A DNA stretch of 64,000 nt from Shewanella sp. Lineage in GTDB: Bacteria > Pseudomonadota > Gammaproteobacteria > Enterobacterales > Shewanellaceae. This document shows, piece by piece, positions 1-64,000 of the stretch (its first letter is position 1; each line of letters opens with the position of its first letter). The translations under genes and the position numbers were made by a program. Under the pieces are notes generated by a model. The model had not been told where the DNA came from. It made no database searches and saw only the letters and a list, made by a program, of their open reading frames with translations. The DNA lies in NCBI GenBank assembly GCA_028223395.1, contig JAOIUG010000002.1, positions 1 to 64,000 on the forward strand, read 5' to 3'.

Positions 1-1255
1 AGTGTTGTGGCAGTACTCGCACCGTCTTTACCATGTTATCACCTAACTCTATTACCTCAATGGGATAGCCGGCAATGCGCATGCTGGTTTTAACCGTTGG
101 GATCTCTTCGAGATGTTCCAGTATCAAACCGTTAAGGGTTTTAGGACCGTCAATTGGAAAGTGCCAATCCATTTCTTTATTCAGCTCTCGAATGTTGATA
201 CTTGCTTCAACCAAGAAGCTGCCATCTTGTTGCTCATTAATATCTTCACTCGGGGTGGTGATCATCGAGGTGGTATAATCGCCAACAATCTCTTCGAGAA
301 TATCCTCAAGGCTGATTAAGCCCTGTATATCACCGTATTCATCAACCACAAGACCAATGCGCTCTTTATTTTGTTGGAAGTTACTCAACTGCACATTTAA
401 TGGTGTACCTTCTGGGATGAAATAAAGCTCTTTAACAGCACGTAAAAGTGACGATTTACTAAATTGCCCTTTAGATTGCAAACGCAGTGCATCGCGCAAA
501 TGAACAAAACCAACGGCATCATCTACAGTGTCTCGGTACAGTAATACGCGAGTGTGTGGGCTTTGAATCACCTGCTTATTAATACTTTTAAACTCATCAT
601 TGATATTAATGGCGTAAAGCTCTGAGCGAGGCACCATTACATCTTCTACTGTGACTTTTTCAAGATCCATAATGGACAACAGCATCTCTTGGTGACGCCT
701 GGGGATCAATGCGCCAGCTTCATGGACCACAGTACGTAATTCTTCTTGGCTTAATGCATCAGAGGTTTTAACAGAGCGGATCCCAACCAGTTTTAGCACA
801 CCAGATGTGATGAGATTGATGATTTTAACAAAGGGCGAGAGCGCAATAAGTAGCACACGTAAAATATGGCTAGATGGAAAAGCGACACGCTCTGGATGTA
901 AAGCGGCAAATGTTTTAGGTGTAACCTCAGCAAATACTAAAACCACTAAAGTGAGTACACCGGTGGAGATCGCGATACCAGCATCGCCATAGAGACGTAA
1001 TCCGATAATCGTGGCAATCGAAGAGGCGAGAATATTAAGGAGATTATTACCAATAAGGATCAAGCCAATCAATCTATCAGGGCGCTCAAGTAACTTCATT
1101 GATCGCATCGCACCTTTATGACCTTTGGAGGCTAAATGGCGTAAACGGTATCGATTTAAGCTCATCATGGCTGTCTCGGAGCCTGAAAAATAAGCCGAAA
1201 GTAAAATAAAGACGAACAAAGTTGCTAACAGTACGCCAGTGGATATTTCTTCCAA
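1..1255 (-). CDS. yfjD: HlyC/CorC-family (CorB/YfjD) membrane transporter, 3' end cut by window
   Basis: Runs off the left edge; about 418 codons are visible, close to the usual 410-430 for the family, so little is missing. The translation has an N-terminal DUF21 region with hydrophobic segments near residues 7-24, 62-88, 96-118 and 130-155 and the SGSETAMMS motif, then a CBS pair beginning around VMVPRSEL (206-213), then a CorC_HlyC C-terminal domain. Family members are inner-membrane proteins linked to Mg2+/Co2+ transport or tolerance. No ATG fits: I chose TTG at 1253-1255 because GGAG lies nine bases upstream and an in-frame stop lies further up. ypjD is next upstream on the same strand and ffh diverges, the same neighbourhood as in Escherichia coli. 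Family is certain; the start is probable. Confidence 0.9.
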   Translation of the reverse strand, partial: MEEISTGVLLATLFVFILLSAYFSGSETAMMSLNRYRLRHLASKGHKGAMRSMKLLERPDRLIGLILIGNNLLNILASSIATIIGLRLYGDAGIAISTGVLTLVVLVFAEVTPKTFAALHPERVAFPSSHILRVLLIALSPFVKIINLITSGVLKLVGIRSVKTSDALSQEELRTVVHEAGALIPRRHQEMLLSIMDLEKVTVEDVMVPRSELYAININDEFKSINKQVIQSPHTRVLLYRDTVDDAVGFVHLRDALRLQSKGQFSKSSLLRAVKELYFIPEGTPLNVQLSNFQQNKERIGLVVDEYGDIQGLISLEDILEEIVGDYTTSMITTPSEDINEQQDGSFLVEASINIRELNKEMDWHFPIDGPKTLNGLILEHLEEIPTVKTSMRIAGYPIEVIELGDNMVKTVRVLPQH

Positions 1256-1375
1256 AAGTTGGAGCTCCGCTGTGGGTGAATTAAAGCCGTAAATATTAGT
1301 AATTACAGATGTTTTAAAAATATGTCAAGCGCGGCTCCAGATCAAATGTGAGAGCCACGTGCTACAGACGTCGTG

Positions 1376-2164
1376 CTAGCCAATAATCAATTCTTTTACA
1401 ATGCGAGCACCAAAGTAAGCGAGGGTAAGTAAGAAGCCACCCGTTAAGGTGTAAGCTACAGCGGTACGTACTTTACATCCCACCCAGTATTGCTGGGCAA
1501 GCATGCTGATATAAACACACCAAGCGATAATCGACAAAATGGCTTTGTGTCCTTTGCCCGCTTGAAACATATCATCAATGAAGATAAAGCCAGTGGCGAG
1601 CGCTAAGCTAAGCAAAATCACACCAACAATCACTAAATGATAAAGTTGCTTTTCAACCGTCATAAGAGGTGGCATCGCTGATGACATGATGAACTTCTTA
1701 TTTTTAAGGCGACGTTGAATGATCCCCAATTGAATAGCATAAAGGGCGGCGATCATCAGTGCGCTGTATGCCATTAAAGACAGCACAACATGGACTAATA
1801 CATCAGGGTGATGTTCAAAATGGGTAATAAATTCAGGTGGGACTAACCATAAAATGGCGACAGAGATCATCGAGCAGGCATAAACGACCGGTACGACGAC
1901 AATCACCTTGAGCCGTGATAGCAAAACAGTAAAGCTGAAGGTGATAATCCAGTTCACAATAGAGATCACGTTGGTTAGGCTAAAGTTTTGCCCATGGCCG
2001 GTAAAAATAGCTTGTGACAGTGCGCCAGCATGCAAAATGACACCAATCGCCGCCACCGCGGCAACCAATTTTCTGTTGGGTCCATCAGCATGAAAAAGAC
2101 GAGTTGCGACAAGGACCAAAGCGATGCTATAAAAAAACATGGCCGAAGCTGAAAAAATAACCAT
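1376..2164 (-). CDS. ypjD: YpjD/CorE, cytochrome c assembly (CcsA-like) inner-membrane protein
   Basis: A 262-residue protein with about eight hydrophobic segments and the conserved histidine-containing patches HAGALS and KGHKAILS of the cytochrome c assembly/CcsA family (COG4137). In enterobacteria the homologue next to ffh is YpjD, also called CorE in Salmonella and associated with Mg2+/Co2+ sensitivity; the biochemical role is not firmly known. The ATG at 2164 is preferred over the TTG one codon upstream. It is followed by yfjD on the same strand after about 120 bases, so cotranscription is plausible. An 18-bp perfect palindrome lies 25-42 bases upstream of the start. Confidence 0.88.
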   Translation of the reverse strand: MVIFSASAMFFYSIALVLVATRLFHADGPNRKLVAAVAAIGVILHAGALSQAIFTGHGQNFSLTNVISIVNWIITFSFTVLLSRLKVIVVVPVVYACSMISVAILWLVPPEFITHFEHHPDVLVHVVLSLMAYSALMIAALYAIQLGIIQRRLKNKKFIMSSAMPPLMTVEKQLYHLVIVGVILLSLALATGFIFIDDMFQAGKGHKAILSIIAWCVYISMLAQQYWVGCKVRTAVAYTLTGGFLLTLAYFGARIVKELIIG

Positions 2165-2188
2165 CAAGTATTAACCTGTTGTTTGTGA

Positions 2189-2206
2189 ACTAATAACGTT
2201 ATTAGT
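2189..2206. promoter_or_regulatory. 18-bp perfect palindrome upstream of ypjD
   Basis: ACTAATAACGTTATTAGT is identical to its own reverse complement over all 18 bases. It lies 25-42 bases upstream of the ypjD start codon, inside the divergent ypjD/ffh region, where a repressor site would be expected. I cannot assign a protein to it. Confidence 0.5.
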
Positions 2207-2505
2207 CTGTTGGTTCCAACCTAAAGCAGAGTAAACGATACGGGGCTTTATGTGATCTAATTTAGGCGGTAAATTATTGGATCATAAACCGTAACGCTTC
2301 AAGCTTCCATTCTAAAGTCATTCGATTTTTATTATCGATACTCCCAGCTTAGGTTAACATGGGCAAGGGTTCTTTGGGCAGTGACATTGATAGCAAAATG
2401 AGCCAGATTTTACTTCTTTGGTCGGTTTTTCATTAAATCTGGGCAATAGAGCCAATGTAGTCCAAGTTACTTGGCTCATTGTGTAGCATAATATCTGGGC
2501 ATCGC

Positions 2506-2511
2506 TATAAT
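2506..2511 (+). promoter_or_regulatory. Putative -10 element of ffh promoter
   Basis: A consensus TATAAT lies 39 bases before the ffh ATG. The sequence 16-18 bases upstream is a poor -35 match, so the promoter call rests mainly on the -10 box and its position. Confidence 0.4.
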
Positions 2512-2550
2512 ACTGCCCAATATCAATTTAAAACGGTAAAGAGCTGGATA

Positions 2551-3924
2551 ATGTTTGAGAACTTAACTGATAGATTGTCGCGCACGCTGAAAAATATCAG
2601 CGGTCGTGGTCGCTTAACAGAAGATAATGTTAAGGACACTTTACGCGAAGTTCGTATGGCTCTGCTTGAGGCGGACGTTGCTTTACCGGTAGTACGTGAG
2701 TTTGTTAGCAGTGTAAAAGAACGCGCCGTTGGTCAAGAAGTTTCTAAAAGCCTGAGCCCAGGGCAAGCGTTTATTAAAATCGTCCAGAGCGAACTTGAAA
2801 ACGCCATGGGTGAAGCTAACGAAGCGTTAGATTTATCGGCTCAACCTCCAGCTGTTGTCATGATGGCTGGACTGCAGGGGGCAGGTAAAACGACCAGTGT
2901 CGCTAAATTGTCTAAATTTTTGCGTGAACGCGAGAAAAAATCCGTCCTAGTTGTCAGTGCCGACGTTTATCGTCCCGCGGCCATCAAACAGCTAGAGACG
3001 CTAGCCACAGAAGTGGAAGTTGAGTTCTTTCCATCAGATGTGAGCCAAAAGCCGGTCGATATTGCCAACGCAGCAATCGCACACGCCAAGCTTAAATTCA
3101 TTGATGTGGTGATTGTCGATACCGCAGGTCGCTTACACGTTGATGAAGCGATGATGGATGAAATTAAAGATCTCCACGCAGCTGTCAATCCGGTTGAAAC
3201 GCTATTTGTGGTCGACGCCATGACAGGCCAAGATGCCGCTAACACGGCTAAAGCCTTCAATGAAGCGCTCCCACTTACCGGCGTTGTATTGACAAAAGTA
3301 GACGGCGATGCTCGCGGTGGCGCAGCATTATCGATCCGTAATATTACCGGTAAGCCGATTAAGTTCTTGGGTGTGGGTGAGAAAACCGACGCGCTAGAAG
3401 CATTCCATCCGGATCGAATCGCCTCGCGTATTCTGGGGATGGGCGATGTATTATCGCTGATTGAAGAAGTCGAGCGTGGCGTTGACCAAGAAAAGGCGAT
3501 GAAACTTGCCTCTAAAGTCAAAAAAGGCGGCAACTTTGATCTTGAAGACTTCCGCGAGCAATTGCAGCAGATGAAGAACATGGGCGGCATGATGAACATG
3601 ATTGAGAAGCTGCCTGGTGTGGGGCAATTGCCACCTGAAGCGCTTGCTCAAGTGCAAGACGGTAAAATGACAGGCCAAATGGAAGCGATTATCAGCTCAA
3701 TGACACCAGGTGAGCGCCAACGCCCAGATATTATTAAAGGTTCACGTAAACGCCGTATCGCCATGGGCAGTGGCACACAAATTCAAGATGTAAACCGTTT
3801 GCTTAAGCAGTTTACGCAAATGCAGAAAATGATGAAAAAAATGTCCTCTAAAGGCGGCATGAAAAAGATGATGCGCGGCATGAGCGGCATGTTACCGCCC
3901 GGTATGAAGATGCCGGGTCGCTAG
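2551..3924 (+). CDS. ffh: Signal recognition particle protein Ffh (SRP54)
   Basis: 457 residues (Escherichia coli Ffh: 453). GTPase of the signal recognition particle; with 4.5S RNA it binds signal sequences of nascent membrane proteins and delivers ribosomes to FtsY. Order seen: N domain (about 1-90), G domain with the P-loop GLQGAGKT at 107-114, VDTAGR and TKVDGDARGG motifs, then a methionine-rich M domain from about 300 ending in an MKKMM/GMSGM-rich tail. The ATG at 2551 (MFENLTDRLS) matches the family start; an in-frame ATG upstream at 2479 would add an unlikely extension. Followed by its own terminator, so the rpsP operon is transcribed separately. Confidence 0.98.
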   Translation: MFENLTDRLSRTLKNISGRGRLTEDNVKDTLREVRMALLEADVALPVVREFVSSVKERAVGQEVSKSLSPGQAFIKIVQSELENAMGEANEALDLSAQPPAVVMMAGLQGAGKTTSVAKLSKFLREREKKSVLVVSADVYRPAAIKQLETLATEVEVEFFPSDVSQKPVDIANAAIAHAKLKFIDVVIVDTAGRLHVDEAMMDEIKDLHAAVNPVETLFVVDAMTGQDAANTAKAFNEALPLTGVVLTKVDGDARGGAALSIRNITGKPIKFLGVGEKTDALEAFHPDRIASRILGMGDVLSLIEEVERGVDQEKAMKLASKVKKGGNFDLEDFREQLQQMKNMGGMMNMIEKLPGVGQLPPEALAQVQDGKMTGQMEAIISSMTPGERQRPDIIKGSRKRRIAMGSGTQIQDVNRLLKQFTQMQKMMKKMSSKGGMKKMMRGMSGMLPPGMKMPGR

Positions 3925-3949
3925 CGATCCCTTATTTTTCTGTACAATA

Positions 3950-3996
3950 TTTACAGGCAAGGATGAGTTTTCATGCTTGCCTGTAAATCGTTTTTG
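3950..3996 (+). terminator. Intrinsic terminator after ffh
   Basis: A 12-bp perfect stem (3950-3961 with 3976-3987), extended after one mismatch by four more pairs (atga/tcat) around a small loop, is followed by a T-rich run at 3991-3995. Confidence 0.8.
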
Positions 3997-4018
3997 GCGC
4001 AATAAACGCCGATTACGG

Positions 4019-4046
4019 TTGCATTCGTCGGTCAGTCAGGTAAAAT
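4019..4046 (+). promoter_or_regulatory. Putative sigma-70 promoter of the rpsP operon
   Basis: TTGCAT at 4019-4024 and TAAAAT at 4041-4046 with a 16-base spacer, downstream of the ffh terminator and about 95 bases before rpsP. Confidence 0.4.
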
Positions 4047-4140
4047 CTGCCGGCTTTCTATCTGGGGCTCTTCGCGAACACGGAGTTTCAGTTTTTATTT
4101 TTGCTTGATAAAAAGCAAATCATTAGAGGATACAAAACGC

Positions 4141-4392
4141 ATGGTTACCATTCGTTTAGCTCGTGGCGGCGCAAAAAAGCGTCCATTTTATAACATCGTT
4201 GTTGCTGACAGCCGTAACGCCCGTGACGGTCGTTTCATCGAGCGCGTTGGCTTTTTTAACCCATTAGCACGTGGCCAAGAAGAAGCATTGCGCTTAGATC
4301 TTGACCGTGTTGAGCATTGGGTTGCTAACGGTGCAGCTACATCAGATCGCGTAGCAAAATTGATCAAAGACGCTCGTAAAGCAGCAGCTTAA
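4141..4392 (+). CDS. rpsP: 30S ribosomal protein S16
   Basis: 83 residues beginning [18 protein letters not shown], the universal S16 N-terminus, with the [11 protein letters not shown] block. S16 binds 16S rRNA during assembly of the small subunit. The ATG at 4141 is chosen because GAGGA lies at 4126-4130 and the N-terminus then matches the family; the same frame is open a little further upstream but without homology. First gene of the rpsP-rimM-trmD-rplS operon. Confidence 0.98.
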
Positions 4393-4412
4393 TAGCGTTA
4401 AGGTATAGATTG

Positions 4413-4943
4413 ATGAGCAGTAAACAAGAACCCGTCGTGCTTGGTAAGCTAGGTGCAAGTCATGGCATTAAAGGTTGGTTGAAAGTCACTACCTATACCG
4501 ATTCTGTAGAAGGTATTTTTGATTATTCTCCTTGGTTGTTAAAAGAGCAAGGTGAATGGCGTGAGGTTAAAGTCCTCCAGTGGCGCATGCAAGGCAAAGT
4601 GGTTGTCGCTTGTCTTGAAGGCGTAGAAACACGGGATCAGGCTCAGGCACTGACAAATTGTGAGATTGCCGTCACCCCTGAACAAATGGAAGTGTTGCCA
4701 GAAGATGAATTCTACTGGCGAGATCTTATCGGATGTGAAGTGGTGAATACCAAAGGCTATAACATGGGTAAAGTTCAGGAGATCGTGGAAACAGGATCAA
4801 ATGATGTACTCCTTGTTAAAGCAAACGCAAAAGATGGCTTTGGCAAAGCGGAACGAATGATCCCCTTTGTTACCGAACAGTTCATCCAAAAGGTGGATTT
4901 GACGGCAAAACAGATTTTAGTGGATTGGGATCCGGACTTTTAA
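4413..4943 (+). CDS. rimM: 16S rRNA processing protein RimM
   Basis: 176 residues. Binds S19 and helps mature the head of the 30S subunit. The N-terminal RimM barrel ([16 protein letters not shown], about residues 9-25) and C-terminal PRC-barrel ([12 protein letters not shown] to LVDWDPDF) are both present. ATG at 4413 with AAGG upstream is preferred to the adjacent TTG. It starts 20 bases after rpsP, consistent with cotranscription. Confidence 0.97.
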
Positions 4944-4958
4944 GTCGAGGTAGAGCAG

Positions 4959-5705
4959 ATGTGGTTAGGGGTAGTAACCCTGTTTCCGGAGATGTTTCGT
5001 GCCGTAACAGACTTTGGTGTAACGGGTCGTGCAGTGAGTAAAGGATTACTAGAGATGCAAACGTGGAATCCTCGTGATTTCACCCATGATAAACATAAGA
5101 CAGTGGATGACCGCCCATACGGTGGTGGCCCTGGCATGTTAATGATGGTGCAACCTCTACGTGATGCCATCCATGCGGCGAAAGCAGCAGCTGGAAAAGA
5201 GGCAAAGGTGATTTATCTTTCTCCGCAAGGCCGTAAGCTGACACAGCAAGGCGTTGAAGAGTTAGCCAAATCATCCAGTTTGGTCTTAGTGTGTGGACGA
5301 TACGAAGGTGTCGATGAGCGCATTATACAAACTGAAGTGGACGAAGAGTGGTCGATTGGAGATTACGTGCTTTCGGGCGGTGAACTTCCTGCGATGACTT
5401 TGATTGATTCAGTATCGAGACTTGTTCCTGGCGTGCTAGGAAAAAAGGCTTCTGCAGAGCAAGATTCCTTCTCTGACGGCTTACTGGATTGCCCCCACTA
5501 TACGCGTCCTGAAAGTATGGATGGGCTGGATGTTCCAGCCGTGTTACTCAGTGGCAACCACGAACATATTAGACGCTGGCGTTTGCAACAAAGTCTCGGA
5601 AGAACTTTGTTAAGACGACCAGAATTACTTGAAAATCTAGCTCTGACTGGCGAACAAGAGCAGCTTTTAGCTGAATTTGTTGACGACATCAAACAAGATG
5701 TTTAG
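4959..5705 (+). CDS. trmD: tRNA (guanine-37-N1) methyltransferase TrmD
   Basis: 248 residues. SPOUT-class enzyme that methylates G37 of tRNAs using S-adenosylmethionine and so prevents frameshifting. Seen: [13 protein letters not shown] start, [10 protein letters not shown], the trefoil-knot motifs [18 protein letters not shown] and [13 protein letters not shown], and the [12 protein letters not shown]-terminal block. Begins 15 bases after rimM. Confidence 0.98.
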
Positions 5706-5741
5706 TCGAAGCGCAGTTATTACTAGTATGGAGTTTATTTA

Positions 5742-6095
5742 ATGAATAACATCATCAAAATGCTCAACGAAGAGCAAATGAAAACCGACGTACCAGAATT
5801 TGGTGCCGGTGATACAGTAGTTGTAAAAGTACGTGTTGTAGAAGGCGGTAAAGAGCGTCTACAGGCGTTTGAAGGCGTTGTAATCGCTAAGCGTAACCGT
5901 GGCGTTCACTCTGCATTCACAGTACGTAAAATCTCTAATGGTGAAGGTGTTGAGCGTGCGTTCCAGACTCACAGCCCAATCATCTCTAGCATCGAAGTTA
6001 AGCGTCGCGGCCGTGTTCGTCGTGCTAAGCTTTACTACCTACGTGAGCGTTCAGGTAAATCTGCACGTATCCGTGAGAAGCTTTCAACTAAATAA
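5742..6095 (+). CDS. rplS: 50S ribosomal protein L19
   Basis: 117 residues with the L19 signature [12 protein letters not shown] and the basic tail [18 protein letters not shown]. It sits at the subunit interface of the ribosome. Last gene of the operon; a terminator follows. Confidence 0.98.
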
Positions 6096-6150
6096 TTACT
6101 GTTTAGTAATAATTAGTTTAGCTAAAAAAAGATGCAGTGTTCGCACGAGA

Positions 6151-6174
6151 AACCGCCTATATGGCGGTTTTTTG
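6151..6174 (+). terminator. Intrinsic terminator of the rpsP-rplS operon
   Basis: AACCGCC (6151-6157) pairs with GGCGGTT (6163-6169) around a five-base loop and runs into T6 (6168-6173). Confidence 0.85.
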
Positions 6175-6418
6175 TTGGCTGTGATTTACAGTGGTTACGT
6201 TATCAGGCTGACTTTCACTGCGATTGAGTCGGTAGTGGTGCTTAATTAATAATATTCAGTATTCTCATTTGCTACTTGATCTTAGCTTCTCTGACTGGCA
6301 TAGTGCTACCAAGTTGTAATGGTGTAGCGTTACAGTGTTACGGTCTGTGATTGTAAAATTAAGCCATCATTCAGGCAGGTAAGTTTTAACGCTAACGTAT
6401 TTAAATCAGGTGATAAGT
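6175..6418 (+). other. Leader/promoter region of aroF
   Basis: No gene between the rplS terminator and aroF. A TyrR-like half-site TGTAAA is at 6352-6357 but its other arm is poor. GTTAC words recur around 6328-6342 (TGTAA...TTACA). No convincing leader peptide was found. Confidence 0.35.
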
Positions 6419-7510
6419 ATGCAGCAAGATCCAATTAACAATGTTCATATTAGCTCAGAGACAGTATTGGTCACTCCTGAGGAGTTAAAACACGCGTTGC
6501 CACTGTCTGCACATGCGAGCCAATACGTGATTAATGCACGTAAAACTGTCTCAGATATTGTTCATAAACGAGATAACCGCGTGTTGGTGATCGCAGGTCC
6601 TTGTTCAATCCATGACATTGATGCAGCGAAAGAGTACGCACTGAAGCTTAAAAAACTGCATGATGAGTTAAGCGGTCAATTCTACATATTGATGCGGGTA
6701 TACTTTGAAAAGCCCCGTACAACAGTGGGCTGGAAAGGAATGATTAACGATCCGGATATGGATGAATCATTTGATGTTGATAAAGGTTTGCGCAAAGCTC
6801 GCGAGCTGATGATTTGGCTTGCTGAGCTAGAATTGCCTGTAGCGACTGAAGCGCTAGATCCTATTAGCCCGCAATACATGTCTGAATTGATCACTTGGTC
6901 GGCAATTGGTGCTCGTACAACCGAATCGCAAACGCACCGTGAAATGGCATCAGGATTATCGATGCCGGTTGGCTTTAAAAATGGTACCGACGGTAAATTA
7001 GGCGTAGCAATAAACGCCTTAGAATCGGCCGCGAGCAGCCATCGTTTTATGGGCATTAACCAAAAAGGTCAAGTTGCACTGCTGCAAACTGCTGGCAATC
7101 CAGACGGACATGTGATTTTACGCGGCGGTAAAGCGCCCAACTATAACGCTGCAAGTGTGGCTGAATGTGAGCAGCAGTTGCATGCAGCCGATTTAAATGC
7201 ACGCTTGATTGTCGATTGTAGCCACGGTAATTCCTCAAAAGATCATAATAAGCAAATGCCAGTGTGTGAAGATGTCTTCAAGCAAATTGTGAACGGCAAC
7301 CAGTCGATTATTGGCGTAATGCTAGAAAGCCACCTTAATGCGGGCAAGCAAAGTAGTGATTTGCCGATTGATGAGCTCGCTTATGGTGTGTCAGTTACCG
7401 ATGCATGTATTGATTGGCTGACGACCGATACATTACTGCGCCGTGGAGCGGCAGACTTAGCTGCTGTATTGTCTACAAGGTTTGATATGCTAAAAGCTGC
7501 AAACGGCTGA
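6419..7510 (+). CDS. aroF: 3-deoxy-7-phosphoheptulonate synthase, tyrosine-type (class I alpha DAHP synthase)
   Basis: 363 residues. Condenses phosphoenolpyruvate and erythrose 4-phosphate to DAHP, the entry step of the shikimate pathway. Seen: GPCSIHD metal/PEP motif near residue 61, [40 protein letters not shown] and [11 protein letters not shown]. The N-terminus [11 protein letters not shown] closely matches the tyrosine-regulated AroF isozyme rather than AroG or AroH. The ATG at 6419 has AGG eight bases upstream; a GTG at 6410 is the alternative. The neighbouring tyrA supports tyrosine biosynthesis. Confidence 0.96.
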
Positions 7511-7524
7511 TGGAAGAGAGAGTC

Positions 7525-8664
7525 ATGAACGAGAAAACCACTGCAGAGCTTGAAAACCTAAGAGGCTTAATTGATGGTGTTGATCAGCAGCTTCTACATT
7601 TACTGAGAAAGCGCCTTGATTTAGTTGCCCAAGTTGGCGCGGTAAAACATGGTGCAGGTTTACCGATTTATGCGCCGCAACGTGAAGCGAATATGTTAGC
7701 TAAACGCCGCGCGGAAGCGCAAGCGATGGATATTGAGCCGCAGCTTATTGAAGATATTTTACGCCGTTTAATGCGGGAATCTTACCTTAATGAAAAGGAT
7801 GTTGGCTTTAAGCAAGTCAAAGCTGACTTAGGGCATGTGGTTATTGTTGGTGGCGAAGGTAAGCTTGGCGGTTTATTTTCGCAAATGCTGACATTATCAG
7901 GTTATGAAGTTAAGTCTCTCGATAAGGATGACTGGCTCAATAGCCAAACCATTTTTGACGGCGCAGGCCTCGTTATTGTTACTGTGCCTATCAATATCAC
8001 CTGTGAGCTGATTGTCAGTCAACTGACCACGTTACCTAATGATTGTATTCTTGCAGACTTAACTTCAATTAAGAGTGCGCCAGTAGAGGCGATGTTGGCT
8101 GCGCATAATGGACCTGTGTTAGGGTTGCACCCGATGTTTGGCCCAGATGTCGGCAGTTTAGCAAAGCAAGTGGTTGTGGTTTGTCATGGCCGTAGAGAGT
8201 CAGAGTATCAGTGGCTGATTGAGCAAATTAAAATTTGGGGCGCTCGCATTGTTGAAGCTGAGCCAAGTAAGCATGATAAAGCGATGCAATTAGTCCAAGC
8301 AATGCGTCACTTCTCTTCGTTTGTGTATGGATTAAACTTGTACAAAGAGAATGCTGATATCGGTTCATTATTACAATTTAGCTCGCCAATTTATCGCTTA
8401 GAATTGGCGATGGTGGGACGTTTGTTTGCTCAAAGCCCTGAGTTATATGCCGATATTATTTTTGCTCAAGAAGAGAGTCTAGTGGCGATTAGTGATTATT
8501 TAGATAATTACTCTCAAGCACTGTCTATCCTAAAATCGGGTAATCGCACTGCCTTTATTGAACAATTTACTGAAGTGTCCCGCTGGTTTGGTGATTTCGC
8601 GCCACAGTTTCAACGTGAAAGCCGGGCAATGTTGCAGTCAGTTAACGATATGAAGACCGGCTAA
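7525..8664 (+). CDS. tyrA: Bifunctional chorismate mutase / prephenate dehydrogenase (T-protein)
   Basis: 379 residues (Escherichia coli TyrA: 373). An AroQ chorismate mutase domain (about 1-90) converts chorismate to prephenate; an NAD-dependent prephenate dehydrogenase (about 100-379) makes 4-hydroxyphenylpyruvate for tyrosine. [10 protein letters not shown] (109-118) is the nucleotide-binding loop and [10 protein letters not shown] the substrate block. The ATG at 7525 is chosen over 7510 because GGAAGAGAG sits just before it; the upstream ATG overlaps the aroF stop as TGATG. Forms an operon with aroF. Confidence 0.96.
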
Positions 8665-8726
8665 GGCAAAGCCCTAAGCTTCAGGCTGATGAACAGCCGT
8701 TTTGAGCATAAATGAATACATTTAAT

Positions 8727-9025
8727 AAAAGGCGCTAGGGGCTGTTGATCTTTCACGGTTGTTTTTGCCGCAGTTTATTGGCTATTTTGACAAGGCGGAG
8801 GCTATGACGTTGAGTTATTCTCCACAAATAGTCTACAACACAGTCAAAATAGCCAAGACACGCGGCCCTTTGGGTTCGTTTCAATTCTTTTATTCTTTTA
8901 TGACGAGGGTGCGTGACGTGCTTTTCACTTAGGCAGCTAAGCATCATCGCTCAAGCCTTGTACTAAAATAATTAAATTCGAACAAAAACTAAGCTCGAAA
9001 GATCAACAGCCCCTAGGCGTCTTTT
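8727..9025 (+). terminator. tyrA terminator split by a mobile element
   Basis: The arm AAAAGGCGC (8727-8735) and the arm GCGTCTTTT (9017-9025) can pair over nine positions with one G-T pair. Without the ~280 bp insert they would sit three bases apart (TAG loop) and be followed by T, which is an intrinsic terminator right after tyrA. The insert lies in the loop. Confidence 0.6.
8735..9016. mobile_element. MITE-like non-autonomous element, ~280 bp
   Basis: Bounded by a 20-bp perfect terminal inverted repeat: CTAGGGGCTGTTGATCTTTC at 8735-8754 and its reverse complement at 8997-9016. TA or CTAG at both ends may be the target duplication. It encodes no complete transposase; a 64-codon minus-strand frame (8753-8947) fills most of it but has no recognised domain. 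A second, solitary copy of the left end (25 of 25 bases identical at first) is at 47440. Size, repeats and lack of a transposase fit a MITE; I cannot name the parent insertion sequence. Confidence 0.75.
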
Positions 9026-9189
9026 TGTATTTGGCTGTTGCGCTCAGGCCGCTGCTGATAATGCTAATCAGTACTCTATTTATCCATCTCTGTCGAAATA
9101 GTTGTCATCCCCCTTGGTTTTATGATGTTTGTTTCTCCATGTTACCTATTGAAAACAAGAATATTATCTATTTTTACATCGGTACTTTT

Positions 9190-9219
9190 ATCACTTTATT
9201 AGTGAACACTAAAAGTGAT
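9190..9219. repeat. Imperfect inverted repeat upstream of hcp
   Basis: ATCACTTT (9190-9197) pairs with AAAGTGAT (9212-9219) and TAGTG with CACTA inside it, with a two-base loop. It could be a regulator site or an RNA hairpin. Confidence 0.4.
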
Positions 9220-9292
9220 CTCTTTCATAGTTTCAGCCTTTGATCATCGAAAGTGCTTTTGCAAATTTTCAAGGAGCGTAGACTAACCTTAA

Positions 9293-9315
9293 AACATGTA
9301 AATAATATGCATGAT
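9293..9315. promoter_or_regulatory. Putative NsrR operator before hcp
   Basis: Dyad AACATGTAAAT-A-ATATGCATGAT resembles the two 11-base half-sites of the NsrR operator (AAGATGYATTT and its complement). NsrR controls hcp-hcr in many gammaproteobacteria. The match is imperfect, so this is inference. Confidence 0.4.
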
Positions 9316-9336
9316 TAAGTTATAGGAGTGAGTGTT

Positions 9337-11001
9337 GTGTTTTGTATTCAGTGTGAGCAAACAATTAGAACGCCTGCGGGCAATGGCTGTAGTTATTCTC
9401 AAGGCATGTGTGGAAAGTCTTCAGATACTTCAGATTTACAAGATCTTCTTATCTATATTTTACAAGGTGTATCGTCCTACGCAGCCTTAGCTCGTGAAGT
9501 CGGTATTGTTGATTATGAGGTTGATACTTTTGTGCCAAAGGCGTTTTTCGCAACGCTGACTAACGTTAACTTTGATGATGAGCGTATTATTGCTTATACC
9601 ACTGAGGCTGAAACGTTCCGTAATCGCTTAAAAACAGCTTATGAAGCTAAGTGTAGTGAGCTAAATATTCAAGCCAAGCCAGTTAATGCGCCCATGCAGT
9701 TGGTACTGGGCATAACTAAACCTGAGATGCTATCGCAAGCGCTTCAAGCAGCGCCTAATCGTGGTAAAGATGAAGTCCATGAAGATATCATGGGTTTGCG
9801 CTTACTTTGTTTATACGGTCTTAAAGGCGCCGCGGCTTACATGGAGCATGCTCGGGTTCTTGAGCAAACTAATGATGAAGTGGCGGGAGAATTTCACCAA
9901 ATCATGGCTTTTCTTGGTGAAGACTCTGTCGATGCTGACAAGCTGTTTGAAACCGCAATGCAAATTGGTCAGCTTAATTATCGCGTTATGGCCATGCTTG
10001 ATGAAGGTGAGACACATGCATTTGGTCACCCAGAGCCCACGCAAGTGAACACCAAATCTGTCAAAGGTAAAGCGATTTTAGTGTCGGGCCACGACATGAA
10101 AGACTTAGAGCTTATCTTGCAACAAACTGAAGGTAAGGGCATCAACGTATTCACTCACGGTGAAATGCTGCCAGCACTTGCTTACCCAGAATTGAAAAAA
10201 TACCCGCACCTTGTCGGTAACTACGGCAGTGCATGGCAAAATCAACAAAAAGAGTTTGCGACTTTCCCAGGCGCAGTGGTGATGACTTCTAATTGTATTA
10301 TCGATCCTAACGTGGGCGATTATTCAGATCGGATCTTCACACGTAGTATTGTTGGCTGGCCTGGTGTTAGTCACATCACCGGTGATGATTTCAGTGCCGT
10401 TATCGCTAAAGCTGAGGCTTTAGAAGGTTTTGCTTATGATGAGATCCCCCATCTAATCACTATAGGCTTTGCTCGCAACGCACTTATGGCTGCAGCGCCA
10501 ACGGTCATTGATAATGTGAAAAGTGGTGCTATTAAGCATTTCTTCTTGGTTGGTGGTTGTGACGGTGATAAGCAGGAGCGTGGCTACTTCACTGATATCG
10601 CTACTCAAGCGCCTGATGATTCACTGATCCTGACTTTAGGTTGTGGTAAGTACAAGTTCAACAAACTTGAGTTTGGTGATATCAACGGGATCCCACGTTT
10701 ACTGGACATTGGTCAGTGTAACGACGCTTACTCAGCAATCCAACTTGCTATGGCACTTTCAGAAGCATTTGAATGTGACATCAATGCGCTTCCTTTGACT
10801 TTGGTACTGTCTTGGTTTGAGCAAAAAGCGATTGTGGTATTGCTGACGTTACTGTCTCTTGGAGTGAAGAACATTCTTACTGGTCCAACGGCGCCAGCGT
10901 TCCTCACTGCAAACCTAGCGAACGTGTTAGAAGACAAATTTGGACTGCGCACTACAACAACTGTAGAAGCGGATCTTAATCGCATTCTAAACGTGGCGTA
11001 A
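9337..11001 (+). CDS. hcp: Hydroxylamine reductase / hybrid cluster protein (NO reductase)
   Basis: 554 residues (Escherichia coli Hcp: 550). An iron-sulphur protein with a 2Fe-2S cluster and the Fe-S-O hybrid cluster; known to reduce hydroxylamine in vitro and nitric oxide, and to take part in protein S-nitrosation. The N-terminal cysteines C3, C6, C18 and C25 have the C-x2-C-x11-C-x6-C spacing of the facultative-anaerobe class. Hybrid-cluster motifs such as [21 protein letters not shown] and [10 protein letters not shown] are present. The GTG at 9337 (MFCIQCEQT) is chosen because AGGAG lies eight bases upstream; the GTG at 9328 overlaps that site. hcr follows. Confidence 0.96.
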
Positions 11002-11029
11002 CTGCGCGTTTAGTTGGTGATGAGTGAGT

Positions 11030-11059
11030 AAAAATGGCCACGTATATGTGGCCATTTTT
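11030..11059. terminator. Bidirectional terminator-like hairpin between hcp and hcr
   Basis: AAAAATGGCCAC (11030-11041) is the exact complement of GTGGCCATTTTT (11048-11059), giving a 12-bp stem with a six-base loop and T5 in the stem's 3' arm. It would stop or weaken read-through from hcp into hcr. Confidence 0.75.
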
Positions 11060-11082
11060 AGCTCACCGATAGGAAAAGAGCA

Positions 11083-12171
11083 ATGACAAATAGTATGAAT
11101 AGACAAACCACAGAGCCATTCACTGCTGAGCAGTGGCAAGCGGGCGAACATCAATTGGTTTGTGTGGAAAAATGGCATGAAACGCACGATGTCATCAGTT
11201 TTCGCTTCCAAGGGGTAAAACCGGTAAAGTTTCACTTTAAGCCAGGACAGTTCCTCACATTATTGCTAGAGGTTAATGGTGAGAAAATCGGTCGCAGCTA
11301 CACTATCAGCTCATCACCATCTCGCCCATTTTCGATTGTGCTTACAGTTAAGCAGATTGAAGGTGGCAAAGTATCTCACTATCTTGCTAACAACCTAGAC
11401 GTTGGCCATGTTGTGCGCGCGCTTGGCCCAGATGGTGCATTTAACCTGATAGATATCGACGCTGATAAATACCTGTTTCTAAGTGCTGGCTGCGGGATCA
11501 CGCCGATGTACTCGATGTCTAGATGGTTAGCGGATACGCAAATCAGCCCAGATATCGCTTTTCTACATAGTGCTAAGTCAACTAACGATCTGATTTTCAA
11601 GCAATCGCTTGAGCAGATGGCTGATCGCAGTGACCAGTTTAAGCTTAACTATCTGTTAGAGACGCTAGATAATGAGCCATGCGCTTATGTCGATGCTGAA
11701 GCTGGACGGTTATCAGCTGACAATTTGCAGCGCCTGGTTGCAGATTTTCACAGCCGCACTGTATTTGTGTGTGGCCCTGAGCCTTATATGGTGGCAGTCA
11801 AAGCATTACTTGGATCACTAAATTTTAATATGGCGCAGTTTAATCAAGAAAGCTTTGGGGCTTTTAACGGCGATACCGCGACATCAAATAAAACAAGCGA
11901 GAGCAATGATAAAGCAGGTTTTATGCTGCGCATTGGCAATAGCAGCCGTAAACTGAGTGCTAAGCAAACAGTGCTTGAAGGAATTGAGGCTGAAGGTCTG
12001 CCGATTATTGCTGCCTGCCGTTCGGGGGTTTGTGGGGCGTGTAAATGCAAGGTGCTAGAAGGGCAAACTGAATCGAGTAGTGACATGTCATTGACTGCAG
12101 ATGAGATCGCTCAAGGTTATGTATTGGCGTGCTCAACAACACTGAACTCTAATGTCACACTGGCGCTTTAA
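11083..12171 (+). CDS. hcr: NADH oxidoreductase Hcr (electron donor to Hcp)
   Basis: 362 residues in three parts: FAD-binding barrel with RSYTIS at 71-76, NAD-binding domain with GCGITPM at 136-142 and CGPEPYM at 230-236, and a C-terminal plant-type 2Fe-2S ferredoxin with C312, C317, C320 and C350. It passes electrons from NADH to the hybrid cluster protein. The ATG at 11083 is preceded by AGGAAAAGAG. The gene lies 81 bases after hcp, with a hairpin in between. Confidence 0.93.
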   Translation: MTNSMNRQTTEPFTAEQWQAGEHQLVCVEKWHETHDVISFRFQGVKPVKFHFKPGQFLTLLLEVNGEKIGRSYTISSSPSRPFSIVLTVKQIEGGKVSHYLANNLDVGHVVRALGPDGAFNLIDIDADKYLFLSAGCGITPMYSMSRWLADTQISPDIAFLHSAKSTNDLIFKQSLEQMADRSDQFKLNYLLETLDNEPCAYVDAEAGRLSADNLQRLVADFHSRTVFVCGPEPYMVAVKALLGSLNFNMAQFNQESFGAFNGDTATSNKTSESNDKAGFMLRIGNSSRKLSAKQTVLEGIEAEGLPIIAACRSGVCGACKCKVLEGQTESSSDMSLTADEIAQGYVLACSTTLNSNVTLAL

Positions 12172-12423
12172 ACGCGGCCTCTTTACTGTTTATGTCATGC
12201 TTGTACAACCTGTACAGTGATGATTAAACGCAGTGAATATATTTTATTTTGTATGGCTCTATTGAGCGGGCATAACTTGGTCGCTTGAGCCGCTAAATTA
12301 CGAGTCTAAAGTTCTCTTTAAGCTTTTGTTCTGAAGTTTGTTTTTTGAGCTTTGCGTGTGGGCCGTGCGTATTTTAGTGATTTTAAAGTTGCGAAATTTA
12401 TAACGAGAAAGTAAGGTTAAATA

Positions 12424-12813
12424 GTGGTCATGATTGCACTTTTGGCTGCCTTTTCTTTTTTGACGGAGTGGCCTATGGGATCAACAATACATTCTGACGC
12501 TTTACCCTTAGCAGACAAAAGTCTTGCGCACATGCTTTATGGTTTGATGGCTTGTTTTCCCATTTTATTATTACCCGCATTGTTAAGCTTGTTTATTAAC
12601 CTTAATCAGCCTCTTCATTCTTTAAATGCCGTACTTGCATCACACCTCAAGTGGCAGCGTTGGTCTACATTAGGCATGCTATTGATAGTGACAGCAGCTT
12701 ATTTGAACAGCCATGTTTGGGTCAGCACAGGCTTATATATTGTAGGGATCATTTGGTTTAGTAGCCGTATTGTTAAAGGCTGGGTTAATTTGATAGAAGA
12801 TCGCCGCATCTAG
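12424..12813 (+). CDS. Small membrane protein, DUF4870-like (COG3671)
   Basis: 129 residues with three hydrophobic stretches (about 36-58, 76-92, 96-112). The pattern SHLKWQRWSTLG followed by a C-terminal IWFSSRIVKGWVNLIE resembles the predicted transmembrane proteins of COG3671/DUF4870, whose function is unknown. GTG at 12424 is preferred to ATG at 12430 because AAGG lies seven bases before it. It follows hcr by about 250 bases and has its own terminator; no link with nitrosative stress can be shown. Confidence 0.6.
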   Translation: MVMIALLAAFSFLTEWPMGSTIHSDALPLADKSLAHMLYGLMACFPILLLPALLSLFINLNQPLHSLNAVLASHLKWQRWSTLGMLLIVTAAYLNSHVWVSTGLYIVGIIWFSSRIVKGWVNLIEDRRI

Positions 12814-12887
12814 CCGACTGTAGTGTATGCATGATCTGGTTACCAACAAGTCATACAGACTCTTTCCCGCGAAAAATCCCCTAACTT

Positions 12888-12930
12888 GCAGATAAAAGCA
12901 TTGAGTTACAAATGCTTTTATCTGCTTTTT
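12888..12930 (+). terminator. Intrinsic terminator between convergent genes
   Basis: A 15-bp perfect stem (12888-12902 with 12911-12925), eight-base loop, followed by T5. It ends the 12424 gene; on the other strand it follows pheA by a few bases but lacks a T run there. Confidence 0.85.
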
Positions 12931-12935
12931 GTTTT

Positions 12936-14921
12936 TTATTCGCGGTATAAATTGCTGAGTAATGATTGAAGCTGAGCTTCACTTTCGTCTGTAAACGGCA
13001 ATTTAGGGACGTTAATGACTAGACCATCAGCACCTAATTGTTTAATCGCGATGGTAAACTCCGGTAGCTGCTCAGCCGCTATTGCATTACTAGGGTTGAC
13101 CAATATGGGTAAGTGACAAGCTGTTTTTAGCGTCACTAATGCGGCGAGATCCAGTGTAGGTTTACCGGCATTATTAAGTGTGCTTACGCCGGATTCACAT
13201 AGTGCTAATTGTTGGTTACCTTGGCTTAAAATAACGTCTGCAGCACTGAGTAAATCGTCAACGCTGGCCATGGCATTGCGCTCTAAAATGATGGGTAAGA
13301 GTAAAGAGCCAAGCTGGGAAAGCAGCGCTTGATTGTACATCTGGGTGCCAGATAACATGATGGCATCACCAAGCTGCGCCGCAACGGCTAAGTCAGTGTC
13401 ATGCTCGACAGTTAATACACACATCAATCCGCACTGCGTTAGGGTGTTTTTACACTGGGTGAGTGATGCAAGTAAATCGCTTTGTTGGCTTAATCCATGA
13501 ATGTTTACGGCCTGAAAGCCCATTTCTTTGAGGGTTTTAGCTTGTTGTTCAAATTCAGTTTGCACCAAAGGCAACGATAACTGGGCAATGGCGCCAGTAT
13601 GTTTGTCCCCGAACACTAATTGACCACAGACTATTTGTGTCGGTTGCTGTTTGTAGGCTTTACTGTAACGCTTGTGTTGATTGCTCACGGTACTTGGCGC
13701 GGACTCTTCTATGGTAATATCAGCTTTTGAAGTGCTGGGTTCAATCATTAACTGGCTATTACTGAGCTGGGTAGGGTTGACCGTTTCACAAGGGTAACAG
13801 CCAAGTACTTTAATGAAGCGTGTGGTTCTTTCTAACTCTTTAAGGGCTGCTTGCATGGCTTCATTTGATAAATTTGCGTCGATATCGAGGTAGAACATTT
13901 CTTCCCACGGAGTACCTGCAATAGGGCGAGACTCTAGCTTACTCATGTTGAGATTTCTGGCTTTTAAGATCAATAAAGCTTCAACCAGTGCGCCAGGTTT
14001 TTGTCCTGTGGCCATAATCAAAGTACATTTAGCGGGGAGTTGTTCTGGCACCTCAACGGCTTTACGCGCCACAACAATAAAGCGACTTTGATTGATTTTT
14101 TGATTGGCTAAATCGGTTTCTAATGCGTCAAGCTGATATAACGCTCCGCCTTCACTACTGCCTATGGCGGCCACGTTGTTATCATTAGCGTTGGAGACCT
14201 TCTCCATAGCTTCAGCACTGCTTGAGCAATATTCTAATTTAAAGTGGCTATGCTGGCTAAGGTAGCGGCTGCACTGACTAATTGGCTGGGGATGAGCGTA
14301 AAGAGTGTTAATCGCACTTAGTTTTGTGCCACTTTTAGCCAATAAGCAATGGCCTACCTCGATGGTCGTTTCACCGACAATGGCTAGACTGGTATGTTGT
14401 AATAGATCATAAACCTCGTTAATAGAGCCCGATGAAGTGTTTTCTATCGGTAAAAAGCCGTAATCGGCATGGCCAGATTCAACGGCTTGTATAATGTCAT
14501 CAAAACTTTGGCAGCCGAGATCTTGCATGTCGACTTGACGCCTGTTGCAGTAACGGCTGGCTGCTAAGTAAGAATATGAGCCTCTTGCACCTAAGTAAGC
14601 AACGCAATATTGCTGTTGCTGAGTTTGTGGATTGGCACGGCCATGTAGGTATGCTTGTTGATTGAGCACTGAATCTTCGATAATACTCTGATAAAGAGAG
14701 ATCACGTAATGTGCATCGAGCCCTTGTTCACGGCCTTGCTTGACTAAGCGCGCGAGCAATTCTTTTTCACGTTGGGTGTCGCGTATTGGCCTGACATCCA
14801 CTTCTTTACTGCGTGCGACGTCTAAGCTCAATGCACGACGCTTCGCTAAGAGGGTTAAGAGATCATTATCGAGCGTGGTAATTTGTTCTCGAGTTTGGCT
14901 TAAAGGTTGTGGTTTGCTCAT
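12936..14921 (-). CDS. pheA: P-protein: chorismate mutase / prephenate dehydratase with extra DAHP-synthase-like domain
   Basis: 661 residues against 386 in Escherichia coli. Chorismate mutase (1-95) keeps R11, R28, K39, R51, E52 and Q88; prephenate dehydratase (about 105-285) and an ACT regulatory domain (about 298-378, with GALV at 310-313 and ESRP at 330-333) follow. The conserved Thr of the dehydratase TRF motif is Ser here (SRF, 279-281). After a polar linker, residues 428-655 resemble type I-beta DAHP synthase: LLSAADVILSQGNQQLALCES, TLDLAALV and HLPILVNPSN line up with its core. Metal and substrate residues are mostly lost (DPSH is NPSN, the Glu of IEVH is Asn637, KRG is ERN), so this part is probably not a working synthase. 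Makes phenylpyruvate for phenylalanine; controlled by the attenuator upstream. Confidence 0.95.
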   Translation of the reverse strand: MSKPQPLSQTREQITTLDNDLLTLLAKRRALSLDVARSKEVDVRPIRDTQREKELLARLVKQGREQGLDAHYVISLYQSIIEDSVLNQQAYLHGRANPQTQQQQYCVAYLGARGSYSYLAASRYCNRRQVDMQDLGCQSFDDIIQAVESGHADYGFLPIENTSSGSINEVYDLLQHTSLAIVGETTIEVGHCLLAKSGTKLSAINTLYAHPQPISQCSRYLSQHSHFKLEYCSSSAEAMEKVSNANDNNVAAIGSSEGGALYQLDALETDLANQKINQSRFIVVARKAVEVPEQLPAKCTLIMATGQKPGALVEALLILKARNLNMSKLESRPIAGTPWEEMFYLDIDANLSNEAMQAALKELERTTRFIKVLGCYPCETVNPTQLSNSQLMIEPSTSKADITIEESAPSTVSNQHKRYSKAYKQQPTQIVCGQLVFGDKHTGAIAQLSLPLVQTEFEQQAKTLKEMGFQAVNIHGLSQQSDLLASLTQCKNTLTQCGLMCVLTVEHDTDLAVAAQLGDAIMLSGTQMYNQALLSQLGSLLLPIILERNAMASVDDLLSAADVILSQGNQQLALCESGVSTLNNAGKPTLDLAALVTLKTACHLPILVNPSNAIAAEQLPEFTIAIKQLGADGLVINVPKLPFTDESEAQLQSLLSNLYRE

Positions 14922-14954
14922 GGATGCCTCGGGTTTTATTGCGCGCTAAGCATT

Positions 14955-14981
14955 AAAAAAGCCTCCCGTGTGGGAGGCTTT
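14955..14981 (-). terminator. Terminator hairpin of the pheA attenuator
   Basis: On the minus strand GCCTCCC (14978-14972) pairs with GGGAGGC (14967-14961), followed by a run of T. The upstream segment GGAGGC at 15021-15016 can instead pair with GCCTCC of this stem, which gives the antiterminator, and can also pair with CCTCC at 15033-15029. That is the usual four-segment attenuator. Confidence 0.88.
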
Positions 14982-15000
14982 GGAATTTTCATTTTCGTTT

Positions 15001-15075
15001 TTACACCGAAATTCCGCCTCCGAAGGTGGGAGGTGTAAAAAAGAAAAGAAAAAATGCAGTGTGAATTTTATTCAT
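15001..15075 (-). CDS. pheL: phe operon leader peptide
   Basis: 24 residues, MNKIHTAFFLFFFTPPTFGG.., with six phenylalanines in eleven residues (8-18). Ribosome stalling at these codons when charged tRNA-Phe is scarce would cover the first attenuator segment and let the antiterminator form, so pheA is transcribed. The gene overlaps the first two attenuator segments, as in Escherichia coli pheL. There is no clear ribosome binding site, and the best promoter would start transcription at or next to the ATG. Confidence 0.85.
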   Translation of the reverse strand: MNKIHTAFFLFFFTPPTFGGGISV

Positions 15076-15081
15076 GTACTT

Positions 15082-15110
15082 AAACTAAAGGGCTGTGGGG
15101 ACAGTGTCAA
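15082..15110 (-). promoter_or_regulatory. Putative pheL-pheA promoter
   Basis: Minus strand: TTGACA (15110-15105), 17-base spacer, TAGTTT (15087-15082). The -35 is a perfect match and the -10 matches four of six. The -10 ends only six bases before the pheL ATG. Confidence 0.6.
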
Positions 15111-15135
15111 TAAAAAATAATCTTTATCGAGGTTA

Positions 15136-15159
15136 AAAAGCGCACCGAGGTGCGCTTTT
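15136..15159 (-). terminator. Terminator of raiA
   Basis: AAAAGCGCACC (15136-15146) pairs with GGTGCGCTTTT (15149-15159). Read on the minus strand it ends in a T run and lies just after the raiA stop, in front of the pheL promoter. Confidence 0.85.
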
Positions 15160-15179
15160 AGTGAGTAGTAGATATAACA

Positions 15180-15542
15180 TCAAGCTGCAAATTCCTCCTC
15201 TATTTCATATTCAAAGCCGTCGTCAATGGCATCATCTTCTCTTTTAAGTGTGGCATGACGTTGGCTAGCGGGTTTATGAGTTAGGCGATTGAGCTGTTTT
15301 TCCAGCTTTTGTCCCATTGCATTGATGGCTGCATATAGGTCGTCATGTTTCGCCTGGGCAAATAATTTGGCATTTGGGATCCCAACGGAAGCTTCAATTT
15401 TAAAACCTTGCTTCTCTTGAAGTATAATAATGTGCGGGTTAATCAGCTGCACGTCGTGACGTGCTAACTTTTCTATTCTGGCTTCAATGCGTTCACGGAT
15501 AGACTCAGTAACTTCGAAATGTTTGCTAGTGATTTTTATCAT
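15180..15542 (-). CDS. raiA: Ribosome-associated inhibitor A / hibernation factor (YfiA)
   Basis: 120 residues starting MIKITSKHFEVTESIRERIE, matching the short hibernation-factor family. It binds the 30S A/P-site region and blocks translation in stationary phase or cold. The acidic tail (EDDAIDDGFEYEIEEEF) is like that of Escherichia coli RaiA rather than Hpf, and the position next to pheL-pheA is conserved. ATG at 15542 is preceded by AAGGA at eight bases; an in-frame upstream start would add 24 unrelated residues. A good CRP site lies upstream. Confidence 0.93.
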   Translation of the reverse strand: MIKITSKHFEVTESIRERIEARIEKLARHDVQLINPHIIILQEKQGFKIEASVGIPNAKLFAQAKHDDLYAAINAMGQKLEKQLNRLTHKPASQRHATLKREDDAIDDGFEYEIEEEFAA

Positions 15543-15599
15543 ATGTCGAATCCTTTGTTGTTTCCCTGAATTCAGATTAACAAGCTCACCAGTAAAAAG

Positions 15600-15615
15600 A
15601 GTGATCAAGATCACA
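15600..15615. promoter_or_regulatory. CRP-like site upstream of raiA
   Basis: AGTGATCAAGATCACA matches the CRP palindrome TGTGATCTAGATCACA at 14 of 16 positions. It lies 58-73 bases upstream of the raiA start. The Escherichia coli raiA gene is known to be cAMP-CRP dependent, so control of raiA is the likely role. Confidence 0.6.
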
Positions 15616-15965
15616 CTTTTAAAGCTTTGATTGTTACTCGCTTTTTATTTGATCACTTAAATAAATATAAGCAATAATCGGGTAAATGGTCTTGAAAATA
15701 AAATGAAATAGGGTCATATTGGATTGGATAAAAGGTGCTTAGATAGGCTCATCAGTTGAGTCAACTAGCGCTGCGAGCCGTGCTAATAACCTGAATCATC
15801 TCCTCTGTGTTTTTCTTAAATGTTATCGTCTTTGACTATTGATTTTTATTCGCCAAGGTGTAGATTTTACGCTAATGAATTAAGCGATTAATCTCGCTCT
15901 GCCTCTTCAGGTAGAGCGAGTTTACAATGCTTAAAAATAACGTGAACGTGTGAGAGTTTACTTTT
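15616..15965 (+). other. Intergenic region between raiA and the cytochrome b gene
   Basis: No gene seen. A long hairpin lies at 15893-15920: CTCGCTCT pairs with AGAGCGAG and CCT with AGG inside, with a four-base loop. It sits 45 bases before the cytochrome b start and has only a short T run, so it may be an RNA leader structure rather than a terminator. Confidence 0.45.
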
Positions 15966-16643
15966 ATGGCACAAAATATGGTCAAGGTTAAAGTGTGGGA
16001 TCTTCCCACAAGGTTATTTCATTGGGCAATGCTATGTCTGTTAGGTGGTTTATGGTGGACGGCAGACGTTGGTGAAATGCAATGGCATATGTTGCTGGCA
16101 TATACCTTAATGATTTTATTGGCAATGCGATTACTTTGGGGAGTGCTGGGGAGTGACACCGCGCGCTTTAGCCACTTTGTACATTCGCCTAAAAAAGTGG
16201 TGACTTATCTGGTTAACGTAAAACAAACTGGGATAAGTAGCAGTATGGGGCATAATCCTGTGGGAGGATATATGGTTGTCGCCCTATTTTTATTGTTGAG
16301 TGTGCAGCTCATTAGTGGGCTTTTTGCGACAGATGATGTTTTTACCGAAGGGCCTTTATATGCCTATGTGAGTCATGATGTAGCGAGCGGGTTAACATGG
16401 CTGCATAAGAAAAATTTCGACCTAATTTTAGCGTTTGCGGCAATACATGTGTTTGCCGTGATCCTCCACACCATCAAAGGTGACAGTATTATTCCGGCCA
16501 TGTTTAGTGGCTATAAGCGTTTACCTGAGTCTCATGTGAGTCGCGTGAATTTTGTCTCAGTGACGAAAGCGATTTTGATGGTATTAGTGATTGGTTTTTT
16601 AGTGGTTAACTATTTGATGTTACCGGTTATTGAACAGTTGTAA
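15966..16643 (+). CDS. Cytochrome b561-family membrane protein
   Basis: 225 residues, about four to five transmembrane segments. The VWDLPTRLFHWAM start (9-21) and later histidines (HDVASG, AAIHVFAVILHT near residues 158-168) are the haem-ligand pattern of the prokaryotic cytochrome b561/Ni-Fe hydrogenase b-subunit family (COG3658). Such proteins pass electrons between the quinone pool and periplasmic c-type cytochromes. The convergent neighbour encodes a cytochrome c', and the two families are often found together. No hydrogenase gene is nearby. Confidence 0.85.
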   Translation: MAQNMVKVKVWDLPTRLFHWAMLCLLGGLWWTADVGEMQWHMLLAYTLMILLAMRLLWGVLGSDTARFSHFVHSPKKVVTYLVNVKQTGISSSMGHNPVGGYMVVALFLLLSVQLISGLFATDDVFTEGPLYAYVSHDVASGLTWLHKKNFDLILAFAAIHVFAVILHTIKGDSIIPAMFSGYKRLPESHVSRVNFVSVTKAILMVLVIGFLVVNYLMLPVIEQL

Positions 16644-16649
16644 ATGTAA

Positions 16650-16682
16650 AAATAGAGTCAGCCAATCACGCTGACTCTATTT
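16650..16682. terminator. Bidirectional terminator between cytochrome b and cytochrome c' genes
   Basis: AAATAGAGTCAGC (16650-16662) pairs exactly with GCTGACTCTATTT (16670-16682), 13 bp, loop of seven. It serves both convergent genes. Confidence 0.85.
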
Positions 16683-16685
16683 CGT

Positions 16686-17147
16686 TTAATCTTTTTTGTA
16701 TGCGCTATGGCAGCCTTTACAGCTTTTGGCTGTATTCATGAAGGCTTTTTTAATGTCTTTTTTGTCACCTTTTTGCGCGGCTAATGCCAGTATTGATGCA
16801 TTCTTTTTAAACGTGTTCATTTTGTCATCAAAGTCAGACTTGTCGCTCCAAATTTTAGCTAACGCTTCGGTATCGCCTTTGTCAGAGCCACTGACAAAAC
16901 CTTCAAGCGGTAACTTTGCTAATGCAGCAACATTGTCTGCTCGCATCGAAAAAACGGCCGCGTCATACTCTTTTTTCCCTTTGAGCATCGCTCCCATATC
17001 ACCAAAGTTATGCGCAATCATGCTAAAGGCAGATTGACGGTACTCAATAGCATTGTGTGTTTTTTTAAAGTCGCTGGCTTGTACGCCACCGGTAATAGTG
17101 GTTGCGCTTGCTAGCGCGATAAGACTCATCTTTAATAATTTATGCAT
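16686..17147 (-). CDS. Cytochrome c' / c556-type periplasmic haem protein
   Basis: 153 residues: a signal peptide (about 1-24, cleavage near GVQAS-D), an alpha-helical body, and the C-terminal haem-binding CKGCH at C143, C146 and H147, which is where class II c-type cytochromes carry it. Family members bind NO or shuttle electrons in the periplasm. The ATG at 17147 gives a proper signal peptide; an earlier in-frame start would add a His-rich leader without homology. It probably partners the convergent b561 protein, which is inference from context. Confidence 0.9.
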   Translation of the reverse strand: MHKLLKMSLIALASATTITGGVQASDFKKTHNAIEYRQSAFSMIAHNFGDMGAMLKGKKEYDAAVFSMRADNVAALAKLPLEGFVSGSDKGDTEALAKIWSDKSDFDDKMNTFKKNASILALAAQKGDKKDIKKAFMNTAKSCKGCHSAYKKD

Positions 17148-17336
17148 GTTTTCTCTCACGTTATTTTGCGTTTTATGATTATGTCTATGCATTGTAGCTA
17201 TTTTATATGCGCTTGCTCCATTGTTTTTTTAGGCAAAGTTACCCTTAGTTACAAAATATTTTTTATCGCTAAATATTTATTATCGCAAAGTATATGACGG
17301 ATTAAGCGCATCCTGATAGACTATTTGTAATGATGC

Positions 17337-17345
17337 ACTAGTACA
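17337..17345. promoter_or_regulatory. Possible TrpR operator half-site before trpR
   Basis: ACTAGTACA, the complement of the TGTACTAGT arm of the trp operator, lies 15 bases before the trpR ATG and just downstream of a -10-like TGTAAT (17326-17331). The second arm is poor. Autoregulation of trpR is known in enterobacteria. Confidence 0.35.
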
Positions 17346-17359
17346 GCGTGAGGCAAAGA

Positions 17360-17635
17360 ATGCGTGCAGAGTGGGAGTTAGTGTTAGATAAAGTGATGGC
17401 GCAACAAGAACACAGTGCGTTGGTGGTATTGTTTGAGCTGTTACTCACAGAAGAAGAGCGAAGCGCCGTTGCTGGACGACTGAAAGTTTTTCAGACCTTG
17501 TTACACAGCGATATGAGTCAGCGGCAAATTGCTCAGCAATACCAGATCAGTATTGCCACGATTACTCGCTGTTCTAATTATTTAAAGCACATGACGCCGG
17601 CGCAGCGTGAACAGATAAAAGCGTTGACGTTATAG
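17360..17635 (+). CDS. trpR: Trp operon repressor
   Basis: 91 residues (Escherichia coli: 108). The TrpR fold is recognisable: LLTEEERSAVAGRLKVFQTLL, then the helix-turn-helix MSQRQIAQQYQISIATITR and the SNYLK tail. With L-tryptophan bound it represses trp genes. The ATG at 17360 has GTGAGG upstream at six bases. The N-terminal arm is shorter than in enterobacteria, as is common in this order. Confidence 0.93.
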   Translation: MRAEWELVLDKVMAQQEHSALVVLFELLLTEEERSAVAGRLKVFQTLLHSDMSQRQIAQQYQISIATITRCSNYLKHMTPAQREQIKALTL

Positions 17636-17653
17636 GAAGGTACATTGACGCAC

Positions 17654-17680
17654 AAACGCGTGGTATTAAACCACGCGTTT
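17654..17680. terminator. Bidirectional terminator between trpR and slyD
   Basis: AAACGCGTGGT (17654-17664) pairs exactly with ACCACGCGTTT (17670-17680), loop of five, followed by TT. Confidence 0.85.
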
Positions 17681-17695
17681 TTAGTGTCATAAGGC

Positions 17696-18325
17696 TTAGT
17701 GCTTACAGCCACAACCGCCATTACCATCGCAACCTTCTTTGGTTTCTTTGGTTTCTTTGGCTTCATCATGGCTACAACATCCACCTTCATGGCTATGTGC
17801 ATTTTCGCCACCACAGCAGCCGCCTTCATGTGAATGTTCGTGTCCGCCGCAGCTCGCGCCTTCAGCGTGAATATGCCCGTGTGCTAGTTCTTCTTCGGTT
17901 GCTGCACGTACTTCAAGCACTTCGACATTAAAGCTTAATGTTTGGCCTGCAAAAGGATGGTTTCCGTCAACAACGGCAACATCATCTTTGACTTCTGTAA
18001 TTTGCACTGGACGTTGGCCCATTTCTGTTTCAGCAATAAAGCGCATGCCAGGGACGATATCTTCAATGTCACCAAAAGCTGATAATGGCACTTCTTGGCA
18101 CAAACCTTCATGGTATGGACCATAACCTTGCTCAGCATCAACTGTCACATCGAGTACATCACCTTGTTCTTTGCCTTCTAAAGCAGCTTCAAGGCCTGGG
18201 ATCATGCTTTCAGTACCATGCAAGTAGATCATAGGTTCGCTTTCAAATGAGCTCTCGACAAGCTGACCTTTTGCATCTGAGAGTCGGTAGTGGATGCTGA
18301 CGGCACATTTTTCGGTGATTTTCAT
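17696..18325 (-). CDS. slyD: FKBP-type peptidyl-prolyl isomerase SlyD
   Basis: 209 residues. FKBP domain with inserted chaperone flap (about 1-150; MKITEKCAVSIHYRL start, GTESMIPGLEAAL, NHPFAGQTL), then a metal-binding tail of about 50 residues rich in His and Cys (GGHEHSHEGGCC twice in near-repeat form, ending GGCGCKH). SlyD isomerises prolyl bonds, acts as a chaperone and delivers nickel to hydrogenase. Near the C-terminus KETKETKE is encoded by a short tandem DNA repeat (17736-17760), a site prone to slippage. Confidence 0.95.
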   Translation of the reverse strand: MKITEKCAVSIHYRLSDAKGQLVESSFESEPMIYLHGTESMIPGLEAALEGKEQGDVLDVTVDAEQGYGPYHEGLCQEVPLSAFGDIEDIVPGMRFIAETEMGQRPVQITEVKDDVAVVDGNHPFAGQTLSFNVEVLEVRAATEEELAHGHIHAEGASCGGHEHSHEGGCCGGENAHSHEGGCCSHDEAKETKETKEGCDGNGGCGCKH

Positions 18326-18826
18326 ATTGGCTCCAATCGATAATTTGTGCGCATTCTAACGTGGATATCGCTAATTTGCGACAGATTGAATTGACTTATG
18401 CTATCTCAAGCACACCTTTATGGTGGTATGAAAGGGTTACTGAATTGGTATTGTACTGACATGAAGCGTTGGGAATGTTACTGGATATACTCAAGCAATA
18501 TTAAAAGTGGGATTGATGTCGACACAAGGTATTTATAATGGTGAGTTTTTTTTTGCATAAATTAACTCTTTATGTTTTATCAAAACCTTATTTTTCAGGT
18601 GATTGTATTTATTGTTGTGAATAATAAAACGTGTGAGTAACATATTGATTTAAATGGTCGAGCGCAGTATTTCGCACTTTATTGTACTTTTTAATGCGTT
18701 AGCCATCTTTAAGGGCGCAGTAAGTGATACGTATTGATGATGAAAATTTAGAGGTTGACACTTCTTAGTTAAAAAGCAATTCTACTGGCACAGAAATGAA
18801 CCTAATTGGATATCAGCTTAATAAAC
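18326..18826 (+). other. Intergenic region slyD / thr operon
   Basis: About 500 bases without a gene. A perfect -35 hexamer TTGACA lies at 18755-18760 with a weak -10 (around 18778-18783), the likely thr promoter. Nothing else is recognised. Confidence 0.5.
18755..18783 (+). promoter_or_regulatory. Putative thr operon promoter
   Basis: TTGACA (18755-18760), 17-base spacer, AATTCT (18778-18783; three of six). Its position fits a transcript that includes thrL. Confidence 0.4.
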
Positions 18827-18898
18827 ATGTTTAGTCATCAGTTAATGATCACCACGATTATTACAACCACCACGATTACCAACGTGGGGGCGGGCTAA
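18827..18898 (+). CDS. thrL: thr operon leader peptide
   Basis: 23 residues from the ATG at 18827, or 17 from the ATG at 18845 (MITTIITTTTITNVGAG). The run holds seven threonines and four isoleucines, the control codons for threonine and isoleucine attenuation; the end NVGAG echoes the GNGAG of Escherichia coli ThrL. Neither start has a clear ribosome binding site. The peptide's 3' end overlaps the attenuator segments. Confidence 0.85.
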   Translation: MFSHQLMITTIITTTTITNVGAG

Positions 18899-18957
18899 GC
18901 ACAACCTGATATCAACTAAATATCAAGCCCGCTTCCTACAAAGGAGCGGGTTTTTTT
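18870..18957 (+). promoter_or_regulatory. thr attenuator
   Basis: Four segments: CCACG (18870-18874) pairs with CGTGG (18883-18887); GCGGGCT (18890-18896) can pair with AGCCCGC (18926-18932) as antiterminator; AGCCCGCT-T-CCT (18926-18937) pairs with AGGAGCGGG (18942-18950) and is followed by T7 (18951-18957) as terminator. The arrangement sets thrABC expression by ribosome position on thrL. Confidence 0.88.
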
Positions 18958-18991
18958 GTTTCTTTATATGGCGCGGCACAAGGAGTTTTCG

Positions 18992-21457
18992 ATGAAGGTA
19001 ATGAAGTTTGGTGGAACCTCGCTTGCTAATTGGCAGCGATTTAGAGCTGCGGCTGATATTGTTGTTCAGTCTGCAAAAAATGAAAGCACTGCTGTAGTGT
19101 TATCGGCGCCAGCTACCGTGACCAACGGTTTAATTGAAATGGTCAATGTTGCGGTTGATGGTGGAGACTATCAATCTGTTCTGGCTAAAGTTGAGCAAGT
19201 GTTTAACGCATTATACGGTGATGCTGCCAGTGTATTGAGCGCTGCTCAAAATGAATATTTAGCGAATAAACTGCAACAACAGCTGCAGTTTTGGCGTAAT
19301 AAGCTTGCCGGCATGAGCTTACTAAATGAATGCCCTGAAGGCGTCGAGGCCGCGGTGTTGGTTGGCGGTGAAAAACTGTCTTCGGCATTAATGGTTGAGG
19401 TGATGAAGGCGGAAAACTACAGCGCTGATTTGTTCGAGCCAGAATCATTATTGGTCGGATACGGACCTTGTTTAGAGTCCGCTGTTGACATTGAAGCCAG
19501 TAAATTACGCTTTAACCAATTAGATTTAGCAGCCGCACATGTGTGGGTGATGCCAGGTTTTACTGCAGGTGATAGCGATGGCAAAATTGTAACACTAGGC
19601 CGTAATGGATCAGATTATTCCGCTGCAGTGTTGTCTGCGTGTTTACAAGCCAGTTGCTGCGAGATCTGGACTGACGTTGACGGTGTATATAACACCGATC
19701 CACGTGTCGTCAGTGATGCAAAATTATTATCGCAATTGAGTTATCAAGAAGCGATGGAAGTGTCTTACTTTGGGGCTAAAGTTCTTCACCCAAAAACGGT
19801 TGTGCCTATCGCGCAATACCACATTCCTTGTTATATCCGTAACACATTAAATCCTGAAGCGGTGGGAACACTGGTCTCTAACGCACCGGATGAAACGGGG
19901 TTAAATGTGAAAGCGATTTCAAATCTTGATGATCAAACCATGTTCGATGTTTCAGGGCCGGGCATGAAAGGCATGGTGGGGATGGCGAGCCGTACATTGG
20001 GCGCGATTTCACGCTCAGGTGTATCGGTGTCGTTGATCACGCAAAGTTCATCTGAATACAGTATTAGTTTTTGTGTGGCGACTGAAGATGCGATTAAAGC
20101 GAAATATGCGTTAGAGCAAGAATTTGAATTAGAGCTAAAGAGTGAGTTATTAGAGCCTATTGAAATGCGACATCAGTTGGCGATTGTATCTTTGATTGGT
20201 GATGGCATGCGTACGCATCAAGGCGTCGCGGCTAAATTTTTCCAAGCATTGGCACAAGCAACAGTTAATATTGTCGCGATTGCACAGGGCTCCTCTGAGC
20301 GTTCTATTTCAGCAGTGGTAGAGCAGCGAAAGACCAAACATGCCATTTCCGCTTGTCATCAATCCTTCTTTGATGTGCAGCATTATCTTGATGTGTTCCT
20401 GGTGGGCTGCGGTAATGTTGGCGCAGGTTTACTTGAGCAAATAAAACAGCAGTGCGAGATGCTAAAAGAGCAGCACATCGTCGTTCGGGTGTGTGGCATT
20501 GCTAATTCAAAACAGATGTTACTCGATGCCCAAGGGATCGATTTAGCTCGCTGGCAAGGGCTGTTTGCCGATTCTGAGCAAGCCGCTGATATCGAAGCGA
20601 TGTTACTGTGGGCTAAAGATCAGCAATTGTTAAACCCTGTTTTTGTTGATTGCACGTCGAGCGAGCATGTATCTGATCAATACTTGGCGATCATGAATGC
20701 GGGCCTTCATGTGGTCACGCCCAATAAAAAAGCCAACACCCGTGATATGGATTACTACCGTTCATTACGTCAAACAGCCTTAAAACAACGTCGCCAATTT
20801 TTGTATGAAACCACTGTTGGCGCAGGTCTTCCGGTTATCGATAATTTGAAAAAACTGTTGTTTGCTGGTGATAAATTATTGCGTTTTAACGGTATTCTTT
20901 CAGGCAGTTTATCTTACATTTTTGGAATGTTAGATGAAGGCATGACATTGTCTCAAGCCACTAGCATCGCAAGGGATAAGTGCTTTACCGAGCCCGATCC
21001 ACGTGATGACTTAAGCGGCATGGATGTTGCGCGTAAAGTATTGATTTTGGCTCGCGAAGTCGGCATGGAGCTCGAATTATCCGATATCCACGTAGAATCT
21101 GTTTTACCTAGCACCTTTGACGCGGCAGGTGATGTTGAAACCTTTATGTCCAACTTACCTAATGCTGACGCCGTTATTGCAGCGCGTATTGAAGCTGCCA
21201 AAGCAACGGGTAAAGTGCTGCGTTATGTCGGTCAAATCGATGATGAAGGCTGTAAGGTAAAGATTGCCGAAGTTGATGCCAGGGATCCATTGTATAGCGT
21301 TAAAGGCGGCGAAAATGCGTTAGCGTTTTATAGCCGTTACTACCAACCGATTCCGTTTGTACTAAGAGGCTACGGAGCGGGAACCGATGTGACTGCTGCA
21401 GGTGCTTTTGCTGATATATTACGTACACTAAACTGGACACGTGAGGTGGGGGCATGA
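18992..21457 (+). CDS. thrA: Bifunctional aspartokinase I / homoserine dehydrogenase I
   Basis: 821 residues (Escherichia coli: 820). The aspartokinase domain (about 1-280: [35 protein letters not shown]), central ACT regulatory region (about 305-460) and homoserine dehydrogenase (about 470-821: [37 protein letters not shown]) are all present. It phosphorylates aspartate and later reduces aspartate semialdehyde to homoserine; the ACT domains give threonine feedback. The ATG at 18992 has AAGGAG six bases upstream. First structural gene of thrABC; overlaps thrB by four bases. Confidence 0.98.
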
Positions 21458-22386
21458 GCGTAACCATTTATGCACCCGCCTCTATGGGAAATGTAGGCGT
21501 TGGCTTTGACTTGCTCGGTGGCGCACTGGCGCCCATCGACGGCAGCCTCCTTGGCGACAAAGTGACGGTCGAGTCTGCAGAGCAAGGGCTAACATTGAGT
21601 GTGACTGGCCGATGGGCTGCTAAGTTACCGGTTAATCAAGCTGACAATATTGTGTATCAATGTGCGGTATTTTTTCTTGAACATGTAGAACAAAATGCTG
21701 GGCTTAAACTGACGCTGGAAAAGAACTTACCTGTGGGCAGCGGCTTGGGATCAAGTGCGAGTTCTGTCGTGGCAGCATTAATGGCGTTGAATGAATATTT
21801 TGGACAGCCTTTTACAGAGCAACAAGTGCTTAAGCTGATGGGGGATTTTGAAGGTAAGATCAGCGGCTCTGTCCATTATGACAATGTCGCGCCTTGTTTT
21901 CTTGGAGGAATGCAGTTGATGCTTGAGACTCCACAAGTGATCTGTGAGTCTATTCCGACGTTTAAACAGTGGTACTGGGTTGTGGCTTACCCTGGGATCT
22001 CTTTATCTACAGCGCGAATGCGTGCGCTGATGCCTGAACATTATAACAAACAGACCACGATTGATTTTGGCCGTTATCTCAGTGCATTTGTCCATGCAAG
22101 CTATAAGCAAGACAGTCAGCTTGCTATTTCAGTGTTAAAAGACGTATTGGCAGAGCCATATCGCGCCGCTGAGATCCCTAACTATCAACAGGCTAAATCA
22201 GCACTTGATGCGCTAGGAATGTTAACCACAGGGATCTCGGGCAGTGGGCCGACTTTGTTTACTGTGACTGATAATGCAGACATTGCACAGGCTGCTAAGC
22301 ACTGGTTAGATGAGCATTATATCGATCCCAAGTCGGGTTTTTCACACATTTGTAAAATCGATGAGTTAGGTGCGCGTCGCGTCTAA
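21454..22386 (+). CDS. thrB: Homoserine kinase
   Basis: 310 residues, GHMP kinase family. Phosphorylates homoserine. The ATP-binding loop [12 protein letters not shown] lies at 93-104 and the C-terminal [10 protein letters not shown] motif is present. Starts within the thrA stop (ATGA overlap), so translation is coupled. Confidence 0.97.
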
Positions 22387-22462
22387 CTCATAGCGTGATT
22401 GGGCGCGCGGGCTTTCCATCACGCTACAAAACAGAATTAAGCATAGAATTAAAGGACGAGTC

Positions 22463-23749
22463 ATGGAGTTATATAACTTAAAACACCCCTCTCAAGTGGT
22501 CAGTTTTACTGAGGCGGTAAAACTAGGGCTGGGGAAAGATCGTGGGTTGTTTTTTCCAAAAAGCATTCCAACATTAGATAATCTTGAGAGTCTATTAGCA
22601 TTGCCGTTTGTTGAGCGCAGTCAAAAAGTCATTGGTGCTTGGCTTGCGCCTGAGTTAGGGCAAGAAACAGTAGACCGTTTGGTTGAAAAAGCATTTAACT
22701 TTGAGTTGCCATTAGTGCAAGCGACACAAAACTTGTATAGCTTAGAGTTGTTTCATGGCCCGACATTAGCGTTTAAAGACTTCGGGGCTCGTTTTATGGC
22801 GCAATGCTTAAATGAGCTAGCCAATGAAGATAAAATCAACATCCTTACGGCGACCTCAGGTGACACGGGCGCAGCTGTCGCCGATGCGTTTTACGGGTTA
22901 GATAATATCAATGTGGTGGTGCTGTATCCGAAAGGCAAGATCAGTATTTTGCAGGAAAAAATGTTCACCACACTTGGCGATAACATTCACACTGTTGCAG
23001 TTAATGCTGATTTTGATGCTTGTCAAACATTGGTGAAACAATCTTTCGAAGACAGCGATATTCGTGATGGTTTGCACCTTAATTCTGCCAACTCAATTAA
23101 CATTAGTCGTTTACTTGCGCAAATCTGTTACTACTTTGAGGCTGTGGCTCAGTATAAACAGCAACACAATGACGATCCGGTGATTGCGGTGCCAAGCGGC
23201 AATTTTGGTAATTTAACAGCAGGTTTATTTGCTAAAGCGATGGGCTTACCTGTAAAGCGCTTTGTTGCCGCAACAAACAGTAACGACACCGTGCCTCGTT
23301 ACTTAGATAACGGGCAATGGTCGCCACACTTAACGGTAGCAACCATGTCTAATGCGATGGATGTCGCAGAGCCAAGCAACTGGCCAAGAGTTGAAGCGAT
23401 TGTGAAGGCCATGAATTGGTCGCTAACAGATATTATGGGCGTGGGAGTATCAGAAGCAGACACGGCAGATTCTGTTAAATCACTGCACCAGCAAGGTTAT
23501 CTTTCTGAGCCGCATGCTGCGATTGCTGCCTTTGCATTAACGCAGACAATGCAAACAGGTGAGAAAGGCATTTTCCTGGGAACTGCTCATCCCGCTAAGT
23601 TTAATGAAGTGGTTGAATCGGTACTAGATCTTCACTTACCACTGCCGCAAGCGCTAGAGAATGTCGTGCCTAAGCGTATTTTATCGGCTGAACTTGCTGC
23701 AGATTTTAATACTTTAAAAGCGCATTTGTTTTCAGTCTTAGACGATTAA
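22463..23749 (+). CDS. thrC: Threonine synthase
   Basis: 428 residues, PLP-dependent. Converts O-phosphohomoserine to threonine. The PLP lysine is about K105 in HGPTLAFKDFG, with TATSGDTGAAV and VPSGNFGN as further cofactor motifs. It starts 76 bases after thrB with AAAGGACGAG upstream and completes the operon, which ends at the hairpin at 23772. Confidence 0.98.
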   Translation: MELYNLKHPSQVVSFTEAVKLGLGKDRGLFFPKSIPTLDNLESLLALPFVERSQKVIGAWLAPELGQETVDRLVEKAFNFELPLVQATQNLYSLELFHGPTLAFKDFGARFMAQCLNELANEDKINILTATSGDTGAAVADAFYGLDNINVVVLYPKGKISILQEKMFTTLGDNIHTVAVNADFDACQTLVKQSFEDSDIRDGLHLNSANSINISRLLAQICYYFEAVAQYKQQHNDDPVIAVPSGNFGNLTAGLFAKAMGLPVKRFVAATNSNDTVPRYLDNGQWSPHLTVATMSNAMDVAEPSNWPRVEAIVKAMNWSLTDIMGVGVSEADTADSVKSLHQQGYLSEPHAAIAAFALTQTMQTGEKGIFLGTAHPAKFNEVVESVLDLHLPLPQALENVVPKRILSAELAADFNTLKAHLFSVLDD

Positions 23750-23771
23750 AGCACTGCGTTTATTACGACAT

Positions 23772-23798
23772 AAAAAAAGCGCCTTTCGGCGCTTTTTT
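23772..23798. terminator. Bidirectional terminator thrC / DUF3545 gene
   Basis: AAAAAAGCGCC (23773-23783) pairs with GGCGCTTTTTT (23788-23798) around TTTC, with A and T runs on both sides, so it works for both convergent genes. Confidence 0.9.
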
Positions 23799-23982
23799 AG
23801 TTACGGAGGTTGTCTAACCCACTATCAAAACAATTGTCGATGTCTTGAAGCTCTTTTTGTAGGCGGTGCTTTTCTTTGAGGGTTTCAATCTCTCGCCATT
23901 TACGTTTTTTGTTGGTACCTTTTGAGCGGCTTGGCTTTTCAACGATAGTCTCTAACGTATGACCATAATCAAGTCGATTCAT
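23797..23982 (-). CDS. DUF3545 family protein
   Basis: 61 residues, basic and predicted helical. The core NKKRKWREIETLKEKHRLQKEL is the signature of DUF3545, small proteins found in Shewanella and Vibrio, function unknown. ATG at 23982 has a strong AGGAGG five bases upstream. Its stop overlaps the terminator hairpin by two bases. Confidence 0.8.
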   Translation of the reverse strand: MNRLDYGHTLETIVEKPSRSKGTNKKRKWREIETLKEKHRLQKELQDIDNCFDSGLDNLRN

Positions 23983-24269
23983 CACAACCTCCTGTTGTTT
24001 ATTTGACCTTCAAATAAATAGCATGCTTTTTAAGTATCATGCAACATAAATGTTTATCTATTGTTAATTTAAAGTGAAGCTTTGATGACGTTCAACCGTT
24101 AGTTGTACTCGAGCAGAGCGGCTTTGCGTGTGCGATGGCTGGCGCAAGTGTTGTGATCGATGCTGCAGGAGTCGAGTGGCAATATTGTAGGGTGGGTGAG
24201 TGTGACGACTTGAGGAGATAGAAACGCCTTAAAGCCAGTCGAAACTGACTTTAAGGATAAATCGTTAGC

Positions 24270-25907
24270 TTAAATTTTAGCGTGCCTGAAAATGTTGATA
24301 AGTGCGTTACTTGAGCTGTCTAGGGCGACGGCATCATGCTCAGCTACCAGCCTATCAAGTACATCATTACCCAATTGTTTGCCCAGTTCGACACCCCATT
24401 GATCAAAAGAGTTTATCTCCCATATTGCCCCTTGTACAAAGGTTCTATGTTCATAAAGTGCAATTAATGCACCCAATGTTGCGGGGGTGAGCTTGTCCAT
24501 CAGCAGTGTATTACTCGGTTTGTTACCGGGCATGACTTTATGCTGAGCAATTAATTTTTTCTCGCTATCAGATAAGCTGCTGCCGTTGAGCTCGGCTAAT
24601 GCTTCATCATAAGTGCGCCCTTGCATTAACGCTTGTGTTTGGCCAAAGCAATTTGAAGCAAGTTGGACATGGTGTTGACCCAGAGGGTTATGGCTATTGA
24701 GCGGCATGATAAAATCAGCAGGTATAAGCGCTGTACCTTGATGAAGCAATTGGTGATAGGCGTGTTGACCATTGGTGCCTTCACCGCCCCAAATAACAGG
24801 GCCTGTGCTGTAATCAACATCAGTGCCATTTAATGTCACTGATTTGCCGTTGCTTTCCATGTCTAACTGCTGAAAATAAGCAGGTAAACCGCGTAAATAG
24901 TGATCATAGGTGAGCACAACATGTGATTGGGCATTAAAGAAGTTGCCATACCACAATGAGAACATGCCCATGATCACAGGCATATTAGTTTCAAGTGGGG
25001 CTTCAAAGAAATGGTTATCCATTTCATGGGCACCGGCTAAAAGCTGACGAAAGTTATCCATACCCACTAGCAGTGCGATAGGTAAACCAATCGCAGACCA
25101 GAGCGAATAACGCCCACCGACCCAGTCCCACATCGGGAAGATGTTGTTCGCATCGATACCGAACGCCGTGGCCTTGGCCACATTTGAGCTAACGGCAACA
25201 AAGTGCTTAGCAACATCAGCTTGGGTCGCACCTTGTGCTAAAAACCAATCTTTAGCGCTTAAAGTATTGGTTAATGTTTCTTGAGTGCCAAAAGACTTCG
25301 AGGACATGACAAATAATGTCGTTTGTGGATCAAGCGTTTTAAGCTTTTCAGTAATTGAACTGGCGTCAACATTGGCCACAAAATGGCAATTAATATCACC
25401 TGTCCAATAAGGACGTAGCGCTTGAGAAACAATTTTAGGTCCTAAAAATGAACCACCAATACCAATACTGACAACGTCAGTGATGGTTTTGCCTGTATAG
25501 CCTTTCCATTGACCTTGTGTCACAGAGCGAACAAAGCCTTCCATTTTATCTAAGGTTTGGTGTACCTCAGCGACGATATCGACGCCGTCTACATAAATTT
25601 GTTTGCTTTTAGGCGCACGCAATGCAGTGTGGAGTACTGCGCGCTGCTCTGTGTTGTTGATAGCATCGCCCGCAAACATTGCTTTGATTTTATCTTCAAG
25701 CTTTGACTCTTTTGCCAATGAAAAAAGTAGCGATAAAGTCTCCTTTGACGCTCTATTTTTAGAGTAATCCAACAACAGTCCGCACGCTTTGGTTGACATG
25801 TCTTCAAAGCGTGTAGGCTGATTTTGAAACAGCTCACGCATATGGGCAATGGTATTGCTGTGCAGCGCTAAAGCTTGCCAACTGGCAAGCTGAGTCAGTG
25901 TGGTCAT
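24270..25907 (-). CDS. pgi: Glucose-6-phosphate isomerase
   Basis: 545 residues (Escherichia coli: 549). Interconverts glucose 6-phosphate and fructose 6-phosphate. Seen: [12 protein letters not shown] phosphate loop, [23 protein letters not shown] and the C-terminal GKQLGNDV-containing helix. 18 bases after tal on the same strand, so the two form an operon. Confidence 0.98.
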
Positions 25908-25925
25908 TTTAATTGCCCTATTCCT

Positions 25926-26882
25926 TTAAGACGCTAGTTGGACTTTTAGCATCACTTCTAGTTTGCCCTGATCTACGGCAAAGTTACGGATCCCTTCGGC
26001 CAGTTTTTCAACAGCCATGGCATCTTCATTAAATTCCCAGCGAAATTGTGCTTCAGTCATGGCAGGCTCTGCTGCAACGATGTCGGTTGTTGGGAGTAGC
26101 TTTTGTACAACGGGTGTCTGACTGTTAGAGAGCTCTTCTAGAAGAGCTGGACCAATTGTTAATCTATCACAACCTGCAAGTTCAATAATTTCACCTGTGT
26201 TACGGAAACTCGCTCCCATTACGACGGTGTTAAAACCATGGCGCTTGTAGTAATTGTAGATATTGGTGACAGAGATAACGCCTGGATCTTCTGTGGCAGA
26301 ATACGCAAGACCTGTGTCTTTCTTGTACCAGTCAAGTATGCGGCCTACGAAGGGGGAGATCAAGTAAACTCCGGCTTCTGCACAGGCTCTAGCTTGAGAA
26401 AAACTAAACAAAAGCGTGAGGTTACAGTTAATACCTTCTTGCTCGAGTACTTTGGCAGCACAGATCCCTTCCCATGTCGCGGCAAGTTTTATCAAAATAC
26501 GTGATTTGTCGATGCCGGCTTCTTTGTAAAGCTTGATCAGTTTATGTGCTTTGGCAATGGATGCTGTTTTGTCAAATGAAAGACGAGCATCGACTTCAGT
26601 AGAAATGCGGCCAGGAACAATTTTTAAGATCTCAAGACCAATATTAACCGCGAGTTTATCACCGGCATCTTCGATTTGTTGCTCAAGATCATCACTCTGC
26701 TCTTTTGCCCAAGAGATAGCATTGTCTATTAAACCACTGTATTCAGGGATTTGAGACGCTTTCAAGATTAAAGATGGATTGGTTGTCGCATCTTCAGGCT
26801 GGTAGCGCTTGATGGCTTCAATATCTCCAGTATCCGCCACGATAGTAGTGATGGGTTTGAGTTGTTCTAATGTGTTGGCCAT
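25926..26882 (-). CDS. tal: Transaldolase
   Basis: 318 residues (Escherichia coli TalB: 317). Transfers dihydroxyacetone units in the pentose phosphate pathway. The Schiff-base lysine is K132 in [22 protein letters not shown] (31-40) and ATEDPGV-type segments are present. ATG at 26882 follows GAAGGA; an earlier in-frame start would add ten unrelated residues. First gene of tal-pgi. Confidence 0.98.
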
Positions 26883-27211
26883 GTGAATTGCATCCTTCTC
26901 AATGAGCAGCATAAATATGAGGGTTAATTAGCAAGGTATTAAAAGCCATTTTAATGATTATTCCAACTAAATATGAAAAAAAATTACATAAAAGCGGGTG
27001 AAAATCATTTAAAAGACTTAAAACATCGTTAAAATATTGATTTTGCCGTTCCATTATTACAAATACATTAAACAGTTTCATGACGATGTTGATGTTGTTT
27101 GTGAACAAAATAAGACTGTCGGCATTAAAAATCAGTATTTGCTTCCTAGCAGCGTCTTTGTTTCTGAACTATTGCGACGTTTTGAGTACACCATTGCGGG
27201 CAGTATGTAGC
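26883..27211. other. Intergenic region tal / ompA-like gene
   Basis: About 330 AT-rich bases with no convincing gene; this contains the tal-pgi promoter area. A 48-codon frame at 27086-27232 lacks a ribosome binding site and runs into a terminator. Confidence 0.45.
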
Positions 27212-27247
27212 AAAAAGCTCACAGCGACTTAGCGTAGCCGTGAGCTT
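27212..27247 (-). terminator. Terminator of the OmpA-like gene
   Basis: AAGCTCAC (27215-27222) pairs with GTGAGCTT (27240-27247); on the minus strand the stem runs into a T run (A at 27212-27216 on the plus strand). Confidence 0.7.
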
Positions 27248-27325
27248 ATTAGGCAGTGTTCAAAGCATGGTGCCAGTCATGGCGATGATACGTTTAATCA
27301 CAAATAGTGATATTGACTGCGTAGG

Positions 27326-28423
27326 TTACTTAAGTACAGGCACTTTATCTGTACCTGTGACATGCGCCTCAAAACGGCGGTTAGCTCGGTTAGCGTTCAG
27401 TGAGCTGCCTTTAATCAATGGTTGAGTGACGCCATAACCTTTGGTCGACACTCGATGTGATGCTACGCTGTATTGACTGATCAGAATGTTGGCTACGGCA
27501 TTAGCGCGGCGCTTGGATAAGTCCATGTTATAATCGGCAGTACCTGGAGTAGAGGCATGACCTGCAATAGTGACTTTCGCGTTGGGATGCTTTTTCATGT
27601 AGTCAGCTAACTGCTGGATATCATCATAAGATGCCTTTTTGACAACGGCAGAATTGTTGTCAAATTTAGCTTCGATATCAAACTTATCTTGTACTTCATG
27701 GTAAACCGTACAGCCATTGGCATCGACTTTATGTGCCGCTGGCGTGTTTGGACATTGATCGTTGTTATTGTTAACACCGTCTTTATCTGCATCGCCCACG
27801 ATTACTGGTGCGGCAGGAGCGATAGGTTTAGATTTACTACCAAAACGATAGCTTAGCTCTAGACCCCAATAGTTGCTTTCCATCTCAAGTGTTTTCCACT
27901 TGTCTTCGTTCAGATTTTCATAACGACGATACTTAGCTTGTAGCTTTAAGTTGTCGGTAATATTGTAGCCAATGCCGGCACCAAAATAAGGTGCAGTGCC
28001 ACTGTCGCTATAGTACTCACTACCGTAATTTTTGTTATTGTAAATGAGGTAGTTTAAGGCACCAGCTTCAGCCGATAAGCTCCAACGGTTGGCAAATGGC
28101 CAAAATGCAACTAGACCAAGGCTTGTCCCTTTAGTGCCTACATCATTAAGTTTATTCGAATAATCAACCCACTCTGCACGGCCTAGATCGCGATAGCCTA
28201 GCTCTGCACCAAAATAATCGTTGAAAAGGTAGCCTGCAAATACATCCCATGCATAGGGGGCATCTTCGCCACATTTTTTCATGGTTTTCTGATCGCAGTT
28301 GGGTTCATAGTTGTTGATCCCAACACCGCTACCGACATACCAGGGGCTCATGCCGTCTGCTGCGTTGGCTGCGAAGGGGAACATTGAGGTCAGTAATACG
28401 ACTTGTAGAGTTTTTTTCATCAT
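27326..28423 (-). CDS. OmpA-family outer-membrane porin/anchor
   Basis: 365 residues: signal peptide (1-21, ANAAD cleavage), an N-terminal eight-stranded beta-barrel (about 25-195, ending YRFGSK), a proline/alanine hinge followed by an acidic thrombospondin-3-like stretch (DADKDGVNNNNDQCPNTP, calcium-binding pattern), and the C-terminal OmpA peptidoglycan-binding domain (AGHASTPGTADYNMDLSKRRA). It anchors the outer membrane to the wall. Two adjacent ATG codons (28423, 28420) share AAGGA. Faces the phosphoketolase gene with a terminator between. Confidence 0.93.
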   Translation of the reverse strand: MMKKTLQVVLLTSMFPFAANAADGMSPWYVGSGVGINNYEPNCDQKTMKKCGEDAPYAWDVFAGYLFNDYFGAELGYRDLGRAEWVDYSNKLNDVGTKGTSLGLVAFWPFANRWSLSAEAGALNYLIYNNKNYGSEYYSDSGTAPYFGAGIGYNITDNLKLQAKYRRYENLNEDKWKTLEMESNYWGLELSYRFGSKSKPIAPAAPVIVGDADKDGVNNNNDQCPNTPAAHKVDANGCTVYHEVQDKFDIEAKFDNNSAVVKKASYDDIQQLADYMKKHPNAKVTIAGHASTPGTADYNMDLSKRRANAVANILISQYSVASHRVSTKGYGVTQPLIKGSSLNANRANRRFEAHVTGTDKVPVLK

Positions 28424-28594
28424 CCTAATCCTTATGTTTTAATCATAAAACGCCTCCGCCTACTTAAATTCGGATAAGTAGTGCCAGCACATATCACGGA
28501 GATCCTTTGGTTTTGTAGCTGGCAGCCACTATTATTGGTGCTCAGTGTGATATTTTCCACTTTATTGGGTGTGTAAATGCAGTAGATGAAATAA

Positions 28595-28626
28595 AAAAGG
28601 GTACTTTCATCAGAAAGTACCCTTTT
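28595..28626 (-). terminator. Terminator of the phosphoketolase gene
   Basis: AAAAGGGTACTTTC (28595-28608) pairs exactly with GAAAGTACCCTTTT (28613-28626), 14 bp, loop ATCA; the minus strand continues with T. Confidence 0.9.
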
Positions 28627-28659
28627 AGTTGGTGTTAGTATACTAATTAGATTAGTAGG

Positions 28660-31026
28660 TTATCGAGTCCAAACCCAATTTTCAATGCTTACAGGGTCTA
28701 CGCCGTTAGCCTTAATGTAATTTCTGTGGTCAACTAAGCGTTGCAACATATCGGTGGTAATCGCGACGTGTTGAGTCTCATCAATAACGCCTTGCTGGAA
28801 CAGCTTATAAGCCATATCGATAACAAGGTGGTAACGAGAAGTACCATTACGCACACCCATGTCAAATGGTGTGGTTGTTGAGCCTTCTTCTTCATAGCCT
28901 TTAATTCTGAAGCGGTCACTGCCTTTGTAATCAAATACCAATTTTTTAATGGTGTTTGGATAGCCGTGGTAGTTAAAGACTACGCCTTTGTCTGCGGTGA
29001 AGATTTCATCCATCATCCAAGGTTTGCTTTGGAACTCAAGGCTACCTAAGCCACTGCTGGTGAGCTCTGTGACACTGACAAAACGAATGCGAACGCGTGG
29101 TAGTAATTCACGGATCTGTACTAAAGCGGCCATCGCTTCTTGTGTTACGTAGTCACCACAACCTACAAGTACGACATCTGGGTTTTCATCTGATGCGAAG
29201 TCCCAAACCATGACACCGTCTTTGGCTTGTTGGCGAGCTTCATCAAGTGTCAGCCATTGTGGAAGATCTTTTTTACCTGCAACTAAAATGTTCAGTTTGT
29301 CGCGGTCAGCATATGCACGTTCAGTGTAAACCAGTGTGCTGTTACCGTCAGCAGGCAAGTATGCTGAGATGATTTTAGGGTGTTTCTCAAGCATCGCCCC
29401 TAAGAAAGAAGGGTTTTGATGAGAATAACCGTTGTGATCTTGACGCTCAAGTAGCGAGGATAATACTACGTTACAAGCCGGTACAGGCTTACGGAAGTGC
29501 ACACCTTGGCTTGCGTATACGTATTTACAGTATTGATCAGCCATAGATGAGACTACTTGTGAGAAAGCCTCATAAGTTGGGAACATCGCGTGACGGCCAG
29601 TTACCGTGTAACCGTGCTGCATACCGAAAAGTAAGTTTTCAGAGAGTAATTCAATGACGCGACCATCGCGAGACATGTCTTCGTCCCAACTTTCGATAGG
29701 CCACTGCCACGCACGTGATGTTTCTTCGAACACAGCTTGCAACTGGTTAGAATAGGTTTCATCTGGACAGAAGATCCGTAGGTTACGTTGGTCACGGTTA
29801 AGTTTAAATGCATCACGCATCCACTCACCCATTTTGAACATTGATACACCACGTTGACCACGAGGTGTTTCAGGGCCGTAAGCTAATTTTTCAAGATCTG
29901 GGTTAGTCAGTGCTCGAACGACTTCACCACCATAACTTAAGTGCTGACGGCCACAAGAGAGTTCTTTAGGTGGGATCAGAGATTGAATATCTTTGTCAAA
30001 AATCAGCTCACCTTGCTCATTAATGCTGTACAGCTCATCAAACTTGTAGCTCGCAAGCCAAGTGTTTAAGGCGTCAAGGTGACCTTTATCAGTAGCACAC
30101 TTGTTGACGATAACTTGGTGAGATTCACAGTTACCTTCAAGCTTCTTCCCATTATACTGAGCAGTACCAGTCCAACCTTTAGCAGTGCGCATTAAAATGA
30201 CAGGCCAGCGTGGCTTAACGATATCTTCGCCGGCTCTTGCGCGAGTTTGAATGTCATTGATCATGTCATAAGATAAGTCCATGGCTGCTGTCATTTGCTC
30301 ATAGACATCTTGCTCTAGTTCATCATCAACAATAATGGGGTGGTAACCTAAACCGCGGAATTCAAGATCAAGTTCTTCATGGCTCATGCGTCCCATACGG
30401 GTTGGGCCGGAAATTTTGTAGCCATTAATATGGACAATTGGTAATACAGCACCGTTGTTTTTTGGTGAAACAAGGCGGTTAGCATACCAAGACGCGGCCA
30501 ACGGACCCGTTTCTGATTCACCGTCACCAATCAGGCAAGCCGCAATTAAATCCGGATTATCAAGCACTGCGCCCCACGCAACAGAAAGTGAGTAACCAAG
30601 TTCGCCACCTTCAAGGATCTGGCCCGGCGCTTCAGGGTTTGCATGCGAAGGGTAACCGTAGGCAGCTGAGAACTTTTGACAAATATCAGTAATGCCATCT
30701 TCATTATAAGGGATTGTGTCTGGGTAGAAGTGACTGAGTGATCCTTCCATGAACAAGTTAGCTTGGACTGCAGGGAACCCATGACCTGGACCCACAAGGT
30801 AAACAAATGAACGATTATGTTTAGTGATTAGACGGTTAACGTTTGCATAGACAAAGTTAATGCCTGGGCATGTTCCCCAGTGGCCTAATAATCTTGGTTT
30901 AATATCGGTATGAGCGAGTGCGCGCTTGTGCAAAACATTTTGCTTTAAATAAATTTGTGACGTCGCCAGAAAGTTAGTTGCTCTAACGAATTTCTTTAAG
31001 GAAACAATCTCTTGCTGATGTGACAT
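28660..31026 (-). CDS. xfp: Phosphoketolase (xylulose-5-P / fructose-6-P)
   Basis: 788 residues, the usual length. TPP enzyme that cleaves xylulose 5-phosphate or fructose 6-phosphate with phosphate to acetyl phosphate plus glyceraldehyde 3-phosphate or erythrose 4-phosphate. Seen: GHWGTCPGINF, GPGHGFPA, EGGELGYSLSVAWG, IGDGESETGP (TPP/Mg2+ motif), HQNPSFLG. ATG at 31026 has GGGG nine bases upstream and gives the family N-terminus; the ATG four codons earlier has none. With pgi and tal nearby it could form a phosphoketolase bypass producing acetyl phosphate. Confidence 0.95.
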   Translation of the reverse strand: MSHQQEIVSLKKFVRATNFLATSQIYLKQNVLHKRALAHTDIKPRLLGHWGTCPGINFVYANVNRLITKHNRSFVYLVGPGHGFPAVQANLFMEGSLSHFYPDTIPYNEDGITDICQKFSAAYGYPSHANPEAPGQILEGGELGYSLSVAWGAVLDNPDLIAACLIGDGESETGPLAASWYANRLVSPKNNGAVLPIVHINGYKISGPTRMGRMSHEELDLEFRGLGYHPIIVDDELEQDVYEQMTAAMDLSYDMINDIQTRARAGEDIVKPRWPVILMRTAKGWTGTAQYNGKKLEGNCESHQVIVNKCATDKGHLDALNTWLASYKFDELYSINEQGELIFDKDIQSLIPPKELSCGRQHLSYGGEVVRALTNPDLEKLAYGPETPRGQRGVSMFKMGEWMRDAFKLNRDQRNLRIFCPDETYSNQLQAVFEETSRAWQWPIESWDEDMSRDGRVIELLSENLLFGMQHGYTVTGRHAMFPTYEAFSQVVSSMADQYCKYVYASQGVHFRKPVPACNVVLSSLLERQDHNGYSHQNPSFLGAMLEKHPKIISAYLPADGNSTLVYTERAYADRDKLNILVAGKKDLPQWLTLDEARQQAKDGVMVWDFASDENPDVVLVGCGDYVTQEAMAALVQIRELLPRVRIRFVSVTELTSSGLGSLEFQSKPWMMDEIFTADKGVVFNYHGYPNTIKKLVFDYKGSDRFRIKGYEEEGSTTTPFDMGVRNGTSRYHLVIDMAYKLFQQGVIDETQHVAITTDMLQRLVDHRNYIKANGVDPVSIENWVWTR

Positions 31027-31638
31027 AAACAACCCCATTTACGTGATCATAAAGTTAAACAAATTTGATGCTGGTCACTATACGTGTAATTTTTTTACAA
31101 AAACGTGTTCTATATCTTATTTATCGAAACTCATTTGTACTGCATTTAATGGCAGCGTAGATGTTGCTATTGTGTTTTGTTGGTTATTAATTTTTATCAT
31201 TTATATGTTTTAATGTGATTTATATGTCGCTTGGATGGTGAACTGTGATCGCTGCCTTTCTTATTTTGGTTTGTACTGTGCTATTTTTTATTTGAAGATT
31301 AAAAAACAAATGGTAATTTTATAACGAATTTGAATGCACCATTGCATGTCAGAGTGATCTTATCGATAATCAGAACGCTTGATACCCTGAATGCGTATGT
31401 TTACCGCCACTGTGCGTTACTCATGCAAGATAAGCGATGTTAACCTGAGATAGTGATCTACTTTATGGGCGCTCAATGCTACTCTCAAGTTAATTACACT
31501 TTAGGTTCCACTTTGCGCAGCTTTGTGAATAGAAAGTAAAGCTGTTTTCAGCTCAATAATGAGTAGAAAAATAAACACAAGCCAAACCTAATCCAGTGCG
31601 AGATCGCTCGATTATGTTTGTCATGGGGATGAATTATA
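31027..31638. other. Divergent intergenic region xfp / AGCS symporter
   Basis: About 610 AT-rich bases with no gene seen. It must hold both promoters. TGTGA words occur (31213, 31245), but no good full CRP palindrome was found. A TTATCGATAA palindrome lies near 31360. Confidence 0.45.
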
Positions 31639-33069
31639 ATGATGTTTGAATCGTTAATTAATGCAGTTGAATCAACCGTTAATGCTGTTAATGGCGTGCT
31701 GTGGGGGAGTTTACTTATCTATGTACTCGTGGCGGCTGGCGTCTTTTTTACGCTGCGCTTAGGGTTTATACAGTTTAGGTTGTTTGGTCACGGTGCAAAA
31801 CTGGTGATCCAGGGGCGGAAAAAAGTGAATGGGATCTCCTCATTTCAAGTTTTCTGTACATCGATGGCCGCCCGTGTTGGTACCGGCAACATGGCTGGCG
31901 TTGCGGTTGCAATCACGGTGGGCGGAGCAGGCGCTATTTTTTGGATGTGGCTCATTGCACTGCTTGGAATGGCGACCGCTTTTATTGAGTCGACACTTGC
32001 ACAAGTCTACAAGGTCAAAGACAGTGAAGGGCAGTACCGTGGAGGCCCAGCTTATTACATGGAAAAAGGTTTAGGGCAAAGGTGGATGGGCATTTTATTC
32101 TCTATTTTGCTCATCATTGCCTTCGGTTTTGCTTTTAATGCCGCGCAAGCAAACACCATGACAGATGCACTGAACAATGCATTTGGCCTGGATAAAACGC
32201 TTGTAGGCTTAGTGATTGTACTGGCATCGGGTTACATTATTTGCGGCGGTTTAAAAAAGGTGGCCCGAGCATCAGAGTTGATTGTTCCAGTCATGGCCGC
32301 CGCGTATTTTGCTATCGCTCTTGTGGTGTTAATAAGCAATATTGATCAAGTGCCAGCGGCATTAACGCTTATTGTTAAAAGTGCTTTTGGCTGGGAAGAA
32401 GCCGCCGGTGGTGCGATGGGGGCGATGATGGCGGGGATTGCGCGTGGGTTATTCTCTAACGAAGCTGGTATGGGAAGCGCGGCGAATATCGCCGCATCGG
32501 CAACGCCAAACCCGAATCATCCCGCATCACAAGGGTTTGTACAAATGATCGGTGTATTTGTTGATACTATTGTGATTTGTACTGCATCAGCTGCGATTAT
32601 TTTGTTATCTGGGGTGCTGGCTAACCCTGCTGGACATGAAGGCATTGGATTACTTCAACTTGCGCTGAGCAATGAGCTTGGCTCTTGGTCTGCCTATTTT
32701 ATTGCGTTTGCGATAATTCTATTTTGTTTCTCATCAATTATTGCTAATTATAGCTACGCAGAAAACAACATACTGTTTTTGACTAAAAACAAAAACATAC
32801 TTTATGTGTTTCGTGCTCTGGTATTGGCGATGGTCATGACAGGATCCGTCGCATCGCTGAAGCTTGTGTGGAACTTTGCTGATGTTTCCATGGGATTGAT
32901 GGCTTTGGTCAATATTACCGCCATTGTGTTGTTGTCTAAAGTTGCCTTCGCGGTGGTGAAAGACTACGAACGTCAAATTAAACAAGGTGTACAGCCCACA
33001 TTTGATGCCGCTCAGTTCCCTGAAATTAAAGGGGTGGAAGACGGTGAGTGGGCCGATGAAAAAACATAA
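31639..33069 (+). CDS. Sodium:alanine/glycine symporter (AGCS family)
   Basis: 476 residues, 10-11 transmembrane segments. Family signatures: GFIQFRLFGH, ARVGTGNMAGVA, GGPAYYMEKGL, and GLFSNEAGMGSAA. Imports alanine or glycine with Na+. In Escherichia coli the homologue YaaJ lies beside yaaA and talB near thrABC; the same neighbours are kept here, which supports orthology. GGGGAT lies eight bases before the first of two ATG codons. Confidence 0.93.
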   Translation: MMFESLINAVESTVNAVNGVLWGSLLIYVLVAAGVFFTLRLGFIQFRLFGHGAKLVIQGRKKVNGISSFQVFCTSMAARVGTGNMAGVAVAITVGGAGAIFWMWLIALLGMATAFIESTLAQVYKVKDSEGQYRGGPAYYMEKGLGQRWMGILFSILLIIAFGFAFNAAQANTMTDALNNAFGLDKTLVGLVIVLASGYIICGGLKKVARASELIVPVMAAAYFAIALVVLISNIDQVPAALTLIVKSAFGWEEAAGGAMGAMMAGIARGLFSNEAGMGSAANIAASATPNPNHPASQGFVQMIGVFVDTIVICTASAAIILLSGVLANPAGHEGIGLLQLALSNELGSWSAYFIAFAIILFCFSSIIANYSYAENNILFLTKNKNILYVFRALVLAMVMTGSVASLKLVWNFADVSMGLMALVNITAIVLLSKVAFAVVKDYERQIKQGVQPTFDAAQFPEIKGVEDGEWADEKT

Positions 33070-33121
33070 GGTAAGCGTGACTTGCAGCTAGCTTGATATG
33101 AAAGCTCAATAAGTACAATCT

Positions 33122-33153
33122 AAAAAACCATGCTTTATAAGCGTGGTTTTTTT
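33122..33153 (+). terminator. Terminator after the AGCS symporter
   Basis: AAAAAACCATGC (33122-33133) pairs with GCGTGGTTTTTT (33141-33152) with one G-T pair, loop of seven, then T. Confidence 0.85.
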
Positions 33154-33206
33154 GTTATTGATCAGTATGATTGTCATCATCAAACAATATCTACATAAGG
33201 CATCAT

Positions 33207-33980
33207 ATGTTAATTTTGATTTCACCGGCAAAAACGCTTGATTTTGACACCCCAGCAGCAACGCAAAGTTATACTATTCCAACATTGCTTAAACAAAGTG
33301 AACAACTTATCGATGTCTGCCGCCAACTAAGCCCCAGCGATATCGCTTCGTTGATGAAAGTGAGCGATAAAATTGCTGGCCTTAACGTAGCCAGATTTAG
33401 TAGCTGGGATGCAGACTTTACAATCGACAATGCTAAACAAGCAGTGTTTGCTTTTAGAGGCGACGTTTATACTGGGCTTGACGCTGATACTCTGTCTGAT
33501 ACCGGCTTACAAAAAGCGCAGCAACAATTGCGAATTTTATCCGGGTTATACGGTTTGTTAAAGCCTTTAGATCTTATGCAAGCTTATCGACTAGAAATGG
33601 GCACGCGATTAGCCAATGACAGAGGCGCCAATCTTTATCAGTTCTGGGGCGATATCATTACAGATGAAATCAACCAGACAACAGCAGCTCAAGGTGACGA
33701 GTTTATTATTAATTTGGCATCAAATGAGTATTTTAAAGCCGTGAAACACAAAAACTTGACTGCAAGTCTTGTGACTCCGGTGTTTAAAGATAAAAAGAAC
33801 GGTCAATATAAGGTGATTAGCTTTTTTGCCAAAAAGGCACGCGGCATGATGGTGCGTTACATGTTGGACAACAATGTTGAATCATTGGATGCACTGATCA
33901 AATTTGATAGTGCAGGTTATTATTATAGTGAAGCGGAATCTACGGTTACAGCGCCTGTGTTCTTGCGCGAAGAGCAATAA
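33207..33980 (+). CDS. yaaA: YaaA, peroxide stress protein (DUF328/UPF0246)
   Basis: 257 residues (Escherichia coli YaaA: 258). [16 protein letters not shown], the [14 protein letters not shown] and [22 protein letters not shown] blocks, and [13 protein letters not shown] are diagnostic. YaaA lowers intracellular free iron during peroxide stress and binds DNA. The ATG at 33207 has AAGG at six bases; earlier in-frame codons lack homology. Confidence 0.95.
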
Positions 33981-34081
33981 GCTCTCGGGCATTATATTCA
34001 CTGGGGACTGTAAAGTGTTGTCATGGTGCGATGGTGTCTAAATGCGCTGTAAGGATGAAAGGCTAGTGTTTGAGGTTGATA

Positions 34082-34116
34082 AACTACCGTTTAGCGGGCA
34101 GAGCACTAAACGGTAG
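34082..34116. terminator. Inverted repeat between convergent yaaA and reductase genes
   Basis: ACTACCGTTTAG (34082-34093) pairs with CTAAACGGTAGT (34105-34116), 12 bp, loop of eleven. T runs are poor on both sides, so termination would be weak or need another factor. Confidence 0.55.
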
Positions 34117-34135
34117 TGATCCTAGCTGTTAAATT

Positions 34136-35014
34136 TTACTTGTTAAGCTTGAGAAAGTAATCAAAGATTTCCGGTACATTGCCATTACCCATACCCGCAT
34201 CAAAAGCCGCGTTAAGATTGGCAGATGAGCCTTCTGCTATCTTAGACTGTGTGCCCAAATCCTCGAGCATTTTCAAGAAGTAGCCTAAATCTTTATTGGC
34301 ATTGGCGATAGAAAACCCAAGATCGCTGACACCGTCGACTGCATAGTTTTTACAAAACTGCATAAAGGGTGAGTTAGAGGGGCCTGTGGACATAATGTCA
34401 AACAGCTGCTGGCGGTCAACACCGGCAAGATCAGCAACGGCAAATGCTTGAGACATAGCGCAAACGGTGGTCATACCCATAAAATTGTTGATCAACTTAG
34501 TGGTATGACCGGCACCTAACTGACCTAAATGGAACACGTTCTCGCCTTGTTGTTCAAGCACAGGCTTTACCTTGTTAAAGGTGTCTAAGTCACCCGCAGC
34601 CATGATGTTTAACAAACCGTCTTTGGCGTGAGCTGGGGTGCGACCGAGTGGTGCATCAATCATACCGGCACCTTTGGCGGCTAAGTCCTGACCAATTTTG
34701 CGGGTAGAAGCAGGAATTGAGGTACCAAAATCAATCAATACCGCACCCGGTTTGATGCCTGCAAGAATACCATCATCACCATACACTAGCTTTTCTACCA
34801 CCGCTGAAGTTGTAAGACAAAGCATGACGATATCACTGGAAGCCGCTAATGCTTTTGCTGAACTTGCGGCGGTGGCACCTCTGTCGATGCAGGCATCAAC
34901 CGCGTCCTGATTGAGGTCCATTACCTGCAGTTCAAAGCCACGCTTTTGCAAGTTCTCTACCATGTTGCCGCCCATGAGACCCAGTCCGATAAAACCGATG
35001 ACAGGCTTTGTCAT
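34136..35014 (-). CDS. Beta-hydroxyacid dehydrogenase, likely DEH reductase of alginate catabolism
   Basis: 292 residues of the 3-hydroxyisobutyrate dehydrogenase family: nucleotide loop GFIGLGLMGGNM (7-18), catalytic K173 in GAGHTTKLINNFMG and N177. The usual DAPVSGG substrate motif reads DAPLGRTPAHA (120-130). In alginate clusters enzymes of this family reduce 4-deoxy-L-erythro-5-hexoseulose uronate (DEH) to 2-keto-3-deoxygluconate, which is what the adjacent KDG kinase needs. Substrate is inferred from context; a tartronate semialdehyde reductase-like role is the alternative. Three operator-like words lie 97-172 bases upstream of the start. Confidence 0.8.
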   Translation of the reverse strand: MTKPVIGFIGLGLMGGNMVENLQKRGFELQVMDLNQDAVDACIDRGATAASSAKALAASSDIVMLCLTTSAVVEKLVYGDDGILAGIKPGAVLIDFGTSIPASTRKIGQDLAAKGAGMIDAPLGRTPAHAKDGLLNIMAAGDLDTFNKVKPVLEQQGENVFHLGQLGAGHTTKLINNFMGMTTVCAMSQAFAVADLAGVDRQQLFDIMSTGPSNSPFMQFCKNYAVDGVSDLGFSIANANKDLGYFLKMLEDLGTQSKIAEGSSANLNAAFDAGMGNGNVPEIFDYFLKLNK

Positions 35015-35110
35015 ATCTAACTCCTAATATTATGTGAAAACCAAATTTTTTAAGTTGAAGGTTGGTGTAACTGGCAATCATTTTTCCTTGCAGACCAACT
35101 TACTCATTTA

Positions 35111-35186
35111 CTGGTAATCATGTTATTACAGGTTTTTGTTTGCTGTCAACCAATCATTGTTACCAATGTTTGTTTTTTGGTAATAA
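35111..35186. promoter_or_regulatory. Putative alginate-regulator sites before the reductase gene
   Basis: CTGGTAATCA (35111-35120), TTGTTACCAA (35157-35166) and TTGGTAATAA (35177-35186) are variants of one quasi-palindromic word that also occurs before the TonB receptor and in the PL6/gntR region. The stretch 35145-35168 matches 46441-46463 closely (GTCAACC-ATN4-5GTTACCAAT). Confidence 0.55.
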
Positions 35187-35270
35187 TCTGTGCATTGAGT
35201 TTTGTCTACCAGCAGTGTTAAGGACAGTAAGCTAACAGTAGGGGATTAAGTTTTATGTTAAGGAAAAGCT

Positions 35271-35297
35271 CAGAGCCTATCTGTGGGGTAGGCTCTG
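35271..35297 (-). terminator. Terminator of the TonB-dependent receptor gene
   Basis: CAGAGCCTA (35271-35279) pairs with TAGGCTCTG (35289-35297), extended by a G-T and a C-G pair; on the minus strand AGCTTTTCC follows. Confidence 0.7.
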
Positions 35298-35309
35298 TAA
35301 GCGGAGTCG

Positions 35310-38294
35310 TTAGAACTTAGCTCGAACGCCTAATGTGTAGCGACGGTCTGATTCACTGTACTTCCAGACTGAACCGAGCTCGGTGGTATATTCAATGGGC
35401 TCACCAGTGAGGTTAACCACGTTGCCGACTAGGGTGAAGTGCTCATTAATATCCCAGCTTGCAGAGAAATCAAACTGACCTCTGGCTTCGCGGTAGTTAT
35501 TACCTACTGTGGCATCAAAGTTATCTGCTGTTGGATCATTTTGGTTAAATACGTTGTAACCTAATGTGCCCACCGTTTGAACTCGTTTCTCTGCTTGCGA
35601 GTATAAGTAACGGTCACGCCAGTTATAAGCTAAGCGGAATTGCAATTGTTCGTTTTCCCAGTAAAGCTGACCATTGGCTGTGTTCTTAGAAATATTGAGT
35701 AGCGGATTACCATCTGGCTGCTCGCTGTCGGCGTAGGTATAGTTAGCGTTCACACCAAAGCCTGCCCAGAAGCCGGGTAAAAAGGTCAGTTGCTGTTGGT
35801 AAGCAAGTTCTAAGCCTCTCACTTCACCACTGCCACCGTTCACGTCGGTGTCTACCACAATACCTGTGCGGCCTGCTGATTTTTCAGCGTTAACATAGCC
35901 TAAGCCTTGCGCCTCAGTTGCAAAATTGACATTACCTTGGCTTTGACCTGCAGTATCGAGCAAGCACACATTGCTCCACTCGGTAGTATTTTGCCCTTCA
36001 ATGGTACTTGGGTCGGCTAAACAGCTGCTGTCAGTTTGTGTAAAGGAGTTGACGTCCTTATAGAATAACGCTGCCGAAATAATACCGCCATTATCAAAGT
36101 AGTGTTCAACAGAAAGGTCATACTGGGTTACGCGATAAGGTTCTAATTGGTAAGAGCCTTGGGCACCGGTGACCAGAGAGTTATCGATAGAAAGCGCAGG
36201 GCTGAGCTCACTAAAGTTAGCACGACGCATAACCTTAGCAGCTGCAAAGCGTATCAAAGTCTCGTCTGTGAGGGTGTAAGTCACATTCAAGCTAGGTAGG
36301 AAGTCAGAATAATCGTTTTTACCAGTTTCAAGCATTCTGTTACCGTTAGCATCAACTGATGCAACAACACTCGATTCCAGCTCGGTTTGAATATAACGAC
36401 CACCGAATACGGCGGTTAACTCATCAAACTCTAAATGCAATTGTGCATATATCGCACCGGTTTTCTCATTAATTTCTTTATAGGCACCGTTGTCTTCAAC
36501 TATGTTGTCAGCCAGTGAGCCCGTCATTGCATAAGATGTATCTTGTAATATTTGCTGCACAAGCGCATAGGTCGCTTCAGTGTTTTGCAATAGGTCACTA
36601 TCATAGACATTGTATGTCAGCATGTCGTTTAGGCCAGCGAGACCAGTTTGGTCAAATGAGTTGCTCATATTGACGGTTTTAAAACTGTCGGTTAGCAGTG
36701 GGTTATCGGTCCATATTGGGCTGTATAGGCCATCAGCATTGACTGCTTTCTTATAAGAATCTTTAAGGGTGGTATTGCCATTAACCGGCTTTAGATCATA
36801 TCGATTAGCAGTGAAATCACGTTCGGTAAAACGTACCCCAACTTTAACCGCTGAAATCCAATCGACACCCACATCGCTGATTTTAAGATCAAACCGCAAC
36901 GCTTGTTCTTCGTTATCTGTTTCTAAGGTTTTGTGGAAAAACTCCCGAAAAACTAAGTTATCTGGATTGGTTAGCATTCCGGGATCAGCATACATATATG
37001 CGGGAATGCCGTTGCCCGTCGTTGAACTCCCGGTACTGGTATGGGTGACTAAATCCAATGTTGGATCGGTACGCTCAATGGGGCGTAAATTAAATTCGTT
37101 CGCGGTCTGCTTTTCTTTTGATGTTGACAGTGAATACTCAGCAGATAGCTCAATATCATCGGTGATAAACCAATCACCGCCTATGGCATTAGAGGTGGTA
37201 TCTGATGTGGTGAAGTCACTCCAAGTTTTTGGAATAACGAGCACACCATCCAAGTCATAGTTATGCAATTGACCGTTACCGTCGTAGTATGAGTCACTTC
37301 TGGCGACAGAGCTACCACCCACATCAAGAATAGAGTAAGCAGATTGTCCGCCGTCAAGTTTGGTCGCATTGAGATCTAAATAGATATTAACTTCTTCACT
37401 GACGGGCGCCCACTGAAGAGATATCCCGTATGCAGTACGTTCACGCTGCTCTGTTTTTTGTTCAACCGTTGTTTGTGTTCGGCGTAGGTATTTGCCATTT
37501 GGGCCACCGGAATCATCTACTGTACCGTTACCATCAATATCGATATTATCTTGAAGGTCGACTTTGTTGAAGTATTCATCGCGGCGTAATTCGCGATCTA
37601 AGTAAGCGATGTTTGCTGATGCACCAAAAGTACCTGCGTCACCTAAATCCCAGTTATGGCCGATACCGAGAGAGAGGTTAGGTGCTGTATTTTCTGTTTT
37701 GTCAGAATATTCGCCATCAAGTGTAATCGCTACTAGCGGCTCTGTGAGTTCTAATGGACGAATGGTTTCCATGTTGATCGTGCCACCGAGCGCCCCTTCA
37801 ATCATATCTGGTGTGGGCGACTTGATGACTTCTACGGTTTTTAGGAAGCTAGAGGGAAAATCATCTAATCCAATACCGCCTCGGCCTGATCCCGCGGTGG
37901 AGCGGCCATTTAATAGAATGAGGTTTTCGGAAACGCCGCGGATTGTTACAGATTCGCCCACACCAAAATCAGTGCCAATGGACACGCCGGTTACGCGCTG
38001 TAAAGCTTCGGCGATATTGTTGTCTGGTAACTTACCAATATCTTCTGCAACAATGGCGTCGACAATGCGGTCATCAGTGCGCTTGATCAAATTGGCAGCC
38101 TTTAAACTACCAAAGATACCTTTTACCGTGATAACTTCAATTTCACTGGTGTCTGATTGTTGTGCATCAGTTGCTGGCTCTGCTGCAACAACTGGCATGC
38201 TTAACAGTGCAGTTAGCGCAGCACCAAAAAGAGTTCGGTTGTTTCTTCTACTTTTGGCATGACTAAACATGGCACTTATTTGATTCAGTTTCAT
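35310..38294 (-). CDS. TonB-dependent outer-membrane receptor, likely for alginate oligomers
   Basis: 994 residues: long signal region (cleavage near VVAAEP, about residue 38), plug domain (IVAEDIGKLPDNNIAEALQRVTGV, VTIRGVSENLILLNGR) and a 22-strand barrel ending in the aromatic YTLGVRAKF. It resembles the large carbohydrate-associated receptor family (TIGR01782 type). It would bring oligo-alginate into the periplasm with TonB energy, where the lyases act; the substrate is inferred from neighbours. ATG at 38294 has GGGGA; an earlier in-frame ATG overlaps an operator-like site. Monocistronic, with terminator. Confidence 0.9.
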   Translation of the reverse strand: MKLNQISAMFSHAKSRRNNRTLFGAALTALLSMPVVAAEPATDAQQSDTSEIEVITVKGIFGSLKAANLIKRTDDRIVDAIVAEDIGKLPDNNIAEALQRVTGVSIGTDFGVGESVTIRGVSENLILLNGRSTAGSGRGGIGLDDFPSSFLKTVEVIKSPTPDMIEGALGGTINMETIRPLELTEPLVAITLDGEYSDKTENTAPNLSLGIGHNWDLGDAGTFGASANIAYLDRELRRDEYFNKVDLQDNIDIDGNGTVDDSGGPNGKYLRRTQTTVEQKTEQRERTAYGISLQWAPVSEEVNIYLDLNATKLDGGQSAYSILDVGGSSVARSDSYYDGNGQLHNYDLDGVLVIPKTWSDFTTSDTTSNAIGGDWFITDDIELSAEYSLSTSKEKQTANEFNLRPIERTDPTLDLVTHTSTGSSTTGNGIPAYMYADPGMLTNPDNLVFREFFHKTLETDNEEQALRFDLKISDVGVDWISAVKVGVRFTERDFTANRYDLKPVNGNTTLKDSYKKAVNADGLYSPIWTDNPLLTDSFKTVNMSNSFDQTGLAGLNDMLTYNVYDSDLLQNTEATYALVQQILQDTSYAMTGSLADNIVEDNGAYKEINEKTGAIYAQLHLEFDELTAVFGGRYIQTELESSVVASVDANGNRMLETGKNDYSDFLPSLNVTYTLTDETLIRFAAAKVMRRANFSELSPALSIDNSLVTGAQGSYQLEPYRVTQYDLSVEHYFDNGGIISAALFYKDVNSFTQTDSSCLADPSTIEGQNTTEWSNVCLLDTAGQSQGNVNFATEAQGLGYVNAEKSAGRTGIVVDTDVNGGSGEVRGLELAYQQQLTFLPGFWAGFGVNANYTYADSEQPDGNPLLNISKNTANGQLYWENEQLQFRLAYNWRDRYLYSQAEKRVQTVGTLGYNVFNQNDPTADNFDATVGNNYREARGQFDFSASWDINEHFTLVGNVVNLTGEPIEYTTELGSVWKYSESDRRYTLGVRAKF

Positions 38295-38335
38295 TGTCTT
38301 CCCCAAAAACGCAATTTCAATTATGTTGTGATGTT

Positions 38336-38415
38336 GTATTACCAATTACTGTGTTTTTAACTACTGATAACATTTATATAACACCCAACCGGTTAATGCA
38401 AATTGTTATTACCAA
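38336..38415. promoter_or_regulatory. Putative alginate-regulator sites before the TonB receptor
   Basis: GTATTACCAA (38336-38345) and TTATTACCAA (38406-38415) lie 42-51 and 112-121 bases upstream of the start codon. The second is identical to the word at 46487-46496 in the PL6/gntR region. Confidence 0.55.
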
Positions 38416-39002
38416 ATAAATGTATTTTGTCATACATCTAGGTAAGTTGTTTTTATGTAAACACTTTTACTCAAGAGTTGGTTAAATAATTTAAATTTAT
38501 CAGTATTTTGGCGTTTAAGGAGGAGGTAAGTTATTTTTTTGGTAAAAGAAAATAATTAAGAATTCATCACTTTGAGAGAAATGAACTCTGCTAGTTGGGC
38601 TTAGTGTTCATGGTTGTGTTGCTGTATTTTTTGTTTAATATTAATAATTTATATTGAATTCCTTGGTTGTAAGTTATTTGGTTTTATTCCTGTGATTTGC
38701 CTTGTGTGCAAGTTGCTGTTTTTCGCGGATTCATTGTGGGTACGGGGTGAGTGATCTAACGCTTGGGAACTCGTTTAACTCAATAATGGGTAATCTTGAA
38801 TTGGAAATTGGTATTACAAAAGGTTGCCTGTGCGGCTGAATGTCTTAAACCGTTACGGAGAGTCTTAGTGCTGAGTAGCTGTGGTGAAGTTAGCAGGAAA
38901 AGTGCAGCGAGGGATAGGGAGGAGTCGTTTACGAAAGAGCAGTAGGCTCACCTTAATCAGTAAAACTATAAGGTGAACCGTTTAGATAGGTGGGGCGAAT
39001 GA
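38416..39002. other. Intergenic region between TonB receptor and kdgK
   Basis: About 590 bases with no gene. It has further weaker operator-like words (TTGGTAAAAG at 38539, TTGGTATTAC at 38808) and a hairpin TCACCTTA/TAAGGTGA (38948-38955 with 38969-38976) just after kdgK without a T run. Confidence 0.4.
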
Positions 39003-39944
39003 TTAAAATCGTGCTTGCAAAAACTCGTCGAAGCCGATCTTATCTACTATGGCGCCTTTATGTTGGATAACATAGGCGGCAGATTGTGCTGCCATGTTGA
39101 TAGCCTCGAAGTCATTGATGCCATTGAGCTTCGCGCCTAAATATACCCCATTGAATGAATCTCCCGCCGACGTAGTATCAACCACGTGCTTAACGGGGCT
39201 GACTTGTATCTCTTGAGGTTGGCCATCGTTTAGGCTTTGGGTAACCACAATCAGTGATGCTGGTCCGTTTTTGATGATCAGTTCCGTGATGGGGTAAGGA
39301 GCCAAAAAGTCGATAACTCCTTGTGCTGTGTCGATGGAGAACAATTGCTCAAAATCGTCTACTCCTGGTAGAACTGTTGATGCTTTTGCGAAGGCTAATT
39401 GGAACTGAGCCTTGGCCTCGCCTGGGCTTGACCACATTCTAGGGCGATAATTGGGGTCAAAGACAATCTGTACGCCCGCTTGTATTAATTGGTCAACCAT
39501 ATGCCAAAAGCTTGCTCGGGCATTCGGTTCAATGACGGCGATAGAGATCCCCGAAAAGAAAAACATATCGCCTTGGCTAAGCTGAGCGATGGCAGCATCA
39601 TTGATATGCTGCATAACCTGGCGAGCTGCTGAGTTTTCTCGCCAATAGGTAAAACTACGCTCGCCGTTGTCATCGAGATCGATAGCATAAAGCCCTGGCG
39701 CTTTGTTTTTAGATTGAAATACCAGATCAGACTGAATATTTTCATCTTTAAAACATGTCATCATGTTCTGACTAAACCTGTCTGTGCCAACGACGGTGAC
39801 TAAGTGAACATTGGTTTTTGGAAACGCCCGCTTAAGATACACCGCAGTGTTATAAACATCGCCGGCGAAAGATTGCTTCATGGTATTCATCGAGGTATTC
39901 ATTAACTCAATCATACATTCGCCAAGTAAATAAATGTTCTTCAT
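39003..39944 (-). CDS. kdgK: 2-keto-3-deoxygluconate kinase
   Basis: 313 residues, PfkB/ribokinase family. Phosphorylates KDG to KDPG, which an Entner-Doudoroff aldolase (not in this window) would split. The anion-hole/catalytic motif DTTSAGDSFNG carries the base D262; the substrate-side MIELMN and FAGDVYNTAVYL match KDG kinases rather than fructokinases. AGGGA precedes the ATG. Last gene of the five-gene alginate operon, 62 bases after the transporter gene. Confidence 0.9.
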   Translation of the reverse strand: MKNIYLLGECMIELMNTSMNTMKQSFAGDVYNTAVYLKRAFPKTNVHLVTVVGTDRFSQNMMTCFKDENIQSDLVFQSKNKAPGLYAIDLDDNGERSFTYWRENSAARQVMQHINDAAIAQLSQGDMFFFSGISIAVIEPNARASFWHMVDQLIQAGVQIVFDPNYRPRMWSSPGEAKAQFQLAFAKASTVLPGVDDFEQLFSIDTAQGVIDFLAPYPITELIIKNGPASLIVVTQSLNDGQPQEIQVSPVKHVVDTTSAGDSFNGVYLGAKLNGINDFEAINMAAQSAAYVIQHKGAIVDKIGFDEFLQARF

Positions 39945-40006
39945 TAACGGGTCCCTATCTGTTTAAACTCTAAATTTAACTGCCAATGTTCACTCAATAT
40001 CGTTGT

Positions 40007-41299
40007 TTAGCGCTTGCAAACTGGCGCTATTTTAGGGATCAGTATCCATACAGCAGCAATTGCAATAACGGCTAACGAAGCGCCAATAACAAACGCTGGG
40101 GTATAGTTACCATCAGCGGTTAAGTAGGGCACGAGCGCCGTTAACCCCAAGGCGCCTAGTTTGGCGGCCATGCCAGATAAGCCTGCGAGGGTACCCACCG
40201 CCTTTTTACCATATAAGTCACTGGGTAAAGTCTGCACATTACCAATAGCGGTTTGAAACCCAAATAAGATCACCGCCATAATCAGCACTGCTGTGGTGGG
40301 GGCGCCAGGATCTGCCATTGCAAGCAAGGCGGGTAGCATGATCAGGCAACCTAAGGTGATTGTGAATTTTCGCGTGCGGTTTACACTCCAGCCGGCTTTG
40401 AGGCGATTTTGAGCGAGTAAACCACCACACCAAGCGCCTAACATTGCGCCGACATAGGGAACCCAGCCGTAGATACCAATCGATTTAACATCCATACCAT
40501 AAACTTCATTAAGGTAGATGGGGATCCAGAAAACAAATAGCCACCAAATCGGGTCGATTGCTGCAGAGGCAATAATCACGCCCCAACTTTGTTTATGGCA
40601 TAACAACTCTTTGGTCGTTGGGTTGTATTCTTTGGCATCGGGTTGTTCCTCAGGAGTACATTTTTGTCCCGTGAGGATGTATTCGCGTTCTTCTTCAGTG
40701 ATCCATGGGTGAGATTGAGGCGGTGCTTTAACTAAAATTATCCATGGGATAAGCCATAACAGACCAATTAAACCGATAAGAATAAACACCATTTGCCAGC
40801 TGAAGTACACGGTCATATAGGCGATAAGTGGGATAGACACGATGCCACCGATGGCCGCACCAGAATTGAAAATTCCCTGTGCTAAGGCGCGTTCTTTGGT
40901 TGGAAACCAATCGGCGTTGCTTTTTGCTGCACCTGGCCAGTTTCCGGCTTCAGCCACACCTAATATGGCTCTGAAAATTGAGAAACTTAATACCCCTTGG
41001 GCAAATGAATGGGCTGCGGTTGCCAGCGACCAAACGCCAATTGATAACACAAAACCCAACCGGGTGCCGAGCCAGTCAAAGATTTTACCAAAAATGGCTT
41101 GGCCAAATGCATAGGAAAAAATGAACACAATGGAGATGTTGGCATAAATTTGCTTACGTTCCAGTGTTGTTTTATCTGGAAAAATCTCTTCGACGATATC
41201 TGGCCAAAGCACGCTTAAGGCAGAACGATCGATATAGTTGATCACGGTGGCCAGGGCGATGAGCAAAATGACCCACCATCTTAAATTAGTCATTTTCAT
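40007..41299 (-). CDS. MFS hexuronate transporter (ExuT-like)
   Basis: 430 residues, 12 transmembrane segments. Matches the anion:cation symporter branch of the major facilitator family: NYIDRSALSVLWP (21-33), GVAEAGNWPGAAKSNADWFP and the FNSGAAIGG helix are typical of ExuT/GudP-type uronate carriers. Probably takes up unsaturated mannuronate/guluronate or DEH made by the lyases. Its ATG overlaps the kdgF stop by four bases (ATGA), so it is translationally coupled. Confidence 0.88.
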   Translation of the reverse strand: MKMTNLRWWVILLIALATVINYIDRSALSVLWPDIVEEIFPDKTTLERKQIYANISIVFIFSYAFGQAIFGKIFDWLGTRLGFVLSIGVWSLATAAHSFAQGVLSFSIFRAILGVAEAGNWPGAAKSNADWFPTKERALAQGIFNSGAAIGGIVSIPLIAYMTVYFSWQMVFILIGLIGLLWLIPWIILVKAPPQSHPWITEEEREYILTGQKCTPEEQPDAKEYNPTTKELLCHKQSWGVIIASAAIDPIWWLFVFWIPIYLNEVYGMDVKSIGIYGWVPYVGAMLGAWCGGLLAQNRLKAGWSVNRTRKFTITLGCLIMLPALLAMADPGAPTTAVLIMAVILFGFQTAIGNVQTLPSDLYGKKAVGTLAGLSGMAAKLGALGLTALVPYLTADGNYTPAFVIGASLAVIAIAAVWILIPKIAPVCKR

Positions 41300-41643
41300 G
41301 ATGCGGCCTCAAGAAAGTCTTCGCGCGCTGGACTAAAAGTATCGATTAATATTCCACCGGTAGGGCATGTTGCGCCATGGTCTGTGTGAGGCGGGATCAT
41401 ACAACTGTCACCGGCCCTTAAAATTTGGGTTACGCCATCAATGTTAAAGTGAAACTCGCCTTCAACAACGTAAGTCACTTGAGAGTGTCTATGGGCGTGG
41501 TTGTAACCAATAGCGCCTTTTTCAAACCATATTTTTACCGCCATGAGTTCATGATTGTACCCAAGCATTTGACGCTTTAGGCCGCCACCGATATCTTCAA
41601 TTTCAGTTTCATTTCCAAAGGAAAAATGTTTACTTTGCGTCAT
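41296..41643 (-). CDS. kdgF: KdgF, cupin converting unsaturated uronate to DEH
   Basis: 115 residues, a single cupin. Metal ligands H49, H51, Q55 and H89 sit in NHAHRHSQ and HTDHG, and TFSPAREDFL closes the domain, as in KdgF. KdgF opens 4,5-unsaturated monouronate released by lyases to the linear ketone that enters the KDG route. Overlaps PL17 by four bases upstream and the transporter by four bases downstream. Confidence 0.9.
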   Translation of the reverse strand: MTQSKHFSFGNETEIEDIGGGLKRQMLGYNHELMAVKIWFEKGAIGYNHAHRHSQVTYVVEGEFHFNIDGVTQILRAGDSCMIPPHTDHGATCPTGGILIDTFSPAREDFLEAAS

Positions 41644-43922
41644 TTTGACTCCCGCTGAGTAATGTCTAATAACTGGTATCTATCCGCGAAGCGATATGGC
41701 TTGTCGTTATAGTAAAAGCTATTCAGGTTTGACGTTTTAAGGTTGTTTTTAGTGTGGTTAGATTGTGCTTTATCTGAGATTGCCAAGACGTACTGCTTGA
41801 TTTCACCGCTGTGAGTGGCCAAAGAGAAGCCGATGACATTGACATCGTCTTGCTTTTGAAATGACAGTGAACGTACATTGCTGGTGGCGTTTAAAGTGTA
41901 TTCGGCCGACGGGTTATATTCACCGTGGGGCTCAATGACACTGACAAAACGCTGATTTTTGGCTTGAGTCACCCGTTGGATAAAGCTATTTTCGGTGCGT
42001 AAATTAAAGTTGGGATCATTGGCTCCTAGCTGAGTGAACAGCATTTCTACGTTACCGTCAGTAATACTGCTGTGAGTGTAGAAGCGACCATTGTCGTTGA
42101 GCCAAGTGACTTGATTGATAGGTGGTTGAGCGGTGTTTGCATTTGTCGCTGATTTCGCTCGCAACCACAAGTGTTGATATCCTGCTTGAGCGCCAAGCGG
42201 CTTGAGCTCAGTTGTTGCTGCAATACGCTTAAAGTTGGTGTCAATTAGCTGCCCTTGGTAGTGCACGGGCAGATCATATTGGTGCTCATCATTGCTTTTA
42301 ACATCAACAATATCAAACACCAAAGGAACAGGGCCTTGTGGTAAATCGATAGTCGCTAATGCCATGGTTCGGGTGATCTCTATGCCCTCATATGCAGTGG
42401 CAATATTGGCCGAGGCGAGTGTCACTTTTGTATCACTAAAATAGTAATTAATGCTTGGGTGGTTGCTGTTGCCAACCTCGACATCGGCGTCAAAGTGACT
42501 GGTTTCATCTGCAACTAGGGTGTTGTGGGCAATTGTTTGCTTTGCCCAAGTTTTGTTTTCTGGTAAGTAGCGGCCACCAGCTTTGGCTTCAATGTTTAAA
42601 AATCGCGCCGCGCCGTAGTCGGAGATAATTTCATTGCCGCCATCATAAAACTGCCAAGTGAGCTTATCAAAATGGCCATGGCCTAATCCTTGTGCGGTGG
42701 CTTTAAATACCACGCTCGGTTGGCTAGGCGTTGAGTGGCGCATTACCACAAGTGCACCCTCATCGGCGTGCTTGCCATCGGTAAATAATCGAGAGCTAAA
42801 CGGGTAGTGTGTGGCGGTATTTGTTGCTATCGCCTGTGCGAGCTTTAATCCATCCCCGGTTAATAGAATGGTATCTTGTTGCTTGGCGATATCGACCAAA
42901 TTGCTGTCGGCGGTTAATCCATATGCCATGCTAACGGCAATAACCAACTCCATCGTATCAATGCCTTTACTTTTAATGGCGTCGTTCAGTGGGAAGAAGA
43001 GACCGTTGTAGCTTAGCTCTATGGTGCTATAGATGGCTTTCAACAGGATGCCATCTCGGTATTCAAAGATCTTTCGTTCAGGCTGGTTTTGCTGTAACGC
43101 TTTAGCAAAAGTCACGAATGGCAATAATGCATAGCGTTGATAATAAGGGCCTTCGTTATAATAGCCATCAGGGGAGAACAGCTCATCTAGCTGACGCAGA
43201 AATCCGCCTTTACCCGACTTTTCTAAATCATAAAGGGCGATATCCACTAAGTGAGGTCGATTAAGGACAAAGCCAGTCATGCCCACGGCTGCGGTGGCCC
43301 AAGTGCCGTGGTTATGTACCTTATTAAAGGTGTGTGGAGATTCAACCGACAAAAAGTGAGCGACTGGCAACAATAGATTTGACTCAATACTATCTATTTG
43401 TGCGGGAGACAGTGTCTCTACAATAAAGTCATAGGCTTGTATTGTGTGCACTAGCCAAACCGCCTCATTTAACCCTTGCCAAAACAGTTTGCCCTCATTA
43501 CTGCTTTTGCGTTTGGGGTGGCGAGGTAGTGTTGGATAGAGCGTTGCATACTGCAACAGCATGTCACGAACAAAGTCAGCGTATTTAGGATCTTGAGTGA
43601 GTTGATACATTATTCCTGCATCATACATATGCTGATAGTTTTTCTTGTGTCTTTCGTGGGTGTAACCGCCTCCGGCATCTGTCGGGATGGGTACATCAGT
43701 AGCTTGACCGATAAAAGTGTCGACACTGGCCTTTTTTGCAATAAATGCTTGCTGGAATAACCCTGGCTGCTCAATCGCTTCGCGCATAGTGTCGACATCT
43801 TGCTGATTGACGACCAATGTTGGGTGGTGGAGCTTCGCAGCCTGAGCGCTTAGGGGCAAGCTCATCACTATTATCACTAGGGCGTTGAATATATTTAGTT
43901 TTAGTAGGTATTTATAAGTCAT
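41640..43922 (-). CDS. Oligoalginate lyase, polysaccharide lyase family 17
   Basis: 760 residues: signal peptide (about 1-28, AQA-AK), an alpha/alpha-toroid alginate lyase domain (about 60-370) and a C-terminal heparinase II/III-like beta-sheet domain. N204 and H205 (HNHGTWA) and Y261 (NEGPYYQRY) align with the catalytic Asn, His and Tyr of the Saccharophagus enzyme Alg17C (736 residues). Expected to release unsaturated monouronates from oligoalginate ends in the periplasm. Starts five bases after the PL6 stop with no ribosome binding site of its own, so coupling is likely. Confidence 0.92.
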   Translation of the reverse strand: MTYKYLLKLNIFNALVIIVMSLPLSAQAAKLHHPTLVVNQQDVDTMREAIEQPGLFQQAFIAKKASVDTFIGQATDVPIPTDAGGGYTHERHKKNYQHMYDAGIMYQLTQDPKYADFVRDMLLQYATLYPTLPRHPKRKSSNEGKLFWQGLNEAVWLVHTIQAYDFIVETLSPAQIDSIESNLLLPVAHFLSVESPHTFNKVHNHGTWATAAVGMTGFVLNRPHLVDIALYDLEKSGKGGFLRQLDELFSPDGYYNEGPYYQRYALLPFVTFAKALQQNQPERKIFEYRDGILLKAIYSTIELSYNGLFFPLNDAIKSKGIDTMELVIAVSMAYGLTADSNLVDIAKQQDTILLTGDGLKLAQAIATNTATHYPFSSRLFTDGKHADEGALVVMRHSTPSQPSVVFKATAQGLGHGHFDKLTWQFYDGGNEIISDYGAARFLNIEAKAGGRYLPENKTWAKQTIAHNTLVADETSHFDADVEVGNSNHPSINYYFSDTKVTLASANIATAYEGIEITRTMALATIDLPQGPVPLVFDIVDVKSNDEHQYDLPVHYQGQLIDTNFKRIAATTELKPLGAQAGYQHLWLRAKSATNANTAQPPINQVTWLNDNGRFYTHSSITDGNVEMLFTQLGANDPNFNLRTENSFIQRVTQAKNQRFVSVIEPHGEYNPSAEYTLNATSNVRSLSFQKQDDVNVIGFSLATHSGEIKQYVLAISDKAQSNHTKNNLKTSNLNSFYYNDKPYRFADRYQLLDITQRESK

Positions 43923-43927
43923 GATGA

Positions 43928-46240
43928 TTATTTATGGCCGTTAGAAAAGGTTGTCGTGTTATTACGGATCACAGCGGTACTTGTGCCAACGGCATAGAGT
44001 TCGGCAACTTGCGGTGGCTGAGTATCGATAAATTGGTTGTCAGTCAGCACAGTGATGGGCTCACCCGTGGTGTGTTCAATATTAATACCAGCGCTTTGTG
44101 TGAAGCTGTTGCCTCTGACACTTGCCACTTGAGTACCGTGTAAGTACAAACTTGCTTTTTGCTTGTTACGCTTGCCATTACCGACACTCGTTAGTTGGTT
44201 ATCGTTGAAAATAAGGTGGGGGCCGAAGGTGCTTTCATCAGTGCCGCCACGATACAATTTAACCAGTGCGCCTTTGATATCAGTAAATTGGTTATTTTCG
44301 ATGGTAAGGTATTCGGCGTTGTAAATACCTAAGTCGTCGCGCTCTTTATTGAGTCTGAATAGATCGCCGCTGATATGACTGAATCGATTATTGGCAATGG
44401 TGATATCTCGGGCAAATGCGCGTGCCCCAGAATCAAAGAAATGAAATGAATGGTTGATGTCTAGCTGACTAACATCACTATCTAACAAGCTAAATCGGTA
44501 GTTGGTTAACATGCCCCATTTGCTCGTTCTCACGACAGTATTGCCAGCCGAATCTAAACTGTTTTCTCCAGATATCGTTAACCCGGCCAACTTTAAACTT
44601 CCGCCGTTTTGAATTTCAAATAAGGTTGGTCGGCTAAAAGTCAGTGTTGCTTGCTTGGACTGCTCAGACACAATACTCAGGGTTTTATTGATTTTGATGA
44701 TTTTTTCAATTGCATAGTCACCGGCAGTCAAAACAATGGTGTCACCAGCGCTTGCAGTTTTAACAGCTGCTATTAATCCATTGCTGTTACTAACGGTATG
44801 GGCTTGGCCCGAATCAAATGCCACTTCTGGTTCGCGTTTCCGATACCAATTAACCCCTGTTGCGTCTTTAGCTATCGGGGTGAGCTGCTTGCTAGCACCG
44901 AAAGTTTCGTTGTGCTCGCTTGCCGAATAAAGCAAGCCATTACTGGCACGTTCAAGTGATAGTTTGTCCGCTTTGATGCCTTGTTTGATGAGGTTATTAT
45001 TTAATTGATTGGAGAGGTTGTCAGCAAACTCAATACCACTGATATCATCAAAGATTGAAAACGGGGCTTGTGAATTACGGTTAACAAAAAGGTTGTGACT
45101 AAACTGTGAATTTAGTGGAATGGCAGAGCGCTCTTTATCACTGCCAGCAGCAAGGTGTATGTGGTCAACATCGATAAAGCTGTTATGGCTTACATTGGCG
45201 TTGACGACTTGGTGATAACGGTTGATAGGCGAGTTAGGTACACCATTCATCACAGTCAACCCACTGCCAAAACGGTAGCCTTTTAGCCCTTCTAAATAGT
45301 TGTTTGTCACGCTCTGGTCGCGATTGATTACCCGGATCCCGCCAGTGTGATCAACGCCATTACCAATAAATACGTTCTCACTAATGTTATTGCCGTTGCC
45401 GTGGCGCATTGTTAGGGTGCCGCGAGACTCAAAGAAGGTGTTGTTACGTAGAATATTGTTACCAGATTTAACCGAGATAATTTCTACTTCCCCATCGCAA
45501 CGGTCAAAATAATTGTTCTCTACAACAGTGAATGAGTTGCTCATTGAATAGTGGCTGGTACCAATGCGCAGTGTTTCGCCGCCATTGGAGCCCAATATAG
45601 GGCGAGGGCCGAAGTAGTTATGATCAATTCTATGGTGATTTTCTTGGCTTGCAGCGGTGTTGAGTTTTACTGCTAATGTGACCCCTTTATTTCGCTTTCC
45701 CACTAAATGGTTATGGTCGAATCGATTATGTTTGCCATAAATCGACACCCAAGAATCCGATTCATGGCGATCGGGGTTGTTGTAGTTGTCAATTACCACC
45801 TGGCTAACACGCGAATGGTTAGCAAGCTGATTTTTTGAAGTGCGAAAAGCAATGACTTCATTGCTTGGGGTGAATCCATCTTTAAAAACCAGACCTGAAA
45901 CATGTAAGTACTTGCCGGAAAGTTTCAAATTGGACTGACCGGTTAGGATAACTTGCCCCTGGGTTTGGGCTGACAGTGATACGGGAGCATTTTCGCGACC
46001 ATTGCCAGTAAACACAATCTCAAAGTCAGCCCAAATGCCATTGGCAAGAACGACATTATCACCGGCGGTGAGCTTGCTGACCGCTTGGCTGAATTCTTGT
46101 TGGTTAGTTACGGTGTAGGTTTCGGCATAAAGTGAGGCTGAACTTATACACGCCGCAATAAAGAGGGCGGTTTTAACTAAAACAGAAAGTGAAACCAATT
46201 TTCGTGTTAGTAGACTGTCAGCTTGATGATTTAATCGCAT
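43928..46240 (-). CDS. Alginate lyase, polysaccharide lyase family 6 (chondroitinase B superfamily)
   Basis: 770 residues: signal peptide (about 1-39, LYAE), a catalytic right-handed parallel beta-helix (about 42-415) and a second beta-helix (about 450-765), the two-domain form known from Glaciecola AlyGC (743 residues). Calcium and catalytic residues appear as E251 and E253 (CDGEVEI), K258 (SVKSGNN) and R279 (LTMRHGN). Cuts alginate by beta-elimination. The ATG at 46240 gives a standard signal peptide; the ATG 14 codons earlier is possible but has no ribosome binding site. First gene of the operon PL6-PL17-kdgF-transporter-kdgK. Confidence 0.92.
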   Translation of the reverse strand: MRLNHQADSLLTRKLVSLSVLVKTALFIAACISSASLYAETYTVTNQQEFSQAVSKLTAGDNVVLANGIWADFEIVFTGNGRENAPVSLSAQTQGQVILTGQSNLKLSGKYLHVSGLVFKDGFTPSNEVIAFRTSKNQLANHSRVSQVVIDNYNNPDRHESDSWVSIYGKHNRFDHNHLVGKRNKGVTLAVKLNTAASQENHHRIDHNYFGPRPILGSNGGETLRIGTSHYSMSNSFTVVENNYFDRCDGEVEIISVKSGNNILRNNTFFESRGTLTMRHGNGNNISENVFIGNGVDHTGGIRVINRDQSVTNNYLEGLKGYRFGSGLTVMNGVPNSPINRYHQVVNANVSHNSFIDVDHIHLAAGSDKERSAIPLNSQFSHNLFVNRNSQAPFSIFDDISGIEFADNLSNQLNNNLIKQGIKADKLSLERASNGLLYSASEHNETFGASKQLTPIAKDATGVNWYRKREPEVAFDSGQAHTVSNSNGLIAAVKTASAGDTIVLTAGDYAIEKIIKINKTLSIVSEQSKQATLTFSRPTLFEIQNGGSLKLAGLTISGENSLDSAGNTVVRTSKWGMLTNYRFSLLDSDVSQLDINHSFHFFDSGARAFARDITIANNRFSHISGDLFRLNKERDDLGIYNAEYLTIENNQFTDIKGALVKLYRGGTDESTFGPHLIFNDNQLTSVGNGKRNKQKASLYLHGTQVASVRGNSFTQSAGINIEHTTGEPITVLTDNQFIDTQPPQVAELYAVGTSTAVIRNNTTTFSNGHK

Positions 46241-46640
46241 GAAAAATCTCTTTATTATTGTTGTCTGAGTAACCAACCTCACTGAGCCATTGGGCTACAG
46301 CTCGACCTATTAATCGTGATGCAGTAACTTAGTTGTCGACTTATCGTTTGTTTACTAGTTGTTATTTCTTGTGGTTAACTCAACCTAAAATAAACAAAAA
46401 ATTAACAGTGGTTAGACACTAACCAATTGCTATTATGGTTGTCAACCGATTTGTGTTACCAATTTTGAGGTGGTTTGGATTTATAGTTATTACCAATATT
46501 ATTTGTTTTAGGCGGTGATTTGAGCGTGAAGTCGCAATGTTTCTGATGAAATAAAGCAAAATTCGGTTTGCGTTGGTAATGTAAATCGATATTATGGACT
46601 GTATAGAAATGTAAATGATTTAACAGTCTAAGGACTAGGT
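46241..46640. other. Divergent control region PL6 operon / gntR
   Basis: 400 AT-rich bases, no gene. Contains two quasi-palindromes, GGTTAG-ACA-CTAACC (46410-46424) and GGTTGTCAACC (46437-46447), and three copies of the alginate-locus word (next entry). Confidence 0.6.
46453..46582. promoter_or_regulatory. Putative operators shared by PL6 operon and gntR
   Basis: GTGTTACCAA (46453-46462), TTATTACCAA (46487-46496) and TTGGTAATGT (46573-46582). The word is nearly its own complement (TTGKTAMCAA), as expected for a dimeric GntR/FadR-type protein, and the regulator gene begins 58 bases later, so autoregulation is likely. Confidence 0.6.
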
Positions 46641-47384
46641 ATGAAGAGTCGGCGTATGTTTTGGCGCATAGTTGATGAGATTGAAACATCTATTGTTAAC
46701 GGTGAATATGCACCTGGTAGTCGTTTGCCGCCGGAAAGAGAGTTAGCTGAGAAATTTGATGTGAGTCGCCCGACAATACGTGAGGCGATTATTGCGTTAG
46801 AAGTTCGCGAGAAGATAGAAGTTAAAACAGGTTCTGGCGTATATGTCTTACATTCAGCAGCGACATCGGACCCGAAGAGTAAGGTTAATGCTTTCGAACT
46901 GACCCAAGCGCGTGCGTTGGTTGAAGGTGAAATTGCCGCACTTGCAGCGAAAACGATAACCGCACAAGAGCTTATCGAATTACAGAAAACACTGACGATG
47001 ATGGAAAACAGCTCATATGTAGAAGAAGCAGATGAAATGTTCCATCAGATTATTGCCGGCGCTACCCGTAACAGTGCTTTGATCAATTCTTTCCAGAATC
47101 TGTGGGCACTGAGAACCTCTAGTCAAGACATTATCGTTGATTACAACAGCGTGTGTAGCAAGGATAACCAAAAGACGTTGGATGAGCATACTGCCATTTA
47201 TGAAGCGCTGATGGCCGGCGATGCGTCGTTAGCTAGGCAAGCAATGCATAGTCACTTTAATCGACTTATCAATGTGTTATTTGACACCGTTGAAGCACAA
47301 GCATTAGAAGAAGTTAGACGTAAAAATAGTGAAAAACGCGATTTATATTCGATCAATAACTTAGTCAATCGAACCGCAGAGTAA
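46641..47384 (+). CDS. GntR-family (FadR subfamily) regulator of the alginate locus
   Basis: 247 residues: winged helix-turn-helix (about 5-72: GSRLPPERELAEKFDVSRPT, IREAI) and an FCD ligand-binding domain (about 85-220) with the metal-ligand pattern D-x3-H in DEMFHQII and later histidines (DEHTAIYEAL, HSHFNRL). Such proteins usually repress uronate genes and are released by a sugar acid. Divergent from the PL6 operon, with AAGGA before the ATG. Role as local regulator is inferred from position and from the shared operator-like word. Confidence 0.85.
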   Translation: MKSRRMFWRIVDEIETSIVNGEYAPGSRLPPERELAEKFDVSRPTIREAIIALEVREKIEVKTGSGVYVLHSAATSDPKSKVNAFELTQARALVEGEIAALAAKTITAQELIELQKTLTMMENSSYVEEADEMFHQIIAGATRNSALINSFQNLWALRTSSQDIIVDYNSVCSKDNQKTLDEHTAIYEALMAGDASLARQAMHSHFNRLINVLFDTVEAQALEEVRRKNSEKRDLYSINNLVNRTAE

Positions 47385-47439
47385 ATTGTGTTACTGATGA
47401 TGCTATTGGGCTCGCCTTGAGTATTAACCAAGTGGTCAT

Positions 47440-47472
47440 TAGGGGCTGTTGATCTTTCACGGTTTTTTTGCC
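47440..47472 (+). mobile_element. Solitary left end of the MITE-like element
   Basis: TAGGGGCTGTTGATCTTTCA and the next five bases (47440-47464) are identical to 8736-8760; similarity fades by 47472. No right end is found nearby, so this is a truncated copy. A hairpin CCCTAAG/CTTAGGG (47475-47481 with 47487-47493) follows. Confidence 0.65.
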
Positions 47473-47512
47473 TGCCCTAAGGTGAGCTTAGGGTGAGGTG
47501 GACAATCTAATT

Positions 47513-47539
47513 AAGGCCATCAGTGATGATGGCCTTTTT
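47513..47539 (+). terminator. Terminator of gntR
   Basis: AAGGCCATCA (47513-47522) pairs with TGATGGCCTT (47527-47536), loop GTGA, then T. It lies downstream of the truncated mobile-element end. Confidence 0.8.
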
Positions 47540-47591
47540 GTTATAGAGGTTAAACTGCAAGCTCGACGACTTGCGCAAAGCTGGTTTATCG

Positions 47592-48995
47592 TTACTTTTT
47601 TGCGGGTACAGGACGAAGATCTAATTCAGATTGTGCCATTAGGTAAGCAAACTGAGCGTAAGCTGCGACGTTTTGTTTAAGTGCATCGGGCTCAATTTTA
47701 TCTAACGTATCATTGGGTGTGTGGTGGTAATCAAAGTAATCTGTACCATCTTGCCTTAACGAAGCGACAGGAACACCAAGAGAAGGTAGCATGGAGATAT
47801 CTGGCCCACCAGAGGCGGTGTTATTGCCAAGAGTTACCCCATTATGAGTCATTGTTGAAGCGAGTGTGAGTAATTGAGGGTAGGCGCTGTCACTGGTTTT
47901 AAAGTCCACTTGGTAGATCCGCCCTGCGCCAAAATCAGATTCAGCTGCAATGTAATGCTGCGCTAACTCAGATTGATGGGCCTTGGCATATGCTTTACCA
48001 CCAATCAGGCCAACTTCTTCAGCTGCATACAATACCACTCTAACAGTGCGAGCAGGCTTGACTGGGAGATCTTGGATAAGCTTGCCAGCAGCAGTGACAA
48101 TCGCCACGCCAGCGCCGTCATCAATGGCTCCAGTGCCTTCATCCCACGAGTCAAGGTGAGCACCGATCAGGACTATCTCTTCCGGTTTACTGGATCCTGT
48201 CACTTCAGCAATTACATTATATGAAGTTGCAAAGCCTTGGTTTTGTGATGATAGTTGCAAGTTAATGCTGATGTTTTCATTACGTTTTAACATTGCGTTT
48301 ATCAAGTCTGCATCAGGGCTGGACATCGCAGCTGCAGGAATTTTGGTCACTCCCTCTTTATATCTCATCATACCGGTATGGGCCATGCGATCATGATCAG
48401 TACCAATAGAGCGGATCATGATCGCGACAGCGCCTTTTTCTGCTGCAGCAATGGCACCTCGAGAGCGGCCACCGACACTTTTTCCGTACCCTTTACCAGC
48501 AATATGGCGTTCAGTACGTTGATCAATAAAGACTATCTTGCCCTGTACGCTCTTAGGATCCGCCTGTTTTAATGCGGCGAGATCATCAAAGCGAATGATG
48601 CGCGCTTCAATGCCCTTTTCGGGAGTGGCAATACTGCCGCCTAGCGCGGTGATCACTAACGGTTGTGGATAAGGGGCTGTAATGGAAGCTTTTGCTTCCC
48701 CTCGATGCCATATAGGGACTTGCACAGGCTCTTTGTAGACTTTATCAAACCCCAGTGAGTTCAATGTCGACTCGGCCCATTGTACAGCCACAAGATCTTG
48801 CTCACTGCCTGCGAGCCTAGGCCCGACTTCAACGGTTAGCGATTCAACCAGCTCATAAGCTTGGTTTGTGCTCAGCGCTTGTTGCTGAAGTTGCATCGCA
48901 ACGTGATCGTTTTGCTGATTGAGAGATTGAGCTTGGCAACCTAGCAAATTGAAGATAAACGCACCGACTGCCATCTTTTTATAATTTGTTTTCAT
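47592..48995 (-). CDS. M28-family zinc aminopeptidase/carboxypeptidase, lipoprotein
   Basis: 467 residues. The N-terminus ends in the lipobox LLGC (17-20), so it is probably anchored to a membrane as a lipoprotein. A PA-like insert (about 110-260) precedes the M28 domain: GAHLDSWDEGTGAIDDGAG gives the first His and bridging Asp, AAEEVGLIGG the catalytic and ligand Glu, ESDFGAG an Asp and DYFDYHHTPNDTLDKI the last His. It would release amino acids from peptides outside the cytoplasm. Transcribed towards the alginate locus; no functional link is seen. Confidence 0.9.
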   Translation of the reverse strand: MKTNYKKMAVGAFIFNLLGCQAQSLNQQNDHVAMQLQQQALSTNQAYELVESLTVEVGPRLAGSEQDLVAVQWAESTLNSLGFDKVYKEPVQVPIWHRGEAKASITAPYPQPLVITALGGSIATPEKGIEARIIRFDDLAALKQADPKSVQGKIVFIDQRTERHIAGKGYGKSVGGRSRGAIAAAEKGAVAIMIRSIGTDHDRMAHTGMMRYKEGVTKIPAAAMSSPDADLINAMLKRNENISINLQLSSQNQGFATSYNVIAEVTGSSKPEEIVLIGAHLDSWDEGTGAIDDGAGVAIVTAAGKLIQDLPVKPARTVRVVLYAAEEVGLIGGKAYAKAHQSELAQHYIAAESDFGAGRIYQVDFKTSDSAYPQLLTLASTMTHNGVTLGNNTASGGPDISMLPSLGVPVASLRQDGTDYFDYHHTPNDTLDKIEPDALKQNVAAYAQFAYLMAQSELDLRPVPAKK

Positions 48996-49130
48996 TATTT
49001 TCCTTTATTTTTAATACTTATGTCCCACTTTTTAAAACAATCTAGCAAAAAGTGTGCTTTATGTCCCGACTATATCTGTAAGGCAACGCTATATTAGTGC
49101 GTCAGTTTGTTTTAGGAGATATAGCTCGTA

Positions 49131-49436
49131 ATGAATATAGAATTAATGCAGCAACGAGCAGACCATGCCGTTGTATTATTGAAGGCGATGGCGAATGAAC
49201 GTCGTTTGTTTATCTTGTGCTACCTGCTTAATGAAGGTGAAATGTGTGTAGGTGAAATGAACAAGAAATTGGGGTTAAGTCAGTCAGCACTCTCTCAGCA
49301 CCTTGCATGGTTACGTAAAGATAATTTGGTTGAAACGCGTAAAGAAGCTCAAACAGTGTATTACTCGTTAAAGAGTGCTGAAGTTGCAGAGATCATTAAG
49401 CTACTTAATGATATGTACGGTGATAGTGTTGTTTAA
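49131..49436 (+). CDS. ArsR-family regulator, HlyU-like
   Basis: 101 residues, winged helix-turn-helix. LKAMANERRLFILCYLL and LSQSALSQHLAWLRKDNLVETRKEAQTVYYSL are very close to HlyU of Vibrio, a redox-responsive member that acts by displacing H-NS or as a repressor. HlyU senses through a Cys in the first helix and one near the C-terminus. The first is kept (C30) but the C-terminal one is replaced (MYG at 95-97), while an extra C39 lies in EMCVGEM. Divergent from the peptidase gene; TAGGAGATATAG precedes the ATG. Target unknown. Confidence 0.85.
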   Translation: MNIELMQQRADHAVVLLKAMANERRLFILCYLLNEGEMCVGEMNKKLGLSQSALSQHLAWLRKDNLVETRKEAQTVYYSLKSAEVAEIIKLLNDMYGDSVV

Positions 49437-49531
49437 GTCGGTGTATTGCTGAGCTTAATAAGCTGGAAAGTACGCTAGAGTGTAGCTCAAATAATGGGCG
49501 AAGGATTGTACGAGCATTGTTTTGCGTTGTA

Positions 49532-49559
49532 AATAGAGAGCTAGGCTCTCTATTTTTTT
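49532..49559 (+). terminator. Terminator of the HlyU-like gene
   Basis: AATAGAGAGC (49532-49541) pairs with GCTCTCTATT (49545-49554), loop TAG, followed by T7. Confidence 0.85.
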
Positions 49560-49604
49560 ATCTACGATAGTGAAATAACGCTGACACAGTTGATTGCAGA
49601 TATA

Positions 49605-49629
49605 AAAAAACCGGCCTAGGCCGGTTTTT
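49605..49629 (-). terminator. Terminator of rpsT
   Basis: AAAAACCGGCC (49606-49616) pairs with GGCCGGTTTTT (49619-49629); works towards rpsT on the minus strand and is symmetrical. Confidence 0.85.
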
Positions 49630-49648
49630 AATTGCTTTACACTAAAAC

Positions 49649-49915
49649 TTAAGCAGCAAGTGCTTTAATTTTAGCATTCAAGCGTGACTTATAACGAGCA
49701 GCCTTATTCTTATGAATAAGACCTTTAGTCGCCATACGGTCAACAATTGGTTGTGCTGTTACGAAAGCAGCTTTCGCTGAATCGTGATCACCTGCATTGA
49801 TTGCAGCGATTACTTTTTTTACGTAAGTACGTAGCATTGAGCTACGGCTTGCGTTGTGCTGACGACGCTTCTCAGACTGAAGCGCGCGCTTCTTTGCAGA
49901 CTTGCTATTAGCCAA
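49649..49915 (-). CDS. rpsT: 30S ribosomal protein S20
   Basis: 88 residues, Lys/Arg-rich, [21 protein letters not shown] start and [17 protein letters not shown] end typical of S20, which binds 16S rRNA early in assembly. Divergent from murJ, the same neighbourhood as in many gammaproteobacteria (rpsT next to murJ/ribF-ileS-lspA). Confidence 0.98.
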
Positions 49916-50173
49916 GGTGCAACTCCTAAAACTGGGTTTGGTATTTTTAAGGTCGAGGAATATGCCTTATTTATGTCACTTTGTCAATGACAATGATTGA
50001 ATCAGTTCAATGAACTCAAAATAATTCAACCAACTTGGCTATCTTCAACCTAACTCATGTAATATGGTGCGCAATTCTAGCAGGTATTGCTTTGCGACAA
50101 TAGAGGTAAGCGCTATTTTGTGCGCAATATCGCCTAAGTATTTTAGCTCTGGTAACTAAGAGCAGGGGACATT

Positions 50174-51733
50174 TTGAGTAAAAAACTATTTCGTTCTGGC
50201 ATGATTGTCAGCGCCATGACACTCATTTCAAGAGTATTAGGTTTGGTTCGTGACGTGGTTATCGCGAATATTATGGGCGCTGGAAGTAGCGCAGACGTGT
50301 TCTTTTTTGCGAACAAAATCCCTAATTTTTTAAGGCGATTATTTGCCGAAGGAGCTTTTGCACAAGCCTTTGTCCCAGTATTAACGGAGTATCAAGAAAA
50401 AAACAGCGCTGAAGAAGTGCGTGAGCTGCTTGCCAAAGTGGCAGGAACATTAGGTGTTTTGGTGAGTGTGGTAACGTTACTTGGGGTTATCGCCTCCCCG
50501 GTATTGGCCGCACTGTTTGGTGGTGGTTGGTTTCTAGCTTGGTTAAATGATGCGCCTAATGGTGAAAAATTTGAACTGGCTTCTTTAATGTTAAAAATTA
50601 CCTTCCCTTACCTTTGGTTTATCACCTTTACAGCTTTAGCGGGCTCAATTTTAAACACCCGTGGTCGTTTTGCTGTCTCAGCTTTTACTCCTGTTTTTCT
50701 TAACATTGCGATGATTGTTGCCGCTATTTTTATTGCACCTAAGCTAGCGCAACCTGAAATCGGGTTGGCGTGGGGCGTATTTTTTGGCGGTTTGATCCAG
50801 TTTTTATTTCAAATTCCATTCCTATTACGTGAAAAAGCAGTGGTAAAACCCAGCTGGGGTTGGCGCCATCCTGGTGTGACTAAAATTAGAACCTTAATGA
50901 TCCCGGCACTGTTTGGTGTTTCAGTGTCACAGATCAATTTACTGTTCGATACATTTATAGCGAGCTTCTTAATGACCGGATCCATTAGCTGGCTTTATTA
51001 CTCAGATCGATTGCTTGAATTTCCATTAGGGTTATTTGGAATTGCCATTGCTACGGTGATTTTACCTGCATTATCAAAGCGTCATGTTAACGCTGAAAGT
51101 CACGCGTTTTCCCGCACCATGGATTGGGGAGTGAGGGCGATTTTATTGTTAGGTTTTCCAGCGATGTGTGGCCTGATTATTTTGGCAAAACCGATGTTAA
51201 TGGTGTTATTTATGCGTGGGGCGTTTACATATAGTGATGTTGAAATGGCCTCATATAGCTTAATGGCATACGGGAGCGGTTTACTGAGCTTTATGCTTAT
51301 TAAAATTTTAGCGCCGGGCTACTATTCACGCCAAGACACCAAAACGCCTGTGCGCTACGGCATTATTGCGATGGTCAGTAACATGGGGTTCAACCTTATT
51401 TTTGCGGTGCCATTTGGTTATGTCGGTTTGGCAATTGCGACCTCGTTATCGGCGCTGTTAAATGCCAGTTTGTTGTACATAGGACTGCATAAAGCCAATG
51501 TGTATCGTTTAACTTTGCCTACGTTGATGTTTGCCGCCAAAACGCTGTTTGCGGCGTTGATTATGATGTTCACTATCTTCTATATAGAGCCCCCTATTGA
51601 AGCTTGGTTAGATTTTTCATTGTTTGAACGGGGTGTCACGTTGCTGAAATTGATTGCTACGGCAGCAATTTGTTATTTTATTTGCTTAGTTTGCTTCGGA
51701 ATTCGCCCTTGGAAGATGAAAGCTGCTGTTTGA
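50174..51733 (+). CDS. murJ: Lipid II flippase MurJ (MviN)
   Basis: 519 residues, 14 transmembrane segments of the MOP/MATE-like fold. Flips lipid II across the inner membrane for peptidoglycan synthesis. LISRVLGLVRDVVIANIMGAG, NKIPNFLRRLFAEGAFAQAFVPVL and DRLLEFPLGLFGIAIATVILP are conserved blocks. The start is TTG at 50174 with AGGGG five bases upstream; no ATG gives the full first helix. Confidence 0.95.
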   Translation: MSKKLFRSGMIVSAMTLISRVLGLVRDVVIANIMGAGSSADVFFFANKIPNFLRRLFAEGAFAQAFVPVLTEYQEKNSAEEVRELLAKVAGTLGVLVSVVTLLGVIASPVLAALFGGGWFLAWLNDAPNGEKFELASLMLKITFPYLWFITFTALAGSILNTRGRFAVSAFTPVFLNIAMIVAAIFIAPKLAQPEIGLAWGVFFGGLIQFLFQIPFLLREKAVVKPSWGWRHPGVTKIRTLMIPALFGVSVSQINLLFDTFIASFLMTGSISWLYYSDRLLEFPLGLFGIAIATVILPALSKRHVNAESHAFSRTMDWGVRAILLLGFPAMCGLIILAKPMLMVLFMRGAFTYSDVEMASYSLMAYGSGLLSFMLIKILAPGYYSRQDTKTPVRYGIIAMVSNMGFNLIFAVPFGYVGLAIATSLSALLNASLLYIGLHKANVYRLTLPTLMFAAKTLFAALIMMFTIFYIEPPIEAWLDFSLFERGVTLLKLIATAAICYFICLVCFGIRPWKMKAAV

Positions 51734-51757
51734 GTGCTGATTATCAAGTCTAGCTGG

Positions 51758-51765
51758 TATATAAT
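51758..51765 (+). promoter_or_regulatory. Putative -10 of an internal ribF-ileS promoter
   Basis: TATATAAT includes TATAAT at 51760-51765, and TGG precedes TATATA as in an extended -10; the -35 is poor. It lies 34 bases before ribF. Confidence 0.4.
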
Positions 51766-51798
51766 CCGCCCATTTATTCACATGTGTCGTGTAAGATA

Positions 51799-52734
51799 AT
51801 GGAATTGATCCGCGGGATTCATAATATTTTACCTAAGCACCATGGTTGCGTATTAACTATCGGCAATTTCGATGGTGTGCACCGTGGTCATGCTGAGGTG
51901 CTTAATCGGTTGGTTGAAAAAGCGGCGCATTTGGATTTACCGGCAGTAGTGATGACATTTGAGCCGCAGCCTCAGGAGTTTTTCTTAGGTGATAATGCGC
52001 CAGCAAGGCTGAGTTTGCTGCGTGATAAAGCCATGCTGCTTGACGAGTTATCCATTGACCGTATGCTTTGTATTAATTTCAATAAAAAATTTGCTGACTT
52101 TACCGCAGATGAATTTGTTGAACAGTTATTAGTCAAAGCGCTGGGGATCAAATATCTGGTAGTAGGTGATGATTTTTGCTTTGGTAAACAACGTCAAGGT
52201 AACTTTGATATGCTGCGTCAAGCTGGTGAAAAGTATGGTTTTGCAGTGGTGAGCACCCAAAGTTTTATGCTGGGTGATACGCGCGTGAGTTCGACAGCGA
52301 TCAGGCAGTTGCTCGCCAAAGGAAACCTTGAGCAAGCTCGGCGATTACTCGGGCATCCATTTATGCTGAGCGGTAAAGTTGCACATGGTCAGAAAATAGG
52401 ACGAACCATTGGTTTTCCTACCGCTAATATTGCACTTAAACGCAAAGTCACTCCGGTAAGAGGCGTGTTTGCAGTTAAGCTTTATTGGGATAATAGTGAT
52501 ATATATGACGGCGTAGCTAACGTCGGATTTAGGCCAACAGTGAGCGGCCAAATATGTCAATTAGAAGTCCACTTATTTGATTTTGAAGGTGATCTTTATG
52601 GTCAAACCGTTGAGGTCGAATTAGTGGCAAAGATTAGAGACGAGCAGCCATTTGGATCACTCGATGCGCTGAAAAGACAAATTAAAAATGATGCTGACAA
52701 AGCGAGAGCTTTGCTCGGTAGCGATGCAGGCTAA
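51799..52734 (+). CDS. ribF: Bifunctional riboflavin kinase / FAD synthetase
   Basis: 311 residues (Escherichia coli: 313). The N-terminal FMN adenylyltransferase has TIGNFDGVHRGHAEVL (nucleotidyl-transferase HxGH-like site) and STAIRQLL; the C-terminal flavokinase (about 185-306) has GRTIGFPTANI. Makes FMN and then FAD. ATG at 51799 is preferred over an in-frame start five codons earlier because of the MELIRGIHN family start. Followed by ileS after 30 bases. Confidence 0.96.
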   Translation: MELIRGIHNILPKHHGCVLTIGNFDGVHRGHAEVLNRLVEKAAHLDLPAVVMTFEPQPQEFFLGDNAPARLSLLRDKAMLLDELSIDRMLCINFNKKFADFTADEFVEQLLVKALGIKYLVVGDDFCFGKQRQGNFDMLRQAGEKYGFAVVSTQSFMLGDTRVSSTAIRQLLAKGNLEQARRLLGHPFMLSGKVAHGQKIGRTIGFPTANIALKRKVTPVRGVFAVKLYWDNSDIYDGVANVGFRPTVSGQICQLEVHLFDFEGDLYGQTVEVELVAKIRDEQPFGSLDALKRQIKNDADKARALLGSDAG

Positions 52735-52764
52735 TAGCTTAGCGAACAAAACGGTAAAGGGTTA

Positions 52765-55587
52765 ATGAGCGACTATAAATCTACTTTGAATTTGCCGGAA
52801 ACAGCGTTTCCGATGCGTGGTAACTTGGCTAATCGTGAGCCAGAGATGTTAAAATCCTGGAACGAGAAAGGACTGTATCAACAGATCCGTGAAAGCCGTA
52901 AAGATAGCAAACCGTTTATTTTGCATGATGGCCCTCCCTATGCAAACGGTGATATCCATATTGGCCACTCAGTAAATAAAATTCTTAAAGATATTATTAT
53001 TAAGTCAAAGACCATGTCAGGCTTTGATGCGCCGTACATCCCAGGTTGGGATTGTCATGGCCTGCCTATTGAGCTGAAAGTAGAGCAAAAAGTCGGTAAA
53101 CCAGGCCATAAGGTTAGCGCGTCAGAATTTCGCCAAAAGTGCCGTGAATATGCAGCTAAACAAGTGGACGGTCAACGTGATGACTTTATCCGTTTAGGCG
53201 TGTTTGCGGATTGGCAAAACCCTTACCTAACGATGGATTACAGTACTGAAGCCAATATTGTTCGTTCATTATCAAAAGTGATCGACAGTGGCCACTTGCA
53301 CAAAGGTGTAAAGCCTGTGCATTGGTGTACTGACTGTGGCTCTGCACTCGCAGAAGCTGAAGTGGAATACGAAGATAAAATGTCTCCGGCCATTGATGTT
53401 GCCTTCTCAGTGGTTGATAAACCCGCGTTACTGTCTAAATTTGGCTTGACTGATTATCCTCATCAGATCTCAATGGTGATTTGGACAACAACACCTTGGA
53501 CACTTCCGGCTAACCGTGCGTTAGCAGTGGCAGCAAAAGTTGAATACACTTTGGTTGAAATGGTGAAAGACGGCCACACTCAAGCATTAGTATTAGCCAC
53601 TGATCTGTATGAGTCGTGCATTGAGCGTTTTGGCGCACAATCACATTCTGTACTCGCAATTGCAGCGGGGGCAGATCTCGAACTGCTTCGTTTCAATCAC
53701 CCATTTTATGATTTTGATGTGCCGGTTATTCTTGGCGAGCATGTAACGGTGGACTCAGGTACAGGTGTAGTACACACCGCTCCAGGCCATGGTCAAGACG
53801 ATTTCGTGGTGGGTCAACAATACGGTTTAGAAGTTGCCAATCCCGTTGGTGATAATGGCGTTTATAAAGCGGACACTGAAATATTTGCCGGTCAACATGT
53901 CTTTAAAGCAAACAAAAATGTAGTGGCACTGTTGGAAGAGAAAGGCGCGCTACTTAACCATGTTGCGATTAACCATAGTTATCCGCATTGCTGGCGCCAT
54001 AAAACGCCGATCATTTTTAGAGCCACGCCGCAGTGGTTTATCTCAATGGATCAAAAAGGCTTGCGTACACAAGCGTTAAGCGAGATTGAGCAAACACAGT
54101 GGATCCCGGATTGGGGCCAAAGCCGCATTGAAAAAATGGTTGAGAACCGCCCAGATTGGTGTATTTCTCGCCAACGCACTTGGGGCGTGCCTATTACCTT
54201 ATTTGTGCACCGTGAAACAGAAGAATTGCACCCAGACAGTGTCTCATTGATGGAGCGTGTTGCTCACCGAATTGAGCAAGAGGGCATTCAAGCTTGGTGG
54301 GATCTTGATGCCTCAGAGCTGTTAGGCGATGAAGCAGATCAATACCGTAAAGTGACGGATACGTTAGATGTATGGTATGACTCTGGTTCGACTTTCTCGT
54401 CAGTGGTGGCGTCACGCCCTGAATTTAATGGTCATGAGGTTGATCTTTACCTAGAAGGTAGCGATCAGCATCGTGGCTGGTTTATGTCATCACTAATGAT
54501 CTCTACAGCGATGAACGGCAAAGCGCCATATAAACAAGTATTGACCCATGGTTTTACCGTTGACGGTAAAGGCCGCAAGATGTCTAAATCTGTAGGTAAC
54601 GTGATTGCACCACAACATGTTACCAATAAACTAGGAGCTGACATTTTACGTTTGTGGGTGGCTGCGACAGATTACAGCGGCGAGATGACGGTTTCTGATG
54701 AAATTCTAAAACGCAGTGCTGATGCGTATCGTCGTATTCGTAACACTGCCCGATTCTTGCTTGCGAACATCAATGGCTTTAACCCAGAAACCGACATGGT
54801 TGCTGTTGAAGACATGGTCGCGTTAGATCGCTGGGTTGTGCGCCGTGCTGCCGCCTTACAACAAGAGTTGCTTGAAGCGTACGATCAATATAACTTCCAT
54901 TTAGTGACACAAAAATTGATGCAGTTCTGCTCTGTTGAATTGGGTAGTTTTTACCTTGATATCATTAAAGACAGACAGTACACCGCCAAAGATGACAGTA
55001 ACGCGCGACGTAGCTGTCAGTCAGCCTTGTACCTTATCTCTGAAGCGATGGTGCGTTGGATAGCGCCGATTTTAAGCTTTACGGCCGATGAGATCTGGCA
55101 GCTTCTACCAGGCGAGCGCGGCGAGTTTGTCTTTACCGAAACGTGGTATGAAGGTCTACAATCTGTCACTCTTGATTCTGATCTTAGTGATGAATACTGG
55201 TCGCAACTGCTGGCCGTTCGCGCTGAAGTTAACAAGGTGATTGAAAACGCTCGACGTGAAAAACAGATCGGTGGTTCGCTTGAAGCTGAAATAACCCTGT
55301 TTGCTGATGAGGCCTTGTCTGCAGCGCTAAGCACGTTAGGTGATGAGCTACGTTTTGTGTTGCTAACCTCTAAAACAGAGGTGGTCGCACTGGCCGAAGC
55401 CCCAGCGGATGCGATTGACACCGAGCTTGCATCGCTCAAACTTGGGTTTAAAAAGTCTGAAGCAGAAAAGTGTGAGCGCTGCTGGCATCACAGAGAAGAT
55501 GTAGGCCAAGTGGCTGAACATCCAACGCTGTGTACTCGCTGTGTCACAAATATCGAAGGCGATGGCGAAGCTCGTCAATTTGCATAA
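52765..55587 (+). CDS. ileS: Isoleucyl-tRNA synthetase
   Basis: 940 residues (Escherichia coli: 938). Class I synthetase with HIGH-type motif [11 protein letters not shown] (about 58-68) and [11 protein letters not shown], an editing (CP1) domain ([27 protein letters not shown]), and a C-terminal zinc finger with CERCWHH and CTRCV. Central gene of the ribF-ileS-lspA operon. Confidence 0.98.
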
Positions 55588-55601
55588 ATAAAGGAACTAT
55601 C

Positions 55602-56114
55602 ATGCCCACTTCTTGGAAAGACAGTGGCCTGCGTTGGTATTGGATAGCTGCATTGGTCTTTATGGCCGATCAGCTTTCTAAACTGTGGGTGTTGTCGAAT
55701 TTTAAACTGGGAGAGTCGATTCAAATACTGCCCATTTTTAATTTTACTTATGTACGTAACTACGGTGCTGCATTTAACTTTTTAAGTGACGCTGGTGGTT
55801 GGCAGCGATGGCTGTTTACGTTTATAGCAATCGGTTTTAGTCTGTTATTGTCCGTTTGGTTACGTCAGCAGTCACATAAAATGTGGCGCTTAAACCTTGC
55901 TTACACCTTGGTGATAGGTGGCGCGTTAGGGAATTTAATTGACCGACTTCAACACGGTTACGTCGTCGATTTTTTACATCTTTATTGGAACAATAGCCAT
56001 TACCCGGCCTTTAATATTGCTGATTCAGCCATTTGTGTTGGCGCGGCGCTTATCATTATCGACTCTTTTATTACGAGCAAAAATGATAAAAAAACTGATG
56101 GTATAAAGGAGTAA
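55602..56114 (+). CDS. lspA: Lipoprotein signal peptidase (signal peptidase II)
   Basis: 170 residues, four transmembrane segments. Aspartic protease that cleaves signal peptides of prolipoproteins. DQLSKLWV, VRNYGAAFNFL, GNLIDRLQHGYVVDFLHLYW and FNIADSAICVGA carry the two catalytic aspartates (one in VVDF, one in IADS). ATG at 55602 follows AAAGGA and begins 14 bases after ileS. Confidence 0.97.
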   Translation: MPTSWKDSGLRWYWIAALVFMADQLSKLWVLSNFKLGESIQILPIFNFTYVRNYGAAFNFLSDAGGWQRWLFTFIAIGFSLLLSVWLRQQSHKMWRLNLAYTLVIGGALGNLIDRLQHGYVVDFLHLYWNNSHYPAFNIADSAICVGAALIIIDSFITSKNDKKTDGIKE

Positions 56115-56118
56115 TCTC

Positions 56119-56541
56119 GTGTCACAGACGCATTCAATTTTATGTCATATGAATATAGTGCTTGAAGATGGTTCAACGGCTGAGAGCACTCGCTCTGCTG
56201 GCAAACCAGCACGATTTAACGTGGGTGATGAAAGTTTGAGCCCAGCGTTTGAAGCTGAAATCGTTAATTTGAAAGCAGGGGATAAACACAACTTTACCTT
56301 GCAGCCTAGCGATACATTTGGTGAGTCTAATCCTGATGCGGTCCATCATATGGATAAAAGCCGCTTTCCTGCTGATATGAGCATAGAGCCTGGCGTTATC
56401 GTGAGTTTTGCCGGTCCAGGTGGTAGTGAGATCCCTGGTATGGTTCGTGACGTGGTTGGCGATTCTGTGACCATTGATCTTAACCATCCATTGGCCGGAC
56501 AGATTTTAACCTTTGAGCTTGAAGTGGTACAGGTACTGTAA
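56119..56541 (+). CDS. fkpB: FKBP-type peptidyl-prolyl isomerase SlpA
   Basis: 140 residues, SlyD-like FKBP with inserted flap but without the metal-binding tail of Sly[29 protein letters not shown] and [15 protein letters not shown] are typical. GTG start at 56119 with AAAGGAG upstream, only four bases after lspA; the lspA-fkpB-ispH order is conserved in gammaproteobacteria. Confidence 0.95.
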
Positions 56542-56543
56542 TT

Positions 56544-57473
56544 ATGAACATTCTTCTAGCAAACCCACGTGGATTTTGTGCTGGGGTTGACCGTGCCATT
56601 AGCATTGTCGAGCGGGCTTTAGAGCTTTTTTCTCCTCCTATTTATGTACGACATGAAGTGGTGCATAACCGCTATGTGGTACAAAACCTTAAAGATAGGG
56701 GCGCAGTGTTTGTTGAAGAATTAGCTCAAGTGCCTGATGACAGCATTGTGATATTTAGTGCTCACGGTGTATCGCAAGCGGTGCGTGCAGAGGCCAAACA
56801 ACGTGGGCTAAAAGTATTTGATGCGACCTGTCCACTGGTGACAAAAGTTCACTTACAGGTGACACGCGCAAGTCGAAAAGGCATAGAGTGCATTTTAATT
56901 GGTCATGCTGGTCACCCTGAAGTTGAAGGGACAATGGGGCAGTATGATAACCCTGAAGGTGGCGTACACCTCGTTGAGTCTCCAGATGATGTGGCAAAGC
57001 TTGAGGTTAACGATCCTGATAACTTATGCTTTGTGACTCAAACAACACTGTCAATGGATGATACTGCAGATGTGATCAGCTCTTTGCAGCAAAAATACCC
57101 TGCTATTGAGGGGCCGCGTAAAGATGATATTTGCTACGCGACGCAAAACCGTCAAGATGCTGTGCGCAATATTGCTGAAGAGGTAGAGTTGTTTATTGTC
57201 GTGGGCTCTAAAAACAGTTCGAACTCTAACCGTTTGCGAGAGTTAGCTCAAAAGAAAGGCACAAACTCATACTTAGTGGACAATGCAGATGATGTGGATC
57301 CCACTTGGTTTAACGGTATACATCGTGTCGCCGTGACGGCAGGGGCATCAGCCCCTGAAGTGCTTGTTAAGCAGGTTGTTGATGCTATAGCTAACATGGC
57401 TCCTAGCGTGATAACTGAGGTTGAAGGGCGGTTAGAAGACACTGTCTTTGCGGTACCGGCAGAATTACGTTAA
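56544..57473 (+). CDS. ispH: 4-hydroxy-3-methylbut-2-enyl diphosphate reductase
   Basis: 309 residues. Last step of the MEP isoprenoid pathway, giving isopentenyl and dimethylallyl diphosphate. The 4Fe-4S cysteines appear in [13 protein letters not shown] (C12), [11 protein letters not shown] and the later [22 protein letters not shown] and [10 protein letters not shown] bind substrate. Two bases after fkpB; end of the operon. Confidence 0.98.
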
Positions 57474-57492
57474 ACACATGATGACTGATATT

Positions 57493-57516
57493 AAAGAGGC
57501 TTATGCCTCTTTTTTT
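57493..57516 (+). terminator. Terminator after ispH
   Basis: AAAGAGGC (57493-57500) pairs with GCCTCTTT (57505-57512), loop TTAT, then T. Confidence 0.88.
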
Positions 57517-58484
57517 ATGCTTAGCGCTTAGGGCATGTTGAACAGTGCTATACATTTTATGTTCGGCAATATGTGAGCAATTACAATCACATTTATCCAA
57601 CGCTGCATGCCTTAAGTGTTCTTGTTGGAAAGTGGCTTAACATCACTTCCGATTTTGACGCACAGTTTCATGGCGCGATGAGTCATCGCAACCGTTCAGC
57701 GATTGATGTGGGCCTTTAAAAAAGTAACTACGGCGCTTTACTTGTCGCTACTCGGAGTTATTAGCAAGCTGAAAATTAGCATGACCAACACTCCAGTTTT
57801 AGATCATTCTAACGCGAGCATGCTTTGTTTTAAATTTAGCCATTCTTCGCTAACACTACGTTAATTTTGCCTTCTGCTTGAGTAAGCAATACCTACTGAC
57901 TAACAGTTAGGCTTAACATTTAGTGTTTATCGACGTTTCCTGACGGAGCACTTTCAAGTTCCTGCCTTAGTTGAGACTGATCGTTGTTTGTCGTTGCTAA
58001 ATGTTGCTTTTTTTTGATTAGCAGACATTACTTGCTCTTTTTTAATACTCTACTTATCTCAACGCTATATCTATTTAGGCTGTGTATCTCATTGTTTAAA
58101 TTGCTTTTTGTGGCTAGCGGTTAGGCTCCTTTACCGCTGACAGCGAAGTGCTTTCATAATGGTTTATTGCACTTAGTAAAATTTAATTCTTATTTTTGTT
58201 AAAAATAGGCCTAAATATGATTCGTTTCTTATACTTTACAGATGATTGTAATAAATCAGCTTTAATTAGATGAGGTATTCTGGACATGTTGATGATCCGT
58301 CTCGTAGACTGCTGAGTGCTTCTAGCGGGTTACTATGCGTTTTAAGCTGTGTACTTGGCAGGTTAAGCGCTCAAGTTGGTTAAATATTTAACGCAATGAC
58401 CAGCGGCTAAGCTCTCACAGGATCAACACCTGCGTGAGGGTGTTTTATAAATGGAATTAAGTGTTAATAAAGGGATTGATGTAA
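57517..58484. other. Gene-poor 1 kb region between ispH and pilV
   Basis: No convincing gene. A 64-codon plus-strand frame without ATG (57525-57719) and a 37-codon frame (58270-58383) have neither homology nor a ribosome binding site. Hairpins are seen at AGCGGT/ACCGCT (58118-58140) and AACACC/GGTGTT (58427-58445). The pilV promoter must lie here. It may be the eroded remains of a gene, for example a minor pilin, but I cannot show that. Confidence 0.45.
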
Positions 58485-59006
58485 ATGAAACAACCGCAAT
58501 TGGGGCTGACTCTTATTGAGTTGATGGTCTCTTTAGTTATTTTAGTTATTGGCCTTATTGGTATTTTTAACCTTCATATTGTTGCCAAGCATGGCAGTTT
58601 TGAATCCTTTCAACAAACCCAAGCCGCTTATCTCGCTCATGACATCGTTAATCGCATGAAGCTCAACCGCAGCGAACTCTCCAATTATGCCGATACTTAC
58701 ACGGGAGTAAGGGAAAAAGTAAATTCCTGTGAAACAAAGATTTGCAGCACAACACAAATGTTGCATTGGGATCAATATCAATGGGATCAAACCCTGCTGG
58801 GCGCGTTAGAGCAAGCTGAAGGTCGCAACATCGGGGGGTTAGACTCACCTATTGCATGTGTCACCGAAGGCGCAGGTGAAGTTTCCGTCACGATCACATG
58901 GCGCGGGGTAAGAGCGCTCGGTTCGCCTGCTACAACCCCTTCTGACTGTGGTCACTCCCTTGGAAAAAAACGACGAGTATTCACGCTCAAGACAATGATT
59001 TTGTAA
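58485..59006 (+). CDS. pilV: Type IV pilus minor pilin PilV
   Basis: 173 residues. A class III prepilin leader ends in G before the methylation-type N-terminus: QLGLTLIELMVSLVILVIGLIGIF, with Glu at the fifth mature position, cut by PilD. FNLHIVAKHGSFESFQQTQAAYLAHDIVNRM is the typical PilV continuation. Cysteines further on probably form disulphides. It would help prime pilus assembly together with PilW, PilX and PilY1. First gene of the pil operon seen here. Confidence 0.9.
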   Translation: MKQPQLGLTLIELMVSLVILVIGLIGIFNLHIVAKHGSFESFQQTQAAYLAHDIVNRMKLNRSELSNYADTYTGVREKVNSCETKICSTTQMLHWDQYQWDQTLLGALEQAEGRNIGGLDSPIACVTEGAGEVSVTITWRGVRALGSPATTPSDCGHSLGKKRRVFTLKTMIL

Positions 59007-59015
59007 GGGGCAATA

Positions 59016-59972
59016 GTGAATAAAACCAAAGGTATGACCTTAGTCGAGTTGATGGTGTCGATGGTGATTGGGCTATTTCTAACGGCGGGCCTTTTTTCTA
59101 TTTTTTCAATGTCATCAACCAATGTAACGACGACGAGTCAATTTAATCAATTGCAAGAAAATGGTCGTATAGCCTTAACTTTAATGGAGCGCGATCTCAG
59201 TCAGCTAGGCTTTATGGGGGATATGACTGGCGTCGATTTTGTATTGGGAGTTAACACCCGTATTGGCGATAACGCAGTGATTGGTAGCAGTGGTGATTGT
59301 GTGGGGGCAGGCTTTAATAACGGTACATTACCCAACCGGCAACCAGCACATTTTAGGCGTCTTTGGGGGTATGAAAGTGGTGTGAGCACCGCAAGTTTGG
59401 ACTGCTTAACAAATGTGAATAACACAACAGATGTTATTCAAATAAAGCGTTTAATAGGGCCTGCAGTTTCGGCTGGCACAAGCGGCGCATTTTATATTGA
59501 GGCGAGCGCAGAGCAGGCTATCTTTTTTAAAGAGGCGAGGGGCCCTGTTTTAGCACACAGCCGAATTTGGGAGTATCAACATAGTGTTTACTATATTAAG
59601 GATGATGCTGACGGGATCCCCATCTTACGTCGTAAAAGCTTATCCGCGACCGGAATGGGTAATAATGAGCCACTGGTTGAGGGGATTGAAAATATGAGGT
59701 TTATGTACGGCTTTGACAATGATGGCGACCGTACTGCGGATCAGTTTTTGCCGGTACAAGGGGTGAGTGACTTAATGTGGGATAACGCTATTTTTCAGCG
59801 CTTAGTCGCCCTAAGAGTGCACATCTTGGTGCGGGCGATAGAGCCTGATAGTCGTTATGTTAATGACGTGACATATCAACTAGGCGACAAAAGCATTGCG
59901 CCGACTCACGATCATTTTAGGCGAAAGGTCTTGTCTACAACGATCGTGATTGAAAATACGGTACTGCAATAA
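59016..59972 (+). CDS. pilW: Type IV pilus minor pilin PilW
   Basis: 318 residues with prepilin leader MNKTKG then MTLVELMVSMVIGLFLTAGLF (Glu5 present), and the LQENGRIALTLMERDLSQLGFMG block shared by PilW proteins. The C-terminal region ends in LSTTIVIENTV, as is common. GTG start at 59016 preceded by AAGGGG, nine bases after pilV. Confidence 0.9.
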   Translation: MNKTKGMTLVELMVSMVIGLFLTAGLFSIFSMSSTNVTTTSQFNQLQENGRIALTLMERDLSQLGFMGDMTGVDFVLGVNTRIGDNAVIGSSGDCVGAGFNNGTLPNRQPAHFRRLWGYESGVSTASLDCLTNVNNTTDVIQIKRLIGPAVSAGTSGAFYIEASAEQAIFFKEARGPVLAHSRIWEYQHSVYYIKDDADGIPILRRKSLSATGMGNNEPLVEGIENMRFMYGFDNDGDRTADQFLPVQGVSDLMWDNAIFQRLVALRVHILVRAIEPDSRYVNDVTYQLGDKSIAPTHDHFRRKVLSTTIVIENTVLQ

Positions 59973-59986
59973 TAGGAGCAGATGTG

Positions 59987-60400
59987 ATGAAAAAACAAAA
60001 TGGAATGGTGCTTTTTTTCTCATTGATAGTGTTGGTTATCATGACTCTTATTGGCGTTGCGTTAGCAACCAATTCAAGTATGTCGATGAAAATGGCAGGC
60101 GCAGGAGCGCAAAGAGTGGCAGCTAAGATCACTGCAAATGGAGCGCTCGATAAAGTTATTGATGAGCATAAAGGCCGCTCTTTTGCCAATATGTCAGCAA
60201 CAACAGAAAGCCATTTGATGGGAGGGAGGCAGTGGATAGAGCCTGAAGTAGAAGATGTTAACTGCCAACGCCGCAGTAACGCCAACTCTGCAGGTTTAAT
60301 TCGCTGCCGTAGAAGTGACGTTTTCAGTAGTGCGAGCTTTGGTAAAAGTGATATAGGCAACTTAACCGTAGTCGCAGGTGTAGAACAAGAAGTCCTGTAA
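59987..60400 (+). CDS. pilX: Type IV pilus assembly protein PilX
   Basis: 137 residues: MKKQNGMVLFFSLIVLVIMTLIGVALATNSS is a pilin-like transmembrane helix in which the usual Glu5 is absent, as in other PilX proteins, followed by the MKMAGAGAQRVAAKITANGAL helix. ATG at 59987 has AGGAG eight bases upstream; the GTG just before it is the alternative. Cotranscribed with pilV and pilW. Confidence 0.85.
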   Translation: MKKQNGMVLFFSLIVLVIMTLIGVALATNSSMSMKMAGAGAQRVAAKITANGALDKVIDEHKGRSFANMSATTESHLMGGRQWIEPEVEDVNCQRRSNANSAGLIRCRRSDVFSSASFGKSDIGNLTVVAGVEQEVL

Positions 60401-60473
60401 ATATAAATAAGTCGTGCACATAGAGTTAATAATGAAACGGCACTTAAAAATTCAATATATTTGGGAGTTTATA

Positions 60474-63400
60474 ATGAGATTTAAACGAGCAGCCTGTTGG
60501 GTGATGTCCGTATCACTATTGTCGGTTGCTTCTCATGCTGATGATACACAGCTGTATGTTACTGACTACTCAGTTGGTAATGGTCATTCAGCTAAGGTGT
60601 TGATTATTTTTGATAACTCGGGGAGCATGTTAACGGTTGAGGAAGATGCTCCTAGAGATTTTGATGCCAATGTCACCTATGAGGCCATTAGTCCTGAGCA
60701 TGATTACCAAGACGGCATGATTTATTTTATTCAAGGGGTGTCTGATGGCAATGTTAATACCTCATTAAGTGCGCTTAAGTACCAACAATTTAAAGCGACA
60801 ATGAATGGTTGTCACCAAAGTCAGTCTTTACTTGATGAACATGGACGCTTTACAGGGTTTGTAGGGGAGTACTTGTCAAGTGGGCAAACTGGGTATTGGA
60901 AAGGACTCAAAGCGCGAGTGCAATCTAGCTATAAAGCCATCGATTGCTATGAAGATATCGCGGCAAACGACCCAATTAATGCCATAAATGAAAATGGCCG
61001 AGCATATGTTCCAGGTTTTCCTGTCGATGGCGTGTATGGGAGTGATGCGTCGACACCCTATAGCGCGAACAAAGCGGAGAGTGTCACTTCACTGGGCCAA
61101 GGTGAGATGGTGACCTTATATAGCGCTAATTATTTAAGGTGGCGTGCGGCAAGTCTTGCTGGGACGTTGCCAGTACAGCCGCAAACTCGGCTTGAAATTG
61201 CAAAAAGTGCGATAACAAGTGTCGTGAATACCACCGCTTTTGTCGATTTTGGATTAACCCTGTTCAATATGAATTTTCCCTCAGAAGGCTTACGAGATGG
61301 CGGCCGGATTGTATCAGGGATCGAGCCGATGACGCCTTCAGCAAAAAGCAGCTTATTAAACACAATTGACAATATATCTGCCACCACCAACACACCACTT
61401 TGCGAAACATTGTTTGAAGCTTACAACTATTTTTCTGCACATAAAGTGCATTACGGAAAACAAGACAGTGATTATGCGGAGAATGATTATGTGGGTAATC
61501 AGCCTGGGCGAGATAACAGTATTGAAACTGAAGGTCGCTATACTTCACCCTTTAGTGTTTGTCCAGATGTGGCTTATGTTATTTATATTACCGATGGGCT
61601 ACCCAGCCTAGACAGTAGCGCCAACGGTGATGTGATGGCCCTGGGTCAAATAGGCGTGAAAGAGCAAGCTGAAAATAAAGTGGCGCCGCCTGACTACAGT
61701 GTGTTTGCTACAGAGTCATCAGGTGAGAGTTATCTTCCCGCATTAGCCAGTTATCTTTATCATAATGATCTTGTTGACTCAGCTGAAACGCTCGCCAATG
61801 GAAGTGAGGTGGAGCACATGCAAACCGTGCGAACGTTCACCATTGGTTTTAGTCAAGGCGCACAGAGCGCAGCGCCACTATTAGCAGAAACCGCAAAACG
61901 CGGCGGTGGTCGTTATTTTTCTGCGAGTAACGCTTTGTCGCTGCGGCAAGCGCTAACAGACACTTTAGTGGCGATCACCAATACCAATACCAGTTTTACC
62001 TCCCCCAGTTTTGCAAATAATAATTTCGATCGAACTCAAACGTTTGACTCAGCCTATTACGCGCTGTTTCTCCCGGGTAATGGTCCTCGTTGGGCGGGCA
62101 ATTTAAAAAAATTAAAAGTCAGCGATAACGGCATACTGGTTGATAAAAGCGGTAATGCTGCCATCAGCGGACAAGGTAATATTAAAGACACCGCTTGCAC
62201 ATTTTGGAGTGCCTGCTCCGCCAATGCAGATGGCAACAAGGTCAACGAAGGTGGCGTGATTGAAGCCCTACAGAGTATGACGCCAGCCAATGGACACAGC
62301 ACTCGCAGCATTTACACTCAAGGCAGTACAACATCGTTATTGGACTTGGTTGAGCTAAGGCAGATAGAAGACTCAAAACTTGCTCCTTTAATGGGTATTG
62401 ATGCCAGCGAGGTAGTCAGTACGGTTGATTGGTTATACGGATACGACGTTGATACAGACAAAGGTGGAAGTCCTTACGATCACCGCCATGACATTATGGG
62501 CGATCCACTGCATTCTAAACCTTTGGCATTAAATTTTGGTGATGAGAATGACCCTGATCTACGCATTATGATCGGCACAAATCAAGGTTTGATGCATATG
62601 TTTAAAGATGATGAAACCAGCCTTGTAGGCGGATCACACAATGAAGTGACAGAATCTTGGGCATTCATACCGCAATCACTGCTGGCAAACGTAAGCACAC
62701 TTAGGCAGAACGCCGCCGGCGGGCATACTGTATACGGAATGGACTCCTCTGCGGTTGCCCATACCGAACTTGACTCGACTGGAAAGCTGAAAAAAGCTTA
62801 TGTGTTTATGGGAATGAGAAGAGGAGGTAATGCTTACTATGCATTGGATATTAGCCAGCCTGACTCACCGGCTCTCATGTGGACCATTACCCCACAATCG
62901 CCCGGTTTTTCAGCGTTAGGTCAAAGCTGGTCTGAGCCTGTAGTGACGGGAATACCGGGTCATGATGGACCTGTTTTGATCATAGGTGGAGGCTACGATG
63001 TCCGTTACGACGGAGGTATAACGCCTACAGAGCCACAAGGTAAAGCCATTTATATCATCGATGCCTTAAAGGGAGAGCTTATTCATGCGTTTAGCGATAA
63101 AGGCACCTATAGCACTCCGGTCACGGAGTTCACCGATAGCTTTCCAAATTCAGTCGCAATCTTAGACAGTGACAATGATGGCCTTACCGATAGAGTGTAT
63201 GCCTCCGATGTGGGTGGGCAAGTGTGGCGATTTGACTTAGCCAGTGACAACAAATCTGCATGGTCAGCGTTTAAGTTTGCCGATCTTGCTGGCACGGGAA
63301 CAAATGCAAGGCGCTTTTTTTCTGAAGTGGTTATCGCTCAAACCGTATTGAGTAATGTGGCTGAAATTAAAACCAATGACGTGGTCTCGATGTCGTATCA

Positions 63401-64000
63401 AAATATTCCGTATGACGCCATTGCGATAGGCAGCGGTAAAAGGCCAAACCCAACAAGTACTGATATCACGGACATGTTCTTTGTGTTGCAAGACCGGCAA
63501 GTTGTGAGTAAAAGTTTTAACTCCAGTAATGCCCCATCACCGCTTACTCTTGTCGATTTATATGATGTGACCGACGCGGCTCCAGCGGCTGACTCTCCAG
63601 TCGATCACCTTCATTTCGGTAAAAAACGTGGCTGGATGTATAACTTCCCCAGTATCGGGGAAAAAAGTTTAGCAGCAGGCTTGATTTTAGACGGCAAAGT
63701 GTACTTTACCTCATTTGTTCCAGCGGTGAGTTCACCCTCTGAGCAAGTGTGTCGAGTATCAGGCTCTGGTAGGTTATATGCTTTTGATCTTCATAAAGGA
63801 ACTCGCACATATTCGAGTATTTACAAAGCCCTTGGCGAGAGGTTGCCAGACACGCCGCAAATTGTTATTCCGCCCGTTAAAGCGGGCGAGGATGCCTCTA
63901 TCTACATCACGGGAGTGGGCAAGGGGGACAAAGTGGGTAATCACTATTCAGGGACACTTGATACCGATACCGATCTTGGGGTGAATAAAATCTATTACCA
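60474..64000 (+). CDS. pilY1: Type IV pilus tip adhesin/assembly factor PilY1, 3' end cut by window
   Basis: About 1,175 codons visible, open to the right edge. Signal peptide (about 1-22, SHA-D); a von Willebrand A-like N-terminal part with the metal site D-N-S-G-S at residues 47-51 and VIYITDGLPSLDS; then the PilC/PilY1 beta-propeller with a calcium loop DSDNDGLTD at 898-906, the counterpart of the Ca2+ site that controls retraction in Pseudomonas. PilY1 sits at the pilus tip, needs the minor pilins for export, and takes part in adhesion and surface sensing. GGGAG precedes the ATG. The missing end is small if it is of usual size (about 1,160-1,250 residues). Confidence 0.92.
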   Translation, partial: MRFKRAACWVMSVSLLSVASHADDTQLYVTDYSVGNGHSAKVLIIFDNSGSMLTVEEDAPRDFDANVTYEAISPEHDYQDGMIYFIQGVSDGNVNTSLSALKYQQFKATMNGCHQSQSLLDEHGRFTGFVGEYLSSGQTGYWKGLKARVQSSYKAIDCYEDIAANDPINAINENGRAYVPGFPVDGVYGSDASTPYSANKAESVTSLGQGEMVTLYSANYLRWRAASLAGTLPVQPQTRLEIAKSAITSVVNTTAFVDFGLTLFNMNFPSEGLRDGGRIVSGIEPMTPSAKSSLLNTIDNISATTNTPLCETLFEAYNYFSAHKVHYGKQDSDYAENDYVGNQPGRDNSIETEGRYTSPFSVCPDVAYVIYITDGLPSLDSSANGDVMALGQIGVKEQAENKVAPPDYSVFATESSGESYLPALASYLYHNDLVDSAETLANGSEVEHMQTVRTFTIGFSQGAQSAAPLLAETAKRGGGRYFSASNALSLRQALTDTLVAITNTNTSFTSPSFANNNFDRTQTFDSAYYALFLPGNGPRWAGNLKKLKVSDNGILVDKSGNAAISGQGNIKDTACTFWSACSANADGNKVNEGGVIEALQSMTPANGHSTRSIYTQGSTTSLLDLVELRQIEDSKLAPLMGIDASEVVSTVDWLYGYDVDTDKGGSPYDHRHDIMGDPLHSKPLALNFGDENDPDLRIMIGTNQGLMHMFKDDETSLVGGSHNEVTESWAFIPQSLLANVSTLRQNAAGGHTVYGMDSSAVAHTELDSTGKLKKAYVFMGMRRGGNAYYALDISQPDSPALMWTITPQSPGFSALGQSWSEPVVTGIPGHDGPVLIIGGGYDVRYDGGITPTEPQGKAIYIIDALKGELIHAFSDKGTYSTPVTEFTDSFPNSVAILDSDNDGLTDRVYASDVGGQVWRFDLASDNKSAWSAFKFADLAGTGTNARRFFSEVVIAQTVLSNVAEIKTNDVVSMSYQNIPYDAIAIGSGKRPNPTSTDITDMFFVLQDRQVVSKSFNSSNAPSPLTLVDLYDVTDAAPAADSPVDHLHFGKKRGWMYNFPSIGEKSLAAGLILDGKVYFTSFVPAVSSPSEQVCRVSGSGRLYAFDLHKGTRTYSSIYKALGERLPDTPQIVIPPVKAGEDASIYITGVGKGDKVGNHYSGTLDTDTDLGVNKIYY

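What the first reader, a model, noticed from the sequence alone, without database searches (positions are those of the whole stretch)
12936..13650. PheA carries a C-terminal DAHP-synthase-like domain with most catalytic residues lost
Seen: the protein is 661 residues, and residues about 428-655 follow the complete mutase-dehydratase-ACT unit. HLPILVNPSN, QLALCES, TLDLAALV and the preceding GN motif align by eye with the core of type I-beta DAHP synthases. DPSH has become NPSN, the metal Glu of IEVH is Asn, KRG is ERN and the GPC motif is not found. Known: DAHP synthase is the first enzyme of the same pathway, and I-beta enzymes carry fused regulatory or mutase domains. Inference: a dead synthase fold kept as a regulatory or scaffold part of PheA, perhaps sensing pathway compounds or binding AroF.
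Basis: partly seen in the sequence, partly recalled or inferred. Interest (0 to 1): 0.7.

Follow-up and report, generated by a model that had tools for sequence, protein, structure and literature searches.

The report
Dead third enzyme domain in PheA
A bacterial phenylalanine-making protein carries at its end what looks like a catalytically dead copy of the pathway's first enzyme, a relic of a three-in-one enzyme that looks complete in other bacteria, and this relic is preserved by selection rather than rotting away.

Summary
PheA (12936-14921, minus strand, 661 aa) carries a type I-beta DAHP synthase fold at about 414-661 (Pfam E 2.3e-14; model Z 31.6 to the Thermotoga enzyme). Nine of ten catalytic residues are gone, including all four metal ligands. 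The bare fact is in print: a 2005 BMC Biology paper calls it a 'bizarre' aroA-I-beta 'pseudogene of unknown origin' in Shewanella oneidensis. This work adds: (1) It does not behave as a pseudogene: matches reach residue 590 or beyond in 97 of 97 genomes of the genus, and dN/dS is about 0.06. (2) Origin: full-length chorismate mutase-dehydratase-ACT-DAHP synthase fusions with all ten residues intact occur in Kangiellaceae, Iodidimonas, Planctomycetota, Actinomycetota and others; the fused synthase domains fit a single fusion. (3) The synthase part decayed repeatedly (at least 8 changes of state on the tree). (4) E. coli's bifunctional PheA groups inside the fused clade, so it probably lost the domain. 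In Shewanella the likeliest role is structural or allosteric; that role, and the activity of the intact enzymes, are inferred. Former active-site positions fixed in new states (E547, N549, N609) hint at new use.

The parts
12936..14921 (-). pheA: chorismate mutase, prephenate dehydratase, ACT and dead DAHP-synthase-like domain (661 aa)
   Evidence: ORF; Pfam/NCBIfam
14655..14891 (-). chorismate mutase (AroQ) domain, residues 11-89
   Evidence: PF01817 E 1.3e-18
14061..14603 (-). prephenate dehydratase domain, residues 107-287
   Evidence: PF00800 E 2.4e-58
13791..14033 (-). ACT (Phe-binding) domain, about residues 297-377; GALV and ESRP motifs present (motif meaning recalled)
   Evidence: weak Pfam match below cut-off; strands in model
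13683..13745 (-). disordered linker, residues 393-413
   Evidence: pLDDT under 50; raised dN against the domains for residues 385-415
12939..13682 (-). DAHP-synthase I-beta-like barrel, residues 414-661, catalytically dead by sequence
13515..13520 (-). site of the deleted KPRT substrate-binding loop (between residues 468 and 469)
   Evidence: gap in 60 of 60 main Shewanella rows
13275..13283 (-). E547-R548-N549, former KRG; E and N nearly fixed in the genus, R kept
   Evidence: E 0.98, R 1.00, N 0.95 of 60
13086..13097 (-). NPSN (609-612), former DPSH metal motif; N609 fixed in the genus
   Evidence: N 1.00 of 60; His lost
14952..15072 (-). Phe leader attenuator upstream of pheA
   Evidence: RF01859, 82.8 bits, E 5.7e-14
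15001..15075 (-). leader peptide ORF rich in Phe, read by eye
   Evidence: sequence

Best explanation
The C-terminal part is a pseudoenzyme domain: a type I-beta DAHP synthase that was once the third catalytic domain of a longer enzyme (chorismate mutase, prephenate dehydratase, ACT, DAHP synthase). That enzyme fits one fusion event, perhaps of neighbouring pheA and aroA-I-beta genes, and looks intact in other bacteria (shown by sequence and trees). In the order to which Shewanella belongs the synthase part decayed several times, and in other lineages, E. coli's included, it was probably lost altogether (read from trees). In Shewanella it cannot do DAHP synthase chemistry (inferred from lost residues), but it is predicted to fold and is held by purifying selection (dN/dS). 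Most likely it now works as a structural and allosteric part of PheA, through packing and oligomer contacts inherited from the synthase barrel, so that removing it would harm PheA stability or its Phe feedback (inferred).
For: Homology and fold: (Z 31.6, 2.3 A, 246 residues). Dead: of ten catalytic positions only the Arg of KRG is kept in most genus rows (64 of 66); seven positions are kept in 0 of 66, His in 4, the last Asp in 2. Selection: 26 (not independent) pairs among 66 genus coding sequences with PheA-part dS 0.15-1.0; median dN/dS 0.060 for the domain against 0.016 for the PheA core. Seven fused proteins were scanned, six of them intact; all pass the TIGR01361 cut-off. Single fusion: holding all 53 fused synthase domains together gives a higher likelihood, p-AU 0.94. 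Losses: fused PheA parts on one side of a branch is rejected, p-AU 6e-5; E. coli PheA sits inside the fused clade.
Against: The domain changes about four times faster than the PheA core at amino-acid level, and its match stops early in some Shewanella (590 and 616 of 661 in G001 and G060), which suits slow decay. Close relatives lack it: 6 of 14 genomes of genus g2 show a single match, in a free-standing-size frame, and the 7 genomes of g116 and g117 show none. The structural or allosteric role has no direct evidence. No activity was measured for any intact fusion. L099, with three of ten residues lost, also passes the TIGR01361 cut-off, so that cut-off does not prove activity.
Confidence: 0.7

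Rival explanations
1. Tolerated debris: the domain has no function. Selection only keeps it folded, because a misfolded tail would damage PheA.
For: PheA without the domain in E. coli, Aeromonas and several other lineages of the clade; strong erosion in family f25 (0-2 of 10 residues in the nine rows fetched, L084-L089, L091, L093, L094) and short matches in divergent Shewanella; faster change than the core.
Against: dN/dS of 0.06 is low for debris. Matches reach residue 590 or beyond in 97 of 97 genus genomes (in one, G003, PheA is split into two frames near residue 260). Some former active-site positions are fixed in new states.
Confidence: 0.3
2. Repurposed sensor: the old active site has become a new ligand pocket that tunes PheA, with E547, R548, N549 and N609 as its polar wall.
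For: K to E (0.98), G to N (0.95) and D to N (1.00) in 60 Shewanella rows. K to E together with D to N occurs in 8 of 8 rows of family f9 and in no other of the 86 non-genus fused rows, while three of five rows of f1 genus g2 (L098-L100), nearer to Shewanella in the PheA tree, keep KRG and the Asp. Synthase-part data do not reject Shewanella+g2+g115 as one clade, so the sharing may be convergent.
Against: No ligand is known. The loop that gripped substrate is gone. The free synthase-part tree grouped f9 with Shewanella, so shared ancestry or exchange is not excluded. The other two g2 rows (L092, L102) have lost KRG and DPSH to other letters. The pair of changes may only be a compensated charge pair.
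Confidence: 0.25
3. Scaffold: the barrel binds a working DAHP synthase of the same cell, such as the AroF encoded nearby, and couples first and last steps.
For: aroF and tyrA lie a few kb away in the window (6410-8664). A mycobacterial chorismate mutase reaches full activity in complex with DAHP synthase (passage in PMC10520331).
Against: The window's AroF is of type I-alpha, whose contacts differ from I-beta (type and contacts recalled). No evidence of contact was found or sought experimentally.
Confidence: 0.08
4. The domain is still an active DAHP synthase with an unusual site.
For: The fold is predicted intact.
Against: All four metal ligands, the KPRT loop and the PEP lysine are gone. TIGR01361 scores 94 against a cut-off of 267.75.
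Confidence: 0.01

Closest known systems
aroA-I-beta 'pseudogene' fused to aroQ-pheA of Shewanella oneidensis (2005, PMC1173090; passages seen)
   Same: The same architecture in the same genus, noted there in a sentence of the text and a table line.
   Different: That paper called it a pseudogene of unknown origin. Here it is under purifying selection, and full-length fusions with an intact synthase part give its likely origin.
Bifunctional P-protein PheA of E. coli K-12 (AroQ-PheA-ACT)
   Same: Same first three domains. The gene lies beside raiA with a Phe leader, as here (the window's neighbour is an S30AE/RaiA-type protein), and groups in one clade with the window's PheA.
   Different: E. 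coli PheA is 386 residues and lacks the fourth domain; on the tree it has probably lost it.
Type I-beta DAHP synthases (T. maritima 3pg8, P. furiosus 4c1k)
   Same: Fold over 246 and 240 residues, 24% and 27% identity.
   Different: Metal ligands and substrate loop are missing here; position is C-terminal to PheA.
DAHP synthase-chorismate mutase fusions (Listeria 3nvt, Geobacillus 5j6f; titles)
   Same: I-beta synthase joined to a chorismate mutase.
   Different: There the mutase is fused without dehydratase or ACT (recalled).
CM-PDT-ACT-DAHP synthase fusions found here (Iodidimonas muriae L124, Aliikangiella coralliicola L140, Virgisporangium aurantiacum L147)
   Same: Same domain order along the whole length.
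   Different: All ten catalytic positions are kept there.

Membership tests
Type I-beta DAHP synthase (functional) | DAHP_synth_1 homology over the Pfam gathering score | tested here: met
   53.4 bits against 25.5
Type I-beta DAHP synthase (functional) | TIGR01361 equivalog-domain cut-off | tested here: not met
   94.1 bits against 267.75
Type I-beta DAHP synthase (functional) | Barrel fold of the family | tested here: met
   predicted model, Z 31.6 to 3pg8, 246 residues, 2.3 A
Type I-beta DAHP synthase (functional) | Four metal ligands (Cys, His, Glu, Asp; roles recalled) | tested here: not met
   kept in 0, 4, 0 and 2 of 66 genus rows; none in the window
Type I-beta DAHP synthase (functional) | PEP/E4P-binding KPRT loop and Lys-Arg of KRG (roles recalled) | tested here: not met
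   Loop deleted; Lys is Glu; only the Arg is kept
Type I-beta DAHP synthase (functional) | Catalytic activity | not testable with these tools
   Needs an assay
AroQ-PheA P-protein | CM_2 and PDT domains, followed by ACT | tested here: met
   CM_2 and PDT over cut-off; ACT below its Pfam cut-off but its strands and helices are built in the model
AroQ-PheA P-protein | PRK10622 equivalog cut-off | tested here: not met
   542 bits against 577 over residues 1-384; E. coli PheA sits in one clade with it all the same
Pseudogene | Broken frame | tested here: not met
   Open in the window; matches reach residue 590 or beyond in 97 of 97 genus genomes; G003 is split into two frames near residue 260, outside the domain, and in G049 the match runs past a stop at the far C-terminal end
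Pseudogene | dN/dS near 1 | tested here: not met
   Median 0.060 over 26 pairs; the 25 pairs printed range from 0.014 to 0.113
CM-PDT-ACT-DAHP synthase fusion | Same domain order in one ORF | tested here: met
CM-PDT-ACT-DAHP synthase fusion | Synthase part from the same fusion | tested here: met
   All 53 fused synthase domains compatible with one clade, p-AU 0.94 with higher likelihood than the free tree; compatibility, not proof
CM-PDT-ACT-DAHP synthase fusion | Intact synthase active site | tested here: not met

The most novel reading that the evidence does not exclude
The bifunctional P-protein of E. coli and its relatives is a cut-down descendant of a trifunctional enzyme that ran the first step of aromatic synthesis and the two phenylalanine-branch steps (chorismate mutase, prephenate dehydratase) in one Phe-regulated chain, and in Shewanella the dead first-step domain was remodelled into a new regulatory pocket, with the same residue changes arising again in a second family.
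Probability: 0.25. Interest if true: 0.8.

Novelty: new variant of a known kind. Interest (0 to 1): 0.6.

Why it matters
It answers a small question left in print since 2005 (where the fused synthase came from), exposes a broadly distributed fusion that, if active, would place the pathway's first step under the phenylalanine-binding ACT domain of its last steps, and suggests that the textbook E. coli P-protein is the product of domain loss. It also gives a natural series, from intact to half-dead to dead to absent, for studying how an enzyme domain becomes a pseudoenzyme and why some lineages keep it.

Tried and rejected
Active synthase: rejected, since the metal and phosphate sites are gone. 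Pseudogene: rejected, since frame and dN/dS speak against it. Chance similarity: rejected. Fusion peculiar to Shewanella or Alteromonadales: rejected; records titled as several phyla carry it. Many independent fusions: not favoured.

Sampling limits. The 80 are 29 Shewanella, 5 Aeromonas (PheA without the domain) and 46 others, three of the 46 starting inside the protein (L183, L185, L195). Phylum names are record titles, many of MAGs, and were not checked. As a partial control, 236 genomes of the phylum of G886 (L177, titled Planctomycetota) were searched with A3 (list cut): 11 genomes show the whole fusion, 2 show the second half only (G1343 from the first base of a contig, G1372), and 2 show only the PheA part (G1260 with a stop inside, G1280 ending at a contig edge). 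Actinomycetota were not controlled in this way. In one search (369 Gammaproteobacteria, intact synthase query; list cut) most listed frames are far shorter than a PheA fusion. Of five long ones, three were fetched and have no PheA part in the synthase frame (G790, G683, G830); two were not fetched (G573 547 aa, G599 704 aa).

Rows dropped. From, 41 non-genus genomes had frames over 600 aa at the match; 34 were fetched and 7 not (G242, G229, G104, G129, G326, G457, G464), nor G348 (526 aa). Six more came, making the 40 rows. The careful PheA tree left out 10 long or divergent rows (three of them the unfused rows of family f7) and thinned 13 more from the 94, and added E. coli. The synthase tree used 53 chosen fused rows. 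Six divergent Shewanella rows were left out of the 60 used for conservation. The free synthase tree put f9, f20, f7 G460 and g115 with Shewanella, against the PheA tree; the constrained tests reached higher likelihoods, so that quick search was incomplete. In one search row L162 (Actinomycetota) was wrongly tallied under Shewanella; correct this.

Origin from neighbouring genes: in the free synthase tree the free rows nearest to the fused ones are L207 and L209, which fall among the fused rows and have no pheA in their 2.8 kb loci; the next group, seven rows, has pheA within about 2 kb in 7 of 7 genomes. So the neighbour origin is a suggestion only.

Relating decay to the number of other DAHP synthases in the genome (the list was cut) gave no clear rule: Kangiellaceae with intact fusions also hold several others. 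In one MAG (L152, Actinobacteria RBG_16_68_21) the fusion was the only type I match and no type II was found, but its completeness is not told. The pTM of the window model (0.83) against that of an intact fusion (0.61) might mean tighter docking of the dead domain; without error matrices I did not use it. Paper searches for such a fusion (open-access library only) listed none by title apart from the 2005 paper; passages of three papers were seen (PMC1173090, PMC10520331, PMC7311316), the rest only as listings.

Full report
What is there. The window ORF 12936-14921 (minus, 661 aa) is PheA: chorismate mutase (11-89), prephenate dehydratase (107-287), ACT, a disordered linker (393-413), and a C-terminal domain that matches the DAHP synthase I family (Pfam E 2.3e-14, over cut-off), NCBIfam synthase models (best E 1.1e-31) and solved I-beta synthases (best E 1.7e-21). 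AlphaFold2 gives mean pLDDT 90.9. VIA-align 2 matches residues 414-661 to T. maritima DAHP synthase 3pg8 with Z 31.6, 246 residues, 2.3 A, 24% identity, and Foldseek lists the same enzymes.

Is it dead? Ten catalytic positions were scored against P. furiosus DAHP synthase (roles recalled, not taken from a call). The window keeps one, the Arg of KRG. In 66 rows from genomes of the genus, seven positions are kept in none, His in 4, the last Asp in 2, and the Arg of KRG in 64. The KPRT substrate loop is deleted in 60 of 60 main rows. Thirty free-standing I-beta synthases fetched here score 9 (two) or 10 (28). Catalysis as a DAHP synthase is therefore very unlikely.

Is it kept? All 97 genomes of the genus searched have the protein, with matches to residue 590 or beyond; one, G003, is split into two frames near residue 260. 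In a wider family search 129 of 129 genus genomes matched the domain (my count). Among 26 pairs of genus coding sequences with PheA-part dS of 0.15-1.0, median dN/dS was 0.016 for the PheA core and 0.060 for the dead domain (Nei-Gojobori; pairs share sequences and are not independent). The linker changed faster (median dN 0.104, dS 0.585). The domain is thus under purifying selection, though less than the core. This speaks against the word pseudogene used in 2005.

Where does it come from? The 2005 paper (PMC1173090; passages seen by term search) wrote that it is bizarre that S. oneidensis has an aroA-I-beta pseudogene fused to aroQ-pheA, and lists its origin as unknown. Searching the order with the domain gave matches in 116 of 394 genomes; by frame length I count 30 in the genus and 41 others as PheA fusions, 34 of the 41 fetched and found to carry the PheA part. 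A search of named genomes with an alignment of fused proteins returned fusions in one reading frame from records titled Iodidimonas muriae, Kangiellaceae including Aliikangiella, Planctomycetota, Actinobacteria including Acidimicrobiia and Virgisporangium, Acidobacteria, Ignavibacteriaceae, Chloroflexi, Dormiibacterota and KSB1, among others. Of 40 fetched non-genus fusions of the order, 6 score 10 of 10; of the 46 non-Shewanella, non-Aeromonas rows, 40 do; three genomes are counted in both sets. No fused row scores 8 or 9. Seven such proteins, six of them intact, were scanned: all pass the TIGR01361 synthase cut-off and the Pfam cut-offs for CM_2, PDT and DAHP_synth_1. L099, which has lost three of the ten residues, also passes, so the cut-off alone does not prove activity.

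How often did it arise, decay and vanish? In the synthase-part tree (84 rows) fused and free rows need 2 changes; holding the 53 fused domains together raises the likelihood by 31 units (p-AU 0.94), so one fusion suffices. In the free tree two free rows (L207, L209) fall among the fused ones; the next free group, seven rows with support 100, has pheA within about 2 kb in 7 of 7 genomes, which suggests, without proof, that the fusion joined neighbours. In the PheA-part tree (72 rows, careful) fused and unfused rows need 8 changes, at least 5 forced by starred branches; fused rows on one side of a branch is rejected (p-AU 6e-5). E. coli PheA (L252) falls inside the clade whose basal rows are fused, with more distant gammaproteobacterial PheA as outgroup. 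The simplest reading is one fusion and several losses, E. coli's among them; sampling outside the order favours fused rows (see Tried and rejected). Intact against decayed needs at least 8 changes among the 52 fused rows of that tree. Decay is also seen in records titled Ignavibacteriaceae (L139), Pirellulaceae and other Planctomycetes (L158, L171, L202), and in Kangiellaceae and Aliikangiella (L185, L143).

A hint of new use. In 60 Shewanella rows several former active-site positions are not drifting but nearly fixed in a new state: K to E547 (0.98), G to N549 (0.95), D to N609 (1.00), A to G525 (0.98), with R548 kept (1.00). K to E with D to N also occurs in 8 of 8 rows of family f9 and in no other of the 86 non-genus fused rows. 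Of five rows of f1 genus g2, nearer to Shewanella in the PheA tree, three (L098-L100) keep KRG and the Asp; two (L092, L102) have other letters. Synthase-part data allow Shewanella, g2 and g115 to be one clade (p-AU 0.94), so convergence is possible but not proved. A remodelled pocket is one reading; a compensated charge pair is another.

How it most likely works. In intact fusions the ACT domain is expected to bind Phe, so a fused synthase would bring the first step under Phe control within one chain (inference; synthase-mutase fusions are known, and a chimeric DAHP synthase has been solved as 4grs). Once the cell relied on other DAHP synthases (Shewanella genomes G005, G010, G011, G020, G026 and G083 hold five DAHP_synth_1 matches each, KdsA-sized frames and the PheA domain included), catalysis was lost, and the barrel stayed as a structural or allosteric part, or as tolerated debris, until lost outright elsewhere. 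Which of the two holds in Shewanella needs the deletion experiment.

Expression context. A Phe leader attenuator lies upstream (RF01859, E 5.7e-14) with a Phe-rich leader ORF by eye, and the next gene upstream is of the S30AE/RaiA type, as in E. coli, so the gene is the ordinary Phe-controlled pheA of its lineage.

Verdict. After re-checking, confidence in the best explanation was set at 0.70 instead of 0.72, because the neighbour-gene origin is weaker than first written.

Noticed in passing
window 14952-15072 (-): Phe leader attenuator (RF01859) with a Phe-rich leader peptide upstream of pheA.
   Followed up: yes
window 6410-14921: aroF and tyrA are separated from pheA by a prismane/hybrid-cluster protein and a flavin/2Fe-2S oxidoreductase (9328-12171); in E. 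coli K-12 pheA, tyrA and aroF are adjacent.
   Followed up: partly
window 39003-47384: A cluster with a PfkB kinase, an alginate-lyase/heparinase-type protein, a chondroitinase-B-type protein and a GntR/FCD regulator, with a transporter-like ORF between: probably polysaccharide use.
   Followed up: partly
L112 (G003): pheA split into two frames near residue 260 in one single-contig genome of the genus; sequencing error or real not settled.
   Followed up: no
L224 (G573): A PheA reading frame of about 770-790 aa with roughly 400 residues before the PheA part: perhaps another fusion or an over-long frame.
   Followed up: no
L204 (G552): A free-standing I-beta DAHP synthase followed by a weak match to the PheA-part query (307-393) in one frame, perhaps a chorismate mutase.
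   Followed up: partly
L152 (G885): In this actinobacterial MAG the fusion is the only DAHP synthase match of type I, and no type II was found.
   Followed up: partly
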